From positions 5,828,001 through 5,892,000 of the forward strand of contig NZ_CP030047.1 of NCBI RefSeq assembly GCF_015291625.1: a DNA stretch of 64,000 nucleotides. The letters are read 5' to 3'. Within the stretch, counting starts at the first letter, position 1, and every line of letters begins with the position of its first letter. Under the pieces are notes generated by a model, which worked only from the letters and a program-made list of their open reading frames with translations, ran no database searches and was not told where the DNA came from. This DNA comes from Bradyrhizobium sp. CCBAU 53421. GTDB taxonomy: Bacteria; Pseudomonadota; Alphaproteobacteria; Rhizobiales; Xanthobacteraceae. The translations under genes and the position numbers were made by a program. Of the stretch, positions 1 to 64,000 are shown in pieces.

Positions 1-1
1 G

Positions 2-622
2 GCCACGATGGCCGACTGGGCCGCGCTCGACACCACCGCGGCCGTGAGCTGGATGCGCTATCGCTATCGCGACCTGCCGTTCGCCTATGTCGGGCACTCC
101 TTCGGCGGCCAGGCGCTTGGGCTCCTCGCCAACAACGCCGAGATCCCGCGCGCGCTGCTGGTCGCCTCGCAGGCCGCCACCTGGAAGCTGATGGCTTCGC
201 CCGAGCGCTACCGCGTCGTCGCCTTCATGAACGGCATCGGCCTGCCGCTGGCGCGTACGCTCGGCTATGTGCCCGGCTGGGCCGGCCTCGGCATGGACCT
301 GCCGCGCGGCGTGTTCGAGCAATGGCGCGGCTGGGTGATGCGCGAGCGCTACCTGCTCGACGACACGACGCTTGCGGCGCGCGAGAATTTTCCGAAGTTC
401 AAGGGCAAGCTCCGCGCGCTTGCCATCACCGACGACACCTGGGCGACGCGGCCGGCGGTCGAATTGCTGTGCTCCGCCTTCACCTCGATCACCCCGGAGA
501 TCATCTCGATCCGGCCCGCCGATGCCGGCGCGAAAGCGATCGGCCATTTCGGCTTCTTCCGCAGCGAACACCGCGACGCCCTCTGGCGCGGCGCCGCGGA
601 ATGGCTCGAGGCGGAAGGGTAA
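2..622 (+). CDS. Alpha/beta hydrolase, C-terminal part (5' end outside window)
   Basis: The frame is already open at base 2, so the protein begins upstream; the ATG at 8 is probably internal. The nucleophile elbow GHSFGG lies about 30 residues in. A late acidic residue (ITDDTW) and a histidine in GHFGFF fit the Asp and His of a Ser-Asp-His triad. This pattern matches the predicted alpha/beta hydrolases of the COG4757 type, cytoplasmic and of unknown substrate; an esterase or peptidase role cannot be chosen from sequence alone. The gene ends with TAA and is followed at once by a MITE-like repeat. Confidence 0.75.
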   Translation, partial: ATMADWAALDTTAAVSWMRYRYRDLPFAYVGHSFGGQALGLLANNAEIPRALLVASQAATWKLMASPERYRVVAFMNGIGLPLARTLGYVPGWAGLGMDLPRGVFEQWRGWVMRERYLLDDTTLAARENFPKFKGKLRALAITDDTWATRPAVELLCSAFTSITPEIISIRPADAGAKAIGHFGFFRSEHRDALWRGAAEWLEAEG

Positions 623-639
623 ACGCACTCGGCCGCCTC

Positions 640-1804
640 CGTCGTCCTGGCGAAAGCCAGGACCCATGACCACCGAATTTGCTTGTGAACAGGAACGCGG
701 TCCCAGCGTCGCGCCACAACGAACACGTGGGGTTATGGGTCCCCTGAGTTCACAAACGAAGTGCAACACTTCCGACAGGAGGTGTTGCCATGGGGCGGAG
801 TTACAAGCAGCTCTCGTTGGAAGATCGATGCGAGATTGCCCGGCTTTCGGCCAATGGCCACTCGGTCCGGCAAATCGCGGCAGCTTTGGATCGCCCGCCA
901 TCAACGATCTCTCGAGAGATGAACCGCAATCGCGGCGTTCAGGTTGGCTACAAGCCAAGCTACGCCCAGCAACAGACGCCGGCACGGCGCTGGAAGGGCT
1001 CTCGCCTCGAACGAGAGGCCGAACTGCGCCGCACCGTCCTGGCGGGCCTCGGCCGCGGCTGGTCGCCCGAGCAGGTTGCCGGCCGGCTGGCCCGCCAGCA
1101 CCGGCGCAAGGTGATCTCTCACGAGAGCATCTATCGCTTCATCTATGCCCAGATCGCCCGCACCTCGGACTTCAGTTGGCGGAACTATCTGCCCCGTCGC
1201 AAGGCCAAGCGCGGTCGTCGCGGCAAGCGAGGGGGCAGTCCCGCAAGCTTCATCGCGGGCCGTGTTTCGCTGGATCAGCGCCCGATCGAGGTCGCCGATC
1301 GCAAGACCCCGGGCCATTGGGAGGCCGACCTCATGATGTTCTCCAAGTACGGCCAGCAGATCCTGGCCGTGCATGAGCGCACCTCCCGTATCCTGCTCGG
1401 CGACCGCCTCGACAGCAAACTCGCGTCCGGGGTCGCCAGCCATCTCGTGCGCCTGTTCGCGGCCCTGCCGCAGCCGATGCGCCGCACCGTGACCTTCGAC
1501 AACGGCACCGAGTTCGCATCGCACCTTTCCTTGCAAAGCCTCTTGATCCAGACGTTCTTCTGCGATCCCCACTCGCCCTGGCAAAAAGGCGGCATCGAGA
1601 ATGCCATCGGCCGGATGCGCCGCTTCACCCCGCGCAAAACTGACCTCGAAACCCTCCCAACCCGACGCCTCCGCCAGGCCTTCGGCGCCTACAACAACAC
1701 CCCGCGCAAGTGCCCTGACTTCAGGACCCCCGCTGAGGCCTTTGCTGCTCAAGTGTTGCACTTCGAGTGTGAATCCACCTCCTGGCTTTCGCCAGGACGA
1801 CGCC
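640..1804. repeat. MITE-like palindromic repeat A, split by the IS30 element
   Basis: The left arm at 641-667 contains the hairpin GTCCTGGCGAAAGCCAGGAC (644-663) followed by CCAT. The right arm at 1780-1804 carries its reverse complement, TCCTGGCTTTCGCCAGGACG. Without the IS30 insertion (743-1779 plus a 3-bp duplication) the two arms would enclose about 75 bases and form an element of roughly 125 bp with near-perfect terminal inverted repeats of about 27 bp. No coding content. Repeats of this kind are common between genes in Bradyrhizobium; the copy number was not checked. Confidence 0.6.
743..1779 (+). mobile_element. IS30-family insertion sequence
   Basis: The terminal inverted repeats share TTCACA-N2-CGAAGTGCAACACTT: left at 749-771, right (inverted) at 1751-1773. 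Outside them the trinucleotide TCC occurs at 740-742 and 1780-1782, which fits the short target duplications of this family and gives an element of 1,037 bp. The ends could shift by a few bases. It carries one transposase gene and has inserted into the right arm of MITE-like repeat A. Confidence 0.8.
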
Positions 1805-2031
1805 GAGTGTGTGGCGCAGTTGTGAGGCACGCTGCGCGTCTCAAATTCAGTCGTCGTCCCGGCGCAGGCCGGGACCCATACGCCGCGGCGGATATTGTTG
1901 ACGGGACTCGTCGTTCTAGCGTTGCAAAACAATGGGCAATTGTGGTTATGGGTCCCGGCCCCCGTGCGCAATTGCGCACTAGGACCGATCGACATTCAGG
2001 ATTCCCAAGCGGTTTGATCGCTGATTCATAG
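790..2031 (+). CDS. IS30-family transposase, reading out of the element
   Basis: This is a DDE transposase. An N-terminal helix-turn-helix (about residues 5-45, SVRQIAAALDRPPSTISREM) binds the ends. Catalytic residues are visible in GHWEADLMM (first Asp), TFDNGTEFASH (second Asp) and PWQKGGIENAIGRMRR (Glu). The ATG at 790 has a strong ribosome site (AGGAGGT). The catalytic protein takes about 330 codons, but no stop codon occurs before the right end of the IS at 1779. The frame runs on through the MITE-like repeats and stops at 2029-2031 inside the left end of the neighbouring IS5 element, adding some 83 unrelated residues. Activity with this tail is unknown. Confidence 0.85.
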   Translation: MGRSYKQLSLEDRCEIARLSANGHSVRQIAAALDRPPSTISREMNRNRGVQVGYKPSYAQQQTPARRWKGSRLEREAELRRTVLAGLGRGWSPEQVAGRLARQHRRKVISHESIYRFIYAQIARTSDFSWRNYLPRRKAKRGRRGKRGGSPASFIAGRVSLDQRPIEVADRKTPGHWEADLMMFSKYGQQILAVHERTSRILLGDRLDSKLASGVASHLVRLFAALPQPMRRTVTFDNGTEFASHLSLQSLLIQTFFCDPHSPWQKGGIENAIGRMRRFTPRKTDLETLPTRRLRQAFGAYNNTPRKCPDFRTPAEAFAAQVLHFECESTSWLSPGRRRVCGAVVRHAARLKFSRRPGAGRDPYAAADIVDGTRRSSVAKQWAIVVMGPGPRAQLRTRTDRHSGFPSGLIADS

Positions 2032-2833
2032 AGTTCCGTGATTCGAGACACGGAGCAGATGGTGGCGGCGAAACGATATGAGCTGACGGAGGCGCAATGG
2101 GCGAGGGTTGCGCCACTGCTGCCGGGGAAAGCTGGCGACCCGGGACGGACGGCTGCGGACAATCGACTGTTCGTCAACGGATGTTTGTGGGTCTTGCGAT
2201 CGGGCGCACACTGGAGCGACCTGCCGGAACGGTACGGCAAGTGGAAAACGGTGCATCAGCGCTTCAGCCGCTGGTGCCATGCCGGCGTCTGGGAGCGCGT
2301 GTTCGCTGCTCTGACCGCCGATCGCGACAACCAGTATCTGATGATCGACAGCACCATCGTTCGCGCCCACCAGCAGGCGACGAGCGGAAAAGGGGGGCCA
2401 AAGATCAGGCGCTGGGGCGTTCCCGAGGCGGACTGACCACCAAGATCCACATGCTGGCTGATGCGCTCGGCCGTCCGCTCCGCTTCATCGTCACGGCTGG
2501 GCAAGTTAATGACATCACCCAGGCGCCCGCACTGCTCCACGGCCAGAGCGGCGATGCCGTGCTCGCCGACAAGGCCTATGACAGCAACGCCTTGCGTGCG
2601 ATCATCGCGGAAATCGGCGCAACGGCGGTGATCCCGTCAAACCGCACCCGCAAGATCATCATTCCGCACGACGCCGACGCCTACAAACAGCGCAACCGCA
2701 TCGAGCGCTGCTTTTGCCAGCTCAAACACTTCCGACGCTTGGCAACCCGTTATGACAGGCGATCTGGCAACTTTACTGGCTTCATCCATCTCGCAGCCGC
2801 AATGATCTGGATGCAATGAATGTCGATCGGCCC
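1982..2833 (+). mobile_element. IS5-family (IS427-type) insertion sequence
   Basis: Terminal inverted repeats of 17 bp with one mismatch lie at 1982-1998 (GGACCGATCGACATTCA) and 2817-2833 (inverted GGGCCGATCGACATTCA). A TA duplication flanks the element at 1980-1981 and 2834-2835, matching the TA or CTAG target preference of the IS427 group. The length is 852 bp. It encodes a transposase in two overlapping frames joined by a probable -1 frameshift and sits in the right arm of MITE-like repeat B. Confidence 0.85.
2038..2819 (+). CDS. IS5-family transposase made by -1 programmed frameshift
   Basis: OrfA (2038-2436, 132 aa) carries the N-terminal DUF4096-like domain and the first catalytic Asp (MIDSTIVRAH). 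The C-terminal half is in the -1 frame and ends at 2819; it holds the second Asp (VLADKAYDSN) and the Glu (RNRIERCFCQLKHFRRL). The frames meet at the slippery run AAAAGGGGGG (2388-2397). A -1 slip there joins SGKGG to AKDQALGRS and gives a product of about 260 aa, the usual size for the group. Programmed frameshifting at an A/G run is well known for IS427-group elements, so this is not read as a broken gene. Confidence 0.85.
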
Positions 2834-3024
2834 TAGGCCGGGACGACACCGAATATGTGGCCTGGCCGGTCAGTCATACGTTCGCATTCTCGCGACATGA
2901 TCTGGTCGGTCTTGCGGGTTGTTCGGCCGCGTGCGGTGCAAAGCCGCAGTAGAAGCGAAACCCATCAACCCGGATTAGCGGTCAAAATGATGGGTATCGC
3001 TTCGCTCCAACCGTCCTACCGATC

Positions 3025-3378
3025 TCACACCGCCTTCCGCGGCGCCGCCGTCGCCTTATCCCCCGTGTTCGGCGTGCCCGTCGGCTCGATCAGCAGCAGA
3101 TGCACCTCTTCGCGTGCGACGGGGCGGTGCTCGACGCCCTTGGGCACAATGTACATCTGGCCGGGGTGCAGCGTGACGGTGCGGTCGCGCAGCTCGATGT
3201 CGAGCACGCCTTTCAGCACGAGGAAGAAGTCGTCGGTGTCGTCGTGTTTGTGCCAGACGAACTCGCCCTGCACCTTCACCACCATGACGTCGCAGGCGTT
3301 GAATTGCGCGACGGTGCGCGGCGACCAGTGATCGCTGAATGTCGAGAGTTTCTCGGAAAGATCGATCGCGTCGCGCAT
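3025..3378 (-). CDS. Small cupin-domain protein
   Basis: A single-domain cupin of about 117 aa. Cupin motif 1 is visible as WHKHDDTDDFFLVLKGVLDIEL (metal-binding His, His and Glu/Asp positions) and motif 2 as LHPGQMYIVPKGVEHRP. Two Met codons occur together at 3381 and 3378; GGAGG lies only one base before the first, so the second is preferred. The family includes metal-dependent isomerases, dioxygenases and sugar-binding proteins; no substrate can be assigned. It stands alone, with IS elements downstream. Confidence 0.75.
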   Translation of the reverse strand: MRDAIDLSEKLSTFSDHWSPRTVAQFNACDVMVVKVQGEFVWHKHDDTDDFFLVLKGVLDIELRDRTVTLHPGQMYIVPKGVEHRPVAREEVHLLLIEPTGTPNTGDKATAAPRKAV

Positions 3379-3435
3379 CATGCCTCCGGGTCCGGACCAG
3401 CTTGCCGGGCTCGTTAGCTCAGCCGCGCGATATGC

Positions 3436-3645
3436 TCAATGCACGCCCCTCAACTTCGCCGGATACGGTGTCGGCCCGTCCTGCCCGTTGATATCGCAAT
3501 GCGCCTCGCCGTTGGCCGCCTTGCGCGCCAGCAATTCCCGCTCGGCCTTGTACCAGAGTTGATCCATCTGCCCGGGCGGTTCGCCGGCGTCCTTCCACAA
3601 TTCGTAGGCGCGGGTCCGAATCTCCTGCTCGGTTGGGCCTCTCAT
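3436..3645 (-). CDS. DUF2934 family small protein
   Basis: A hydrophilic 69-aa protein beginning MRGPTEQEIRTRAYELWKDAG and continuing through a QLWYKAERELL segment, the hallmark of DUF2934 proteins, which are abundant in Rhizobiales and of unknown function. The ATG at 3645 has a good ribosome site (GAGGGAG, six bases upstream); the upstream TTG at 3660 overlaps that site and is unlikely. No export signal. Confidence 0.7.
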   Translation of the reverse strand: MRGPTEQEIRTRAYELWKDAGEPPGQMDQLWYKAERELLARKAANGEAHCDINGQDGPTPYPAKLRGVH

Positions 3646-4128
3646 GGGCGGCTCCCTCAATTTGAGACATCAAACTGTTTGAGAGTGGAACTGCCAGCAT
3701 AGCGCATGGTTCCAAGGCGCGCGAGATGGCCGCGGCACTGATCACGCGGCCCCTGTGCACAAACGCCGTTGCGCGGGCCATTCGGCGGAAAAAGCGGATT
3801 GGATTTGCACGCGCGGTGAACGGTCTCGAGGAAAAATCCCCGGTGGATATGCAGGTCAACAAGGGTGCCCTAATCGCCGGCACCAAGCGCGGACGCCGAC
3901 CATGCGCCGGTCTTGCGGAGGCCAGCTACCCCTTCAGAGGTATGAAACCTTTGCCCGCTTCCGCAGACTTAAACTCATCAGGATTTTGCCACGACCTTCC
4001 TGGGGCTAGAGACAGCGCCGCTCGCATGTATTTTAAGCGGGCGGCGTTGCGCTGTCGGGCAGGGCTCGTTCTCCGCTTCCCATCGCCAGGAGAGCACCAG
4101 GACGGCAGCACCGGCCTGCGGGCTACCG
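3646..4128. other. Gene-free stretch
   Basis: These 483 bases lie between the divergent-side start of the DUF2934 gene and the end of the glutathione reductase gene. Open frames exist on both strands, but none has a ribosome site, a recognisable domain or plausible composition. No repeat or terminator was seen. Confidence 0.5.
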
Positions 4129-5515
4129 CTACTCCGCCGCCTGGCGCACGTGGCGCGCGGATGGCGTCCGCATCGTCACCAGCTCTTCGGAGGCGGTCGG
4201 ATGCAGCGCGACGGTGGCGTCGAAATCGGCCTTGGTCGCCTTCATCTTCACCGCGATCGCGATCGCTTGCGTGATCTCGGCGGCGCAATCGCCGACGATG
4301 TGGCAGCCGAGCACGCGGTCGCTCGAACCGTCGACCACGAGCTTCATCAGCACGCGGGTGTCGCGGCCGGACATCGTCGCCTTGATCGGGCGGAAATCGG
4401 TCTTGTAGATGTCGACGTGGCTATACTGCGCCCGCGCCTCTTCTTCCGTCAGGCCGACGGTGCCGACCTCCGGCTGCGAGAACACCGCGGTCGGGATCGT
4501 GGCGTGGTCGACCTGGACCGGGCGCTTGCCGAAACACGGTGTCGGCGAAGGCATGGCCCTCGCGGATCGCGACCGGGGTCAGGTTGGTGCGATGGGTGAC
4601 GTCGCCGATCGCGTAGATGTTGTCGACCGAGGTCTTCGACCAGCCGTCGACCTGGATGCCGCCATTGGCGGGATTGATGGCGACGCCGGCGGTCTCCAGC
4701 CCGAGATTGGCGACGTTGGGATGCCGGCCGATCGCGAACATCACCTGGTCGGAGGCGATGCTGGAGCCGCTCGACAGATGTGTGGTGTAGTCGCGGCCGT
4801 GCTTGTCGACCTTCGCCACCGTGGAGCCGGTGATGATGGTGATGCCGCGCTTCTCCATCTCGGCGCGGACATGCTTGCGCACGTCCTCGTCGAAGCCGCG
4901 CAGGATGTTGTCGCCGCGATAGACCACTGACACGTCGGAGCCGTAGCCGGCGAAGATGCCGGCGAATTCTAGCGCGATGTAGCCGCCGCCCTGGATCACG
5001 ATCCGCTTCGGCAGCTCCTTGAGGTGAAACGCCTCGTTGGAGGAGATCACGTGCTCGATGCCGGGCACGACGGGGCCGTGATTGGGCGCGCCGCCGGTCG
5101 CGATCAGGATGTACTTCGCGGTCACCTTCTCGCCGGTAGCGAGGCGCAGCGTATGCGCGTCCTCGAGCACCGCCCGGGTCTTCACGATCTTCGCGCCCGA
5201 TTTCTCGACATTGGTGGTGTAGGCGCCCTCGAGCCGGGCGATCTCCTTGTCCTTGTTGGCGACGAGCGTCGCCCAGTCGAACGAGACCTGGCCGATGCTC
5301 CAGCCGAAGCCGGCCGCGTCCTCGATCTCCTGGTGGACGTGGCTGCCGATCACGAACAGCTTCTTCGGCACGCAGCCGCGGATCACGCAGGTGCCGCCCA
5401 TCCGGTACTCTTCGGCCACCATGACCTTGGCGCCATAATTGGCGGCGATGCGGGCGGCACGAACGCCGCCCGAACCACCACCGATGACAAACAGGTCGAC
5501 GTCAAACTCGGCCAT
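4129..5515 (-). pseudogene. gor: Glutathione-disulfide reductase, single-base frameshift
   Basis: A flavoprotein that would reduce glutathione disulfide with NADPH. The first frame (5515-4421) shows the FAD-binding GGGSGGVRAARIAA, the redox-active disulfide GGTCVIRGCVPKK and the GDVTHRTNLTPVA segment. It breaks after GHAFADTVF. The rest (VDHATIPTAVFSQPEVGTVG to the dimer-interface ALHPTASEE) continues in another frame to 4129. The break is one extra base in the AAA run at 4532-4534 (plus strand): with AA, the frame reads DTVFGKRPVQVDH as in intact homologues. As written, the product lacks the dimerisation domain with the catalytic His and should be inactive. It could be a true mutation or a sequencing error. 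Confidence 0.85.
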
Positions 5516-5538
5516 GGCAACCCTCTTTCTTCCTGCTC

Positions 5539-5656
5539 CCTCGCCCCGCTCTTGCGGGGGGAGGGTTGGGGTGAGGGCATCTCCGCGAGTCAGACCAGCG
5601 GAGAGTCCCCCTCACCCGGCACTACGTGCCGACCCCTCCCCGCAAGCGGGGCGAGG
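5539..5656. repeat. Intergenic inverted repeat, MITE-like
   Basis: A 118-bp element between gor and the DUF2059 gene. It begins CCTCGCCCCGCTCTTGCGGG and ends CCCCGCAAGCGGGGCGAGG, which are inverted copies of each other. Inside lie GGGTGAGGGCATCTCCGCGA and its near-inverse (CGGAGAGTCCCCCTCACCC), so most of it can fold into one long imperfect hairpin. Similar elements are common in Bradyrhizobium and Rhodopseudomonas genomes. It may also end transcription of either neighbour. Confidence 0.7.
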
Positions 5657-5667
5657 TAAGAAGCGCG

Positions 5668-6201
5668 TCAGATATCCTTGCCGCGCTTCTTCATCTCGGC
5701 CTTGAACTGGCCGTTGACGATCACGCCGAACTGCTGCGCCCACTGTTGCATATATTGCAGCGATCCGTTGATTGCCGTGGGCTCCGCGGTCAAAAGTTTC
5801 TGACCGAGCGGCGTCTTGTAGAACGTCACGAGATCCTTCAGCTCCTGCTCGGTGAACTCGGCGGCGTAGATCTGCGCCATGCCTTCGCCGATCTCCTTCT
5901 CGCCGCCCGCGAACTGCTTGGCGACGACCAGCGCCACCTCGTCGAGGTCCTTCTGGTAGTTCAGATACTGCTGCAGCAGACCGGTCTTGGTCTTCTCGAT
6001 GATTCCCGGAACGGCGCCGGAATACATCACCGCCACGTTCTTCATGGTCAGGATTTCCTTGGCGTACCCGATCGCCGCGGGGGTCGACTGCTTGACCTTG
6101 GGCATCGGCGGCAGCTGTTGCTGCGCCATCGCCGGTGCGGCCGCGAGCGCGAGGCCGGCCGCCAGAGCCGCCGCCGACAAAAGTCCCGAAAAACGCTTCA
6201 T
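5668..6201 (-). CDS. Secreted DUF2059 domain protein
   Basis: A 177-aa protein with a clear Sec signal peptide (MKRFSGLLSAAALAAGLALA, cleavage near AMAQ). The mature part is helical, with the DUF2059 core around residues 100-160 (IYAAEFTEQELKDLVTFYKT, then SPLGQKLL-like KTPLGQKLL). DUF2059 proteins are periplasmic and of unknown function. It lies 23 bases downstream of rpiA on the same strand, so the two are probably co-transcribed. Confidence 0.8.
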   Translation of the reverse strand: MKRFSGLLSAAALAAGLALAAAPAMAQQQLPPMPKVKQSTPAAIGYAKEILTMKNVAVMYSGAVPGIIEKTKTGLLQQYLNYQKDLDEVALVVAKQFAGGEKEIGEGMAQIYAAEFTEQELKDLVTFYKTPLGQKLLTAEPTAINGSLQYMQQWAQQFGVIVNGQFKAEMKKRGKDI

Positions 6202-6224
6202 TCCAAGTCTCCTTGCTTGCGGCG

Positions 6225-6923
6225 CTATCGCCGTTCAACAACCCGAATTCCCTGTGCGCCGGCCAGCACGGCGACGCTGCCGAGCCCGATGAACAGGCCG
6301 TGTTCGACCACGCCCGGAATCACGCTGAGCAAACCGGCAAGACGCGGCGGGTCGCCGATCCGGCCGAGATGCGCATCGACGATCCAGTGGCCGCCATCGG
6401 TGACAAAAACGTGACCGTCCTTGCCCTTGCGGACGATCATCTGGCCGGACACGCCGGCCTGTGCGAACGCCCGCGCCATCGCGGCCTGGGTCGCGGCGAG
6501 CCCGAACGGGATCACCTCGACCGGCAGCGGGAAGCGGCCGAGCACGTCGACCCATTTGCTGTCGTCGGCGATCACGATCATGCGGTCGCTGGCCGCCGCC
6601 ACGATCTTCTCGCGCAGCAGCGCGCCGCCGCCGCCCTTGATCAGATTGAGCGCTGGGTCGATCTCGTCGGCGCCGTCGATGGTGAGGTCGAGATGATCGA
6701 TGTCGTCCAGCGTGGTCAGCGGAATGCCGCAGCGGATCGCGTCCGCCCGGGTCGCCTCCGAGGTCGGCACGCCGATCACCTTCATGCCTGACCGGACCTT
6801 CTCGCCGAGCAGCTCGACGAAGTGCTTGGCGGTCGATCCGGTGCCGAGCCCGAGCTTCATGCCGTCGCGCACCTCTTCGAGCGCGCGCGCCGCCGCCTGG
6901 CGTTTCAGTGCGTCCATGTCCAC
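6225..6923 (-). CDS. rpiA: Ribose-5-phosphate isomerase A
   Basis: Interconverts ribose 5-phosphate and ribulose 5-phosphate in the pentose phosphate pathway. Family motifs are intact: [15 protein letters not shown] near the N-terminus, [28 protein letters not shown] in the middle (catalytic Asp, Asp, Lys region) and [11 protein letters not shown] near the C-terminus. The 232-aa length is usual. A GTG at 6923 is preferred because GAGGGG lies nine bases upstream; ATG two codons later is the alternative. Confidence 0.95.
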
Positions 6924-7030
6924 GGCCGATAGCCCCTCGGTTGTCCGTTACGGGCGCGCCATCGGGCGGCCCGGCGGGCGCATATCTAGCCTCGATTCAC
7001 TGGCAGGAATAGCGCCATCCGGGCCCGTCT

Positions 7031-7864
7031 TTAGGCCGAAACGGCATCCATCGCGGCCAAAATCGCCGCAAAACGGTCCTCGACCTCGGCCCGCATCCCC
7101 GGGTGGGTGAAAACATAGAGCCGGTCGTCGTGAATCGCGCTCACTACGCGGGCCGCGACCGCGGCCGGATCGAGACCGGCCTCGAGGCGCCGCGCGATCT
7201 CGGCGACGAGCGCGGCTGCCGGGCTGTCAGGCGCAAGCTGGCGGGCCGGGCCGTACTGCGCCGGGCGGTTGCGCCCGCTCTCGCCGATCCGGGTCCGCAC
7301 ATAGCTCGGACAGAGCACGCTGACGCCGATCCCGAGCGGCTTCAGTTGCGCCGAAAGCCCTTCGGACAGGCTGACGACGGCGAATTTGGACGCCGAATAC
7401 GGGCTGACGCCGAGCCCGGCATTCATGCCGGCCATCGACGCTGTGTTGACGATATGGCCGCCCTCGCCATGGCCGCGGATGTGCGGCAGGAAGCTCCTGA
7501 CGCCGTGCACGACGCCCATCAGGTTGACGTCGATCACCCAGCGCCAGTCGTCGACGGAGATCGGGTCGATGCCGCCACCACCGGCGACACCGGCATTGTT
7601 GCAGACGACATGGACTTTGCCGAAGGCGCTGAACGATGTCTCTGCCGCGCGGTCGACGCTTGCGGGATCGGCGACGTCGCAGACCACGCCATGGACATCG
7701 GCGCCGCCGGCCCGTAGCCCATCGACGGCCTTGTCGAGCGCGCCGGTTTCAATGTCGGCGAGCATCACCTTCATGCCTTCCCGCGCGAACGCGGTTGCCA
7801 TGGCAAGGCCAATTCCGCTGGCCGCACCGGTGACAAACGCGGCTTTTCCGGCAAGTTCCCGCAT
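7031..7864 (-). CDS. SDR family NAD(P)-dependent oxidoreductase
   Basis: A classical short-chain dehydrogenase of 277 aa. It has the cofactor motif TGAASGIG (residues 13-20), NNAGVAGG, the catalytic Ser in NTASMAGM and the YSASK (Tyr, Lys) motif. An Asp after the second strand (MLADIETG) suggests NAD rather than NADP. The start at 7864 follows GGGAGG by five bases; the frame stays open upstream to 8575 but that part overlaps gph and is spurious. The substrate is unknown. It is divergent from gph with about 75 bases between the starts. Confidence 0.85.
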   Translation of the reverse strand: MRELAGKAAFVTGAASGIGLAMATAFAREGMKVMLADIETGALDKAVDGLRAGGADVHGVVCDVADPASVDRAAETSFSAFGKVHVVCNNAGVAGGGGIDPISVDDWRWVIDVNLMGVVHGVRSFLPHIRGHGEGGHIVNTASMAGMNAGLGVSPYSASKFAVVSLSEGLSAQLKPLGIGVSVLCPSYVRTRIGESGRNRPAQYGPARQLAPDSPAAALVAEIARRLEAGLDPAAVAARVVSAIHDDRLYVFTHPGMRAEVEDRFAAILAAMDAVSA

Positions 7865-7939
7865 CCGAGCCTCCCTTTTTTGCACCACGCTAGCATCTTC
7901 GCTTGCATCGCGCCGCGCTGCCCTGATAGCCAGAAACAG

Positions 7940-8620
7940 ATGTCCGCCTCTTCTCCCCCCATCATCGTGTTCGATCTCGACGGCACGCTGGTCGACACCG
8001 CGCCTGACCTGATCAGCGCGCTGAATTTTGTGCTCGACCGCGAAGGCCTGCGGCCGGTTCCGCTGTCGGCGGCCCGCAGCATGATCGGCGCCGGCGCGCG
8101 CAAGCTGCTTGAGCGCGGGCTCGAGGTGGACGGACGCGTGGTCAGCCTCGCCGACCTCGATCGCCTGACCGCGGATTTCATCGACTATTACGCCGAGCAC
8201 ATCGCCGACGGGTCGCGCCCGTTCGACGGGCTCGAGCCCGCGCTCGACCGGCTTGCGGCCAAGGGCCATCTCCTTGCGGTCTGCACCAACAAGCTGGAGT
8301 GGCTGTCGAAGCTGCTGCTCGACCGGCTCGGATTGACCCCGCGCTTTGCCGCGATCTGCGGCCAGGACACGTTCGGGGTCGCGAAACCCGATCCGGCGTT
8401 CCTGCGCGAGACGGTCGCGCGCGCAGGCGGAAAGCTGCCCGGGGCCATCATGGTCGGCGATGCCGGTCCCGATGTCGGGGTCGCCCGGCGCGCCAGCGTC
8501 CCGGTGATCGGGGTCGATTTCGGCTATACTGACGTCCCGATGACCGAGCTGAAGCCGGACCGGCTGATCAGCCATATGCGCGATCTGCCGGACGCCGTCG
8601 CCAGCCTCGGCGCCGCATAA
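7940..8620 (+). CDS. gph: Phosphoglycolate phosphatase (HAD superfamily)
   Basis: Hydrolyses 2-phosphoglycolate, a product of DNA repair and Rubisco oxygenation. HAD motifs are all present: FDLDGTLVDTAPDL (nucleophile Asp), VCTNK (motif II), KPDPAFL (motif III Lys) and MVGDAGPDVGVARRA (motif IV acids). A cap domain lies between motifs I and II, giving the usual size of 226 aa. The ATG at 7940 is chosen since the family begins just before the DxDGT motif. Confidence 0.85.
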   Translation: MSASSPPIIVFDLDGTLVDTAPDLISALNFVLDREGLRPVPLSAARSMIGAGARKLLERGLEVDGRVVSLADLDRLTADFIDYYAEHIADGSRPFDGLEPALDRLAAKGHLLAVCTNKLEWLSKLLLDRLGLTPRFAAICGQDTFGVAKPDPAFLRETVARAGGKLPGAIMVGDAGPDVGVARRASVPVIGVDFGYTDVPMTELKPDRLISHMRDLPDAVASLGAA

Positions 8621-8675
8621 GTTTTCCGTAACACGCTGATATCACTTGGCAATATTTTGCCATGCGAATTTGCCA

Positions 8676-8691
8676 TTAACCATCCTTTAAC
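8676..8691 (+). promoter_or_regulatory. Candidate CtrA binding site
   Basis: The sequence TTAACCATCCTTTAAC fits the full CtrA consensus TTAA-N7-TTAAC exactly. It lies about 90 bases upstream of the lipoprotein gene and 55 bases after the gph stop, so it is placed to act on the lipoprotein promoter. CtrA is the cell-cycle master regulator in alphaproteobacteria; binding here is inferred from the motif only. Confidence 0.5.
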
Positions 8692-8780
8692 GAACAGGCC
8701 TCCTCCTGTTGCGCCTCTGTTCCGACGCACCTATGGTCGGGCCGGGGATTGTGGCTGATTGCCGCAGTAGAGTGTGGATC

Positions 8781-9269
8781 ATGCGTCGTATCATCGTGAT
8801 TGCGGCCGCCGGGCTGAGCCTGGCCGGCTGCTCCTCCTTCTCATTGGATTCGTTCAAGTCGGCACCGCCGCCAATGCAGGTGCAGCTGGATTCTGCACCG
8901 CAAGGCGCTGACGCCGTGACCTCGATTGGACCGGGTTGCAAGACGCCCTGCACGGTGTCGATCCCGGCGCCGGAGGCCAACTTCACCGTCACTTTCAACA
9001 TGCCGAAGTTCCAGCCGGCGACGGTGCCGGTGACCGTGACCCGCTCGCCGGGCGACTTCACGAGCCCGGCCACCACCACGCTCGATCCGAGCCCGGTGTT
9101 CGCCGAGCTGCAACCCGCCGGCCCGCCGCCGCGCGCGCACAAGGCGATGCGGCCGAAGAAGAAGAAGCCGAAGCCGGCTGCCGCTGCGGCTCCCGCCGCC
9201 GCGCCGGACGCGGCGTTCCCTGCTCCCGCTGCGGCACCGCCGCCGGCGGCCGCAGCGCCAACGCGCTAG
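8781..9269 (+). CDS. Lipoprotein with Pro/Ala/Lys-rich tail
   Basis: A 162-aa protein whose signal peptide ends in the lipobox LAGC (MRRIIVIAAAGLSLAGCSSF). The core of about 80 residues contains SAPQGADAVTSIGPGCKTPC and a beta-rich stretch ending in VTVTRSPGDF, reminiscent of PEGA-type domains (small beta repeats of surface lipoproteins). The tail is low complexity: a basic RPKKKKPKP stretch and then Ala/Pro repeats. The function is unknown. The ATG at 8781 gives the signal peptide. A candidate CtrA site lies upstream and a terminator follows. Confidence 0.75.
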   Translation: MRRIIVIAAAGLSLAGCSSFSLDSFKSAPPPMQVQLDSAPQGADAVTSIGPGCKTPCTVSIPAPEANFTVTFNMPKFQPATVPVTVTRSPGDFTSPATTTLDPSPVFAELQPAGPPPRAHKAMRPKKKKPKPAAAAAPAAAPDAAFPAPAAAPPPAAAAPTR

Positions 9270-9297
9270 CACGCAGGATTGCGCACTGCACAAGAGC

Positions 9298-9319
9298 CCG
9301 GCCCAAAGCCGGGTTTTTG
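9298..9319 (+). terminator. Rho-independent terminator after the lipoprotein gene
   Basis: Stem CCCGGC/GCCGGG with loop CCAAA followed by TTTTT and another T-rich run. It lies 29 bases past the lipoprotein stop codon. Confidence 0.75.
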
Positions 9320-9498
9320 GTTTTGGTGGAGACACATCGGCGATTGCGATCATGCATCGCGCGATCTGTCTCACCTATCGCGCACAATCAGCTTTGCATG
9401 TTGCGGATCATCCTTACGGACGCATTGTGACGGCGCGCCAACATGCATAGATTGCGCGTGCTGGGTCCGTCACGGTCCGGCACTGAAGGGAACGCCTT

Positions 9499-9551
9499 GG
9501 TTCGAAGGCTCTGGTTGAAGGCTCTGGTTGAAGGCTTGGGTTGAATGAACG
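9499..9551. repeat. Short tandem repeat running into the moaA start
   Basis: About four copies of a 13-base unit, GGTTGAAGGCTCT with minor changes: 9499-9512 (14 bases), 9513-9525, 9526-9538 and a partial copy from 9539. The last copy, GGTTGAATGAAC, contains the moaA start codon, so the repeat occupies the place of the ribosome site. Confidence 0.6.
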
Positions 9552-10579
9552 GATCCACGCAGGCGCATTCCGACACGCTGTTCCGTCCGATGACCGATCC
9601 GTTCGGCCGGACGATCCGTTACCTGCGCGTCTCCGTCACCGACCGCTGCGACCTGCGCTGCTTCTACTGCATGTCGGAAGACATGACCTTCCTGCCGAAG
9701 GCCGATCTCCTGACGCTGGAGGAACTCGACCGCCTGTGCTCGGCCTTCGTAGCCAAGGGCGTGCGCAAGATCCGCCTCACCGGCGGCGAGCCGCTGGTCC
9801 GCCGCAATGTGATGAGCCTGGTGCGTTCGCTGTCGCGCCACCTTTCGACCGGCGCACTCGACGAATTGACGCTGACCACCAACGGTTCGCAGCTCGCGCG
9901 CTTCGCACAGGAGCTGGCCGATTGCGGCGTGCGCCGGGTCAACGTCTCGCTCGACACGCTCGACCCCGTAAAATTCCGGGCCATCACCCGCTGGGGCGAC
10001 ATCGACAAGGTGCTGTCGGGCATCGAGGCGGCACGATCGGCGGGGCTTGCGGTCAAGATCAACGCGGTCGCGCTGAAGAACATGAACGAGGACGAGATTC
10101 CCGCGCTGATGCAATGGGCGCATGCCAAGGGCATGGGCCTGACCTTGATCGAGGTGATGCCGATGGGCGACATCGGCGAGGGCCGCATCGATCAGTACGT
10201 TCCGCTATCGCTGCTGCGCGCGCGGCTCGAAAAGCACTACACGCTGACCGATCTCGCCGACGACACCGGCGGCCCTGCCCGCTATGTCCGGGTCGCCGAG
10301 ACCGGCGGCAAGCTCGGCTTCATCACGCCGATGACCCACAATTTCTGCGAATCCTGCAACCGGGTGCGGATCACCTGCACCGGCACGCTGCACACCTGCC
10401 TCGGCCATGAGGACGCTTCCGACCTGCGCCGGCCGCTGCGCGCCTCCGCCGACAACGACCTGCTGGCGGCGGCCATCGACCGGGCCATCGGGCTGAAGCC
10501 GAAGGGGCACGACTTCATCATCGACCGCCGCCACAACCGCCCGAGCGTCAGCCGCCACATGAGCGTGACCGGCGGCTAG
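9545..10579 (+). CDS. moaA: GTP 3',8-cyclase, molybdenum cofactor synthesis
   Basis: A radical SAM enzyme that converts GTP to 3',8-cyclo-GTP, the first step of molybdopterin synthesis. The N-terminal cluster motif is CDLRCFYC (CX3CX2C). The second 4Fe-4S cluster is bound by three cysteines in [19 protein letters not shown]. The protein ends in the conserved Gly-Gly needed for catalysis (SVTGG). The 344-aa length is typical. The start at 9545 lacks a clear Shine-Dalgarno sequence because of the tandem repeat; an ATG at 9590 is a weaker alternative. No other moa gene is adjacent. Confidence 0.95.
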
Positions 10580-10926
10580 TATAGCCCACTGCCGACGCCT
10601 GCTCCGTCTCCCGATTACCAAGGCGGGACAACGATTTGCCGTGGCGTCAATTTGCCCATTTTCCGATTGACGGCGTTCCACGGCGCTGATTTGGTGCCCC
10701 GGCTTTCACGCTCGCCAGGCCGGATAGGCCGCTGCCCCCAGTCGGCATCTGCCGACGATCCGGCAGCCAAGAGCAGCTAACAACGGCGGAAGCGGATTTT
10801 CGGGGGAGGACGATCGCTTGCAACTGCTCCTGAAGGTGAGCCGTGGCTCCGTGCGCATGCGCGCGGCGGCCAGATGATGCTTGAGAAGATATTCGGCGCG
10901 CGACTGGCGCGGCCGCGGAGATCGTG
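10580..10926. other. Gene-free stretch before the TRAP permease genes
   Basis: These 347 bases hold no convincing gene. A GGAG precedes the dctQ start, and a promoter for dctQM should lie here, but no clear -35/-10 or operator could be picked out. Confidence 0.4.
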
Positions 10927-11466
10927 ATGCGCCCAATGTTGGCACTGAGTCAGGCCATCGACCGACTCAACGAGAAGATCGGCACCATCTGCAATCTGCT
11001 CGTGCTGATCGCCTGCCTGGTCAGCGCCGGCAATGCCATGATCCGCTACGCGTTCAGCTACTCCTCGAACGGCTGGCTCGAGGCGCAGTGGTACATGTTC
11101 GCGATCCTCGTGATGTTCGGCGCCTCCTACACCTTCAAGCGCAACGAGCATGTCCGCGTCGAGATCCTCTATCTGATGCTGTCCGAACGCGGCCAGCTCT
11201 GGCTCGACATGATCGGCACATTGTTCTTCCTGATCCCGGCCTGCCTGCTGCTCGCCTATTTGTCCTGGCCGTTCTTCCACCAGGCCTATGCGGTCGGCGA
11301 GATGAGCGGCAATGCCGGCGGCCTCTTACGCTGGCCGATCAAGTTCGTTATCCCGTCCGGCTTCGTGATGCTTGCGTTGCAAGGCGTCTCCGAGGTGATC
11401 AAGCGGATCGCCGCGCTGCAGGGCTATGTGACCATCGACGCGAAGTATGAGAGGCCGACGCAATGA
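10927..11466 (+). CDS. dctQ: TRAP transporter small permease (DctQ type)
   Basis: The four-helix small membrane subunit of a tripartite ATP-independent periplasmic transporter, 179 aa. Hydrophobic segments are visible at about residues 20-38 (ICNLLVLIACLVSAGNAMIR), 55-75, 95-120 and 140-160, with the family motif FKRNEHVRVEI on the cytoplasmic side. The ATG at 10927 has GGAG six bases upstream; a GTG directly before it is possible. It overlaps dctM by four bases (ATGA), indicating translational coupling. No solute-binding protein gene is adjacent. Confidence 0.85.
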   Translation: MRPMLALSQAIDRLNEKIGTICNLLVLIACLVSAGNAMIRYAFSYSSNGWLEAQWYMFAILVMFGASYTFKRNEHVRVEILYLMLSERGQLWLDMIGTLFFLIPACLLLAYLSWPFFHQAYAVGEMSGNAGGLLRWPIKFVIPSGFVMLALQGVSEVIKRIAALQGYVTIDAKYERPTQ

Positions 11467-13064
11467 TCACGCTGGAGATGATGCCGCCGCTGATGTTCGG
11501 CGGCCTGATCATTGCAATGCTGATCGGCTATCCGGTGGCGTTCACGCTCGCCGCGGTCGGCCTGTCGTTCGGGTTCCTCTCGATCTATCTCGGCTTCTTC
11601 GACCTCAACTTCCTGCAGGCGATCCCGGGCCGCATCTTCGGCAGCGTGCTGTCCAACGAGCTGCTGCTCGCGATCCCGTTCTTCACCTTCATGGGCGCGA
11701 TATTGGAGCGATGCGGGCTCGCCGAGGACATGCTGGATTCGATGGGCCAGCTGTTCGGCCCGATCCGCGGCGGCCTCGGCTATTCCGTGATCATCGTCGG
11801 CTTCATCCTCGGCGCCATCACCGGCACGGTGGCGGCGCAGGTGATCGCGATGGCGCTGATCTCGATGCCGGTGATGATCCGCTACGGCTACAACATCCGC
11901 TACATCACGGGCGTGCTTGCCGCCTCCGGCACCATCACGCAGCTTGTCCCTCCCTCTCTCGTCCTGATCGTGCTCGCCGACCAGCTCGGCAAGTCGGTCG
12001 GCGACATGTATCTCGGCGCCTGGGGCCCGTCGGTGTTCCAGATCCTGCTGTTCGCCGGCTACACCTTCCTGCTTGGCATCTTCAAGCCGAGCCATGTGCC
12101 TGCGGTGCCGATCGAGGCGCGCACGCTGACCGGCTGGGCGCTGTGGAAGAAGTGCCTGCTCGGCATCATCCCCTCCGCGGTGTTGATCTTCGTCGTGCTC
12201 GGCACCATGATGATGGGCCTTGCGACCCCGACGGAAGCCGGCGCCATGGGCGCGGTCGGCGCCATCGTGCTCGCCGCGATCCACCACAAGGATTTCAGCG
12301 CGACCGGCCGCAAGGTGCTCATCATCGGCGTGATCGCCGGCGGCATCGGCACCATCATCGCGATGCTCTACAGCGAGAACCTGATCTTCAGGCTCGCGTT
12401 TGCGATCACCTATCTCGCGGTGGTCTGGATCTGCCTCGAAGCGGTCAAGATCCCGGACCTGCGCGACCTGATCAAGCAGGGCTACGAGACCACCATGCGC
12501 ATCACCTGCATGGTCACCTTCATCCTGATCGGGTCGACCTGCTTCTCGGTGGTGTTCCTCGGCGTGTCCGGCGGCACCTGGCTGGAGCACCATCTGACCT
12601 CGCTGCCCGGCGGCGTCTGGGGCTTCCTGATCTTCATCAACATCTTCATCTTCTTCCTGGCGTTCTTCCTCGATTTCTTCGAGATCGCCTTCATCATCCT
12701 GCCGATGATCGCGCCGATCGCGCAGAAGGTGCTGGCGCCGGTGGTCGGCCCCGACGCCGCGCTGATCTGGTTCGGCGTGATGCTCTGCGTCAACATGCAG
12801 ACCTCGTTCCTTCATCCGCCGTTCGGCTTCGCGCTGTTCTACCTGCGCGGTGTGGCGCCAAAGGAAGTGAAGAGCTCCGACATCTACTGGGGCGCGATGC
12901 CCTGGATCGGGTTGCAGGCGATCATGGTGGCGCTGGTGATCGCGTTCCCGGTCGTCGTCACCGGACTGCTCGACAAGCCGCTCGACGTCGACCTCAACAA
13001 GGTCAAGATCGAGGTGCCGCAGATCGAGCTGCCGCCGCTCGATTTCGGGCAACCCAAGCAGTAG
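11463..13064 (+). CDS. dctM: TRAP transporter large permease (DctM type)
   Basis: The translocating subunit, 533 aa, which uses an ion gradient to import a solute delivered by a periplasmic binding protein. About 12-14 hydrophobic segments are visible. It is longer than the usual 430 aa because of an insertion in the middle (about residues 270-340), as in the TakM type that serves 2-oxoacid carriers. The segment FLAFFLDFFEIAFIILPMIA is typical of that subgroup. The natural partner may be one of the TakP-like binding proteins at 24.2-26.6 kb, which otherwise lack permeases in this window; that pairing is inference. Confidence 0.85.
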   Translation: MITLEMMPPLMFGGLIIAMLIGYPVAFTLAAVGLSFGFLSIYLGFFDLNFLQAIPGRIFGSVLSNELLLAIPFFTFMGAILERCGLAEDMLDSMGQLFGPIRGGLGYSVIIVGFILGAITGTVAAQVIAMALISMPVMIRYGYNIRYITGVLAASGTITQLVPPSLVLIVLADQLGKSVGDMYLGAWGPSVFQILLFAGYTFLLGIFKPSHVPAVPIEARTLTGWALWKKCLLGIIPSAVLIFVVLGTMMMGLATPTEAGAMGAVGAIVLAAIHHKDFSATGRKVLIIGVIAGGIGTIIAMLYSENLIFRLAFAITYLAVVWICLEAVKIPDLRDLIKQGYETTMRITCMVTFILIGSTCFSVVFLGVSGGTWLEHHLTSLPGGVWGFLIFINIFIFFLAFFLDFFEIAFIILPMIAPIAQKVLAPVVGPDAALIWFGVMLCVNMQTSFLHPPFGFALFYLRGVAPKEVKSSDIYWGAMPWIGLQAIMVALVIAFPVVVTGLLDKPLDVDLNKVKIEVPQIELPPLDFGQPKQ

Positions 13065-13215
13065 CCGGCGTCAGCGCACTCGGCACGCCTGAAGCATTTT
13101 CGGTTCTGATTGCATCAGGACCAAAGCTCGAGGTGCGCCACGGCTGTTGACGGCAGCGGCAAGGCCTGTGAAGACGCGGGGTACGGATCGTCCTCCAACT
13201 CACAGATCGCCGCCC

Positions 13216-14505
13216 ATGCCCCAGAAGCGTCCCGCCCGCTCGTTCGTTCGCCCGCTGATCATATCGTTTGGTTTGGCGCTTGCCGCAGCTGTCGCGCACG
13301 CGGCACCGGCGGCCGACATTCGCGCACTGGCACAACAGGAGCAGCAGCCGCTGCTCGACACCCTTCGCGACCTCGTGCAGATCGAATCCGGCAGCAAGGA
13401 TATCGACGGCCTCAACCAGATCGCCGCGCGCATCGCCGGCCAGCTCAAAGAGCTCGGCGGCACAGTGGATATCCTGCAGACCACCGACATCTACCGGCTG
13501 GACGACACGCCCGAGAAGATCGGCCCGGCCGTGCAGGCCGTCTTCAAGGGCACCGGCAGCGCGAAGATCATGCTGATCGCGCACATGGACACGGTGTATC
13601 TCAAGGGCATGCTGAAGGACCAACCCTTCCGCGTCGATGGCGACAAGGCCTACGGCCTCGGCATCGCCGACGACAAGCAGGGCATCGCCACCATCCTCCA
13701 CAGCGTGGCGCTGCTGCAGAAGCTGAACTTCAAGGATTACGGCACGCTCACGGTGCTGATCAACGGCGACGAGGAGATCTCTTCGCCCGGCTGGCGCAGC
13801 ACCATCACCCGCGTCGCCTCAGAGCAGGATGCCGTGTTCTCGTTCGAAGGCAGCGACGCCAGCGGTACGCTCCGCCTCGCCACCAGCGGCATCGGTTCGG
13901 CTTATCTCACTGTGCACGGCAAGTCGTCGCATGCGGGCGCGAGGCCCGAAGGCGGCGTGAATGCGCTCTATGAGCTGTCGCACCAGGTGCTGCAGATGAA
14001 GGACCTGTCGAAGCTCGAGCAGGGCCTGAAGCTGAACTGGACGGTTTCCAAGTCCGGCACCAACCGCAACGTGATCCCCGCCGAAGCCACCGCCCAGGCC
14101 GATGCGCGTGCGCTCAAGGTGTCCGACTTCGACGAACTCGAGACGGCGCTGCAGGACAAGATCAAGAACCGTCTGCTGCCCGACTCCAAGGTGGAGGTGA
14201 AGTTCGAGGTACGCCGCCCGCCACTCGAAGCCAGCGACGCCGCGCGCCGCGTGGCCGGCCACGGCAAGACGATCTATCAGGAACTCGGCATGCCGCTGAA
14301 CGTCGCCGAGCGGGCCACCGGCGGCGGCACCGACGCCGCGTTTGCCGCCCTCAAGACCAAGGGAGCCGTGGTTGAAGGCATGGGCCTCTCCGGCTTCGGC
14401 GCGCACTCCAACGATGCCGAGTATGTGCAGATCAACAGCATAGTGCCGCGGCTGTATCTGACCACGCGCATGATCATGGACCTGTCCGACGGCAAGGTGA
14501 AGTAA
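13216..14505 (+). CDS. Exported M20 family metallopeptidase (carboxypeptidase G2-like)
   Basis: A zinc peptidase of 429 aa with a signal peptide (hydrophobic stretch LIISFGLALAAAVAHA after a basic N-terminus). Zinc ligands and catalytic residues are in AHMDTVY (His, Asp), GIADDKQG (bridging Asp), NGDEE (general base Glu, Glu) and a late GAHSNDAEY (His). A dimerisation domain lies between. This layout matches glutamate carboxypeptidases that remove C-terminal Glu from folates or peptides in the periplasm. The exact substrate is not determined. It follows dctM by 151 bases on the same strand. Confidence 0.85.
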   Translation: MPQKRPARSFVRPLIISFGLALAAAVAHAAPAADIRALAQQEQQPLLDTLRDLVQIESGSKDIDGLNQIAARIAGQLKELGGTVDILQTTDIYRLDDTPEKIGPAVQAVFKGTGSAKIMLIAHMDTVYLKGMLKDQPFRVDGDKAYGLGIADDKQGIATILHSVALLQKLNFKDYGTLTVLINGDEEISSPGWRSTITRVASEQDAVFSFEGSDASGTLRLATSGIGSAYLTVHGKSSHAGARPEGGVNALYELSHQVLQMKDLSKLEQGLKLNWTVSKSGTNRNVIPAEATAQADARALKVSDFDELETALQDKIKNRLLPDSKVEVKFEVRRPPLEASDAARRVAGHGKTIYQELGMPLNVAERATGGGTDAAFAALKTKGAVVEGMGLSGFGAHSNDAEYVQINSIVPRLYLTTRMIMDLSDGKVK

Positions 14506-14546
14506 GCCGGCCGGCCCGCGGAACGACAGGTGCCACGGGCGGCCTC

Positions 14547-15881
14547 TCAGGCCGTCGCCGGCTCCGTCTTGGCGAGGCGGAAGCTCAGCGTGAACTGGGC
14601 TCCGCCGGACGGCAGGTTCTCGACCTTGATCGTCGCGTCGTGATCGTCGACGACGCCGCGGACGATCGAGAGCCCGAGCCCTGCCCCGTCGGTGCGGTGG
14701 CGCTGGCGATCGCCTCGCCAGAAGCGCTGGAACACCAGGCCCTGCTCGGCGGGCGCAATCCCGGGCCCGCAGTCGCGCACCTGCACCGAACCGTCCTCAT
14801 GCACCTCGACATCGACCGAGGTCGCGTCTGCCGTGTACTTGATGGCGTTCTCCGCCAGATTGAAGATCGCGCGCTGCAGCATCTCGGCATTGCCCTTGAC
14901 CCGCACCGGACCGTCGGTGCCGCGCAGCGCGATGTCCTTCCGCTGCGCCAGTGCGTACGGCGCGATCGAGCCGACCACCTCGGCGCACACCGCGCGAAGA
15001 TCCGCGGTCTCGCCGGGGTCGAGCACCAGCGTGTCGAGCTCGGCGATCTCGAGCAGCTGGCTGACGATACGGCTCATGCTCTCGATGTCGGCATGCAGCT
15101 CCCTGGTCCCCTTCGCGACATCGAGCGTCTCGATCCGCGTCCTCAGGATCGCGAGCGGAGTGCGCAGCTGATGCGCGGCATCGGCGGTGAACTGGCGTTG
15201 CACGTGAAACCCCTCCTCCAGACGATCGAAGGCCTGGTTGACGGCGGTCACCAGCGGCAGGATCTCGCTCGGAATCCCGTCCGTGGGGAGGCGGATGTCG
15301 GTCCTGGCCGGCCCGATGCTCCTGGCCTCCTCCGAAGCCTGCAGCAGTGGAATCACGGCGCGGCGGAAGATCAGGATGTCGGTCGCCAGCAGGATCAGCA
15401 GGATCGGGATGGTGATCCAGCCAACCCGCCGGAAGAAATTGGAGACGATGTCATCGATGATGACGTCGCGATGCGACAGGTCCTCGGCGACCTGGATGCG
15501 CAGCGTCTGGCCGCCGACAAGCTGGGTGACGCTGGCGCCGGAAATCCGGTCGGCCAAGGCCGGCAGTCGCGGCGCTCCACGATGCGACGAGAACAGCAGA
15601 TTGTCGTCCGCATCGTAGATGTCGTAGCGGTAGCGGCCATAAGCGTCGGAATAGAGCCCCTTCAGGCTGTCTGGCAGGTTGAGCTGCACCTTGCCCGCCG
15701 AATCGACCGCGAGGTTCTGGCCGAGATCGGCGGCCTGATCGCGCATCGCCTCGCGATGCAGCTGGTTGATCTCCGAATTCAACAGCCACAGCAGCAGCAG
15801 CGGTAGGAAGATCGCAGCGACCGCGACCGCCACGATGTGCAGGAACACGATCCGCGAGGTCAGCGACGTGAAGCGGAACAC
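14547..15881 (-). CDS. Sensor histidine kinase, TctE-like
   Basis: A membrane sensor kinase of 444 aa. One membrane helix lies near residues 10-30, then a periplasmic sensor of the 2CSK type (about 30-160), a second helix (ITIPILLILLATDILIF), HAMP linker, HisKA with AAHQLRTPLAILRTR (phospho-His) and a HATPase domain (NLAENAIKYT, GPGIAP, DGAGLGLSIV). The start is GTG at 15881, two bases after the response regulator stop, so the pair is translationally coupled. The divergent metal-type RND efflux operon is the likely regulon. Confidence 0.85.
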   Translation of the reverse strand: MFRFTSLTSRIVFLHIVAVAVAAIFLPLLLLWLLNSEINQLHREAMRDQAADLGQNLAVDSAGKVQLNLPDSLKGLYSDAYGRYRYDIYDADDNLLFSSHRGAPRLPALADRISGASVTQLVGGQTLRIQVAEDLSHRDVIIDDIVSNFFRRVGWITIPILLILLATDILIFRRAVIPLLQASEEARSIGPARTDIRLPTDGIPSEILPLVTAVNQAFDRLEEGFHVQRQFTADAAHQLRTPLAILRTRIETLDVAKGTRELHADIESMSRIVSQLLEIAELDTLVLDPGETADLRAVCAEVVGSIAPYALAQRKDIALRGTDGPVRVKGNAEMLQRAIFNLAENAIKYTADATSVDVEVHEDGSVQVRDCGPGIAPAEQGLVFQRFWRGDRQRHRTDGAGLGLSIVRGVVDDHDATIKVENLPSGGAQFTLSFRLAKTEPATA

Positions 15882-15883
15882 CG

Positions 15884-16558
15884 CTATTTCTCCTCCGCCA
15901 TCAGATAGCCGACGCCCCGAATAGTGTGGATGATGACCTTGGCGCGGTGCTCGCTGAGCAGCTTGCGCAGCCGCGACACGTAAACCTCGACCGCATTCGA
16001 GGCGACCTCGCCCGACAGACCGAAGATGTGATCCTCGACATTCTTCTTCGGCACAACCCGCCCCTGGCGCCGCAGCAGGATCTCCAGCACCGACGTCTCA
16101 CGCGCGGAAAAGACATGCGGCGCGCCGTCGACGAACACCTGCTTGCTCTCGGTGTCGTAGACGAGATTGGCGAGCTTCAGCGACGAGCCGAGCAGCTGGC
16201 CGGGCCGGCGCAGGATGGCTTCGAGCCGCGCCACCAGCTCTTCCAGCGCGAACGGCTTCGCCAGATAATCGTCCGCGCCGCTGCGCAGCCCGCTGACCCG
16301 ATCCTGCAGACCGTTGCGCGCGGTCAGCACCAGGACCGGCAACGGGTCGTTCCTGCGACGAAGCTCCGACAGCACCGACAGGCCATCACCGTCGGGCAGA
16401 CTGAGGTCGAGGATCATGGCGGCATAGCTGACGCTGCGCAGCGCATCGCGCGCTTCGGCAACGCTGTTGACGATATCGGACTCGTATCCCGCCGCCATCA
16501 GCCCGCTGGCGAGCAGTCTCGATAGCTCCGCATTGTCCTCGACGATCAGAAGGCGCAT
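15884..16558 (-). CDS. OmpR-family response regulator, TctD-like
   Basis: A 224-aa regulator. The receiver domain shows the acidic pocket (VEDN), the phospho-acceptor in MILDLSLPDGDG, the Thr of VLTARN and Lys of LAKPFAL. The C-terminal winged helix contains SARETSVLEILLRRQG and SNAVEVYVSRLRKLL. The ATG at 16558 gives the standard start MRLLIVEDN; the frame open further upstream is not needed. It is the first gene of a pair with the sensor kinase and is divergent from the RND operon. Confidence 0.9.
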   Translation of the reverse strand: MRLLIVEDNAELSRLLASGLMAAGYESDIVNSVAEARDALRSVSYAAMILDLSLPDGDGLSVLSELRRRNDPLPVLVLTARNGLQDRVSGLRSGADDYLAKPFALEELVARLEAILRRPGQLLGSSLKLANLVYDTESKQVFVDGAPHVFSARETSVLEILLRRQGRVVPKKNVEDHIFGLSGEVASNAVEVYVSRLRKLLSEHRAKVIIHTIRGVGYLMAEEK

Positions 16559-16925
16559 CGCAGCAATCCTGTTCTCATTCGATCGGTCTTCCGATTGCAC
16601 ACCCTGTTGCGATGCGCCAGCCAGGCAACAATTCCGCAACAGATCCCGGTTGAGCAATTCGATGTGCCAACGATCCGCATTCGAGCACAATGCCCGATTG
16701 CCGCTCACAGCGCTATGATTTGGCTGTGCGCGGCCGCTCCCATTCACCCGCAAGATAGATAAACCGGCTCCCGCCGCAATCAAATTCGCGCGCCGCGCGT
16801 GCCCTCGAAGAGGGCAAATGTAAGGCTGGCGTCAGCTAGCCCTGATAATCGTTCATCCGTTCTCACCGGGAGATCGGACGACGGCCAGCCATGCGGCAAG
16901 ACCTCGTCTCTCGCGCGAGGCTTTC
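16559..16925. promoter_or_regulatory. Divergent control region between response regulator and RND operon
   Basis: A 367-base gap holding the outward promoters of the two-component and efflux operons. Two candidate operators stand out: the perfect palindrome GCCCTC-GAA-GAGGGC at 16801-16815, and directly beside it two half-sites spaced by one helical turn, GTAAG (16820-16824) and GTCAG (16831-16835), the arrangement used by OmpR-family regulators. Both are closer to the efflux operon. The assignment is from pattern only. Confidence 0.4.
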
Positions 16926-18146
16926 ATGCAGTATTGGCGGCGGGCGATGTCATTTCGAATGAAGTATATGGGCTTTGCGGCGATGCCGGTGCTGGCGGCG
17001 CTTCTCGCCGGCGCGTGGCTCACGACCCGCGCCGATGGCGTCGTGAATGCCAAGGCGGCCCAGGAGAGCGCGCCGCAGGACGTCAATGTCGAGCAGCAAT
17101 ACGTCGCGCTGAGCGACAAGCAGGCCGCCTCCGTGAAGCTGATGGCCGTGGAGCAACGTTCGTTCCGGACCCTGAAGAACGCGGTCGGCTCGATCGACTT
17201 CAACCAGAACATGCTGGTGCAGGCGTTCACCTCAAATCCCGGCAGGATCGTCGACACGCCGCTCAATGTCGGTGACGAGGTTGCGAAGGGCGACCGGCTG
17301 TTCACGATCGACAGCCCCGATCTGCTGCAGGCCGAGTCGTCGCTGCTCGCCGCGGCCGGCGTGCTCGAACTGCAGACCAGGACGCTGGCGCGGGTCCGGC
17401 AGCTCTTGAAGACCGGCGGCGGCGCGCAGAAGGACGTCGACCAGGCGACGTCGGATCAGCAGACCGCCGAGGGCAACTACAAGGCCGGGCGCGACGCAGT
17501 GCGCATCTTCGGCAAGACCGACGCCGAGATCGACCGCATCGTCGCCGACCGCAAGGTCGATTCGATCCTGGTGGTGCCGAGCCCGATCTCGGGCCGGATC
17601 ATCGCGCGCAATGCCGCGCCGGGTCTCTTCGTGCAGCCCGGCAATGCCCCGGCGCCCTATTCGCTGGCCGACATCTCGACGATGTGGATGGTCGCCAATG
17701 TGATCGAGACCGATGCGCCGTCCTACCGGATCGGCCAGCCGGTCGAGGTGCGGGTGCCGGCCTATCCGAACGAGGTGTTTCGCGGCCGCGTGACGACGCT
17801 TGGACTCAACATCGATCCGAACTCGCACCGCCAGCTGGTGCGTTCGGTGATCGACGATCCCCAGCACAAGCTGCGCGCTGGCATGCTGGCGAGCTTCACC
17901 ATCGAGACCGAGCCGCCAAAACTGTCGGTCAGCGTGCCCCTGGACGCCATCGTGCGCGAGGGCGACGGAACGATGACGGTTTGGGTCACGACCGACGGCC
18001 GCAAGTTCGACCGCCGCACGGTGACAACAGGCATGGAGCAGGATGGCTGGCGGCAGATCCTCAGCGGCCTCGGCGCCGGCGAGAAGGTCGCCTCCACCGG
18101 CGCGATCTTCCTCAGCAACAAGTTCGCCAATGCGGCGACCGGCTAG
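16926..18146 (+). CDS. RND efflux periplasmic adaptor subunit (CusB/CzcB-like)
   Basis: A membrane-fusion protein of 406 aa linking the inner-membrane pump to the outer-membrane channel. An N-terminal membrane anchor (AAMPVLAALLAGAWL) is followed by a lipoyl-like half motif (GRIVDTPLNVGDEVAKGDRLFTI), a helical hairpin (about 130-200), the second lipoyl half (SPISGRIIARNAAPGLFVQPG) and beta-barrel and membrane-proximal domains. The ATG at 16926 has GAGG five bases upstream; inner Met codons exist. First gene of a three-gene efflux operon. Confidence 0.85.
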   Translation: MQYWRRAMSFRMKYMGFAAMPVLAALLAGAWLTTRADGVVNAKAAQESAPQDVNVEQQYVALSDKQAASVKLMAVEQRSFRTLKNAVGSIDFNQNMLVQAFTSNPGRIVDTPLNVGDEVAKGDRLFTIDSPDLLQAESSLLAAAGVLELQTRTLARVRQLLKTGGGAQKDVDQATSDQQTAEGNYKAGRDAVRIFGKTDAEIDRIVADRKVDSILVVPSPISGRIIARNAAPGLFVQPGNAPAPYSLADISTMWMVANVIETDAPSYRIGQPVEVRVPAYPNEVFRGRVTTLGLNIDPNSHRQLVRSVIDDPQHKLRAGMLASFTIETEPPKLSVSVPLDAIVREGDGTMTVWVTTDGRKFDRRTVTTGMEQDGWRQILSGLGAGEKVASTGAIFLSNKFANAATG

Positions 18147-18190
18147 CCCGCGCCAACGCGCCCCGTCCGCTCAAGAGTAAGTGCAGCACC

Positions 18191-21100
18191 TTGATCAAGA
18201 GCCTCCTCCAATTCGGTCTGACCCGAAGCGCCGTCATCGTGCTCGGCCTCGCCGTGTTCTGCGCCGCCGGATTCGCCGCGTTCACCAAGCTGAACATCGA
18301 GGCCTATCCGAACCCGGCGCCGGTCATCCTCGAAATCACGGCGCAGGCCGCCGGCCTTTCCGCCGAGGAGATGGAGAAGTACTATACGATCCCGATGGAG
18401 GTCGGGCTGTACTCGACGCCGGGCGTGGTCAACATCCGCTCGACCTCGTTCTACGGCCTGTCGTTCGTGCGGGTCACCTTCAGATACGGCGTCGACTATT
18501 ACTTCGCGCTGTCGCAGGCCACCAACAACCTCACGCAGAACGTCCAGCTTCCCGGCAATCAGATCCCGCAGATCCAGCAGTCCAGCCTAGTCGGCGAGAT
18601 CTACCGCTACCAGCTGGTCGGTCCGCCGAATTTCGGTCTGACCAATCTCCGGACGTTGCAGGATTACGTCGTCGCCCGGCGGCTGATGACGATACCGGGC
18701 GTCGTGCAGATCAACTCCTGGGGCGGCACCACCAAGCAGTTCAACGTCGACGCCGACCTTGCCAGGCTCGAAGCCTACAACATCACCGTGCCGCAACTGA
18801 TCAGCGCGCTCGGCAACGCGAACATCAACGTCGGCGGCCGCGAAATCGCGATCGGCCAGCAATCCGTCAACATTCGCGGCATCGGCCTGATCAACTCCGG
18901 CGGCGATGACGATATCACCAAGGGCTACAGGGTCCGGGACATCGAGAACGTCGTCCTGACCCAATCCAACGGACTGCCGATCCAGATCAAGGACGTCGCG
19001 AAGGTCTCGGTCGGCTATGTGCCGCGGCTCGGCATCGCCGGCAAGGACAGGAACGACGACGTCGCCGCGGCGATCGTCGTGATGGGACGCACCCAGCACA
19101 CCAACGACATCGTGCCGAAGGTCGAGGAGGAAGTCGCCAAGATCAACAGCGACGGCACCCTGCCGCCCGGCGTCAAGGTGGTCCCCTATTACGACCGCAC
19201 CTCGCTGGTCAGCGTCACGACCCACACGGTGCTGCACAATCTGATGTTCGGCTGCCTATTGGTGTTCGTGATCCAGTGGGTCTTCCTCGGCGACCTCAGA
19301 AGCGCGCTGATCGTCAGCGCCAACATCCCGTTCGCGCTGTTCTTCGCCATCATCATCCTGGTGCTGCAGGGCGAGGACGCCAATCTGCTGTCACTTGGCG
19401 CCGTCGATTTCGGAATCATCGTCGATTCCGCCGTCATCATGATGGAGAACATCTTCCGCAACTTCCAGTCCAGCCCCGAGAACCGGCTGCGGGTGCTGCA
19501 GAACCTCGCCGAGGGCTACTGGGGCGGCGATCCCACGACGCGAAACGGCCAGCCCGCGCCGGGCTGGACCGAGCGGCTGCGGATGATCTTCGTCAGCGCA
19601 TTGCAGGTCGACAAGGCGGTGTTCTTCACCGCGGCGATCACCGTCACCGCATTCGTGCCGCTGTTCACCATGCAGGGCGTCGAAGGCCAGATCTTCGGCC
19701 CGATGGCGCGAACCTACGGCTACGCGCTCGCCGGCGCGCTGCTCGCGACATTCACGGTGACGCCGGTGCTGGCATCGCTGCTGCTGCCGCGGCATATCGA
19801 GGAAACCGAGACGGTCATCGTACGCTCGCTGCGCAAGGCCTACACGCCCGTGCTGCGCTGGTCGCTGACGCATCTGAGGGTCGCGGTCGCAGCCGGCATC
19901 GTCTTCCTCGGACTGAGCGGCCTTGCCGCGAGCCGGCTCGGCAGCGAATTCCTGCCCGCGCTCGAGGAAGGCAATTTCTGGATCCGCGCCTCGATGCCGT
20001 CGACCATGTCGCTCGACGCAGGCACCGAGCCGACCCGCAAGATGCGCGAGATCCTGCTGCGTCACCCCGAGATCATCACGGTGGTGTCGCAGCATGGCCG
20101 TCCCGACAATGGCAGCGACGCCTCGCCGTTCTCGAATGTCGAGCTGTTCGCGCCGATCAAGCCGTTCGACCAGTGGCCGCCCGGCCTGACCAAGGAGAAG
20201 CTCACCGAGGAGCTGCAGCGGGAGTTCGACGAGGAGCTGCCCGGCGTCACCTTCAACTTCTCGCAATACATCCAGGACAACGTCGAGGAGGCGCTGTCGG
20301 GTGTCAAGGGCGCGAACTCGGTCAAGATCATCGGCCCCAACCTCGCCGTGCTCGAACAGCTCGCGACCAAGGTCTCGCAGGAGATGGCCAAGATCCGCGG
20401 CGTCGCTGATCTCGGCATCTTCCATCTGGTCGGGCAGCCCAACCTCAACATCAAGGTCAACCGCGAGAAGACCGCGCGCTACGGTCTCAATACCGGCGAC
20501 GTGACGACCGTAGTGCAGGCCGCGCTCGGCGGCACCAGTGCGACGACGGTGCTGGAAGGCGACCGGCAGTTCGGCGTGGTGGTGCGGCTCGATCCGAAAT
20601 TTCGCCAGAGCATCGACGAGGTGCGCGAGATCAAGGTGGCCTACCAGACGCCATCCGGCACCAACGCCTACATCCCGCTGAGCGAGCTTGCCGACATCTC
20701 GCTCGATACCGGCGCATCGTTCATCTATCGCGAGCGCAGCCAGCGCTATATCCCGATCAAGTTCAGCGTGCGCGGCCGCGATCTCGGCAGCACGGTGGCG
20801 GAAGCGCAGACGCGCGTCGCCGAGGCCGTGCAGCTTCCGGCCGGCTACCGGATGATCTGGTCCGGCGAATTCGACAATCTCGAATCCGCCAAGGCGCGCC
20901 TGATGATCGTGGTGCCGGTGACGCTGCTGTTGATCTTCGTGCTGCTCTACAGTCTGTTCAACTCGCTGCGCGACAGCCTGCTGGCGCTGGCCGGCATACC
21001 GTTCGCGGTCGGCGGCGGCCTGATCGCGCTGTACCTTGCCGGGCTCGATTTCTCGATCTCGGCCGCGATCGGCTTCATTTCGCTGTTCGGCGTCGCGGTC

Positions 21101-21448
21101 ATGGACGGCATCCTCAACATCACCTATTTCCGCGAATTGCGAGCCTCGGGCATGAGCATCGCGGAGGCGGTGTTCAACGGCGCCGAGCAGCGCATGCGGC
21201 CGATGCTGATGACCGCGCTGTCCGCAGGCGTCGGCCTGTTCCCGGCGGCGCTGTCGCATGGCATCGGCAGCCAGGTGCAGCGGCCGCTCGCCACCGTGGT
21301 GGTCGGCGGCATGTTCATCGGCCCGCTGCTGCTCCTGATCGTGGCGCCTGCGCTGCGCAAGATCTTCCTGTCGCGCGAGCCTGTCGCCGCTCCCGAAGAG
21401 GCGGCAGCCGCGGCACCGCCCGAAGCGGCGCATGAAGGGGGCGCCTGA
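18191..21448 (+). CDS. RND efflux pump, heavy-metal (HME) type
   Basis: The inner-membrane proton antiporter of the system, about 1,085 aa. The signature in helix 4, DFGIIVDSAVIMMEN, fits the HME-RND consensus (DFG-x3-D-[GS]-AV-x3-EN) that marks metal-ion exporters such as CzcA and CusA; drug pumps have a different motif. Twelve membrane helices and two large periplasmic loops are evident. No ATG occurs at the expected start; TTG at 18191 gives LIKSLLQFGLTRSAVIVLG and the normal family length. The frame is open far upstream but overlaps the adaptor. It shares one base with the next gene (TGATG). The specific metal cannot be read from sequence. Confidence 0.85.
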   Translation: MIKSLLQFGLTRSAVIVLGLAVFCAAGFAAFTKLNIEAYPNPAPVILEITAQAAGLSAEEMEKYYTIPMEVGLYSTPGVVNIRSTSFYGLSFVRVTFRYGVDYYFALSQATNNLTQNVQLPGNQIPQIQQSSLVGEIYRYQLVGPPNFGLTNLRTLQDYVVARRLMTIPGVVQINSWGGTTKQFNVDADLARLEAYNITVPQLISALGNANINVGGREIAIGQQSVNIRGIGLINSGGDDDITKGYRVRDIENVVLTQSNGLPIQIKDVAKVSVGYVPRLGIAGKDRNDDVAAAIVVMGRTQHTNDIVPKVEEEVAKINSDGTLPPGVKVVPYYDRTSLVSVTTHTVLHNLMFGCLLVFVIQWVFLGDLRSALIVSANIPFALFFAIIILVLQGEDANLLSLGAVDFGIIVDSAVIMMENIFRNFQSSPENRLRVLQNLAEGYWGGDPTTRNGQPAPGWTERLRMIFVSALQVDKAVFFTAAITVTAFVPLFTMQGVEGQIFGPMARTYGYALAGALLATFTVTPVLASLLLPRHIEETETVIVRSLRKAYTPVLRWSLTHLRVAVAAGIVFLGLSGLAASRLGSEFLPALEEGNFWIRASMPSTMSLDAGTEPTRKMREILLRHPEIITVVSQHGRPDNGSDASPFSNVELFAPIKPFDQWPPGLTKEKLTEELQREFDEELPGVTFNFSQYIQDNVEEALSGVKGANSVKIIGPNLAVLEQLATKVSQEMAKIRGVADLGIFHLVGQPNLNIKVNREKTARYGLNTGDVTTVVQAALGGTSATTVLEGDRQFGVVVRLDPKFRQSIDEVREIKVAYQTPSGTNAYIPLSELADISLDTGASFIYRERSQRYIPIKFSVRGRDLGSTVAEAQTRVAEAVQLPAGYRMIWSGEFDNLESAKARLMIVVPVTLLLIFVLLYSLFNSLRDSLLALAGIPFAVGGGLIALYLAGLDFSISAAIGFISLFGVAVMDGILNITYFRELRASGMSIAEAVFNGAEQRMRPMLMTALSAGVGLFPAALSHGIGSQVQRPLATVVVGGMFIGPLLLLIVAPALRKIFLSREPVAAPEEAAAAAPPEAAHEGGA

Positions 21449-23043
21449 TGTCCGGGATCGTCGCACGGATTGTCGCCACGCTCGTGCTGTGCGGAAGGCG
21501 CCCGCTGCGTCCAGTGCTTGGCGCCGCGACCGCCGGGCTGTTGCTGACAAGCTGCGCGGTCGGCCCGAATTTCGTGCCGCCGCCCGCCCCTGACGTCGAT
21601 CGCTACACGCCGGAAAAGCTTGCTTCCCCCAGCACGAGCCCCGGCGGTCCGAGCGTGCCCAAGCAGCACTTCGTCAGCGGTGAGGACGTATCGCTGCGCT
21701 GGTGGACGGCATTTCGGTCTAAGCCACTCGACGAGCTGATCAAGATGTCGGTCGAGCACAACCCGTCTTTGCAGGCGGCGGAAGCATCGATCAGGATTGC
21801 GCAATACAACGCGCTGGCCCAGCGCGGGCTGTTCTTCCCGCAGATCGGCGCCAACTACACGCCCTCCCAGCAGCAGATTTCCGGCGCATCGGGTTCGGGC
21901 CCCGGTGGCCAATCCCCTTCGGTGTTTTCGCTTCATACCGCGCAGTTGAACGTCAGCTTCGTGCCTGACATCTGGGGCCAGAACGTTCGCGCGGTCGAGA
22001 GCCTCGATGCGATCTCCGAGCAGCAGCTGTTCCAGCTGGAAGCGGCCTACCTCACGCTGACGGCCAACGTCGTCACCGCCGCGATCCAGGAGGCATCGCT
22101 ACGCGGCCAGATTGCGGCGATCCAGCGCGTCGTGAAGATCGAACGCGGCATTCTGGAGATCGTGAAGAACCAGTTCAACGCGGGCGGCGCCGCCCAGGTC
22201 GACGTGCTGGCGCAGGAGGCCGCGCTGGCCCAGTCCGAGCAGCTGCTGCCACCGCTCGAAAAGCAGCTCGCGGTTCAGCGCGACCTCCTGACCTCGCTGG
22301 CCGGGCAATTCTCGGCGGACGAGATCCTGCAGAAGTTCACGCTCGATCGCCTGGCGCTCCCCGTCAATTTGCCGGTGAGCCTGCCGAGCAAGATGATCGC
22401 CCAGCGACCGGACGTCAGGGCCGCGGAGGCGCTGCTGCACTCGGCGAACGCCCAGCTCGGCGTGTCGATCGCGGCGCGGCTGCCCAACGTCACGATCACC
22501 GGCAATGCCGGGGCCGCGGCCTTCAGCCTCGCCGAGTTGTTCACGCCGGGAACCAGCTTCTACGTCATCGCCGCGAGCGCAACCCAGCCGCTGTTCGATG
22601 GCCTGACGCTCTACCACAAGCAGAAGGCCGCGGAGGCGGCGGTGGATCAGGCAGACGCGCTCTATCGCCAGGCCGTCGTCACGGCAATGCAGAACGTCGC
22701 CGACGCCTTGCGGAGCCTGCAGGCCGACGCGCGCGCCTTGCAGGCCGCGGTCAAGGCCGAGCTCGCCGCGAAGGCCAGCCTCGACATCATCCAGAAGCAG
22801 CTTGCCCTCGGGCAGGTCAATCAGGTGGTCGTGCTCAATGCGCAGCAAGTCTATCTGACGGCGGCAGTGGTCCGCGTTCAGGCCCAGGCGACGCGCCTGT
22901 CGGACAGCGCCGCGCTGTTCATGGCGCTTGGCGGCGGCTGGCCGGCGAACTGCGCATCCGACGACTGGCGCAAATGTGCCCTGGAGAATTTGCCCCCCGC
23001 TGCGCCGCAGCGGGTCAGCGAAATCGGGCCGCCTGCCCGCTGA
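21448..23043 (+). CDS. Outer-membrane efflux lipoprotein, NodT family
   Basis: The TolC-like channel of the tripartite pump, 531 aa. The signal ends with the lipobox LTSC, giving an acylated Cys. Two OEP repeats follow, with typical SLQAAEASIRIAQYN and PDVRAAEALLHSANAQLG helices. The ATG at 21448 overlaps the pump stop codon, so the three genes are one operon. The C-terminus carries about 40 extra residues with two Cys, unusual for the family. Confidence 0.85.
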   Translation: MSGIVARIVATLVLCGRRPLRPVLGAATAGLLLTSCAVGPNFVPPPAPDVDRYTPEKLASPSTSPGGPSVPKQHFVSGEDVSLRWWTAFRSKPLDELIKMSVEHNPSLQAAEASIRIAQYNALAQRGLFFPQIGANYTPSQQQISGASGSGPGGQSPSVFSLHTAQLNVSFVPDIWGQNVRAVESLDAISEQQLFQLEAAYLTLTANVVTAAIQEASLRGQIAAIQRVVKIERGILEIVKNQFNAGGAAQVDVLAQEAALAQSEQLLPPLEKQLAVQRDLLTSLAGQFSADEILQKFTLDRLALPVNLPVSLPSKMIAQRPDVRAAEALLHSANAQLGVSIAARLPNVTITGNAGAAAFSLAELFTPGTSFYVIAASATQPLFDGLTLYHKQKAAEAAVDQADALYRQAVVTAMQNVADALRSLQADARALQAAVKAELAAKASLDIIQKQLALGQVNQVVVLNAQQVYLTAAVVRVQAQATRLSDSAALFMALGGGWPANCASDDWRKCALENLPPAAPQRVSEIGPPAR

Positions 23044-23082
23044 CCAGCGCGGCATGAGGCTACTGACTGGAGGAACCGGCGA

Positions 23083-23295
23083 ATGAAGAACATGCTCAGT
23101 TTGGCGGCAATTCTGCTTGCGATCTCGGCGGGGTCCGCGGCCGCACAGAGCGCGGTCGGCGGTCCGAAGAAGCAAAGCAATGTCGGCGGACCCACCGTGC
23201 AGCAGAACCCGGTGGTTCGCCCGACGCAGGGTGCCGGAGCAACGCCTCCAGCATCGCCGCCAAGGCAAGCGCCAAAGCAATCACCGAGGAAATAG
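23083..23295 (+). CDS. Small secreted protein, Pro/Gln-rich
   Basis: A 70-aa protein: signal peptide of about 22 residues (LSLAAILLAISAGSAAAQ) and a mature part with the repeated motif VGGPKKQ/VGGPTVQQ followed by a Pro/Gln/Lys-rich tail. A strong GGAGG ribosome site precedes the ATG. No domain recognised. It may be co-transcribed with the efflux operon (39-base gap). Confidence 0.55.
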   Translation: MKNMLSLAAILLAISAGSAAAQSAVGGPKKQSNVGGPTVQQNPVVRPTQGAGATPPASPPRQAPKQSPRK

Positions 23296-23358
23296 CGACA
23301 CGCTCGCGCGATCGAATTGGCTTTCGCGATTCACGCTGATCGGCTCGATGAGAACCAC

Positions 23359-23691
23359 ATGAAAAACACGACGCGCCTGCTTCTCATCGCCGTAGCCGGT
23401 GTCATGATGGCATCGGAGGCCTGCGCGGCGCCGGTTCAGGTGATGCGGCTGTCGCCGCAGCATCCCGCAAGTGTCGTTCGGGTACGGCTCGCATGTGACC
23501 AGAACTGCCATTGCTGGCAGACGCGCTATCAGCAGCGAAGCTATCGCCGGAAGATCGACGATCAGGAGCGTCAGGACCCGAATTCTTGCCCAGGCGGCGG
23601 GCACTATAACGGCCATTGCCGCAGCGGGCCGGCCACAGGGCTCGGCTTCGAAAGCCGCCTTCCCGTGCGCTCATTGCCGTTTCCGTTTTGA
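23359..23691 (+). CDS. Small secreted Cys-containing protein
   Basis: A 110-aa protein with signal peptide MKNTTRLLLIAVAGVMMASE (cleavage near ACAA). The mature part has five Cys, including CDQNCHCW and a CPGGGHYNGHC segment, and many Arg/Gln. The pattern CxxxCxCW then CPGGGHYNGHC recalls short exported rhizobial proteins of unknown role. The start at 23359 is chosen for the signal peptide; the ribosome site is weak. Confidence 0.5.
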   Translation: MKNTTRLLLIAVAGVMMASEACAAPVQVMRLSPQHPASVVRVRLACDQNCHCWQTRYQQRSYRRKIDDQERQDPNSCPGGGHYNGHCRSGPATGLGFESRLPVRSLPFPF

Positions 23692-23740
23692 TCGACGGAG
23701 CCTGGTTGCCCTTCCGGGCCGACGCGATCAGCGCGCGCGG

Positions 23741-24013
23741 CTACCAGATGACGACCGCGCAGACCAGCGCCAGCGGCACCGCGGCGCCGCCGATGACGAC
23801 CCACCTGCGCATGTCAGCCGGATCTCTGGAATATCTGAAGATCTGGACCGCGACGAAGAGGCAGACCGCGGCGCCCAGGATGATGCGAAACAAATCCGAT
23901 GGCGTCTCGTAGGCGGACCAGATGGTTTCGTTTTGCGGGCTTGCGACGCGAGCGGTTATGACCACCACAAGGGTCAGAAACAACGTCCGCAGGATAAGAC
24001 CGAGGAAACGCAT
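23741..24013 (-). CDS. Small membrane protein, two helices
   Basis: A 90-aa protein. Hydrophobic segments lie at about residues 5-23 (LILRTLFLTLVVVITARVA), 40-57 (LFRIILGAAVCLFVAVQIF) and 70-90 (WVVIGGAAVPLALVCAVVI). No known domain. The ATG at 24013 is preferred to the upstream one at 24070, which would add a hydrophilic 19-residue leader. Confidence 0.55.
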   Translation of the reverse strand: MRFLGLILRTLFLTLVVVITARVASPQNETIWSAYETPSDLFRIILGAAVCLFVAVQIFRYSRDPADMRRWVVIGGAAVPLALVCAVVIW

Positions 24014-24100
24014 TTGGCGCCCTGATTCATGCTCCTGGGTAACGCTAGCATGAATCGTGCCGAAAGGCATTCATTTGGCTGGCCCCTCGCGGGCTCCAGA

Positions 24101-24134
24101 CAACAATCCCGGAGCCTTGCCCCGGGATTGTTGG
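24101..24134 (-). terminator. Stem-loop after the first TakP-like gene
   Basis: A 12-bp perfect stem CAACAATCCCGG/CCGGGATTGTTG around a short loop, 22 bases past the stop of the minus-strand gene. No T-run follows, so it may be a weak terminator or an RNA-stabilising hairpin. Confidence 0.45.
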
Positions 24135-24155
24135 TTGCGCTGACGGTCAGTGCCG

Positions 24156-25244
24156 TCAAACCTGAGAGTGGCGCGCCATGAAGTTGTCATAGCCGACTTC
24201 GGCGACCTGGAACCATTGATAGCCGTTGTTGGAGAACGACGTCAGCGATTCATACACCTTCTTGAAGTTGGCATTGGTCGCCGAAACTTCGCTGTGCAGT
24301 TCCTTGGCGGCCTTGAAGGAGGCTTCCATCACCGGCGCTGGGAACGGATGCAGCTTGGTGCCGGCGGCAAGCAGCTTTTTCAGCGCGATCGGGTTGGCCT
24401 GATCGTAGCGCGCCATCATCCAGTTGTTGGCGAGATGGCCGGCCTGCTCCAGCACGTTCTGATAGAACTTCGGCAGCGCATTCCACTTGTCGAGATTGAC
24501 AATCGCAAGCAGCATCGGGCCGCCTTCCCACCAGCCTGGGAAGTAGTAGTGCGGCGCGACCTTGTAGAAGCCGAGTTTCTCGTCGTCATAGGGACCAACC
24601 CACTCCGCGCCATCGATCGTGCCCTTCTCCAGCGCGGGATAGATGTCGCCGCCCGCGAGCTGCTGCGGTACGCAACCAAGCTTCTGCATCACGCGCCCGG
24701 CGAAGCCGCCGATGCGGAATTTCAGGCCCTTGAGATCGTCGACGCTGTTGATCTCCTTGCGGAACCAGCCACCCATCTGGCAGCCGGTATTGCCGGCAAG
24801 CAGCGAGGTGACGTTGTAGCTCTTGTAGAACTCGTTGAGCAGCTCCTTGCCGCCGCCGAGCATGTACCATGCCTGATTGAGCCGCGAGTTCGGGCCGAAC
24901 GGCACCGACGAGCCGAAGGTGAAGGTCGGATCCTTGCCGAAGTAGTAATAGGACGCGGTGTGGCCCATCTCGACGGTTGCGCTTTGCACGGCGTCGAGCA
25001 CCTGCAGGCCGGGCACGATCTCACCGGCGGCAAAGGTCTGGATCTGGAACTTGTTGTCAGTGGCTTCACCCACCGCCTTGGCCATCAGCTCGGCGCCGCC
25101 ATGCAGCGTGTCGAGCGACTTCGGCCAGCTCGTCGTCATGCGCCATTTGAGCTCCGGCATCGACTGCGCGATCGCGGGAGCTGCGACCGTTGCCGCGCCT
25201 GCGACGCCGAGGCCCGTGACCTTGATGAAATCTCTGCGCTTCAT
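24156..25244 (-). CDS. TRAP transporter solute-binding protein, TakP-like (copy 1)
   Basis: A periplasmic binding protein of 362 aa. It carries a Tat signal (RRDFIK, cleavage near APAIAQ). The mature chain shows the DctP-family segments [28 protein letters not shown] and [22 protein letters not shown] typical of 2-oxoacid/monocarboxylate-binding proteins. The Arg of the WFRKE region is the position that contacts the carboxylate in related proteins. GGGAGG precedes the ATG. It is a paralogue of the next upstream gene. No permease gene is adjacent. Confidence 0.9.
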   Translation of the reverse strand: MKRRDFIKVTGLGVAGAATVAAPAIAQSMPELKWRMTTSWPKSLDTLHGGAELMAKAVGEATDNKFQIQTFAAGEIVPGLQVLDAVQSATVEMGHTASYYYFGKDPTFTFGSSVPFGPNSRLNQAWYMLGGGKELLNEFYKSYNVTSLLAGNTGCQMGGWFRKEINSVDDLKGLKFRIGGFAGRVMQKLGCVPQQLAGGDIYPALEKGTIDGAEWVGPYDDEKLGFYKVAPHYYFPGWWEGGPMLLAIVNLDKWNALPKFYQNVLEQAGHLANNWMMARYDQANPIALKKLLAAGTKLHPFPAPVMEASFKAAKELHSEVSATNANFKKVYESLTSFSNNGYQWFQVAEVGYDNFMARHSQV

Positions 25245-25404
25245 GTCAATCCTCCCCTGTATGATTGTGTTGTCCGAGCGTCGACTGCTTGCGATCGTCG
25301 CGCTGCTTTTCTTTGCCATCATGACCGGTGACCGATCATGCGCCGCCTTCGTGCCGAGGCTTCGGGCGCGAGCATGGAACATCCCCTCTCCGAACGCCAG
25401 ACGC

Positions 25405-25436
25405 AAAAAACCCGGCCTCCTTGCGGAGGCCGGGCT
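25405..25436 (-). terminator. Rho-independent terminator after the second TakP-like gene
   Basis: On the minus strand GCCCGGCCTCC-GCAA-GGAGGCCGGG is followed by TTTTTT. This strong terminator lies about 50 bases past the stop at 25484 and separates the two binding-protein genes into different transcripts. Confidence 0.85.
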
Positions 25437-25483
25437 ACTTAAGTCGAAGCTTCGTTCTCTTCTCGCGAACGCTCGAAGCGCCG

Positions 25484-26671
<1,188 letters not shown>

Positions 26672-26787
26672 TTAACACGGAAGGCGGCCTCACGGAAACG
26701 CGACAATGGCATGACCGCACCAATTAAACGAAAGTCTGATGACGCGGGAGATCTGCTGGAAAACGCAGCCTCCTGCCGCTGCCGGGA

Positions 26788-26883
26788 CCGCCTGCAGGGG
26801 CTCGCTGGCTTGTCGTCCATCGCGCGGTAAATCGCCGCGTACGGGCCGCCGCCCGGTCGGCGCTCAACCACCGGGCCGCCGTG
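26788..26883 (-). pseudogene. Decayed copy of the 3' end of mrp
   Basis: About 95 bases resemble the end of mrp at 27340-27433: ATCGCGCGGTAAATCGCCGC and the following CGTACGGGCC match with two differences in 29 bases, and similarity fades on either side. Translated on the minus strand, GPYAAIYRA matches GPHAAIYRA of Mrp. No intact gene is attached. The remainder of 26573-26887 shows nothing else. Confidence 0.5.
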
Positions 26884-26887
26884 GCCA

Positions 26888-27124
26888 TCAGCGCCGCGTC
26901 GCCTCTCGCGCCTTCTTGGCTTTGTCGGCCAGATGCCGCCCGCGCCGGATCCAGCTTTGCGCAGTCGTCTTGCTCACACCATACGTTTTGGCGATCGCGG
27001 TGGCGGCCTCGCCGATCGAGTCGGATTTCTTCGCAAGGTTGAACGCCATCCGGGAGGCCTCTTCGCGCTTCTCCCGCGTCAGATGCTTGCGGCGTTCCTT
27101 GCTTCCTTCGCGCGATGCTGCCAT
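26888..27124 (-). CDS. Small basic protein with a possible helix-turn-helix
   Basis: A 78-aa protein rich in Lys, Arg and Ala. The segment AATAIAKTYGVSKTTAQSWIRRGR looks like a helix-turn-helix DNA-binding unit of the homeodomain or Sin-type. The ATG at 27124 is the most likely start; an upstream extension to 27283 has unlikely composition. It lies between mrp and the mrp remnant. No family recognised with confidence. Confidence 0.5.
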   Translation of the reverse strand: MAASREGSKERRKHLTREKREEASRMAFNLAKKSDSIGEAATAIAKTYGVSKTTAQSWIRRGRHLADKAKKAREATRR

Positions 27125-27323
27125 GTCGCCGGTCGCCTCACGGCCCCTTCCCGCATTTCGGCTACCCGTGCCCGCCTTCAAGCGACGGAACGGTGGTACG
27201 ATTCGGCCAGTGCCGGACAAACATACAGGCCGGACGCGATTCAGCAATCGTCCAGCGGCGACAGGCCTGTGAAGAAAGGCCACCGGGAGCCGGCCCTCGA
27301 GGGCCGTCGGCCATCGCGCCGGC

Positions 27324-28454
27324 TCAGGCGGCGGCGATCACGCCTTGCAGCTGCTCGCGAACCTTGCTGCCGATCGCGCGGTAGATCGCCGCGTGCGGGC
27401 CATCCGGCTCGCTCTCGACCACCGGGTTGCCGGCATCGGAGGCGGTGCGGATGGCGATGTGCAGGGGGATCTCGCCGAGGAACGGCACCCCGAGCTTCTC
27501 GGCCTCGTGGCGGGCGCCGCCATGGCCGAAGATGTCCGAGCGCGTGCCGCAATGCGGGCACTGGAAATAGCTCATGTTCTCGACGATGCCGAGCACCGGC
27601 ACATTGACCTTCTTGAACATCGCCAGCCCGCGCCGGGCATCGATCAGCGAGAGGTCCTGCGGCGTCGAGATGATGACGGCGCCCTTGAGCGGGACGTTCT
27701 GCGCCAGCGTGAGCTGCGCATCGCCGGTGCCGGGCGGCATATCGACGACCAGCACGTCGAGCGTGCCCCAGGCGACGTCGCGCAGCATCTGGGTGATCGC
27801 CGACATCACCATCGGCCCGCGCCAGATCATCGCGGTGTCTTCCTCGACCAAAAAGCCGATCGACATGATCGACAGGCCGAAGCGCTGCAGCGGGACCATC
27901 TTCTTGTCGTCGTTGAGCTGCGGCTTCTCGCGGATGCCGGTCAGCCGCGGCACCGACGGTCCGTAGATGTCGGCGTCGAGCAGCCCGACGCGCAGGCCGA
28001 TGTCGCGCAGACCGAGCGCGAGGTTGAGTGCCGTGGTCGACTTGCCGACCCCGCCCTTGCCGGAGGCAACCGCGATGACGGCGGAGATGCCGGGGATCTC
28101 GGCCTGGCGGGCCATCGGCGATTGCGCACCGGGCGGGTGCGGATGACGGTGCGCGGACGCAGGCTGGACACCGCCGGCCGGCCGCGGCGTCGGCGCCGCA
28201 GCACCCGCCTTGCGCTCCGCGGTCAGCGCGATCATCGCGACGCTGACGCCGGGAATGGCGCGCACGGCGTTCTCGGCCTGCGCACGCACGCTCTCCCAGG
28301 CGCGGGCTTCGGCGGCATCGACGTTGATCGAGAAAAAGACCTTGCCGTCGGTGACCGTGATCGCCGACAGCACGTTGGCGTTGGTCAAGGCGGTGCCGCG
28401 AGGCGACATCACCTTGGCAAGACAATCGAGAACCTGTTGCTGCGTCACGCTCAC
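27324..28454 (-). CDS. mrp: Mrp/NBP35-type iron-sulfur carrier ATPase
   Basis: A cytoplasmic P-loop ATPase that carries 4Fe-4S clusters to apoproteins, 376 aa. A MIP18-like N-terminal domain (about residues 1-85) is followed by a His/Pro-rich linker and the ATPase domain: ASGKGGVGKSTTALNLA (deviant Walker A), DMPPGTGD and the cluster-binding CPHC. The GTG at 28454 has GGGAG seven bases upstream and gives the family start (S)VTQQQVLDCL. A 16-bp palindrome CGGCCCTCGAGGGCCG at 27291-27306 lies past the stop. Confidence 0.9.
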   Translation of the reverse strand: MSVTQQQVLDCLAKVMSPRGTALTNANVLSAITVTDGKVFFSINVDAAEARAWESVRAQAENAVRAIPGVSVAMIALTAERKAGAAAPTPRPAGGVQPASAHRHPHPPGAQSPMARQAEIPGISAVIAVASGKGGVGKSTTALNLALGLRDIGLRVGLLDADIYGPSVPRLTGIREKPQLNDDKKMVPLQRFGLSIMSIGFLVEEDTAMIWRGPMVMSAITQMLRDVAWGTLDVLVVDMPPGTGDAQLTLAQNVPLKGAVIISTPQDLSLIDARRGLAMFKKVNVPVLGIVENMSYFQCPHCGTRSDIFGHGGARHEAEKLGVPFLGEIPLHIAIRTASDAGNPVVESEPDGPHAAIYRAIGSKVREQLQGVIAAA

Positions 28455-28564
28455 CGCGCATCTCCCGGCCGTTTTAGTCGGCATGATCTTGTTCGGAAAA
28501 CCGCTTCGCACTTTTCCGGATCATGCCCCAAGAGAGCACCCATAGAGCGTTGCAGCGCAAAAGG

Positions 28565-29002
28565 CTACCTCGCTCCGACGTCGTCCCGCCGCTCGGCCGG
28601 AGCAGCCGCGCCGCCTTCCTTGGCGGCCTCGTAGTTCAGCTCGATCATGACCCCGTTGGGGTCGTTGACGAAGATCTGCCAGAGGTCGCCGCCGGGAACC
28701 TGGCGCGAGTCGAATTCCATGCCCTTGGACTGCAGCCGCTGCCGCATCCCGTCAAAGCCCTGGCTGGCAAAGGCGACGTGATGGACGACGCCCGAGTCAG
28801 GCTTTTGTGCCTCGTCGGTCGCGGAAATATCGACCAGATGCACGACCGCCTTGCCCTCGCTGTACATCCACGCACCGGGGAACGCGAAGTTCGGCCGCGC
28901 GCCCTTTTCCAGGCCCAGAATGTCCTCGTAGAACCGCACCGTGGCGGCGAGATTCCGGGTCCGGATATTGAAATGATCGAGCACACCGACGCTCATGCCC
29001 AT
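28565..29002 (-). CDS. VOC (glyoxalase-fold) family protein
   Basis: A 145-aa protein with two beta-alpha-beta-beta-beta modules: VLDHFNIRTRNLAATVRFYE and VHHVAFASQGFDGMRQRL. Metal-ligand positions are visible as His in DHFNIR and HHVAF and Glu in MIELNYE. The family includes lyases, isomerases and ring-cleavage dioxygenases; size and sequence suit a lactoylglutathione lyase-like enzyme. GGGAG precedes the ATG at 29002. Divergent from the next gene. Confidence 0.8.
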   Translation of the reverse strand: MGMSVGVLDHFNIRTRNLAATVRFYEDILGLEKGARPNFAFPGAWMYSEGKAVVHLVDISATDEAQKPDSGVVHHVAFASQGFDGMRQRLQSKGMEFDSRQVPGGDLWQIFVNDPNGVMIELNYEAAKEGGAAAPAERRDDVGAR

Positions 29003-29206
29003 GCGAGACACTCCCTTTTTTGTGAGGTTCTTTTGGTGGGCCGATCCTAGCACAAAACCGGGGTCTGCCATCCAACGAAGCCGTTGCCCTCCGCTGCGCA
29101 GGGGGTATGGTGCGGCTCCTTCCATGGACGAAAATGCCCTGCCCGCCGCGACGTTTTCCGGCGGTCTCAAGGGGCGGTCACCACGGCAAATCACAAGGTA
29201 TCAGAC

Positions 29207-30079
29207 ATGGCTAAAGTCGCTTTCCTCGGTCTCGGCGTAATGGGTTTCCCGATGGCGGGACACCTCGTGAAAAAGGGCGGCCATGAGGTCACCGTTTACA
29301 ACCGGACCGCGGCGAAGGCGAAGGAATGGGCCGACAAGTTCGGCGGCAAGACCGCACCGACCCCGAAGGCCGCCGCCGAAGGCCAGGATTTCGTGATGTG
29401 CTGCGTCGGCAACGACAACGACCTGCGCGCCGTCACCATCGGCCCCGACGGCGCCTTCGCCGGCATGAAGAAGGGCGCGACCTTCGTCGACCACACCACC
29501 GCCTCCGCCGAAGTCGCCCGCGAGCTCGATGCCGCCGCCACCAAGGCCGGCTTCAAATTCGTCGATGCGCCGGTGTCCGGCGGCCAGGCCGGCGCCGAGA
29601 ACGGCGTGCTGACGGTGATGTGCGGCGGCAGCGAAGCCGCCTATGCCGGCGCCGAGCCGATCATCTCCGGTGCCTATGCGCGGATGTGCAAGCTGCTCGG
29701 ACCGGCAGGCGCCGGCCAGCTGACCAAGATGGTCAACCAGATCTGCATCGCAGGCCTCGTGCAGGGCCTGTCCGAGGGCATCCACTTCGCCAAGAAGAGT
29801 GGCCTCGACGTCACCGCCGTGATCGAGACCATCTCCAAGGGCGCGGCGCAGTCCTGGCAGATGGAGAACCGCTACAAGACCATGAACGAGGGCAAGTACG
29901 ATTTCGGCTTCGCGGTCGAATGGATGCGCAAGGACCTCTCGATCGCGCTGGCGGAAGCCCGCCGCAACGGCGCGACGCTGCCGGCGACCGCGCTTGTCGA
30001 CCAGTTCTATGCCGAGGTCGAGAAGATGGGTGGCAAGCGCTGGGATACGTCGAGCCTGCTGGCGCGGTTGCAGAGGTAA
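29207..30079 (+). CDS. NAD(P)-dependent beta-hydroxyacid dehydrogenase (HIBADH family)
   Basis: A 290-aa enzyme that would oxidise a short beta-hydroxyacid, such as 3-hydroxyisobutyrate, or reduce tartronate semialdehyde. The Rossmann motif GLGVMGFPMA opens the protein. The substrate motif FVDAPVSGGQAGAENG and the catalytic Lys in GAGQLTKMVNQI are intact. After the second strand, VYNRT suggests NADP preference. The exact substrate is not settled by sequence. Confidence 0.85.
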   Translation: MAKVAFLGLGVMGFPMAGHLVKKGGHEVTVYNRTAAKAKEWADKFGGKTAPTPKAAAEGQDFVMCCVGNDNDLRAVTIGPDGAFAGMKKGATFVDHTTASAEVARELDAAATKAGFKFVDAPVSGGQAGAENGVLTVMCGGSEAAYAGAEPIISGAYARMCKLLGPAGAGQLTKMVNQICIAGLVQGLSEGIHFAKKSGLDVTAVIETISKGAAQSWQMENRYKTMNEGKYDFGFAVEWMRKDLSIALAEARRNGATLPATALVDQFYAEVEKMGGKRWDTSSLLARLQR

Positions 30080-30695
30080 CTCATCAACCTCCCCCTTGCG
30101 AGACAGGGCTATCGCAGATGGCACTCGCGGCTTCTGTGACAGCCTGTCTCCGCATGGGCGCACTGCCAAAATATCGAAAACAACCCCATGCAAAGTAACC
30201 GGCAGCTGCCGGCGTTCGACACGACGACTTGACACGTCGGGCAACTCAGCGGCACAATTCCATTATTCCGAAATCGTGCCGGGAATTGCGGTGACAGTGC
30301 ACTTGACTTAATCGAGGTTGACTGTGCTTCTGCTGGCAGAATGAGAGTCCGTTAAGTGCACCGTAGTTCCCCAGCGGTAAGCCGGAGGGGGCCTTCTGAC
30401 AGGTGAGAGCAGGACTCACATCAGTTGGGATACTTGTTGGGCTCGCGCTTCTCACGGCGCGGGCCACCGCCGCTGAGCCGGGCGCCTGGTGGCCCCGACG
30501 GCCTGTTGCGGGATAGGCCTGTCTGCAAGACGCAACACTATCCGATCAGATGGACCCATTCAGTGCCCGAACGGTTCGACCAGGATCCATTCGAGAACAG
30601 CGTGCTGTGGTCGCGCGCCTATCTCGAATACCGCGCGGGCCGACGAGCCAGTGCCCCGCGATGGGTCTCGGACGGGATGCGCTGAAAAGGTTAAT
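30080..30695. other. Gene-free stretch upstream of the histidine kinase
   Basis: More than 600 bases without a convincing gene. Short frames exist (for example 30425-30685 plus and 30246-30467 minus) but lack ribosome sites and known domains. The segment at about 30240-30310 has the look of a dispersed repeat remnant; this could not be tested. The last bases form an AT-rich promoter region. Confidence 0.4.
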
Positions 30696-30711
30696 TTAAC
30701 CTCCGGTTAAC
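30696..30711 (+). promoter_or_regulatory. Candidate CtrA binding site before a cell-cycle-type kinase
   Basis: TTAACCTCCGGTTAAC fits TTAA-N7-TTAAC exactly and is itself nearly palindromic. It overlaps the palindrome GGTTAATTTAACC (30689-30701). It sits 100 bases before the start codon of the kinase gene. The match is to the established CtrA consensus; control is inferred. Confidence 0.6.
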
Positions 30712-30810
30712 GCCTTTCTTTAGCTCTTTAAGGTAACGCTTAATGAATTGGCGTCACAGATAGACAATGCAAAAAGCCCGCGCGGTTCGTGGGCAGGACT
30801 TGTGTTGTTG

Positions 30811-32418
<1,608 letters not shown>

Positions 32419-32572
32419 AGCATGTCGCGGAAGATCGTGACGCGGAATTCGCTACCAACGAACGCAAGGCGTTCGCGCCAGGACCATGCTCACGACAAAA
32501 GGCCGGGGCGTGATGGTGCATCCCGATTCGACCGGCTTGCACTGGCGGGTGAAACGGTTCAACAGTTGAAGC

Positions 32573-32776
32573 ATGAGCTCAGAAACGCCGTGTATCGCAG
32601 TCTGCATGATGGACCCCAGGACGAAGCTCTGCTTCGGCTGTGGTCGCACGCTTCCGGAGATCGCGCGCTGGCACAAGATGGACCGCGCGGAGCGGCTGTC
32701 CGTGATGGCGACGCTGCCGGCGCGGATGGCCGAGGCTGGGCTCGAGCGCATGGAGCCGCGTCCGAAGCGCGCGTGA
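32573..32776 (+). CDS. DUF1289 family protein
   Basis: A 67-aa protein with the defining Cys pattern: PCIAVCMMDPRTKLCFGCGRT, four cysteines that probably bind a metal, then IARWHKMDRAERLSVM. Widespread in Proteobacteria, function unknown. It lies 25 bases before the aspartic protease gene and is likely in one operon with it. Confidence 0.85.
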   Translation: MSSETPCIAVCMMDPRTKLCFGCGRTLPEIARWHKMDRAERLSVMATLPARMAEAGLERMEPRPKRA

Positions 32777-32801
32777 CCACCGCCGCGACCGGAGTCGCAC
32801 C

Positions 32802-33386
32802 GTGACCCGTATCCTCCTCGTCATCCTGCTCTTGATGGCAACCGCCGGCGCGGTTGTCGCCTATGGCGATCCCGATCAGATCGCGCTCGCCAGACAGAAC
32901 CTGACCCAGCTCTTCGGTCGCAGCATCGCCGCGCCGGCCTCCGCCCCTGCCCCGGCGGTGCAGATTGCGCGCAGCCAGGGCGGTGAATTCGCGTTCCGCG
33001 CCAAGATCAACGGCGTCAGCGCACCGATGGTGATCGACACCGGCGCGACCTCGGTCGTACTGACCTGGGAAACCGCCAAGGCGATCGGGCTCCCGACCGA
33101 CATGCTCGAATACAATGTCGACCTGGAGACCGCCGGCGGTCACACCAAGGCGGCGCGGCTCGTGCTCGATCGTCTAGCGGTCGGCAAGCTGGTCGAGAAA
33201 TCGGTGCCGGCGCTGGTGGTGCAGCGTGGTCAGATGAAGACCAACCTGCTCGGCATGAGCTTCCTCGACCGGCTGGAAAGCTGGGGCGTCCGCTCCGACA
33301 CGCTGAGCCTGACCGGTTACCCCGACGTCACCGGCAGCATCAACGCCTCCAGCCGTCACCGTCGCCCGCGCACGGTCGTCGACTAG
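32802..33386 (+). CDS. Retropepsin-like aspartic protease (TIGR02281, clan AA)
   Basis: A 194-aa protein with an N-terminal membrane anchor or signal (LLVILLLMATAGAVVA). The catalytic motif VIDTGATSVVLT and the downstream LLGMSFLDRL match the single-domain retropepsin-like family, which works as a dimer. The active site faces the periplasm. The substrate is unknown. The C-terminus is short and basic (SSRHRRPR). Confidence 0.85.
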   Translation: MTRILLVILLLMATAGAVVAYGDPDQIALARQNLTQLFGRSIAAPASAPAPAVQIARSQGGEFAFRAKINGVSAPMVIDTGATSVVLTWETAKAIGLPTDMLEYNVDLETAGGHTKAARLVLDRLAVGKLVEKSVPALVVQRGQMKTNLLGMSFLDRLESWGVRSDTLSLTGYPDVTGSINASSRHRRPRTVVD

Positions 33387-33735
33387 GCTGCGCCAACCAT
33401 CAACGCAACGAAAGCCAGGAGCGGCTTGATGCCGTCTCCTCTGCTTGCATGCCCGACGCGTGCACGATGCGGATCAATTTCCGCAGTGAAACGACGCAAC
33501 GCACCGAGCGCATGAATAATCTGCAGTCGTACTGTCGAAAAGCTATGATTGTAGCGCGCACGAAAAGTGGCTCTACTGAGCTTCGCTTTGTGCTCCGGCA
33601 TGTCGGAGCGCTACAAGTCTGATAGCGACGCGGTCAGAGACAAGTATTTCCAATCTCGCACGCCGCGCGGAAAAGAAATTTCCGAGATCAAGACAAAGAC
33701 AGCATCAAGCTACTGTTTGGCCAGGCGGGGCAACC
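33387..33735. other. Gene-free stretch
   Basis: These 349 bases separate the protease gene from the cysteine synthase-like gene. A minus-strand frame at 33383-33601 has no ribosome site and no known domain. Base composition is lower in G+C than in the neighbours. Nothing else was seen. Confidence 0.4.
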
Positions 33736-34719
33736 ATGAATGTTCGATCCGGTTTTCTGGACTCCATTGGCAACACTCCGTTGATCAGGCTGCGCGCGGC
33801 ATCGCAGATCACCGGCTGCAACATTTACGGCAAGGCCGAATTCCTTAATCCGGGCGGCTCGATCAAGGATCGTGCGGCGCTCGCCATCATCGACGATGCC
33901 GAGCAGCGCGGCCGGCTCGAGCCGGGCGGCGTCATCGTGGAAGGCACGGCCGGTAACGTCGGCATCGGCATTGCGCTCGTGGCCAATGCGCGCGGCTATC
34001 GATCCGTGATCGTGATGCCCGATACGCAAAGTCAGGAAAAGCAGGACATGCTGCGGCTGTGCGGCGCCGATCTGCGCCTGATGCCCGCCGTGCCATCTTC
34101 CCATCCGGACCACTATGCGCGCTATTCCGGCCGCCTCGCCGAGGAGCTCGGCGCGTTCTGGGCCGATCAGTTCGACAACGTCGCCAACCGCGACGGCCAC
34201 TACCGCACGACCGGCCCCGAGATCTGGCAACAGACGGATGGCAAGGTCGATGGCTTCACCTGCGCCGTCGGCAGCGGCGGGACGCTGGGTGGCATTGCGC
34301 GCGCCCTCAAGGAGCGAAACCCCGATGTGAAGATTGCGCTCAGCGACCCCATGGGCGCCGCGCTCTACAACTGGTTCACGAAGGGCGAGCTGACGACGGA
34401 GGGTGAGTCGATCACGGAAGGCATCGGCCAGGTGCGTGTGACGAAGAACCTCGAGGGCACCCCAATCGACATGGCCTACCGGATCACCGATGAGGAGGCG
34501 CTACCCGTCCTGTTCGACCTGGTCGCCCATGAGGGCTTGGTGCTGGGCGGATCCAGCGCGATCAACGTTGTCGGAGCCATGCGGCTTGCACGCGACCTTG
34601 GTCCGGGCAAGACCATCGTCACCATCCTTGCGGACGGTGGCCAGCGCTACCAGTCCAAACTCTTCAATCCGGACTTCCTCCGCAAGAAGAACCTCCCGCT
34701 CCCGCCCTGGATGACGTGA
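33736..34719 (+). CDS. Cysteine synthase-like PLP enzyme
   Basis: A fold-type II PLP enzyme of 327 aa. The PLP Lys lies in NPGGSIKDRAAL, the substrate loop is EGTAGNVGIGIA (EPTSGNTG in classical CysK) and the phosphate loop is GSGGTLGG. It would form cysteine from O-acetylserine and sulfide or act as a related beta-synthase. The altered loop suggests a non-classical member, perhaps with another nucleophile. It stands alone. Confidence 0.8.
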   Translation: MNVRSGFLDSIGNTPLIRLRAASQITGCNIYGKAEFLNPGGSIKDRAALAIIDDAEQRGRLEPGGVIVEGTAGNVGIGIALVANARGYRSVIVMPDTQSQEKQDMLRLCGADLRLMPAVPSSHPDHYARYSGRLAEELGAFWADQFDNVANRDGHYRTTGPEIWQQTDGKVDGFTCAVGSGGTLGGIARALKERNPDVKIALSDPMGAALYNWFTKGELTTEGESITEGIGQVRVTKNLEGTPIDMAYRITDEEALPVLFDLVAHEGLVLGGSSAINVVGAMRLARDLGPGKTIVTILADGGQRYQSKLFNPDFLRKKNLPLPPWMT

Positions 34720-34766
34720 TCGGGAACCAACCTCGCGCAATCGCTGCGCAACGCCACCACCCGCCG

Positions 34767-35057
34767 CTAGCGGTCGTCGTCGTGGATCGACGACGGATGC
34801 CGGCACAGCGGCGTGACGCGGATCTCCATGAACGGAAACAGCGGCAGGCCGGACAGGATGTCGTGCAATTCCTGCGCACCCGACACGTCGAAGATGCTGA
34901 CATTGGCGTAGCGCCCGGCCACCCGCCACAGATGGCGCCAGGCTCCCGTGCGCTGCAGCTCCATGGCGCGCGCGCGTTCGGCGTGCTTCAGCGCATCGAC
35001 CTTCTCGGCCGGGAGATCGTGCGGAATCCGCACGTCCATTTCGACGTGAAACAGCAT
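34767..35057 (-). CDS. catC: Muconolactone delta-isomerase
   Basis: A 96-aa protein of the small decameric isomerase family that turns muconolactone into beta-ketoadipate enol-lactone. It opens MLFHVEMDVRIPHDLPAEKVD and includes LWRVAGRYANVSIFDV and LPLFPFMEIRVTPLCRHPSS, all family hallmarks. GGGAG precedes the ATG at 35057. It follows the monooxygenase gene on the same strand after a stem-loop. Confidence 0.85.
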   Translation of the reverse strand: MLFHVEMDVRIPHDLPAEKVDALKHAERARAMELQRTGAWRHLWRVAGRYANVSIFDVSGAQELHDILSGLPLFPFMEIRVTPLCRHPSSIHDDDR

Positions 35058-35103
35058 GGTGGTCAACTCTCCCTGCAAGCGACGAAGCGCGGTACGAAAA
35101 TGG

Positions 35104-35137
35104 ACTGGAGCCGCTGCGCGATTGCGGCGGCTCCAGT
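35104..35137 (-). terminator. Stem-loop between the monooxygenase and catC genes
   Basis: A perfect 10-bp stem ACTGGAGCCG/CGGCTCCAGT with a GC-rich loop, followed on the minus strand by CCATTTTCG. It may reduce read-through from the monooxygenase gene into catC. Confidence 0.5.
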
Positions 35138-35154
35138 ACTCCGTCTACCAGATC

Positions 35155-35202
35155 GTCAGCCCTGTCGTCAGCCTTGTCATCAGCCTTGTCATCAGCCTTG
35201 CA
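35155..35202. repeat. Four 12-base tandem repeats at a gene end
   Basis: Units GTCAGCCCTGTC, GTCAGCCTTGTC, ATCAGCCTTGTC and ATCAGCCTTGCA follow each other directly. The last unit contains the stop codon of the monooxygenase gene (35192-35194), so copy-number change could alter what follows the stop without touching the protein. Confidence 0.7.
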
Positions 35203-36769
35203 CCAGGCCGCGGCTGACGAGGTTGATGTCGTCGGGATTGACGAGGTCCTTCGCCGTCCAGCCGGAGACGTCGTAGTCGCTCATGCAGTTGCGCACGAAG
35301 TCCTGCATGGCACCGAGGTCGCCGGTGGCGCTCGCGGCCATCAGCGTCTCGACCCGCAGGTTCTCATAATTGCCCGCGTAGTTGCGCTCGTAGAGCTCGT
35401 GGCGGCCGCCGAACTCGGAGCCGACCGCGTCCCACAGCAGCTTGAGCAGCTTGATCCGGTCGATCGCGGCATAGCCGTTGGAGCCGCGCACGAAGCGGTC
35501 GAGATAAGGCCGGATCGCCTCGCTCTCGAGGTCGGCCGAGCTCGACGGCAGATAGATCAGGCCGCTTGCGACATGGCGCTCGATCAATTCCTTGATCCGC
35601 GGATAGGCCATCGGTGCGAACACGCGATAGGCCAGCCCGTAATTCAGATTGGGCAGATTGTAACCATCGGTCCCCTGCCAGGCGATCGGCGATTTCACCA
35701 TCGCATCGGCAATGCCGTGGAACAGATTGCGCCAGGCGATCACCTCACCCACCGCCGTCTGCACGCCGCGGAAATCCTTCGATCCGGTCGCCTCGACAGC
35801 CATCGAGAACAGGCCGGCAATGAAGTCGAGCTTGACGGCAAGCCGCGTCACGCCGTGCAGCGTGAAGCGCGGGATGAAGCCCGACGCCGGGAAGAACTGG
35901 TTGATCTTGTCGACGTCGCCATAGATGAAGACGTTCTCCCAGGGCACGAGCACCTTGTCGAACACGAGGATCGAGTCGTTCTCATCGAAGCGGCTGGACA
36001 GCGGATAGTCGAACGGCGAGCCGGTCGCAGCCGCGGTGAATTCGTATGACGAACGGGCAATCAGCTTGATGCCCTTGGCATCCATCGGCGCCGTGAAGAT
36101 CAGCGCGAACGACTTGTCCTTGATCGGAATGCCGTAATGGGCGATGAAATTGTAGTGCGTCAGCGCCGAGCCGGTGGCAACCACCTTGGCGCCCGAGACG
36201 ATCAGGCCGGCGTCGGTCTCCTTCTCGACGTGCATGAAGACGTCGCGCACCTCCTCGATGGCACGATCGCGATCGATCGGCGGATTGACGATGGCGTGAT
36301 TCCAGAAGTCGAGCCGCTCCTGGGTCCGGGCATACCACTTCTTCGCGTTGCCGGCGTATTCGCCGTAGAAGCCCGAGTTCGCGCCGAGGGTGCCGAGGAA
36401 CGCCGCCTTGTAGTCGGGCGAGCGGCCCATCCAGCCATACGCGACCTTCTGCAATTCGGCGATCGCGTCGCGGCCCCTGACGAGATCGTCTGCCGTCTTC
36501 GAGCCGAGGAAGAACGGATGGGTCAGCTGTCCCGAGCCGGTGTCGGTCAGGACGCCGATCTGATCCTTCTTCTCATGAAAGCGGTCGTACCAGCGCGCCA
36601 CCATCCGCGCCGAATTGCGAAAGGCGGGATGCGCGGTGACGTTCTTGACGCGCTCGCCGTAGATGTAGATCTCGCGGCCGTCCTGGATGCTGTCCAGGAA
36701 TTCGGCGCCGGTGTAGACGCTGGTGGTGGACGCAGGCAAATCGGCCCGCAGGGCAGCTGCTGTAGTCAT
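35192..36769 (-). CDS. HpaB-family FADH2-dependent aromatic monooxygenase
   Basis: The oxygenase component of a two-component flavin monooxygenase, 525 aa. It opens with the family segment [25 protein letters not shown], and includes [24 protein letters not shown], the flavin-site stretch [16 protein letters not shown] [14 protein letters not shown] and [12 protein letters not shown]. Relatives hydroxylate phenol, 4-hydroxyphenylacetate or chlorophenols to a catechol or hydroquinone. GGAGGAG precedes the ATG at 36769. The divergent operon supplies the flavin reductase and ring-cleavage genes, so a phenol-type substrate that leads to an ortho-cleavable diol is likely. Confidence 0.9.
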
Positions 36770-36868
36770 GGGTTTCTCCTCCGCTTGTGTCGTTGGACCG
36801 GCGGGCGTTGCCGGCCCGGACCATCCCGTCACGCTCTTGGTCGGCGTGACATCGGAGGAAAAGCTACG

Positions 36869-36883
36869 CGCTCAGCCTGAGCG
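36869..36883. promoter_or_regulatory. Palindrome in the divergent control region
   Basis: The perfect dyad CGCTCAG-C-CTGAGCG lies between the monooxygenase gene and the divergent flavin operon, 100 bases from the former. A candidate operator; the LysR regulator of the island may bind here. Confidence 0.4.
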
Positions 36884-36890
36884 GACGAAA

Positions 36891-36906
36891 GGTATCACAC
36901 CATACC
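36891..36906. promoter_or_regulatory. Second dyad in the divergent control region
   Basis: GGTAT-CACACC-ATACC is a perfect inverted repeat with a 6-base spacer, eight bases from the first dyad. The ATACC/GGTAT half-sites recall CatR/BenM sites (ATAC-N7-GTAT), although orientation and spacing differ. Confidence 0.4.
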
Positions 36907-37029
36907 GCGCGGACCGTCGCCGCTCGGGCTATGACTCAGGTGGCACGGACCGGACGGCAAACGATCGTCAGGCCGACGCAATGCCGCAGCTGACGCAGTA
37001 ATCGCACAGCACGGCAAAGGGAGCGAACC

Positions 37030-37659
37030 GTGGACAAGAATCCGGGCAAGGGTTTTGACAGCGCTGCTGTCGCTTTCCATCGCGACGGGGAATTGGCCCT
37101 CGCGGCCTGCGTCGTGACCATCGGCGCGTTCGACGGCGTCCATCGCGGCCACCAGGAACTGCTCCGGCAGACCATTGCGGCAGCGCGACGCCGCGGCGTT
37201 CCGGCCGTGGTCTATACCTTCGATCCGCCGCCAAAGGTGTATTTCGGCCAGGCCGAGGCGTTGATACCGCTGCGCGAAAAGCTCCAGCGCATCGCAACAT
37301 TCGCGCCTGACCACGTCGTGGTCGCCGATTTCAACCAGATCTACGCCCGCCGCGGCGCGGCCCAGTTCCTCACCGAATTGCAGCTCCTGCAACCGCGCGA
37401 AGTGATCGTCGGCGAGGATTTCCGCTTCGGGTCCTGCAAGGGCGGCACCGCGCAGCTGCTGCGGCAGCATTTCAACACGCGGATCCTGCCTCCGGTGCGC
37501 TGCGGCAATGGCGAGATCGTCTCCAGCAGCCGGATCCGCGCGCTTCGGCGATCCGGCCTTGCGGCCGCAGCATCAGCGCTGGAAAACTGGCGAGACATCG
37601 TGACCGCGCCACCTGTCAATCGATCCAGCCTGATCCAACTCGAGGTCATCAGCCCATGA
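37030..37659 (+). CDS. Stand-alone FAD synthetase (RibF N-terminal domain only)
   Basis: A 209-aa nucleotidyltransferase-fold protein: TIGAFDGVHRGHQELL (with the HxGH-like nucleotide site), VVYTFDPPPKVYF, VIVGEDFRFG and SSSRIR are the FMN adenylyltransferase motifs of bifunctional RibF. Ordinary RibF is about 310 aa with a riboflavin kinase domain at the C-terminus; that domain is absent here. It should convert FMN to FAD. It leads the operon with flavin reductase (4-base overlap), which suggests a dedicated FAD supply to the flavin monooxygenase. Confidence 0.8.
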   Translation: MDKNPGKGFDSAAVAFHRDGELALAACVVTIGAFDGVHRGHQELLRQTIAAARRRGVPAVVYTFDPPPKVYFGQAEALIPLREKLQRIATFAPDHVVVADFNQIYARRGAAQFLTELQLLQPREVIVGEDFRFGSCKGGTAQLLRQHFNTRILPPVRCGNGEIVSSSRIRALRRSGLAAAASALENWRDIVTAPPVNRSSLIQLEVISP

Positions 37660-38180
37660 CCGCCATCGATCCGCGCGAGCTGCGCAATGCCTGCGGCCAG
37701 TTCGGCACCGGCGTCACCATCATCACCACCCATTGCGGGGGACGCGACCACGGCATGACGGCCAATGCCTTCATGTCTGTCTCGCTCGATCCGCCGCTGG
37801 TCGCGATCTCGATCGCGAAAAGCGCGAAGATGCTTTGCAACATCCAGGACACCGGCCGCTTCGCGGTCAGCGTGCTCGCCGAGGGCATGGAGGATCTGGC
37901 CTGGCATTTTGCAGGCAAGCCCAAGCTCGACCTCCGCGACGTCTTCGAGCGCCGCAACGAGCTGCCCGTCATCGCCAACGCGGCGGCGTATTTCGTGACC
38001 GATCTTGCCGATGAGGTCGTGGCCGGCGACCACACCATTTTTCTCGGCCGCGTCCGCGAGATGGCGCTGGAGCCCGGCAAGAAGCCGCTGCTGTTCTGCC
38101 GCGGCCGCTTCGGCGGCCTTGCCGATCCGCACCCGGCGCCCGCGATGCTGGAGAATGCCGCTTACGAATTTGTCTGGTGA
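37656..38180 (+). CDS. Flavin reductase of the HpaC type
   Basis: The NAD(P)H:flavin oxidoreductase partner of the monooxygenase, 174 aa. Family features include ACGQFGTGVTIITT, GMTANAFMSVSLDPPLVAISI and the late DHTIFLGRV. It reduces FAD or FMN, which diffuses to the oxygenase. The start overlaps the stop of the FAD synthetase gene (ATGA), so the two are coupled. Confidence 0.9.
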   Translation: MTAIDPRELRNACGQFGTGVTIITTHCGGRDHGMTANAFMSVSLDPPLVAISIAKSAKMLCNIQDTGRFAVSVLAEGMEDLAWHFAGKPKLDLRDVFERRNELPVIANAAAYFVTDLADEVVAGDHTIFLGRVREMALEPGKKPLLFCRGRFGGLADPHPAPAMLENAAYEFVW

Positions 38181-38252
38181 AACCGCCAACCTAAATTCCC
38201 GAAAACGGGGATGCAAGTTTGATCCAAACTGCAAGAAAAGGAGGAAACGACC

Positions 38253-39122
38253 ATGCTGAACGTCAACAAGGACACCATCACCGACCACGTGATCGCCGCG
38301 CTCTCGAGCGACATTCCGGATCGCAACCGTCAGATCATGACGAGCCTGATCCGCCACATGCACGCGTTCTGCAAGGAGGTCGACCTGACCTTCGCCGAAT
38401 GGTTTGCGGCTTGCGAATTCCTGCGCCGCGCCGGCGACATCTCGGACGAGAAGCGCAACGAGTTCATCCTGATCGCCGACATCCTCGGCGTCGAGGTGCT
38501 GGTCGACATGCTCGACCACCGCGTCACCGACGGTGAGAGCGAATCCACCGTGCTCGGGCCGTTCTACCGGGAGAACCCGCCAGTGCTTCCCAAGGGCGCT
38601 TCCATCATCAAGAAGACGTTCGACAACGCGCAGACCGTCAAGGTCTCGGGCCGCATCAGCGACACCGCGGGCCGGCCGATCGAGGGCGTCACCATCGACG
38701 TCTGGGAAGACGCGCCGAACGGGCTCTATGACCTGCAAGACCCCGAGCAGCCGGCGTATAATCTGCGCGGCCGGTTCACCACCGATGCCAATGGCGAATA
38801 TGCCTTCGTGGCGCTGCGTCCCGAGCCCTACCCGATCCCCTATGACGGCGCCGGCGGCGAGCTGCTGAAGTACATGGGTCACCATCCCTGGCGCCCGGGC
38901 CACATCCACTTCATGCTCTCGAAGGACGGCTATCAGTCGCTGATCTCGCAGATCTACGATTCCGAAACCAAGTATCTCGACAACGACTCGGTGTTCGCCG
39001 TGAAGCAGAGCTTGATCGGCAAGTTCGCCAAGGCACCGGCCGGCGCCGACACCGATCTCGTTCTCGATTTCGATTTCAAGCTCAAGAAGGCAGCGGTCGA
39101 GCGCCTCGTCGCGGCCGAATAA
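38253..39122 (+). CDS. Intradiol ring-cleavage dioxygenase (catechol/hydroxyquinol 1,2-dioxygenase)
   Basis: A non-heme Fe(III) enzyme of 289 aa that opens a catechol-type ring between the hydroxyls. An N-terminal helical dimerisation domain (about 1-95) is followed by the catalytic beta-sandwich. Iron ligands are the Tyr in DAPNGLYDLQ, Tyr in EPYPIPYDG and His, His in HPWRPGHIHFM. The length and the LGPFYRENPP motif fit both catechol and hydroxyquinol enzymes; the muconate-pathway genes next door favour catechol. AAGGAGG precedes the ATG. Confidence 0.9.
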   Translation: MLNVNKDTITDHVIAALSSDIPDRNRQIMTSLIRHMHAFCKEVDLTFAEWFAACEFLRRAGDISDEKRNEFILIADILGVEVLVDMLDHRVTDGESESTVLGPFYRENPPVLPKGASIIKKTFDNAQTVKVSGRISDTAGRPIEGVTIDVWEDAPNGLYDLQDPEQPAYNLRGRFTTDANGEYAFVALRPEPYPIPYDGAGGELLKYMGHHPWRPGHIHFMLSKDGYQSLISQIYDSETKYLDNDSVFAVKQSLIGKFAKAPAGADTDLVLDFDFKLKKAAVERLVAAE

Positions 39123-39133
39123 TACGCACCATG

Positions 39134-39162
39134 CCCTGCCAGGCGCGCAAAGCCTGGCAGGG
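39134..39162 (+). other. Intercistronic stem-loop
   Basis: A perfect 11-bp stem CCCTGCCAGGC/GCCTGGCAGGG with a 7-base loop, 11 bases past the dioxygenase stop and before the cycloisomerase gene. No T-run follows. It may adjust expression within the operon or protect the upstream mRNA. Confidence 0.55.
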
Positions 39163-39190
39163 TTCACCTGGAACTGACCTGCGAGGACAA

Positions 39191-40369
39191 ATGAGCCGTG
39201 CCGTGATCGAAATCGCCGAGCCCGTGGAGCAAGTGCGGAGTGTCGCGAGAGACACTGCAATCCGCAGCATCCGCGCCACCATCGTCGAGGCGCCGACCCG
39301 CCGGCGGCACAAGCTCTCGAACACCGAAGTCACGCATCAGGGCTACGTGCTGGTGCGCGTCCTGCTGGATAACGGCATAACCGGAATCGGCGAAGCCTCG
39401 ACGCTCGGTGGACCGCGCTGGGCCGAGGAGAGCGTGGAATCGATCAAGGCTGCGGTCACGAACTATCTGGCGCCGGCGCTGCTCGGACAGCCTGCCCTCG
39501 CCTTCGAAGCCAATGCCTTGCGCATGAGCAAGGCCGCGACCCGCAATTTCGCGGCCAAGGGCGCGATCGAATCCGCCCTGCTCGACGCCGCCGGCAAGAC
39601 GCTCGGCCTCCCGGCCAGCGCCTTGCTCGGCGGCGCGGTGCGCCAGCGCATGGAGGTGATCTGGGCGCTGGCCTCGGGCGACAGCGGCCAGGAGCTCGAG
39701 GAAGCCAAGGAGAAGCTGCGCCGCCGCGAGCACCGCCAGTTCAAGATCAAGTTCGGCTTCAACCGCCCGCAGGCCGATCTGAAGCGGCTGCAGACGTTGC
39801 GCACAGGGCTCGGCGACGACGTCCGCCTGATCGTCGATGTCAACCAGGCCTGGACCGAGGCCGAATGCATCCGCTTCATGCCCGCGCTGGAGGAGCTGGA
39901 CGTCGCGCTGGTCGAACAGCCGGTGTCGGCGCTGCAGCTGGACACCATGGCGCGTGTCGCGGCGCGCACATCCATCCCGTTGCTTGTCGACGAAGCGGCC
40001 TTCACCAAGGAGGAGATCGCCCGCGTCGCCACGATGGGGTGCGGCAGCGTCTATTCGCTGAAGCTCGTGAAGAGCGGCGGCCTGTTTGAAATGAAGCGAG
40101 CCGCCGCAGTCGCCGGTGCGCACGGCCTCGAGCTCTATGGCGGCTGCCTGCTGGAGAGCAGCATCGGCGCGGCCGCGCACCTCGCCGCATTCGCCACCCT
40201 GCCGAGGCTCGAATGGGGCACCGAACATTTCGGCCCGCGAATCCTCGTGGAGGACCTCGTCGTCAACCCGATCAGATTCGACGAGTTCGAGATCTGCCTG
40301 CCCGACGGCCCAGGTCTCGGCGTCGAGATCGACGAGGACAAGATCCGCGCCTTCACCCGGAAGGACTAG
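39191..40369 (+). CDS. catB: Muconate/chloromuconate cycloisomerase
   Basis: An enolase-superfamily enzyme of 392 aa that cyclises cis,cis-muconate to muconolactone. The capping domain (about 20-145) is followed by the barrel. The catalytic Lys pair lies in QFKIKFGF, metal ligands in LIVDVNQAW (Asp), LVEQPV (Glu) and LVDEA (Asp), and the late Lys in SLKLVKSGG. The ATG at 39191 has GAGG before it; the ATG at 39131 would overlap the stem-loop. The first 20 residues are longer than usual. Part of the dioxygenase operon. Confidence 0.85.
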   Translation: MSRAVIEIAEPVEQVRSVARDTAIRSIRATIVEAPTRRRHKLSNTEVTHQGYVLVRVLLDNGITGIGEASTLGGPRWAEESVESIKAAVTNYLAPALLGQPALAFEANALRMSKAATRNFAAKGAIESALLDAAGKTLGLPASALLGGAVRQRMEVIWALASGDSGQELEEAKEKLRRREHRQFKIKFGFNRPQADLKRLQTLRTGLGDDVRLIVDVNQAWTEAECIRFMPALEELDVALVEQPVSALQLDTMARVAARTSIPLLVDEAAFTKEEIARVATMGCGSVYSLKLVKSGGLFEMKRAAAVAGAHGLELYGGCLLESSIGAAAHLAAFATLPRLEWGTEHFGPRILVEDLVVNPIRFDEFEICLPDGPGLGVEIDEDKIRAFTRKD

Positions 40370-40551
40370 CAGACGGCGTCGTTCCCGCGGACAATTGACA
40401 ATCCCGGGACCCACGCCCAGTCTTTGCGCTGCAACCATCTCGATCGTGCGCCGATGACCACGCGATATCAAATCCGGCCAGCCGTCCCGGCCGCTTCCCC
40501 GGAAGCGCGCAAACAAGCGTCCGGTCGATCGTGACCGATCGCGACGACGTC

Positions 40552-41448
40552 ATGGACCTCAGGCGACTGGTCTACTTCGTCGCCGTCGCCGAGGAATTGC
40601 ATTTCGGCCGTGCCGCATCGCGGCTCGCGATCGCCCAGCCGCCGCTCAGCCGGCAGATTGCGCAGCTGGAGAGCGATCTCGGGGTCATGCTGATCGACCG
40701 GAGCCGGAGCCAGATCCGGCTGACCCAGGCCGGCAACGTTCTGCTGGAACGTGCACGCGACGTGCTGGAGCGGCTCGACCGGACGCACCGCGAGATCAAG
40801 CGGATCGGAGAGGGCTTTTCGGGGCACCTGCGCGTCGCCTTCGTCGGATCGGCAACCTATGGCGTGCTGCCCAACGTGATCAAGGCGTTTCGCTCGGCCT
40901 ATCCCGACGTCGAGCTCGCGCTGTCGGCGATGAACAACGCCGAGCAGAAGCGCGCGGTGATCCAGCGCGAGATCGATATCGCGGTCGCCCGGCCCTCGCT
41001 CGACGACGAGGAATTGAAGTCGGAGCCGCTGCTGCAGGAGCCGCTGATCCTCGCGCTGTCCGACACCTCGCCGCTGCTCGAACAGCAGGTCACGCTTCTG
41101 TCGGCGCTCAAGGCCGAGACATTCATCCTCTATCCGCGCAAGCCGCGCCCGAGCTTCGCCGACCACATCCTCAATATCTGCCTCGAAGAAGGCTTCATTC
41201 CGAAATCGCAGGTGCTGGCGCAGGATTATCAGACCGCGATCAGCCTGGTGTCGGTTGGCGTCGGCATCGCGCTGGTGCCGAAATCAGTCTCGCAGGCGGA
41301 ACGCCCCGGCGTCGCCTATCGCGCCTATGAGGGACACAACCCGGGCACCGCGCTGTCGCTGAACTACCGGCGCGACAACCGGATGCCGCATTTGTTCAAT
41401 TTCCTGAAGGTCGCGCAGGACGTCACGCGGCGGCAGCGCAAGCAATAA
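40552..41448 (+). CDS. LysR-family regulator of the aromatic island (CatR/BenM-like)
   Basis: A 298-aa regulator. The winged helix reads MDLRRLVYFVAVAEELHFGRAA and PPLSRQIAQLESDLGVMLI, as in the CatR/BenM/ClcR branch that responds to muconates. The effector domain covers about residues 90-290. The ATG at 40552 is preferred to GTG at 40531. It lies on the same strand 180 bases after the cycloisomerase gene and would activate the divergent promoters at about 36.9 kb. Confidence 0.85.
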   Translation: MDLRRLVYFVAVAEELHFGRAASRLAIAQPPLSRQIAQLESDLGVMLIDRSRSQIRLTQAGNVLLERARDVLERLDRTHREIKRIGEGFSGHLRVAFVGSATYGVLPNVIKAFRSAYPDVELALSAMNNAEQKRAVIQREIDIAVARPSLDDEELKSEPLLQEPLILALSDTSPLLEQQVTLLSALKAETFILYPRKPRPSFADHILNICLEEGFIPKSQVLAQDYQTAISLVSVGVGIALVPKSVSQAERPGVAYRAYEGHNPGTALSLNYRRDNRMPHLFNFLKVAQDVTRRQRKQ

Positions 41449-41455
41449 CCCGCTA

Positions 41456-42451
41456 TCAGGCCGCGACCGACGCCAGCGGGCGATCGTCAACGCGTGCGAC
41501 CGCATCGCGCAGCACGTCGATCCCGGCGCCCGGCCGCACGCCGTTCTCCGCAAGGTGCCTGCGGAACGCGCGCGCACCGGGGACGCCGTGGAAGGCGCCG
41601 ACGAAGTGGCGCGTGATCGAATGCAGCCGCGTGCCCTCGGCCAGTTGCCGCTCGATATAGGGCAGCATCGCCGCGAACACGTCCTTCATCGTGGCGTACG
41701 GCTGCGTTTCACCGAACAGCTCGGAATCGACTGTGAGCAGCCGCCACGGCTCCTGATAGGCCGCCCGCCCCAACATCACGCCGTCGACACGCGTCAGATG
41801 CTGCTTCGCTTCGGCGAGGCTCGTGATCCCGCCGTTGATGATGATGGGCACGTCCGGCAGCGCCGCCTTGAGGCGATAGACCCGATCATAGTCGAGCGGC
41901 GGGATGTCACGGTTCTCCTTCGGCGACAATCCGTTGAGCCAGGCCTTGCGCGCATGCACCACGAGCACATCCGCGCCGGCGGCAATCACGCCGCGCGCCA
42001 GCGTATCAAGCGCGACCTCCGGATCCTGGTCGTCGATGCCGATCCGGCACTTCACGGTGACGGGAATCTTCACCGCGCGCTTCATCGCCGCAACGCCTTC
42101 GGCGACCAGCGCGGGCTCCGCCATCAGGCAGGCGCCGAAGCGGCCGTCCTTCACCCGATCGGAAGGACAGCCGACATTGAGATTGATCTCGTCATAGCGG
42201 CAATCCTCGCCGATCTGCGCAGCGGTCGCGAGATCGCGCGGATCGGAACCGCCGAGTTGCAACGCCACCGGATGCTCGCTGGCATCGAAGCCGAGCAGCC
42301 GCGCCCGATCGCCGTGGATCACCGCGCCCGTCGTCAGCATCTCCGTATAAAGCCGCGCCCGCCGCGACATCAGGCGATGGAAGACCCGGCAATGCCGGTC
42401 AGTCCAGTCCATCATCGGGGCCACGGAAAAGCGATAGTCTTGCGATTCCAA
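41456..42451 (-). CDS. dusA: tRNA-dihydrouridine synthase A
   Basis: An FMN enzyme of 331 aa that reduces uridines in the D-loop of tRNA. Motifs include APMMDWTDRHCRVFHRL at the N-terminus, NLNVGCPSDRVKDGRFGACLM with the catalytic Cys, and IIINGGI and VMLGRAAYQEPW in the FMN-phosphate site. The closing segment RHFVGAFHGVPGARAFRRHL is the usual C-terminal helical domain. It converges with the LysR gene with seven bases between. Confidence 0.95.
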   Translation of the reverse strand: MESQDYRFSVAPMMDWTDRHCRVFHRLMSRRARLYTEMLTTGAVIHGDRARLLGFDASEHPVALQLGGSDPRDLATAAQIGEDCRYDEINLNVGCPSDRVKDGRFGACLMAEPALVAEGVAAMKRAVKIPVTVKCRIGIDDQDPEVALDTLARGVIAAGADVLVVHARKAWLNGLSPKENRDIPPLDYDRVYRLKAALPDVPIIINGGITSLAEAKQHLTRVDGVMLGRAAYQEPWRLLTVDSELFGETQPYATMKDVFAAMLPYIERQLAEGTRLHSITRHFVGAFHGVPGARAFRRHLAENGVRPGAGIDVLRDAVARVDDRPLASVAA

Positions 42452-43066
42452 TGATTTACTCTATTGTCTCAATGGGGTGGAACAAGAACGCGTGCCTCCC
42501 AAACTAGCCAAAATTGCACACGCTTGTAACCGCTTTGACCTGTCGGTGCACACATAGCGCACACGATTTGGGGAGTGCACACGACCGTTGCCACCGCCAA
42601 GAGCGCGGCAAACAGAATGACGCGCATTGCTGGAAACGAACGCATCGAAGCCCGCCATTAGAAATTATCGGCCAATGCAGAAAATTTACATGCGAGCGAC
42701 ATGACGTAAACAAAGAAATCGCGGCCAGCGAATAGCGGAGGTTGCAATCGCATCCGTCAGCGCGTGGAAACCAGGTGGTCAATGACCAGGCGACGGCGGA
42801 GCGCGAGGCGCTCCGCACTCAATCGCGTCAGCAGCCTCAGAGAGCTCTTCAACGCCGTAGTGACGGATGAAAATGCCAGGTATGACCCTCACCACGACGG
42901 CTCGCCGGACAGTTACGCGTCGACTGTGCACGTCCAGAATGCGCTCGGGCCCTGGGTCGATCAAAACCTGGAGCGCCAATATTGCCATTGCAGCCGAGCG
43001 GATCAGCCCTAAACTGGTGCTTCCCCGGCATGCGTTTCCGACGGGTAGTACGGCGGAGTAGGAACT
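42452..43066. other. Gene-free stretch before the ParB-like gene
   Basis: About 615 bases with no convincing gene; short frames lack ribosome sites and known domains. Composition is lower in G+C than around it. GTGCACAC occurs at 42546-42553 and GTGCACACG at 42575-42583, and the latter recurs at 43636-43644 on the other side of the ParB-like gene. Confidence 0.4.
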
Positions 43067-43576
43067 ATGCCCAAACCGCAAAGCTTCCCAATCGAGAAGA
43101 TCTACGTTCCCGTGAAAAGGAAGAAGGAAATCAAGCCTCAAGTCGTCGAGGAGATCGCCGGGAGTATTCTGGAAATCGGACAACAAGCTCCCATTCTCGT
43201 CAGGCCCGACGAAGACCGCTTCGTTCTGGTCGAGGGGCTTCAGCGGCTCGAAGCTTGCAAGGCGCTCGGAGAGACGACGATTGTCGGTATCGTGGTCTCG
43301 GCAGAGCTTGCTCAGCAAAGAACACTGTTGCCCGAGGGACCCGAAGCAGATGCAGTACGCGACAACATGGCGCGGCTGAAAAAGCTGCGTCTTGAGAAGG
43401 AAGCTGCAGAGACATCGATTGGCAACTTGAGCAAGACGGAACCGGAGCGAACCCGTTCGGCAAGGAGTGCGCGTGACAATCCAGGGACCGCGCCAAGCCG
43501 GGCCTCAGGACCTACACCGAAAAAGACGCTGTCAGAATGGATCACGCAGCAAAAGCGCGACGGCGGCCGTTATTAA
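43067..43576 (+). CDS. Orphan ParB/Spo0J N-terminal domain protein
   Basis: A 169-aa protein. Residues 5-80 form a ParB N-terminal (CTPase-type) domain: IEKIYVPVKRKKEIKPQVVEEIAGSI, then GQQAPILVRPDEDRFVLVEGLQRLEACKALGE. No helix-turn-helix DNA-binding domain follows; the rest is a charged, probably disordered tail. No parA is near. It may be a remnant or regulator from a plasmid or phage. Its lower G+C and gene-poor surroundings agree with acquisition. Confidence 0.75.
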   Translation: MPKPQSFPIEKIYVPVKRKKEIKPQVVEEIAGSILEIGQQAPILVRPDEDRFVLVEGLQRLEACKALGETTIVGIVVSAELAQQRTLLPEGPEADAVRDNMARLKKLRLEKEAAETSIGNLSKTEPERTRSARSARDNPGTAPSRASGPTPKKTLSEWITQQKRDGGRY

Positions 43577-43681
43577 CCGCCCCGGTCCTGCATCCAAACG
43601 TCATCTTTCCGACCATGGATTTTTCTTGATCTCTCGTGCACACGCCGGGCCTTCGCCACGGCAATGAACATCGCTCTGGCG

Positions 43682-46600
43682 TTACCATTCGAATCGCGTG
43701 CCGACCCCGACGGATGTCGAGCCCTTCGCATCCACATCCGACTCGACGCGGATGTGGCGCGTCACGTCGACATTGGCCGACACTCCTGACTGGCTGGCGC
43801 TGGCGCCCGTCCGCACCCCTACGCTTAACCTGTCGCCGATCGCGCGCGAGGCGCCGACCATCGGACCACCCGCCCCGGCGCCCACGTCCAGATTGTCGAC
43901 CCCAAGCGAGCGACGCATACGGTCCACCGTTCCCTCGCCACCGCTTGCGAACTGAGCTGCGGCCCCTGCGAGCTGCACGGCCTGCGAGGTCGTCAGGCTG
44001 CCCGAAGCTTTCTGAAAGAGAATGCGCGACAGGATCTCGTCCTGTGGCAACTCGGGCTGCGAGTGGAAGGCGAACACCGGCGCGGCCGCCGGGCCCGAGA
44101 TTGCGACCTGCGCGGTGATGTCAGAAGCCTGTATCTCCGCAGCAAAATCGAGCTCAGGCGCGAGATCTCCGTTGAAGGAGAGATTGCCTTTGGTGAAGGT
44201 CAACGTCTTTCCGAGCACCGCCAGCTTGCCCTGATAGAGCGAGAAGGCGCCCTTCGGCACCGGCGCGTTGCTCGTGCCGCCGACACGCACGGAGCCGCCG
44301 AGCTCCGCAGCAACGCCGCGACCATGGATGAAGACGTGGTTCGGCGCCGAGACCGTCACGTCGAGCGAGGCGTTGAAGAGCGCCGACCGCCCCTTGCTGC
44401 CTTTCGGCGTCTCGGCCTTGCGTGCAGCCGCAAGGCGTGCCGCGGCCTGGCCCGAGGCGTTCACATGGGTGATGCCATCGATCGGCTTGAGCGTCGTAGG
44501 TAAGCGGTCCGGAATATCGACATTGACGCGGATCAAGTCGATGCGACCGGCGATCCGCGGATCGCGCGCCAGGGCGCCTGTGACATCGAGAGCGAGATTG
44601 GCCTGAGCGGTTGCCAGCGCGCTGGACGCAAGCGTCGCCCGCTGGCCACGAATCGACACCGTGCCTGGAAAGCCTGCATCGGGGGCGACCCGCACCTGGC
44701 CGGAGCCGGACAACGTGCCGCCGTTGGGCGTCACCGCGGCCAAGCGCTCCACGACAATCCGCTCGCCGTCGGCGGTGATCTTCGCCTCGATGCCATCGAG
44801 CCGCGTGCCGAGCATGCTGTCGCGGAAGGTCCCTCCACTCATGGTGGCAACACCGCCGATCTGGGGCTTGGCGCGCGTGCCGCCGACACGGGCATCGAGC
44901 ACGACGCTGCCGGAGACCGTGCGGCCGGAGGCGGAGAGCATCGCGTTGGCGACGGCGGCATCGAGGCGGCCCTTCGCGGTCAGCGCGATCGGACCCCCAG
45001 CGTCGAGCGGCAGCGTGCCCGACGCCGTGATCGTGCCGGCTTTTCCCGCGGCAATTGTGGTGTTCAGGCTCGCACGGCTTCCATCGAGCCGTCCGTCCGC
45101 AGCGACGTCGATCGGCGGCAGGCCGGCGCTCCTAGTCTGCGGCGCCGTCAGCTGCTTGACGGCCACCTTGTATTGCCCGACCGGCGCGGCCGCGGAGCCG
45201 GCGATCGTGGCTGAGGCGTCAAGCGTCCCGGCGAGCCCCAGACCAGGCATCGCGACATCGGCCTCACCGAGCGGGATCGCGCTTGCCACCGCCTTGAGGT
45301 CGAGCGTCTTGCCGGCCTTGCCGTCGGCCGTGAAGCGGCCACTTCCAATGCCGAGCACCAGGTGCTCGATCAGTACCGTTCCATCATCGAGCGTAAAGCC
45401 CGCGGCGCCCTGCAGCGCGATCGCCTTGGCGCCGCGCCGCGCAGTGAAGCGATTGAGATCAAACCGCTTCCGCTCCCTGGACGTCAACGCACCCGCGGCA
45501 TCGAGGTCGAAACCCGCAGCCTTGGCGGAAAGGCCGATCGTGGTCGCATCGACATTGCCTCTGGCCGTCAGCGCGATGCTCGAGACGGTTTGACCGCCGA
45601 ACTCGGCATCGTTGACCCTGACATCGGCATTGAGCACCGGATGGCTGTAGAGATCGGCGCCATCGGCGTGCAGATCGAAACTACGGATGGCCGTACCGGT
45701 GGCCCGAATTCCGGCGCCCTTGCCGACGAGCCGAACCGACTGCCGACCGTCATCGGCCGAAGCGGCAAGGTCGAGCGAGGCCGAACCGGCGAGTTCAGTG
45801 AGAACGAGCGGCGAGAGGTCGGCGAGCGCCCCGGCCGCGACGCCAATCTGCCCACGTGCGAAGCTCTGCGCGTCGACTGTCCCTGCCCCCTTCAGGGATA
45901 CCGAGCCGATCGCAATGTCGAGGGTCTTTGCATTCCATCCGGCAAAGCCGGGAGCTGTGCTATCGTTACCTTCCGACGATCGGCGGCTCACCTGAACAAG
46001 CCCGCGCGCCGGCTTGCCGTCGACGGAGCCGTTGAGCCTGGCGTCGACGGCGCAGAGCCCGTTGATGTCGTTGATCGTCGCGGCGAGTTCCAGATGCGGA
46101 ATCGGGCGCCGCATCGCCGTGGCGCGATCCACCGAAGCGACGAACGAAATGCCGGGATGCGCAAGCCCGCCGGTCAGGCCGACATCGAGAGCTCCCGCGC
46201 CGGTGAGGCGCGCATCGGCCGCCGATAGATCTGGCAGGTCCATATGCGCTGACAGGTCGCTCGAGTCGCGCATCACCGTTCCCTTGACGCGAGCCGCGAC
46301 ATGGGCTCCGTCGAGAGACGCGCTGCGGACTGTAAAGCTGTCGTCGCCATCGGCCGAGAGATCGGCGGTGATTGCGAGCCGCGGCCCCACGAGCCCATCG
46401 AGCGCCGCAAGTCCCGTCGCGAGCTTTACGCCGGTACCTGACGTTTTGATATCAAGGCTGCCGCGCTGGAGGTTCCCATCGAGATCGAGGCCAAGCGCCA
46501 CCGAACCCTTGAGCTTCAGCCCCGCGAGGCCGGCGAAGGAGCCGAGGTCGGGCACCGTTGCGGTGGCACGGCCATGCAGGCGATCGGCGCTGACATCACC

Positions 46601-48031
46601 TGCATAGGTGGCCTGAACCGTGGATGTGCCGATCTCGAATCGCTCGATCCTGACATGGCCGCCCAGGTCGGTGTCGCCGTGCAGCACAAGCGATGCAGTG
46701 TCGCCGATCGCGGCCGCCAAACCCGCGTCGCGTGGCGCAATGCCGGAGGCGCGCAGCTTCGCGTCAAGCACGATACGCGTTGCGGGATCGCTGGCTTCGG
46801 CACGAGGGACGGCTGTGATGGAAGCATCAAGCGTCTCGACGTCTCCGTCCGGCAGATGAGCCCCCGACAGCGCGAGCTTGACTGATGCCGTGGGCGCCTT
46901 GATCGGGCCGCTGACCCGGCTGTCGAAAACGAGGCTACGGATCGAGCCGTGGTCGGTTTCGGTCACGTCGCCGTTGCTCGGCAGGGCGCGGATGGACGCC
47001 GCGAAATCCACCACCCTGTCGGCCCCGAGCAGGCCTTTCGCGTCGAGCCGCGCGAGATGGCTCGTGAGCGTCAGCCCATCCAGGGCGACGCTGCCGTCGT
47101 CACCAATACGCGTTGTGCTGTCGAGATTGGTTTCACCTGCAAAGACCGGCGCGGCAATCGCCGGGAATAGCGGCCCGAGATGGCTGACGAGGCGCGTTGC
47201 CAACACCCGGCCCGCCCCGTTTCGGTCCAGCGTAATCGTGCCGGTCGCATCGATCGTGGGGCCGGCTTGCAACTTCAGAGCACCACGAAAGCTGTCGAGC
47301 GTGCCCTGACCACCTAGCGCGAATGTGACTGGCGGCTCGCCTGGCAGATGGCCGAGCTTCGACATGAGTCCGTGGGCTGGCTCGTCAAGCCTGACGTCGA
47401 GGTTGAGCGCATTTCCCTGCGGCACGTAGGCGAGAGCGGCCTTGAAGCGGCCCGGGAAATCCCTGCGGATCGCGTCGAGATTGAAGACGAGTCCTTCCGA
47501 CGGCGAGCCGAGCTCGGTATTGCCGGTCGCCGCGACGCTCAGGGCTTCACCCAGAATGGATTGTCCCAGCGTCATGGCTCGCAGGTCGAAAGCCTTCACC
47601 TGCACCTTCACCGGAAGGTCCGGCAGGATCGGCTGGTCGGACTCGGCGACAGGCTGGTCGGACGACAGCGGCTTTCGCTTGATTTCAAGCGTGCCGATCT
47701 CGAGACGCTCGATCTCCAGTCGTCCCAGCAGCAGTGCAGTGCGTCGCCAGACGAGCCGTGCCTTGTCAAGCGTCAGCCAGACTCCGTCCTTGTCGGTGAT
47801 GCTGACGTCGCGGACCGTGGCATCCGAGGACAGCACGCCATCGACGGCGCCGATATGAACCTGGGTTGCCGGGGTTGAGAGCGCTCGCGAGACGAGGCTG
47901 GCCAACACGTCCTGCTGGTTCTCCCCGCCTCGGACCGCCATTCCGTAAAGCACGACGCCGAGCACCGCGACAGCGACGAGGCCGAAGGCCGCGACGACGG
48001 AACCGACGATGAGCGGTCGTCGGATGCGCAT
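43682..48031 (-). CDS. tamB: TamB, translocation and assembly module inner-membrane protein
   Basis: A very large periplasmic protein of 1,449 aa, anchored by one N-terminal helix (LIVGSVVAAFGLVAVAVLGVVLYGMAV). The remainder is a long beta-taco of repeated short strands, ending in the TamB (DUF490) domain from about residue 1,080. It ends with an aromatic residue, as usual. With TamA it helps insert outer-membrane proteins and is implicated in phospholipid transport. Its start overlaps the tamA stop (TGATG), so the two form an operon. Confidence 0.9.
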   Translation of the reverse strand: MRIRRPLIVGSVVAAFGLVAVAVLGVVLYGMAVRGGENQQDVLASLVSRALSTPATQVHIGAVDGVLSSDATVRDVSITDKDGVWLTLDKARLVWRRTALLLGRLEIERLEIGTLEIKRKPLSSDQPVAESDQPILPDLPVKVQVKAFDLRAMTLGQSILGEALSVAATGNTELGSPSEGLVFNLDAIRRDFPGRFKAALAYVPQGNALNLDVRLDEPAHGLMSKLGHLPGEPPVTFALGGQGTLDSFRGALKLQAGPTIDATGTITLDRNGAGRVLATRLVSHLGPLFPAIAAPVFAGETNLDSTTRIGDDGSVALDGLTLTSHLARLDAKGLLGADRVVDFAASIRALPSNGDVTETDHGSIRSLVFDSRVSGPIKAPTASVKLALSGAHLPDGDVETLDASITAVPRAEASDPATRIVLDAKLRASGIAPRDAGLAAAIGDTASLVLHGDTDLGGHVRIERFEIGTSTVQATYAGDVSADRLHGRATATVPDLGSFAGLAGLKLKGSVALGLDLDGNLQRGSLDIKTSGTGVKLATGLAALDGLVGPRLAITADLSADGDDSFTVRSASLDGAHVAARVKGTVMRDSSDLSAHMDLPDLSAADARLTGAGALDVGLTGGLAHPGISFVASVDRATAMRRPIPHLELAATINDINGLCAVDARLNGSVDGKPARGLVQVSRRSSEGNDSTAPGFAGWNAKTLDIAIGSVSLKGAGTVDAQSFARGQIGVAAGALADLSPLVLTELAGSASLDLAASADDGRQSVRLVGKGAGIRATGTAIRSFDLHADGADLYSHPVLNADVRVNDAEFGGQTVSSIALTARGNVDATTIGLSAKAAGFDLDAAGALTSRERKRFDLNRFTARRGAKAIALQGAAGFTLDDGTVLIEHLVLGIGSGRFTADGKAGKTLDLKAVASAIPLGEADVAMPGLGLAGTLDASATIAGSAAAPVGQYKVAVKQLTAPQTRSAGLPPIDVAADGRLDGSRASLNTTIAAGKAGTITASGTLPLDAGGPIALTAKGRLDAAVANAMLSASGRTVSGSVVLDARVGGTRAKPQIGGVATMSGGTFRDSMLGTRLDGIEAKITADGERIVVERLAAVTPNGGTLSGSGQVRVAPDAGFPGTVSIRGQRATLASSALATAQANLALDVTGALARDPRIAGRIDLIRVNVDIPDRLPTTLKPIDGITHVNASGQAAARLAAARKAETPKGSKGRSALFNASLDVTVSAPNHVFIHGRGVAAELGGSVRVGGTSNAPVPKGAFSLYQGKLAVLGKTLTFTKGNLSFNGDLAPELDFAAEIQASDITAQVAISGPAAAPVFAFHSQPELPQDEILSRILFQKASGSLTTSQAVQLAGAAAQFASGGEGTVDRMRRSLGVDNLDVGAGAGGPMVGASRAIGDRLSVGVRTGASASQSGVSANVDVTRHIRVESDVDAKGSTSVGVGTRFEW

Positions 48032-50055
48032 CAGAAAGCTTGCCCAATGCTGACATAGATCGCGTAACGGCTGTCGCCGGGGCGAGGGTTCAGCGGTGTC
48101 GCAACATCGAGGCGAATCGGACCGACCGGCGTGAGATAGCGCAAGCCAAGTCCCGCCCCGTAGCCGACATAGTCGTCGAAGCCTGGCAGGGACGATCGGG
48201 AGGCGGTGCCAAAGTCGAAGAACGGCACGAGGCCGATGGTGGGCGTGATCCTCACCCGCACTTCGGCGGAGCCCTCGATCAGGCTGCGACCGCCGGTGAT
48301 TTGACCGAACATCATCGGCGAAATGGTGTTGAAGCCGTAACCGCGCACGGATCCGCCGCCGCCGGCGAAGAAGCGATGCGCATCCGGAATCTCGGCAAGC
48401 GGCGCGCCCGCAAGCGAGCCAGCGGCCAACCGGCCCGCCAGAACGTAGTCCGCCTGCTCGTCGAGCGCATAGTAGGCCGATCCCGCGACCCGCGCTTCGA
48501 ACAGATCGATCGTGGAACCCATCAGCTTCGGATACGCATTGACGGTCGCCGCGAGGCGGACACCACGCGTGGGGTCGAGCGGATTGTCTGTCGTGTCGTA
48601 CCGCCCGGTTGCGGTGAGGCCGATCAGCGTCGCATCGACCCGCCCCAACACGTCCTGCGATTTTGATTGCTCGACCTGAAGACCGGCCTGCAGCGATGCC
48701 GCCTCCGAAAAGCGATGGATCACGCCGAACGTGCCGCGCACCGTATCGTCGGTGTACCCCCCGAGGTCGTTGTTGCCGACACGCTCGCGGAACGCAGTGG
48801 CCTCGATCAAAAGATCGTTGGCCGTGCCGAACAGACCCGGCTTGATGAACGTGCCGGTAAATCGTGCGCCGAAATCCGAGGCGCGGAGATTATTGAAGCC
48901 GGTGAAGGACGTGCCGTCGATCCGTTGCAGGAGCGAAGCGGACGCTTCGAGCCTCAGGCGCTCGCCGCCGCCGAATATGTTCCGATCCTCGTAATAGCCT
49001 GCAATGCCGGGACCATCGACGGTGGAATATTTTGCCGAGAGGCCCACCGCGTGCCGCGGCCTTTCCGTCAAATCGATGAAGACCGGCAGATTGCCATTGG
49101 CATCGAGCTTGTCGGCCTCGCGGACGCGAACTCCCCCGATGGCCGGGATCTTTGCGATCGAGGTTTTCGCCAAGGCGAGCCGCTCTGGCGAATAGGGCTC
49201 GCCTTCTCTCAGATAGACATGCGTGGCCACCACTCGCGGATCGACGTCTCCGCCCGAGACCGTGACGGCGCCGATACCGGCCTTGGGGCCCGCATCGACC
49301 CGCAGCCGAAGGTCCATCGCGGCGGCCGCATGATCGACGGTGGCCTTGACGTCGGCGATCTTCGCAAGCGGATGTCCGTTACTGCGGAACCAGTCAACAA
49401 GCTTCACCTGCGCGGCGCGCAGGTCGGCCGAGATCGCCGGCTCGCCGGACCGCAGCGCAAAGGCGCGGCGCGGCAACCCATGCGGCGCCTGGTCGCGCGG
49501 GTAGTCCACATCGACGGTGCGCAGCTTGAACAACGGGCCGAGACGCGCAATGACCTTGATGGGAACGACCGCCCGATTGCGAAAGCTATCGGCCCGGCGC
49601 GCCGCGGCGGCGAGCCCCACCTCGTCGGGAGACACTGGAACTCCGTCCACCGTGAGATCGATCTGGGCGTTGTAGCGGCCAAGCCCCCAGAGGGCGTCGA
49701 GCAGCGGATTGATATCGGCCTGAAGGCGGCGCACGAGACCTTCGCCGTCCGGCGGCGGTTCCTGTCGAAGGCGATAGGTGCCGGAGGCATCGCGCAACAT
49801 CTGCTCGGCATCGCTCTCGTCCTTGCCATCCGGCGTCTTGGCTTCGATCTCCAGCCGATAGGACAGTGTCGTGGCGCTGACCGGCGGCGGATCGTCGGAA
49901 CCGAACAGGCCAAAGAAATCCAGCGCGTGAGCCTGTTCGCACAGCGAGCAACCGACCACGGCGACGCAAGCCGAACGCAGAATGCGGCGCGTCGCCGCGA
50001 TGAAATGCCTTCGCCTCGCCCGCCCCGGCAAAGGTGGCAGACGTCGTCGCACCAC
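48031..50055 (-). CDS. tamA: TamA, Omp85-family outer-membrane protein
   Basis: A BamA-like protein of about 675 aa. A signal peptide (RILRSACVAVVGCSLCEQAHA) is followed by three POTRA domains (about 55-330) and the 16-strand barrel. The Omp85 motif is visible late as GSVRGYGFNTISP (VRGY/F), with a terminal Phe (ISIGQAF-like SIGQAF). The start is uncertain: no ATG is available before the signal peptide. Two adjacent GTG codons at 50055/50052 are proposed; the frame is open to 50157. Operon with tamB. Confidence 0.85.
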   Translation of the reverse strand: MVRRRLPPLPGRARRRHFIAATRRILRSACVAVVGCSLCEQAHALDFFGLFGSDDPPPVSATTLSYRLEIEAKTPDGKDESDAEQMLRDASGTYRLRQEPPPDGEGLVRRLQADINPLLDALWGLGRYNAQIDLTVDGVPVSPDEVGLAAAARRADSFRNRAVVPIKVIARLGPLFKLRTVDVDYPRDQAPHGLPRRAFALRSGEPAISADLRAAQVKLVDWFRSNGHPLAKIADVKATVDHAAAAMDLRLRVDAGPKAGIGAVTVSGGDVDPRVVATHVYLREGEPYSPERLALAKTSIAKIPAIGGVRVREADKLDANGNLPVFIDLTERPRHAVGLSAKYSTVDGPGIAGYYEDRNIFGGGERLRLEASASLLQRIDGTSFTGFNNLRASDFGARFTGTFIKPGLFGTANDLLIEATAFRERVGNNDLGGYTDDTVRGTFGVIHRFSEAASLQAGLQVEQSKSQDVLGRVDATLIGLTATGRYDTTDNPLDPTRGVRLAATVNAYPKLMGSTIDLFEARVAGSAYYALDEQADYVLAGRLAAGSLAGAPLAEIPDAHRFFAGGGGSVRGYGFNTISPMMFGQITGGRSLIEGSAEVRVRITPTIGLVPFFDFGTASRSSLPGFDDYVGYGAGLGLRYLTPVGPIRLDVATPLNPRPGDSRYAIYVSIGQAF

Positions 50056-50596
50056 GATCTGCTTGATTGTTCCGCTCCGCGCTCGCCTGTTGACACAACC
50101 CGAGCCTTTGCAACTCAGATCCGGCGATCCCCTGTCTCCGCGTTCAACAGGCACCACACGCGAAATTGATAGCCATCATGATGGACAATGTAGGGCATTG
50201 CCGAAATTGCCTTCGTAGTCCTCAATTGATTGAGCAAAGACCACGACGTTCAAGAAAGCTCCGCGATTCAAATGCACTCCACGAAACATTTTTCTTCACG
50301 CTGTGTGCCGCATCCGTTGAGCACCGCGCACGCGTCCTGCGATTGTGGCGTTTGAACGGCATTCCGTACCGAGTTCCCGCTTGCGGCGGAGCATCTACGT
50401 CGGAACACGATCGAGAAACTTCAAAGATCGGCGATGCTGGGTACTGACTTTTCGCTGCACAAAGCTGCGCGTCTGCACCAAGCCGCTGGAAATCATCGGC
50501 GGGCGTCGGTTGCCATCGAGGTTTCGCCCCCTCACACAGTTCGTTCTTCAGCTCGGCACAATACCGGTAGCAACGGCAATGAATCGTTGGCTTCGT
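50056..50596. other. Gene-free stretch upstream of tamA
   Basis: About 540 bases between tamA and a small minus-strand gene. Open frames on the plus strand have poor composition and no ribosome sites. The tamA promoter should lie here. No clear repeat or operator was found. Confidence 0.4.
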
Positions 50597-50782
50597 TCAG
50601 CTCGTCGTTGCCGCACTTCGCTCGAAGGGTTTGTTTTCTGCGATGAACCTTGCCGCCAGCACGAGAGCGCCCATCGAGAACTCCTTGCCATGCGCGGCGA
50701 TCATCCGCTCGGAAAGCTCGGCCAGCTCCTTGAAGTACTGATCTTTGCTGTCGGCTTCATTTAGCGATCGAGTAGACGTCAT
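50597..50782 (-). CDS. Small protein of unknown function, last gene of the post-activator unit
   Basis: A 61-aa acidic-to-neutral, mainly helical protein (ELAELSERMIAAHGKEFSMG, then ALVLAARFIAENK). A very strong ribosome site, TAGGAGGG, lies just before the ATG at 50782. It is 48 bases downstream of the beta-propeller gene on the same strand and probably belongs to that transcript. No family recognised. Confidence 0.6.
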   Translation of the reverse strand: MTSTRSLNEADSKDQYFKELAELSERMIAAHGKEFSMGALVLAARFIAENKPFERSAATTS

Positions 50783-50830
50783 GGTTTCCCTCCTAATGAC
50801 GCGGAAGACTTTCGCTCCGGCGCGGACCCG

Positions 50831-51940
50831 CTATTTGAAAATGTGGGAGGGAAACGTAATGATCGCCGCCTCCCCGTTGTCCGAGCCGAATGCAAGATGC
50901 TGGCCATCGGCCGACCATCGAAGTGCGTGGACAGCGCCCCCGCCAGGTGGCTTGACGACCAGTTCGTCCGATACCCCGATCTTGGCGACAACCACCATGC
51001 CGTCCCCGTAACCTGCCGCGATGAGCCGACCCCCGGCGTGCATATCCACCGTCTCGACGAGTACGAGCCTGGCACGGCCTGTCGCAATGCTGGCCGGCCG
51101 CTCGCTGTCGTCCCTGAGACTGGAAATGTCCCACGCGATTATTCGATAAGCTCCGCTCGTGACGAGGACACGGGAGTCCGCGCTCCACGCCAGGGATGAA
51201 GTGCTCCCAGGATAGCTGGAAATCCGGACGATCCGGGCATCGGCAAGGCGGATCAAAACGACGCCTGCCCCCAAGATGGATGCGGCCAACCAGCTTCCAT
51301 CAGGACTCCACGCCAAATTGGAGATTGGGCCGAGCTCGAATGAAGCCACCGGCTCTGGTCGTGCCCCGAAGGCACGAACAAGCAGGCAATCGTCGACTCC
51401 CATCGCAAAGCGCCGACCGTCCCTTGATACAGCCAGTGCCGATGCATTCCCGCCAGCGCGCTCCTGGAGCCAGCCAACTTCGCCATTGGGATCGTAAAAT
51501 ACGACCGATCCGCCGGAAGCGGCCAGAATGCCCCCGGCCTGCACCGGGGCGACGAGATCGATTGCGGACCCATGATCCGCTATCAGATGCGTGACGCCGG
51601 GTGGCGACACGCCAAGCAGCCGGCCGCGCTCATTTGCGACAAAGCCCGACGGCCCGATCGAGGCGAGATGAAGCGGCGCGTCGCTGATGACCACCTTCGT
51701 CAATGGGGGCACCGGTTTCCGCCGCGGCGAGATTGTGGCGCGGCCTCCGTCCAGCGCGATACGACAGCGATCCTCCGGCGGGTCGGTATCGGTCAACGGA
51801 GCGATTGCCAGCGCGCCATCGGTGAGCGCAAATGCGACTCCGTCTCCGGCGAAGGCCGTACCGGTGACGGGCGCTCCCACCATCCAGTGCCGTCCGAGCA
51901 AATCATAAAGCGCTGCAGTCTCTGCTTCCATCGTGTCCAT
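50831..51940 (-). CDS. WD40-like beta-propeller protein
   Basis: A 369-aa protein built from beta-propeller blades: repeated units such as ISNLAWSPDGSWLAASILGAG, STSSLAWSADSRVLVTSG and VHALRWSADGQHLAFGSDNG carry the S-x-D-G-x-x-[LI]-A pattern. Seven blades fit the length. No signal peptide, so cytoplasmic, most likely a scaffold or binding protein. The ATG at 51940 has AGGTGAG upstream and lies eight bases after the previous stop. Downstream of the coiled-coil gene in a tight operon behind the diiron monooxygenase activator. Confidence 0.75.
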   Translation of the reverse strand: MDTMEAETAALYDLLGRHWMVGAPVTGTAFAGDGVAFALTDGALAIAPLTDTDPPEDRCRIALDGGRATISPRRKPVPPLTKVVISDAPLHLASIGPSGFVANERGRLLGVSPPGVTHLIADHGSAIDLVAPVQAGGILAASGGSVVFYDPNGEVGWLQERAGGNASALAVSRDGRRFAMGVDDCLLVRAFGARPEPVASFELGPISNLAWSPDGSWLAASILGAGVVLIRLADARIVRISSYPGSTSSLAWSADSRVLVTSGAYRIIAWDISSLRDDSERPASIATGRARLVLVETVDMHAGGRLIAAGYGDGMVVVAKIGVSDELVVKPPGGGAVHALRWSADGQHLAFGSDNGEAAIITFPSHIFK

Positions 51941-51948
51941 CGAACGTC

Positions 51949-52257
51949 TCACCTGCCGGCGGCAATCCGCCTGTCAAGATCTTCAAGGCGTCGTTCCAGT
52001 ACGGCGCATTGAGCGTCGCATGCTGCCATCCCGGCAGTTGCGTTTTTCAGGCGCGAGCGTGCTTCATCAAGCGCCTCGGCGAGCGCATGCGAGGCGCCTG
52101 TCGTGGCAATCTCACGCTCAATCTCCTGAATCTCGAACTCCGCCCCACCGCCAAGCTGAAGGTTCAGAAGATTGCGCGATTGAACGGCCGATATCTCCTG
52201 AACGACGGCCAATCGTTCCTTCAGCACTTCGATCAGGATCGGAGGATCGTCGCTCAT
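51949..52257 (-). CDS. Small coiled-coil protein of unknown function
   Basis: A 102-aa protein predicted to be two long helices (PPILIEVLKERLAVVQEIS and ALAEALDEARSRLKNATAGM, then VLERRLEDLDRRIA) with heptad spacing. It overlaps the preceding gene by four bases. Two Cys occur near the C-terminus (ACDAQC). No family recognised; the shape suggests a structural or adaptor role with its neighbours. Confidence 0.6.
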   Translation of the reverse strand: MSDDPPILIEVLKERLAVVQEISAVQSRNLLNLQLGGGAEFEIQEIEREIATTGASHALAEALDEARSRLKNATAGMAACDAQCAVLERRLEDLDRRIAAGR

Positions 52258-52703
52258 GCGTCCGCCTCGATCTGAGTCAGGATCCGCTGCAGGCCTCCGA
52301 CACCGGATACAAAGCGTTGCTGCGCGTCATTGATGTGAGATTGCAGGGAGTCCCACAGATCGACCCTTAGCAACCGCGCCGGATCGCCGGCCATCGTCTC
52401 GATGGCCTGAAGGCCGAACTGGTGCCGTAAGCCGATTCCCTTCAAGACGAATTCCGAAAGCTCGCGTGCATGCGTTTCGACGAAGGGACGCAATAACGGA
52501 TGCGCGCCGTAACTGATGTCGCGCTTTGCAAGTTCGACCTCGATGAACGCGATGAAATGCCTAACCAGCAGATTCTGGCTTTCGCCGAGCAGTTGCACCA
52601 CGAAAGTGACGTCGCGGTCTGCGCGCGCAAGGATCTGCGATGCGATTGCCGCAGCCCTGGTCGTCCCCTCCCCGCCGCTCTGCTCTTCCCAGATAGCCGC
52701 CAT
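52254..52703 (-). CDS. Helical protein of unknown function
   Basis: A 149-aa all-helical protein. The stretch VVQLLGESQNLLVRHFIAFIEVELAKRD and a later LWDSLQSHINDAQQRFVSGVG look amphipathic, vaguely like phasin or four-helix-bundle proteins, but no assignment is safe. It begins 15 bases past the sigma-54 activator stop and overlaps the coiled-coil gene by four bases. It is the first gene of a unit of three or four that appears tied to the activator transcript. Confidence 0.6.
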   Translation of the reverse strand: MAAIWEEQSGGEGTTRAAAIASQILARADRDVTFVVQLLGESQNLLVRHFIAFIEVELAKRDISYGAHPLLRPFVETHARELSEFVLKGIGLRHQFGLQAIETMAGDPARLLRVDLWDSLQSHINDAQQRFVSGVGGLQRILTQIEADA

Positions 52704-52717
52704 GCCTCATCCCGCCT

Positions 52718-54775
52718 TCAGGTCCGGGAACGGTATTGGTGCAATTTTCGATACAGTGTGGCGCGCGAAAGCCCGAGCTTCTCGGCAGCGGCGGCAATGT
52801 TACCACCAGCATTCGCGACCGCCCTCTCGATGGCACGCCGTTCCACTTCGTCGAAACGCGCAATCTCGTCGCCTTCCGATCCCGTTGCGCTATGCGCCGC
52901 CTGCACGGACACCGAGGAAGGTTCAGCCGACGCCGCTTCCGCGAAATCCTCCGGCAAATCTCTGGGAGCGACGATGCCGGTGATCGTCATCAGCACGAGG
53001 TTCTCGACCAGATTGCGCAGTTCGCGAACATTCCCCGGCCAGCTATAGCGCCGCAGCAACTCCATCGTCGTTGCCTCGAAATGTAGCGGTTGGGTGCTGT
53101 AGGTCTCGGCAAATTGCCTGTTGAAATGATCGATCAAAATATCGATATCGCCCAGCCGCTCACGAAGTGGCGGGATGGTGAACTTGACGACACCGATCCG
53201 GAAGTACAGGTCCTTGCGAAAACGTCCCTCCGCCACTTCCTGCTTCAGATTCCGATTGGTCGACGCTACGAGTCGGACGTCCACAGGTCGCGCCTTGCTG
53301 TCACCAAGCCTGTACACCGCGCGCTCCTCCAGCACACGGAGCAGGTAAGGCTGCAAGTCCATCGGCATCTCGCCGATCTCGTCAAGGCTGAGCACGCCGC
53401 CATTGGCGAACTCAAACCGCCCGGGCCTGCCCTCGCGCGTAGCGCCGGTATAAGCGCCCGGCGCATGCCCGAACAATTCGCCGCCGAGAAGCTCCTTGGA
53501 GACTGCACCGCAATTGAAGGCAATGAACGGCTCCTTGCCCGTATTCTGACTTGCGGCGTGAACCAGACGGGCGAAGAGTTCCTTGCCGACGCCAGTCTCA
53601 CCCTCGAGCAGGATTGCCGTTCGTCCAAGTGCCGCCCGCTCAATCTTTTCGATCGTTTGCACCAACGCGTCACTGCATCCAACGATCGCTTCCTTGGCCG
53701 AGACAAGTGCGGCGCGGGCTGCTGGCGACATCTGGGACCGGGCAAGACTGGCGCGTGGCTTCGCCACGAGCACAAGCATCGCCCCCTTCACCACGCCGTC
53801 GACCACCAACGGCTCGATCCGCTGCTCGCGCAGTTCCTCGGGCAGCCCTTTGGCGAGGTCTCTCGCCAGAAAGCCCTCGTCACTTGGGAGAAGCCGCTGG
53901 CCGATGCTCAAGTCGTGCGACTGCGCAATCCGGTGCCAGCGCACGGATGCCATGTCGTTGTGGTGAATGACGCGGCCGAACCGGTCGAGAATGACGACCC
54001 CGTCAGCACTGTTCATTCCCGGCATTCGGGAAATGCTCGCCTCGAGAAGCCGCATTCTCTCGATGCGGACCTTTTCCGAGAGCGCCAGTTCGATGTGATG
54101 GGCCGCGACCACCGCCAAGGCCACATTGTGCCGGTGAAAGATTGCCTGAGGTCCGGAAAAGTCTACGATGCCGATGATGCTGCCGTCTATCGGACTACGA
54201 ATGGGGCTACCGACACAAGTCCATGCCTTGATACCCTCGGAGAAATGCTCGGCCGCATGGACATGAACCGGCTTTCCCGTGACCAGCGCCGTGCCAATGC
54301 CATTGGTGCCGGTGACCGCTTCACCCCAGGCCGCGCCGGCTTCCAGGCGAATATCGTGCCCTGCGTCAATGGTCCGCCGATCGCCCCCGACCTCCAGCAC
54401 GACGCCGTTCCTGTCGGTGATGACGACCATCGTCGCGGCATCACCAAGCACCTCGGCAATGCGGCGGAAGGTCTCGGCGCTCGAACCAAGCAGGTCATCG
54501 TTCTTCAAACGCAGTTCATAGAGATCGTCCGGCGAGGCGAGGAGATTACTGCCCTTACCACGAGCATCGACCCCGGACTTGACACTGCGTTGCCATGACT
54601 CTTCGATGAGGCCGCGCACCGGAGCGTTTTCGCGCCTCAGGTCTCCGAAGGTCAGGAAATTTTCCCATGCCTTGTTGGTTTCGCCCTCATCGTATGGCCG
54701 CCCCTGCTCCGCGTCCGAAGGTTTGTAGCCTTCCAGGGAAAACGGCGGCTTGGCCATGAGCGTTTCCGTCAGCAT
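52718..54775 (-). CDS. Sigma-54-dependent activator, AcoR/MimR type
   Basis: A 685-aa enhancer-binding protein. An N-terminal GAF-type sensor (about residues 75-240, with TNGIGTALVTGKPVHVHAAEHF as in AcoR relatives) and a PAS-like segment (VVILDRFGRVIHHNDMA) precede the AAA+ domain: GETGVGKELFARLVH (Walker A), a GAYTGA loop contacting sigma-54 and LSLDEIGEMP (Walker B). A Fis-type helix-turn-helix closes it (NIAAAAEKLGLSRATLYRKL). Start ATG 54775 or 54757. It probably activates the monooxygenase operon in response to substrate, as for MimR-type regulators. Confidence 0.9.
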   Translation of the reverse strand: MLTETLMAKPPFSLEGYKPSDAEQGRPYDEGETNKAWENFLTFGDLRRENAPVRGLIEESWQRSVKSGVDARGKGSNLLASPDDLYELRLKNDDLLGSSAETFRRIAEVLGDAATMVVITDRNGVVLEVGGDRRTIDAGHDIRLEAGAAWGEAVTGTNGIGTALVTGKPVHVHAAEHFSEGIKAWTCVGSPIRSPIDGSIIGIVDFSGPQAIFHRHNVALAVVAAHHIELALSEKVRIERMRLLEASISRMPGMNSADGVVILDRFGRVIHHNDMASVRWHRIAQSHDLSIGQRLLPSDEGFLARDLAKGLPEELREQRIEPLVVDGVVKGAMLVLVAKPRASLARSQMSPAARAALVSAKEAIVGCSDALVQTIEKIERAALGRTAILLEGETGVGKELFARLVHAASQNTGKEPFIAFNCGAVSKELLGGELFGHAPGAYTGATREGRPGRFEFANGGVLSLDEIGEMPMDLQPYLLRVLEERAVYRLGDSKARPVDVRLVASTNRNLKQEVAEGRFRKDLYFRIGVVKFTIPPLRERLGDIDILIDHFNRQFAETYSTQPLHFEATTMELLRRYSWPGNVRELRNLVENLVLMTITGIVAPRDLPEDFAEAASAEPSSVSVQAAHSATGSEGDEIARFDEVERRAIERAVANAGGNIAAAAEKLGLSRATLYRKLHQYRSRT

Positions 54776-54878
54776 TGGAGCACCATACGTCCGTTGGCAA
54801 ACAGCAACCCGATCGGCAAACACGAACTGAGCCGGATCCCAGCAGGGCCGTTCTCCCTGCAGGCTCCGCTCACGCAGA

Positions 54879-55373
54879 TCATTCGACGCTTCTGGCGATC
54901 GCGTCCAGGCCGAGGCGGCCTGAGATGATCTGTTCCAAGTGGGCTTCCGACGTCTCGTCGGGCACACTCACTCCCTCAAGGTCGGCCAGGACCTTGTGCA
55001 ATTCGTCGTCCAGCGGCTCGAAGATCCCGTTCTCCCGTGTCGCCAGAGCGAAGTATCGCGATTGGCCGTTGCCGCGCAGTTCGCCGACAAAATCGAGCTG
55101 CCGCCCCGATGCGAGATCGGCGATCACGACGCGACCGTTATGGCTGATCCGCACATAAGGCTCGACCTCTTTTGGGCGAGCCGGCGGCGTGGACCAGAGC
55201 TTGCCCGACGGCTGGGGCTGCGGAGGCGGCGTCGGGTTGCGCAATTGCTGCCAACGCCCGAGTGTCAGATGATTGGCGAGCGCGTTGATCGTCGTGCGGT
55301 TCTTCTGAAGGAAGTCTTTGGCCGCCACCTCTTCCCGGTGCGGACCGTCGCGCTTGGAGATGATGTAGACCAT
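54879..55373 (-). CDS. Unknown 164-aa protein in the monooxygenase locus
   Basis: No known family recognised. It opens MVYIISKRDGPHREEVAAKD, has a Pro-rich linker (PTPPPQPQPSG) around residue 55, and a possible small beta-domain (VRISHNGRVVIADLASGRQLDF, GNGQSRYFALATRENGIFE). GGGAGG precedes the ATG at 55373. It lies between the aquaporin and the activator, all on the same strand, so a role tied to the monooxygenase is likely but undefined. Confidence 0.6.
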   Translation of the reverse strand: MVYIISKRDGPHREEVAAKDFLQKNRTTINALANHLTLGRWQQLRNPTPPPQPQPSGKLWSTPPARPKEVEPYVRISHNGRVVIADLASGRQLDFVGELRGNGQSRYFALATRENGIFEPLDDELHKVLADLEGVSVPDETSEAHLEQIISGRLGLDAIARSVE

Positions 55374-55513
55374 GTGCCTTTTCCTCCCGCCCGGCTGATC
55401 GGATGAGCCTGGAGGCTTGTTACACTGCCTCCTTCGGCTCATGCCGGGACTTTCAAGATTGTAACTCGTTCCGGATCGTTGTCACGGTGCAATCAATCAC
55501 GCGATCGCGAACG

Positions 55514-56194
55514 TCACGCCGTCGCCACCATCTGGCGCGTCACCCCCGCCTTGAAGACGTAACCGGACAGTGCGGCCCCCAGGCACGGCGCCACAAAATA
55601 GAGCCACACCTGTGACAGCGCATCGGAGCCAGCAAACAATGCGGGCCCCAGCGAGCGCGCCGGATTGACCGATGAGCCCGACACGGCAATGCCGGCGAGA
55701 TGGATCGCGACCAACGTCAGACCGATCACCAACCCGGCATAAGCAGACGCCGCTCCGTTTTGCGTCGCACCAAGGATCACCGTCAGAAACAGGAACGTTG
55801 CCGACGCTTCGAACACGAACGCGGACAGAACACCGTACTGGCCCCAGCCATTCTGGCCAAAGCCGTTCGCCGCGACGTCGTAGCCTCCGACCTTGCCTTC
55901 GGCGATGAGGTACAGCACGGCCGCAGCCGCGATTCCCCCGACGAACTGCGCAACGATATAGCCGGAGAAATCCCGCGGCGACATCCGCCCGGCGACGAGC
56001 ATCCCGAGGCTGACCGCCGGATTGAGATGAGCACCGGAGATATGTCCGATCGAATAGGCCATTGCCACCACGGACAGGCCGAATGCGAACGCCACGCCCA
56101 GCAAGCCGACCTCGGCCCGCATGAAGATCACGGTCGCGCAGCCAAAGAACACCAGCGTGAACGTACCGATGAATTCCGCGACATACTTATGCAT
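55514..56194 (-). CDS. Aquaporin, AqpZ-like
   Basis: A six-helix MIP-family channel of 226 aa. Both pore motifs are present: SGAHLNPAVSLG and SGSSVNPARSLGPAL. A His occurs in the fifth helix (AIHLAGIAV) at the position of the AqpZ selectivity-filter His, where glycerol channels have Gly; this predicts a water-selective pore. GGGAG precedes the ATG. It lies between groEL and the unknown 164-aa gene inside the monooxygenase operon, an uncommon companion. Confidence 0.85.
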   Translation of the reverse strand: MHKYVAEFIGTFTLVFFGCATVIFMRAEVGLLGVAFAFGLSVVAMAYSIGHISGAHLNPAVSLGMLVAGRMSPRDFSGYIVAQFVGGIAAAAVLYLIAEGKVGGYDVAANGFGQNGWGQYGVLSAFVFEASATFLFLTVILGATQNGAASAYAGLVIGLTLVAIHLAGIAVSGSSVNPARSLGPALFAGSDALSQVWLYFVAPCLGAALSGYVFKAGVTRQMVATA

Positions 56195-56304
56195 AACTCC
56201 CCCTCCCTGGTGATGAACTCGATATCGAGATTTCTGTCCGCCTGGTCGCGGCGCACGCCGTCTCCTGAGACGGCTCGGTGGAACGCGGGCCGCGTACGCG
56301 TGCC

Positions 56305-57936
56305 TCAAGCGCGGCCAAGCTTCTCCGCTCCGCCGCCCAATGCCGGCCCCTGTGTCGGATCGATATACTCCGGCACATCGGCAATCAGGGTATTGGTGGT
56401 CAGCACCAGCGTGGCGACGGAAGCGGCGTTTCGAAGCGCCGTATAGGTCACCCGGACGGGGTCGACGATGCCGGCCGACACCATGTCGATGAATACGCCG
56501 TTGGCGGCATCGAACCCGACGCCCGACCGGGAGCTCTGCAGATCGGCCACGACCTTCTCCGCATCATGGCCGGCATTCCGTGCAATGAAAGCGGCGGGAC
56601 GCGACAGGGTTTCACGCACCAGCTTGATGCCCTCTCCCAGATCGCCATTGATGTTGCCGAGCGCGCGCGTCACCACCGGCGCGCACTGCGCCAACGCGGT
56701 GCCGCCACCGGGCACGATGCCCTCCTCGGCCGCGGCCCGCGCCGCACTGAGCGCATCGTCGATCAACTGGATCGTCCGCTTCTGCTCCACCGGAGTGACG
56801 CCGCCTGCCAGGATCACGGCGGTCCCGCCCGACAGCTTCGCCAGCCGCTCCTTGAGCTTGTCCTGTTCGATGTTCGGCGGTGCCAGATCGTGCTGCTTGG
56901 CCACCTGCTGGCGCCGCGCCGCGATCGCCGCATCGTCGCCGCCGCCCCGAATGATCACCGTTTCCCGCGCGCTGGCCCGCACCTGCCGTGCGGTGCCGAG
57001 ATCGTCAAGGCTGGTCTCTTCCAGTCTGCCGCCAAGCTCGCGCGCGATGACCCGGCCACCGGTGATGATGGCGAGATCGTCCATCATTGCCTTGCGCCAA
57101 TGACCATAATCAGGCGGATTGACCACGAGGATCTTGCCGCGATTGTCATCGCCGAGCAGCGTGACGACCACTTCCGGCGCGATCTCCTCGGCGACGATGA
57201 CAAGCGGTCGCCCGGTCGCGGCGACCGTCGCACGCACCGCCGCCAGCTCGGCCGGCGTTTTGATCTTCAAGTCGGTCAGGAGGATGTAGGGCTGATCGAG
57301 CACCACCTCCATCTTTTCGACATCCGTCACCATGTGATGGGAGATGTAACCGCGATCGAACGACATGCCTTCGACGACTTCGAGCGTCGTACTGGTCGTC
57401 AGCCCGTAGTCGGAGCTGATGATGCCATCCTTTCCGACGCGCTGGACTGCCTCCGCAATCAGTCCGCCCAGATGGGCGTCGGTTGACGCAATCGTGGCCA
57501 CCGCCTCCAGCGTCTTGCGGTCCGAAACCGCAATTGCCGAGCTCTTCAGGGTTTCGACGACAACCTCGACGGCCCGGTCGATCCCTTTGCAGAGATCGAC
57601 GGCCTTGGCGCCGCGCTCCAGTGCTGCGACGCCTCCCTGGATGAGGCCATTTGCAAGCACCATGGCGGTGGTCGTGCCGTCGCCGGCGACCTCGTTGGTC
57701 TGCATCGAGACCTCGCGCACCACCTGCGCACCCATGTTCTCGAAGCGATCAGGCAGCTCGATCTCAGAGGCAATGGTGACGCCATCGCGGGAGACGATGG
57801 GCGTGCCGATCGGCCTGTCGACCATCGCGTTCATGCCCTTGGGACCGAGGGTCGATTCGACCGCTGCTGCAAGCTTCTGGACCCCGCGCGCGAGAGCACG
57901 GCGGGCTTCGGTATGATGTAGTAATACTTTCGGCAT
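56305..57936 (-). CDS. Divergent GroEL chaperonin, MimG-like
   Basis: A 543-aa Hsp60. ATP-site motifs GPKGMNAMVD and AGDGTTTAMVLA and the late GIVPGGGTAL are intact. The usual Gly-Gly-Met tail is replaced by LGGGAEKLGRA and the apical domain is divergent, as in the accessory GroEL encoded with propane-type diiron monooxygenases. In Mycobacterium, MimG is needed for productive folding of the large hydroxylase subunit. No groES is present. ATG at 57936 follows GGGAG by eight bases. Confidence 0.9.
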   Translation of the reverse strand: MPKVLLHHTEARRALARGVQKLAAAVESTLGPKGMNAMVDRPIGTPIVSRDGVTIASEIELPDRFENMGAQVVREVSMQTNEVAGDGTTTAMVLANGLIQGGVAALERGAKAVDLCKGIDRAVEVVVETLKSSAIAVSDRKTLEAVATIASTDAHLGGLIAEAVQRVGKDGIISSDYGLTTSTTLEVVEGMSFDRGYISHHMVTDVEKMEVVLDQPYILLTDLKIKTPAELAAVRATVAATGRPLVIVAEEIAPEVVVTLLGDDNRGKILVVNPPDYGHWRKAMMDDLAIITGGRVIARELGGRLEETSLDDLGTARQVRASARETVIIRGGGDDAAIAARRQQVAKQHDLAPPNIEQDKLKERLAKLSGGTAVILAGGVTPVEQKRTIQLIDDALSAARAAAEEGIVPGGGTALAQCAPVVTRALGNINGDLGEGIKLVRETLSRPAAFIARNAGHDAEKVVADLQSSRSGVGFDAANGVFIDMVSAGIVDPVRVTYTALRNAASVATLVLTTNTLIADVPEYIDPTQGPALGGGAEKLGRA

Positions 57937-58058
57937 TGGCTTCACTCCCAGGCGGTCGGATCTTGTTGTCTGATTGGGCGGACTTGCTGACCGCTCCGGT
58001 TCTTGGCGCTTCCGGGCAGCGCGCTAAGCGCGCTCCCACGCTTCTAGCTTCTCAAGGG

Positions 58059-58862
58059 TCAGGGGCTGCCGGACGGAGCAGCACATCGGCTGCCGCAGCC
58101 CCCGCACGGTGACGGCGTCGGTCCAGGCTTGCCGTCGTCGAATTCGCGATTGCGGACGGCAAGCAGGCCTCTGCACAATGAGCTGTTGAACTCCATATTG
58201 ATGCGCACTCCCCGCAACCGCTGCAGATAGGACGCCAGTTCGTGCCGTTTGATAGGAGCTCCCTCGTAGGCCACAAACGCACGATCCTCCGGGAGGCAGG
58301 CGAGGCCTGCTTCAATCAAAAGCTCGCGATAGCGCGGCTTCTGGCGCGCAACGTCCGGCGAAGCGAACTCGACCTCGTCAAAGCTACGCAGACTCATCCG
58401 GCAGATCTCCGGATCCTCATAGCCCAGCCCCCGCAAGGCCAGTATCATGACCTCCTGGCGCCGCTCGAACGCCTTGCGGCGGAACTTATCCCGCAATTCG
58501 TCAAGCGAGCCTCCAGGCGCAAACTCCCTGAGTGCATCGGCGAATGACCTGCCTTCGCGGACACCACGGTTGATCTCGTCTGCGACCATATGGTCCCGAA
58601 GCCGCGGCCGCGCCTCGCGAACCCACGGCAGCGACGACACCGCCCGACGCATGTCGTCGGCCATGAGGAACGCGAAGTTCGCCGAACACCAGTAGGTCGG
58701 CAACCGAAACACGATATCGACATCGCCATCGTCATGGACGGTAACATACTCGACGAATCCGAGATCGGTCACCGACTCGTCGAGTTCGGGGTCTGTGACC
58801 AACGCGAGGCGCTGCCACACCTCGCTGGTCCTTCGGTCATGCTTCAAGAGCGGCGCATTCAT
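58059..58862 (-). CDS. DUF59/MIP18-family protein with Cys-rich tail
   Basis: A 267-aa protein. The N-terminal 100 residues are of the DUF59 (iron-sulfur assembly) type: LALVTDPELDESVTDLGFVEYV and PTYWCSANFAFLMADDMR with a conserved Cys. The middle part is helical. The tail ends in CGGCGSRC, a metal-binding cluster. Homologues are encoded in Prm/Mim-type loci, where they may help assemble the diiron or 2Fe-2S centres; that role is inferred. Six bases separate it from the amidohydrolase gene. Confidence 0.8.
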   Translation of the reverse strand: MNAPLLKHDRRTSEVWQRLALVTDPELDESVTDLGFVEYVTVHDDGDVDIVFRLPTYWCSANFAFLMADDMRRAVSSLPWVREARPRLRDHMVADEINRGVREGRSFADALREFAPGGSLDELRDKFRRKAFERRQEVMILALRGLGYEDPEICRMSLRSFDEVEFASPDVARQKPRYRELLIEAGLACLPEDRAFVAYEGAPIKRHELASYLQRLRGVRINMEFNSSLCRGLLAVRNREFDDGKPGPTPSPCGGCGSRCAAPSGSP

Positions 58863-58868
58863 GTGATG

Positions 58869-59891
58869 TCATCCCGCCGCGGTCGCGTAAGCACCCTTGG
58901 CGAGCTTTGCCTTCTGCGCCTCGACATCCACGCCATAGAGGCGCGCGGCGTTGAGACCGAGGATCTTCTTCTTGGCTTGCGGCGTCAGATCGACACCGTG
59001 CTCCTGCTTCAGATCCTCCGGCAGCTCGAAGTTCCAGAACTTCTCGACCAGCCAGCGGGGCGTCCAGATGGCGTAGTCGCTGCCGAACAGAATCTTGTCC
59101 TCGCCGACCCAGAACAGCAATTCGCTGATCACTTCGGCGAAATACCGTGGACGTCCGTGAATGAACGGAAGCGCGACCGCCAGGCCGCCATAGACGTTGG
59201 TCTCCTGGACGGCAATCCAGCAGAAGTCGTCCAGCCGGGGCAGCCCGCAATGCTCGATGATGAAGTTCAGGCCCTGGAAGTCGGTCGCCGCGTGATCGAC
59301 GTCGTGAACATCGAACGCATCCTTGTCCAGCGGGATGATGGTCGGCCCCTTGTGGACGTGGATGTTGGTGATACCGAGCTTCTGGCAAAGCTCGAAGCAA
59401 CGATAAGCGTTCGGATCGGTGAGCTTCCAGCCCCGCGACTCGCCCTTCCATTCGGCGGTGTATAGCTTGACGCCCTTGATGCCGAACGTTTCCTTCATGT
59501 AGTGAATATATTCCAGTGCCCGCTCGCCATCACGCGGATCAAACGCGCCGTTGACGATGAAGCGGTCCTTGTGCTTCTTCGCCATCTCGGCGTTGCGGTC
59601 GATGGTATTGAAGCCGTTCTTGTAGAATTCCGTGAGATAGGTCGATTGCACGATGGCCATGTCGTCCGGGCCGTCGACGAACAGATCGCGGTACATCTGC
59701 TCCGCGCTGTATTTCTCGAATTGCTCCTTGGGCCAGAGCTTGTCCTTTGGACTGAGCGAGCTGTGGTAGGCGTAGAAGCAATCAATGAACTGCTTGCCGT
59801 GAATGTTGAGTTGGTTCGCCGGACTGCCGTCCCAGAAGTGGGTGTGACCGTCGATGACGAAGATTTCCTCGCCCGTGGGAGTTATGAACAT
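58869..59891 (-). CDS. Amidohydrolase family 2 protein of the monooxygenase locus
   Basis: A TIM-barrel metal hydrolase or decarboxylase of 340 aa. The metal motif is VIDGHTHFWDG (HxH type), with later His (VHKG, IEHCGLPR) and the catalytic Asp in FGSDYAIWTP. Genes of this family occur in the same place in mycobacterial mim and prm clusters; the reaction there is unknown, and a role in maturation has been proposed. The ATG at 59891 has GGAG eight bases upstream; upstream extension to 59975 lacks support. Confidence 0.85.
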   Translation of the reverse strand: MFITPTGEEIFVIDGHTHFWDGSPANQLNIHGKQFIDCFYAYHSSLSPKDKLWPKEQFEKYSAEQMYRDLFVDGPDDMAIVQSTYLTEFYKNGFNTIDRNAEMAKKHKDRFIVNGAFDPRDGERALEYIHYMKETFGIKGVKLYTAEWKGESRGWKLTDPNAYRCFELCQKLGITNIHVHKGPTIIPLDKDAFDVHDVDHAATDFQGLNFIIEHCGLPRLDDFCWIAVQETNVYGGLAVALPFIHGRPRYFAEVISELLFWVGEDKILFGSDYAIWTPRWLVEKFWNFELPEDLKQEHGVDLTPQAKKKILGLNAARLYGVDVEAQKAKLAKGAYATAAG

Positions 59892-59967
59892 GATGGTCTC
59901 CAGGAATTTGATAAGCTCTGTTCGATCAATCCACGCGTCGTAGCTGCGCGAACACTTTGGAAGCAGC

Positions 59968-59995
59968 GGGGCCACACCGTTGAGGATGCGGCCCC
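59968..59995 (-). other. Stem-loop between coupling protein and amidohydrolase genes
   Basis: GGGGCC/GGCCCC arms separated by 16 bases, 13 bases past the coupling-protein stop, in a 117-base gap that is the largest between the enzyme genes. No T-run. It may attenuate transcription after the structural genes. Confidence 0.4.
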
Positions 59996-60008
59996 CAGTC
60001 AGGGAGCT

Positions 60009-60380
60009 TCACTCAATGTATTCGAAGACCTCATCCATGTTTCCGAACAGTGTCACCGTGTTGTCGTCGATGCGCACCATCCGGCCGTAATGGGTCGAGG
60101 TATTCACTTCGAATATCTCGGCCGTCATGTCCTTTCCGAGGATGTCGCTGATCTCGTCCATCTTGAAGATCAGCTTGCCCTCGCCGTCGATGCGGATCAG
60201 GGCCGGCTGGTAGGTCACGGTCACGTTCGGCTTCTTGCCCATGAATTCAGCGATGGCGCGCGCCTCGACGCTGTCGTTCATGGTGACGCCGCACTGATGG
60301 GAAATCGTCTGTTCGAAACGGAGATCTCCCATCTTCTGGAAGATGTTCTGGTTGGTCGCACTTCGTGAAGCAACGGACAT
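60009..60380 (-). CDS. mimD: Diiron monooxygenase coupling (effector) protein
   Basis: A 123-aa cofactor-free protein of the MmoB/DmpM family that docks on the hydroxylase and gates substrate and oxygen. It contains NDSVEARAIAEFMGKKPNVTVTYQ and the family stretch ALIRIDGEGKLIFKMDEIS. It lies six bases after the small-subunit gene in the operon. Confidence 0.9.
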   Translation of the reverse strand: MSVASRSATNQNIFQKMGDLRFEQTISHQCGVTMNDSVEARAIAEFMGKKPNVTVTYQPALIRIDGEGKLIFKMDEISDILGKDMTAEIFEVNTSTHYGRMVRIDDNTVTLFGNMDEVFEYIE

Positions 60381-60386
60381 TGCAAT

Positions 60387-61457
60387 TTACTCCTTGGGAA
60401 GGACGAGACCGAGCTCGCCGAGAATCTTCTTGATGCGCTCGACCGACTGCGCGCGGACGTCGGCGTACTGCACCGGTTTCGAATGTGGCTGCGACCAGAT
60501 CGGCTGCAGTCCGGCGGCCGCCTTGCTGGCCAGCGCCACGTGCTTGTTCACCCAGCCCTGGAACAGCTTCTTGTTATACGCGGCATGCTGATTGTCGGTC
60601 ACCAGCAGATGCATCAGGTCGATCGTGTTCGCGAGATTGCGCTCATAGTCGGCCTCGGCCGCCGAAATGACCGCCGGCGTGATGAAATCGCCGTTCGGCG
60701 AGCCGACCTGCATCAGGAAGCCGCTGCGGAACAGCTCGCCGACCAGTGGCTCGAACACGATGTTGGTGGCGAAGTACTGCTCCAGATAGTCGGCCGACCC
60801 CATGATCGATTCGATCGATTCGCGGGTGCCCTGCCAGCCCTTGTCCTCCAGCCATGCCCGCTTGCCCGCGGCGTCGTCGAAGCCCGGAATGTCCATTCCG
60901 ATCTCGGCGAGATAGAGCGTGATGTCCTGGGCCAGACGAAGCTTGTAGGACGAGTTCGTCAGGGTCGCGTTGTTGATCATCTGGGTGTAGCCGTAGCGCT
61001 GAGCCTGCATCAGCGACGTGCCGAGCCCGAACTCGGCATGTTTCCACGCGCCGAGATGGTTTTGCAGGATCTTGACCCAGGCCTTGTCGAAGCCCTTCGG
61101 CGCGCCGGACTTGCGGCCGTTGGCGATCACCGATTGGACCATGGTCTCGATCTTGGATTGGCGCTGGTAGTGGGTGCGCTCCCACTCCTGGTCGGGCGCA
61201 CGGAAGGCGTGCCAATTCGAGCTCAGCGCGGCCGTGTTGTCCTTGGTGTAGGCGCCTTTCCCGTTGGGGAAGGAGATGATCCAGTCCTGCAGCAGGTAGC
61301 GCTCCGGGTCCGGCTGAACATCTACGGTCACATCCTCATAGTGCGTCGCCCGCTTGCTGCGGGGCTCGAAATACCGGTACTTGCGGCTGTCCGAATCCGG
61401 AAACACCGCAGCGCCTGCTGCACCGGATTTCGCTGGAACACTTTGAACGGCAGTCAT
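60387..61457 (-). CDS. mimC: Diiron monooxygenase hydroxylase, small (beta) subunit
   Basis: A 356-aa helical subunit paired with the large subunit. It shows RSKRATHYEDVTVDVQPDPERYLLQDW, typical of beta subunits of propane, phenol and related monooxygenases, and lacks the full set of iron ligands. AGGAGGAAG precedes the ATG at 61457. It stabilises the hydroxylase core. Confidence 0.9.
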   Translation of the reverse strand: MTAVQSVPAKSGAAGAAVFPDSDSRKYRYFEPRSKRATHYEDVTVDVQPDPERYLLQDWIISFPNGKGAYTKDNTAALSSNWHAFRAPDQEWERTHYQRQSKIETMVQSVIANGRKSGAPKGFDKAWVKILQNHLGAWKHAEFGLGTSLMQAQRYGYTQMINNATLTNSSYKLRLAQDITLYLAEIGMDIPGFDDAAGKRAWLEDKGWQGTRESIESIMGSADYLEQYFATNIVFEPLVGELFRSGFLMQVGSPNGDFITPAVISAAEADYERNLANTIDLMHLLVTDNQHAAYNKKLFQGWVNKHVALASKAAAGLQPIWSQPHSKPVQYADVRAQSVERIKKILGELGLVLPKE

Positions 61458-61516
61458 GGTCGTCTTCCTCCTCCCTTGGTGGGCTCTACAAAAGGCACGG
61501 TCGCGATTTGAAACTC

Positions 61517-62557
61517 TCAGCTGGTGGCTGGTGTGAACTTGTCGAAGAAGATGCGATCCGACTCGACGTCGTTCATCTGCAGCACCGGCACCAGCGCCTC
61601 GATCATCGGCGACGGTCCGCACGCATAGACATCGACGTCTTCGCCATATCCCGCGCTGCGAAGGTGCGCTCCGACGGCCTCGTGCACGAAGCCCTTTGCC
61701 CCACCCCAGGACGTATCGTCGGCCGCATGCGAGAGTACCGGGACGAAGCTGAACTCCGGATGCCTGGCGGCGAGTTCTGCGAAGCGATCGAGATAGAAGA
61801 GATCGTTGCGCGTCCGCGCTCCATAGAAGAAGTGCACCGGCCGTGCTTCGCCGGACTCGATGTGATCGTGCAGGATCGACCACAGCGGCGACATTCCCGA
61901 TCCGCCGCCGACCAGGACTATGGCTCCGGCCCGGTTTTCTCGCCGGAAGCAGGTCCCGTAGGGTCCGCGGAGTCCGACCGAGGTTCCGACGGCGAGCTCT
62001 CCGTCGAGCCGGGAGGAGAAGCGTCCGTTCGGATACTTTTTGATGATGAATGCGAGCTTTTCGCCCTCGATCGGCGAATTTGCCATGGAAAACGAGCGCG
62101 TAATCGTCTCTGCCCCCGGAAGCGTGATGTCGACATATTGACCCGCCCAGAACTTCAGAGGTTGCGCGAGCGATATCTCGAGGAGCCGGATGTCGTGGGT
62201 CAGCGCGGAGACGCTCGTGACTGTGCCCGTGAAGTCCCTGACCGGGATCGATTTCGACAGCACCTCCTCGTCATAGTTGAGGAGCTCCACTTCGAGATCC
62301 GAATAGGCCAGAGTCCGGCACAGCAGGATGTAGTCCTGACCTCGCTCCATCTCGTTGAGGGCGAACGTCGAATATTTCTTGAGCTCTACTTCGCCTCCGG
62401 TAAGGACGCATTTGCACGCCGAGCACTGTCCCTCCTTGCAACCATGCGGCAGTGCGATGCCTTGGCGGAAGGCGGCGTCAAGAACGGTCTCGTTCTCCTC
62501 GACCTCGAATTCTATGCCTACCGGTTGCAGGCGAACGACATTAGCGGGCGTGCCCAT
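61517..62557 (-). CDS. mimB: Diiron monooxygenase NADH reductase
   Basis: The electron donor of the system, 346 aa. An N-terminal plant-type ferredoxin domain binds a 2Fe-2S cluster (CKEGQCSACKC with a later Cys in ILLCRT). The FAD domain has TRSFSMANSP and the NAD domain VGGGSGMSPLWSI and ACGPSPMIEA. It passes electrons from NADH to the hydroxylase. GAGGAGG precedes the ATG at 62557. Confidence 0.9.
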   Translation of the reverse strand: MGTPANVVRLQPVGIEFEVEENETVLDAAFRQGIALPHGCKEGQCSACKCVLTGGEVELKKYSTFALNEMERGQDYILLCRTLAYSDLEVELLNYDEEVLSKSIPVRDFTGTVTSVSALTHDIRLLEISLAQPLKFWAGQYVDITLPGAETITRSFSMANSPIEGEKLAFIIKKYPNGRFSSRLDGELAVGTSVGLRGPYGTCFRRENRAGAIVLVGGGSGMSPLWSILHDHIESGEARPVHFFYGARTRNDLFYLDRFAELAARHPEFSFVPVLSHAADDTSWGGAKGFVHEAVGAHLRSAGYGEDVDVYACGPSPMIEALVPVLQMNDVESDRIFFDKFTPATS

Positions 62558-62603
62558 AGGGCCTCCTCAAACCAAGGCTTGCGTATCTTCCGGAGATTGA
62601 TCG

Positions 62604-62632
62604 GGAGGGAGCCGGCCGGAGCCGGCCCCTCC
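62604..62632 (-). other. Very stable stem-loop just after the large-subunit gene
   Basis: GGAGGG-A-GCCGGC pairs with GCCGGC-CCCTCC around a CGGA loop: 12 base pairs with one bulged A, seven bases past the large-subunit stop codon. No T-run. It is placed to protect the 3' end of the large-subunit message and reduce downstream expression. Confidence 0.65.
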
Positions 62633-62639
62633 GTCACGG

Positions 62640-64000
62640 TTAGTTGCAGGGATTGATGGTGAATCCCTTGCGATACTCAGCGAGGTGCTTCTCCCGGTCG
62701 GCCGGGCTCATCTCCCGCAGCGTGAGCAGCGGGCTCTTCAGGATGTGGCCGCGGACGTCGTTGAGCGTCCACATTTCCTTCTCGTCGAAGCGCAGGTGCG
62801 GCTGGGCGACCAGGGTCTTGCCATCTGTGCGCACGAAGCCGAGATCCTTGATGGCGTCGGCGATATCCACGTTGTGGTAGACGCTTTCCCATTCGCGACG
62901 GCCGCTGAACCGTCCCATCGCCGGGGTCGGACGCCCCTGGTATTCGCCGGCGAACGCTTCGACGGCCGTCCACCGGTCGAGCTCATGGGCGAACGTGTAG
63001 AGCTTGCCGTCGATCTCGCCCGTGACCATGTCCTCGCGGATCAGGCAGGGCACCAGGCACGACCAGCAACGATGCGGATAGACGTAGCCGACATCGCTGT
63101 TGAAGAGGATGTTGGTCTGGCCGCGATGCGACAGCTTCTCGTACCATTTCCAGAAGTCGCCGAACTGCGCATACCAGCCGGGATACTTGTGCTCGAACCA
63201 CTCGAAGTCCTTGTCGGTCTGGGCCTCGATGCGCCAGAAGTTGGCCGACCAGCCAACCGCGAAGAACTGCGCGACCTTGTGGACGTAGTGCTTCTCGGTC
63301 AGTCGCTTCCAGGCAGTCTGGACGTCGTCATGATGGATCTTGATGCCGTACTTCTCGAGCGGCAGCATGTAGGTGCGATAATAATCCTCGAAGATCCAGC
63401 GGTGCCACATCTCCGCATAGGACTCCTTGGTCTTGTCGCGGTTCGTGGTGCCGTATTCAATGAAGGTTCCGATCGCCGCGTCGACGATTGCGTGGTTCTG
63501 CCAGAATGCATAGCGCATGTCGCGCTCCAGCAGCAGGTGGTTCTCCGGCTCCTTCAGCATCGACATCAGCATCGAGTGGCCGTTGCCGATGTGCCGGCTC
63601 TCATCCGACTGAACTGACAGGAACACCGTCGGCAATGCATAGTCACCGTTGCGCGCGGCTTCCGACGGCATGGCGACGAACAACGTGTTGGTGAACGCGG
63701 TTTCGGCGACCACGGTCAGATACACGTTCGCGGAGGTGATTGCGTCGCCGGTGATGAAGCCTTCACCGAACTGCCTGCCGATCGTGGTGGCGTAGCACTT
63801 TCCGAATGCCTCCTCCGTGATATCGAAGCCGGCCGGATCGATGTAGTTCTCCATGTACCACTTCTTGAGATTCATCTGGATCGTCGAGTGACGGAACTCG
63901 TCGACCATCTGCATCGTGAAGCCGGTGCGAAGATCTTCACCAGGAGCGAGGCGGCCGACCATCGCCATGGATCGCGCGGCCGAAATTTCCGGAAACGGGA
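62640..64000 (-). CDS. mimA: Diiron monooxygenase hydroxylase, large (alpha) subunit (5' end outside window)
   Basis: The catalytic subunit, visible for its last 453 residues; the frame stays open to the window edge (with residues EISAARS before the first visible Met), so the N-terminus lies beyond. Diiron ligands seen are VDEFRHSTIQ (ExxH), the Glu in VVAETAFTN and SDESRHIGNGH (ExxH); the first Glu must be upstream. The sequence suits the Mim/Prm group of propane, acetone and phenol monooxygenases. The sigma-54 promoter should lie beyond the window. Confidence 0.9.
   Translation of the reverse strand, partial: PFPEISAARSMAMVGRLAPGEDLRTGFTMQMVDEFRHSTIQMNLKKWYMENYIDPAGFDITEEAFGKCYATTIGRQFGEGFITGDAITSANVYLTVVAETAFTNTLFVAMPSEAARNGDYALPTVFLSVQSDESRHIGNGHSMLMSMLKEPENHLLLERDMRYAFWQNHAIVDAAIGTFIEYGTTNRDKTKESYAEMWHRWIFEDYYRTYMLPLEKYGIKIHHDDVQTAWKRLTEKHYVHKVAQFFAVGWSANFWRIEAQTDKDFEWFEHKYPGWYAQFGDFWKWYEKLSHRGQTNILFNSDVGYVYPHRCWSCLVPCLIREDMVTGEIDGKLYTFAHELDRWTAVEAFAGEYQGRPTPAMGRFSGRREWESVYHNVDIADAIKDLGFVRTDGKTLVAQPHLRFDEKEMWTLNDVRGHILKSPLLTLREMSPADREKHLAEYRKGFTINPCN

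Follow-up and report, generated by a model that had tools for sequence, protein, structure and literature searches.

A candidate accessory module of four genes, hel, cc, wd40, and s61, linked to Mim/Prm-type monooxygenase clusters of proteobacteria

Diiron hydroxylases can be encoded together with small or chaperone-like accessory products, as is the case for MmoD, MmoG, and the gamma subunit of soluble methane monooxygenase. The described systems closest to the locus analysed here are the group 5 clusters, represented by MimABCD of Mycobacterium and by PrmABCD of Gordonia, Rhodococcus, and Methylocella, with a dedicated GroEL. Mim/Prm enzymes have been tied to the metabolism of propane and acetone, and a related diiron monooxygenase to the degradation of chlorinated alkanes, in passages of two papers (PMC8394569, PMC11057499) that also describe a dedicated chaperonin as needed or helpful for related enzymes, and helper genes (e.g., a chaperonin) as needed for the activity of such enzymes in other hosts. 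A third paper (PMC9213486) marks amidohydrolase and iron-sulfur assembly genes in a cluster drawing, according to its Fig. 5 legend. Our locus has in common with the group 5 clusters the mimABCD gene order, GroEL, and the amidohydrolase and iron-sulfur assembly genes.

The mim locus and its four-gene unit

The window (the whole stretch of 64,000 nucleotides that was analysed) belongs to a 9.26-Mb Bradyrhizobium genome. Read downwards from position 64000, its minus strand carries the following genes in this order.

62640..64000, minus strand: mimA, MimA-type hydroxylase alpha subunit; N terminus beyond the window end
61517..62557, minus strand: mimB, MimB-type reductase
60387..61500, minus strand: mimC, MimC-type hydroxylase beta subunit; start approximate
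60009..60380, minus strand: mimD, MimD-type coupling protein; MmoB/DmpM family in annotated relatives
58869..59975, minus strand: amidohydrolase 2 family protein
58059..58862, minus strand: PaaD/MIP18-like iron-sulfur assembly protein
56305..57945, minus strand: GroEL-like chaperonin, MimG type
55514-56308, minus strand: aquaporin-type gene after GroEL, named from an annotated relative
54879..55442, minus strand: p187, 187-aa protein; neighbour of the unit and consistent partner upstream of the activator
52718..54967, minus strand: activator with GAF, sigma-54 interaction, and Fis-HTH domains; neighbour, not a consistent partner of the unit
52254..52703, minus strand: hel, 149-aa predicted helical protein; narrowest layer of the unit
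51949..52257, minus strand: cc, 102-aa coiled-coil-like protein; with s61, the apparent core of the unit
50831..51952, minus strand: wd40, WD40 beta-propeller; 373 aa from GTG 51952 or 369 aa from ATG 51940
50597..50782, minus strand: s61, 61-aa protein with a strong ribosome site; most widely kept member

In tblastn searches against annotated plasmid clusters, genes of the locus matched those named monooxygenase alpha, 2Fe-2S reductase, beta, MmoB/DmpM, and GroEL. The ABCD gene order (alpha subunit, reductase, beta subunit, coupling protein) and the GroEL gene place the host cluster with the Mim/Prm systems, the group 5 number being assigned by resemblance rather than from a tree of all groups. 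Downstream of the unit (43682-50157) are minus-strand ORFs of 708 and 1449 aa, which may be a TamA/TamB pair.

All four ORFs that the initial annotation had grouped as a unit were recovered, tightly packed on the minus strand, with closely agreeing spacing. The activator stop (52718) and the hel start (52703) are separated by 14 bases, versus the 15 first noted; the hel and cc reading frames share 4 bases, as described; and the 8-base gap originally placed between cc and wd40 holds for a wd40 start at ATG 51940, while a start at GTG 51952 gives a 4-base overlap. Another 48 bases lie between the wd40 stop and the s61 ATG, which is preceded by AGGAGGG, in line with the strong ribosome site that had been proposed for this gene. 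A purine-rich site precedes the s61 ATG in most orthologues listed (locus L076 is without it), and this mostly kept strong ribosome site suggests that s61 encodes an abundant protein.

Conservation of each of the four genes as a family extends to roughly 20–40% identity, indicating that they are real genes, and the helical, coiled-coil, and propeller character first assigned to the three larger products agrees with our results. The AlphaFold model of hel is helical except for two 3-residue strands (mean pLDDT 81.5), with no significant structural neighbour in Foldseek's own list; the cc product is probably a coiled coil, judging from its sequence and from sub-threshold Pfam matches; and wd40 qualifies as a prokaryotic WD40 protein, with repeats above the Pfam cut-offs (PF00400, 43.3 bits versus 27; PF12894, ANAPC4_WD40, 38.5 versus 22.9). 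No Pfam or NCBIfam family was matched at cut-off by hel, cc, or s61, nor any Pfam family by their divergent orthologues, and the hel and s61 profiles gave no sequence match with a meaningful E-value to any solved structure in the PDB. None of the four proteins has a DNA-binding or known sensor domain at the Pfam or NCBIfam cut-offs. The single hel sequence retrieved 90 relatives (E 0.001) and a wider hel profile 507 (E 0.01), while s61 retrieved 3582 (E 0.1; best 120 of 3582 listed), a count of sequence matches regardless of genomic context. Phage libraries, searched with hel, cc, and s61, held nothing meaningful for these three. An anti-phage defence system was considered and discarded, as PADLOC returned one marginal match for the four proteins (wd40 versus a HEAT-ARM model, E 0.073).

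Co-occurrence with mimA and layers of the module

All searches for mimA used the 442-aa part of the protein that lies inside the window. Among 297 genomes of the order, mimA was found in 20 and hel in 17 (at most 12 hel candidates scored per genome); both were present in 17, mimA alone in 3, and hel alone in none (Fisher p 6e-25, related genomes being non-independent draws). The three mimA genomes without hel (G186, G201, and G215) were also negative with the wider hel profile and all candidates scored; s61 nevertheless adjoins mimA in G186 and G201, and cc, wd40, and s61 are all present in G215. In a sample of 319 genomes of the phylum, mimA and hel were both found in the same 4, and three of 367 genomes of the class carried mimA (G000, G931, and G636), of which G931 has s61 and a cc-like gene and G636 has mim genes but no module gene in the stretch searched. 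These order, phylum, and class samples give the unbiased counts; loci L016-L041 were picked for carrying hel, and 17 of these 26 are from Bradyrhizobium. In the corresponding contig scan with the hel family, mim genes were present at 24 of 26 loci; the remaining two, on contigs of 4.9 and 3.1 kb, hold hel, wd40, and activator-like sequence.

The s61 gene was searched for in 60 chosen genomes (25 with known mimA, 27 mimA-negative, and 8 without a mimA test) and was found in 23, all of them with mimA (19 from the order sample, G931 from the class sample, G005 and G017 from mapped regions, and G004, in which s61 lies upstream of a mimA). The two known-mimA genomes of this set that lack s61 are G636 and G226, where the contig ends inside the unit. 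The co-occurrence with Mim/Prm loci that the initial annotation had put forward was thus found for both hel and s61, and homologues mostly away from monooxygenase loci, the pattern that would have spoken against it, were not what we observed. One plasmid, from Phyllobacterium zundukense, has wd40 and s61, with no mim genes in the 24 kb read and ISL3 transposase genes on both sides; its initial call as a mim-bearing locus (L118) was false, the mimB-like match being annotated as a benzoate dioxygenase component. Skermanella has only s61 of the module. The enzyme also occurs without the unit: in Methylocella tundrae, Azospirillum oryzae, and the Rhodococcus JS3073 record, the stretch searched contains mim genes but none of the module, so the unit is clade-specific. 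Two clusters are decaying, namely those of Shinella HZN7 (L121), where mimA ends at an IS21 element, and Rhizobium CB3171 (L119), where just parts of mimA and wd40 match.

The four-gene set is the fullest form of the module, and smaller forms exist. In a tree of 59 MimC sequences (rows shorter than 330 aa, L041, L084, L118, L121, and the short or repeated stretches L001-L015, L042-L060, and L086-L108 left out), the 44 rows with hel all belong to a single clade of 48 rows (support 97/98), the other four of which have wd40 and s61, one of them at the damaged CB3171 locus. Outside this clade are two Caballeronia rows with wd40 and s61, five rows with s61 and no wd40 match, and four rows without any module gene. 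A cc profile that had not been trained on these loci matched directly upstream of s61 in L081 (E 3.5e-10), L075 (E 4e-9), and L114 (E 5e-6). Over the 23 loci to which it was applied, it gave matches in 11, a borderline result in L076 (E 0.15), and none in 11 (L030, L031, L037, L039, L113, L118, L119, L082, L110, L122, and L123), including the four (L082, L110, L122, and L123) that have no module gene at all. The simplest reading looks to be a core of cc and s61 to which wd40 and then hel were added, although losses would also be needed and the deep forks of the tree are weak.

Gene order, neighbours, and promoters

The gene-order survey included 63 loci called mim-bearing (L041, L084, and the short or repeated stretches L001-L015, L042-L060, and L086-L108 left out). 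The order hel, wd40, s61 was kept in 43 of the 43 loci holding all three genes, and wd40 and s61 were adjacent in 50 of 50. The initial annotation had tied the unit to the sigma-54 activator, which it follows in the window; this tie did not hold up when the position of the unit was compared at 50 loci. A partner of the activator should stay beside it upon rearrangement, whereas the unit adjoins it in 27/50 loci only (Bradyrhizobium, Ancylobacter, one Methylobacterium, and two further non-Bradyrhizobium genomes). At 22/50 loci the unit is near mimA and mostly divergent from it, with the activator distant, divergent, or undetected, and in the 23 loci where unit and activator are not adjacent, the best activator match in the stretch is 24–49% identical or absent. 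By comparison, p187, which has no Pfam or NCBIfam match, lies directly upstream of the activator in 35 of the 36 loci having both, and so moves with the activator as the four-gene unit does not; p187 may be the activator's true partner. Of the initial description, a four-gene unit co-occurring with Mim/Prm loci is supported and the activator tie is not; the scaffold or sensing complex that it suggested may apply.

The unit is linked to the hydroxylase rather than to the activator. Partial distance correlations, calculated from the 28 of 50 loci that were complete enough and that are non-independent, were higher for the hydroxylase than for the activator with wd40 (0.66 versus 0.43) and hel (0.76 versus 0.38) and pointed the other way with s61 (0.45 versus 0.67). 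Two Caballeronia plasmids, from Betaproteobacteria, have a cc-like gene (profile E 8e-9 and 1.6e-3), wd40, and s61 directly upstream of mimA on the same strand, and cc and s61 without wd40 lie upstream of mimA in L075, L081, and L114. Plasmids carry the mim cluster in several hosts.

Two further genes were observed near the unit. A fifth small gene, h90 (~86-102 aa), is found on the opposite strand between hel, or its place, and cc in many loci outside Bradyrhizobium (L040, L062, L063, L065, L069, L074, L077, L109, L112, L115, and L121); it was found neither in the genome of the window nor in three further Bradyrhizobium genomes with mim genes, and its weak relatives elsewhere, which form a short protein family with no visible link, were set aside. 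In all three Rhodobacterales plasmid loci read (L109, L112, and L116, from Paracoccus, Gemmobacter, and Ponticoccus, respectively), the mim cluster contains, next to the unit, an extra gene annotated as RNA polymerase sigma-54 factor, as though the plasmid supplied a sigma factor of its own.

Because a relaxed sigma-54 scan found 2.7 sites per kb in shuffled sequence, only a strict −24/−12 pattern was used, in the 1000 bases preceding the mimA match, the 600 preceding hel, and the 300 preceding cc and s61. Of 37 loci, 25 have a strict site before mimA; in a separate check of the window's own genome (L042), such a site lies ~340 bases before the likely mimA ATG. Strict sites before module genes numbered 0/47 for hel, 0/28 for cc, and 1/55 for s61 within these lengths. 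A sigma-54-like site ~108 bases before hel in Bradyrhizobium loci was discarded, as it falls in the activator coding sequence. L075 has a good sigma-54 site 557 bases before s61 and upstream of its cc, outside the stretches of the strict search, and its cc and s61 pair may thus be part of a sigma-54 unit. In the window, where all genes are on one strand, the unit could form the end of a long mim transcript. In divergent loci, the unit must use a promoter other than that of mim and, as the module is mostly without its own strict sigma-54 site, may not be co-induced with the enzyme there.

Candidate functions and comparison with known systems

In the searched genomes, the four genes nearly always accompany mimABCD, keep a fixed order, and lie beside the hydroxylase genes or, in the window's clade, beside the activator. 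Because they accompany almost exclusively the genes of one alkane/ketone-oxidising enzyme, they are probably its dedicated helpers. The reading we favour, tentatively and from comparative sequence data, is that hel, cc, wd40, and s61 form a dedicated accessory module, an assembly or scaffold complex of the proteobacterial Mim/Prm (group 5) hydroxylase. Their products would form one complex acting on the enzyme, in which the MimA/MimC hydroxylase, or an intermediate in its folding, would be bound by cc and s61, the WD40 propeller would provide a docking platform, and hel would be a further subunit; together with the GroEL of the cluster, this complex would help with assembling, holding, or positioning the hydroxylase in Gram-negative hosts. 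The enzyme side is placed first because the genes stay with the hydroxylase when activator, place, or host class changes, because the leanest form of the module adjoins mimA and s61 has its strong ribosome site, and because the hel and wd40 distances track the hydroxylase better than the activator. The dedicated chaperonin described as needed or helpful for related enzymes also speaks for it. It is weakened by the clusters of Methylocella tundrae, Azospirillum oryzae, Rhodococcus JS3073, and G636, which have mim genes without the module, by the s61 distances, which favour the activator, and by the lack of a structural relative of hel.

A regulatory or sensing complex, which would sense substrate, iron, or cell state and tune the sigma-54 activator or the mim promoter, appears rather unlikely and is the likeliest of the alternatives. 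A possible lack of co-induction in divergent loci would fit a regulator at least as well and is the main point for such a role, as the unit there faces the mimA promoter, mostly without a strict site of its own, as could be the case for a constitutive regulator; adjacency to the activator in 27 of the 50 loci compared and at so short a distance in the window, the s61 distances, and the sigma-54 factor genes of the three Rhodobacterales plasmids are also consistent with it. Yet the unit persists where the activator is different, distant, or undetected, the activator is already paired with p187, and the four proteins are without a DNA-binding or known sensor domain at cut-off. We consider it improbable that one or more of the small proteins (s61, cc, hel) serves as an additional hydroxylase subunit or binds the enzyme, comparable to the gamma subunit or MmoD in soluble methane monooxygenase. 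In its favour, none of the cluster genes could be identified as encoding a gamma subunit, the products are short and helical-looking, and s61 adjoins mimA in the leanest clusters; against it, the profiles of hel and s61 recover no solved structure by sequence at a meaningful E-value, none of these proteins reaches a Pfam cut-off, and related enzymes exist without these genes. Genes without a joint function that merely hitch-hike with the mim cluster would fit its plasmid location in several hosts and the loss of members in some loci (e.g., wd40 and cc in L031). Such passengers are very improbable given that the unit shifts its place relative to mimA and the activator yet remains in the cluster, across families and into Betaproteobacteria; among 63 loci called mim-bearing (one of them, L118, falsely, and many chosen for hel), the aquaporin gene was found in 11, as opposed to 51 for wd40 and 56 for s61.

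A broader form of the accessory-module reading is plausible, if somewhat less likely than not: the four products may make up one undescribed multi-protein machine (a cc and s61 core, a propeller platform, and a helical subunit), built stepwise in proteobacteria to make, hold, or cluster the Mim-type monooxygenase. If so, this machine would be the missing ingredient for expressing proteobacterial enzymes of the Mim group elsewhere. A conserved proteobacterial helper set, with three families outside the curated ones, would partly explain the need for helpers in foreign hosts, and the expected partner of the unit shifts from the activator to the hydroxylase.

The module genes resemble those for MmoD, MmoG, and the gamma subunit in encoding small accessory products beside diiron hydroxylase genes and differ from them in that hel and s61 have no meaningful profile match to a solved structure. 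The wd40 product is like other prokaryotic WD40 proteins in passing the Pfam WD40 cut-off and differs from them as an orthologue group with a constant place next to s61 in mim clusters; the further WD40 proteins listed from Bradyrhizobium are only ~29–38% identical to it over part or most of the length. In the literature searched, which covers few subscription journals, no paper joined SDIMO with WD40 or propane monooxygenase with a beta-propeller. Relative to the group 5 clusters, hel, cc, wd40, and s61 are additional here, none of them having been found in the loci read from Rhodococcus JS3073, Methylocella tundrae, and Azospirillum oryzae. The host monooxygenase system is a known one; its accessory module appears to be an undescribed addition.
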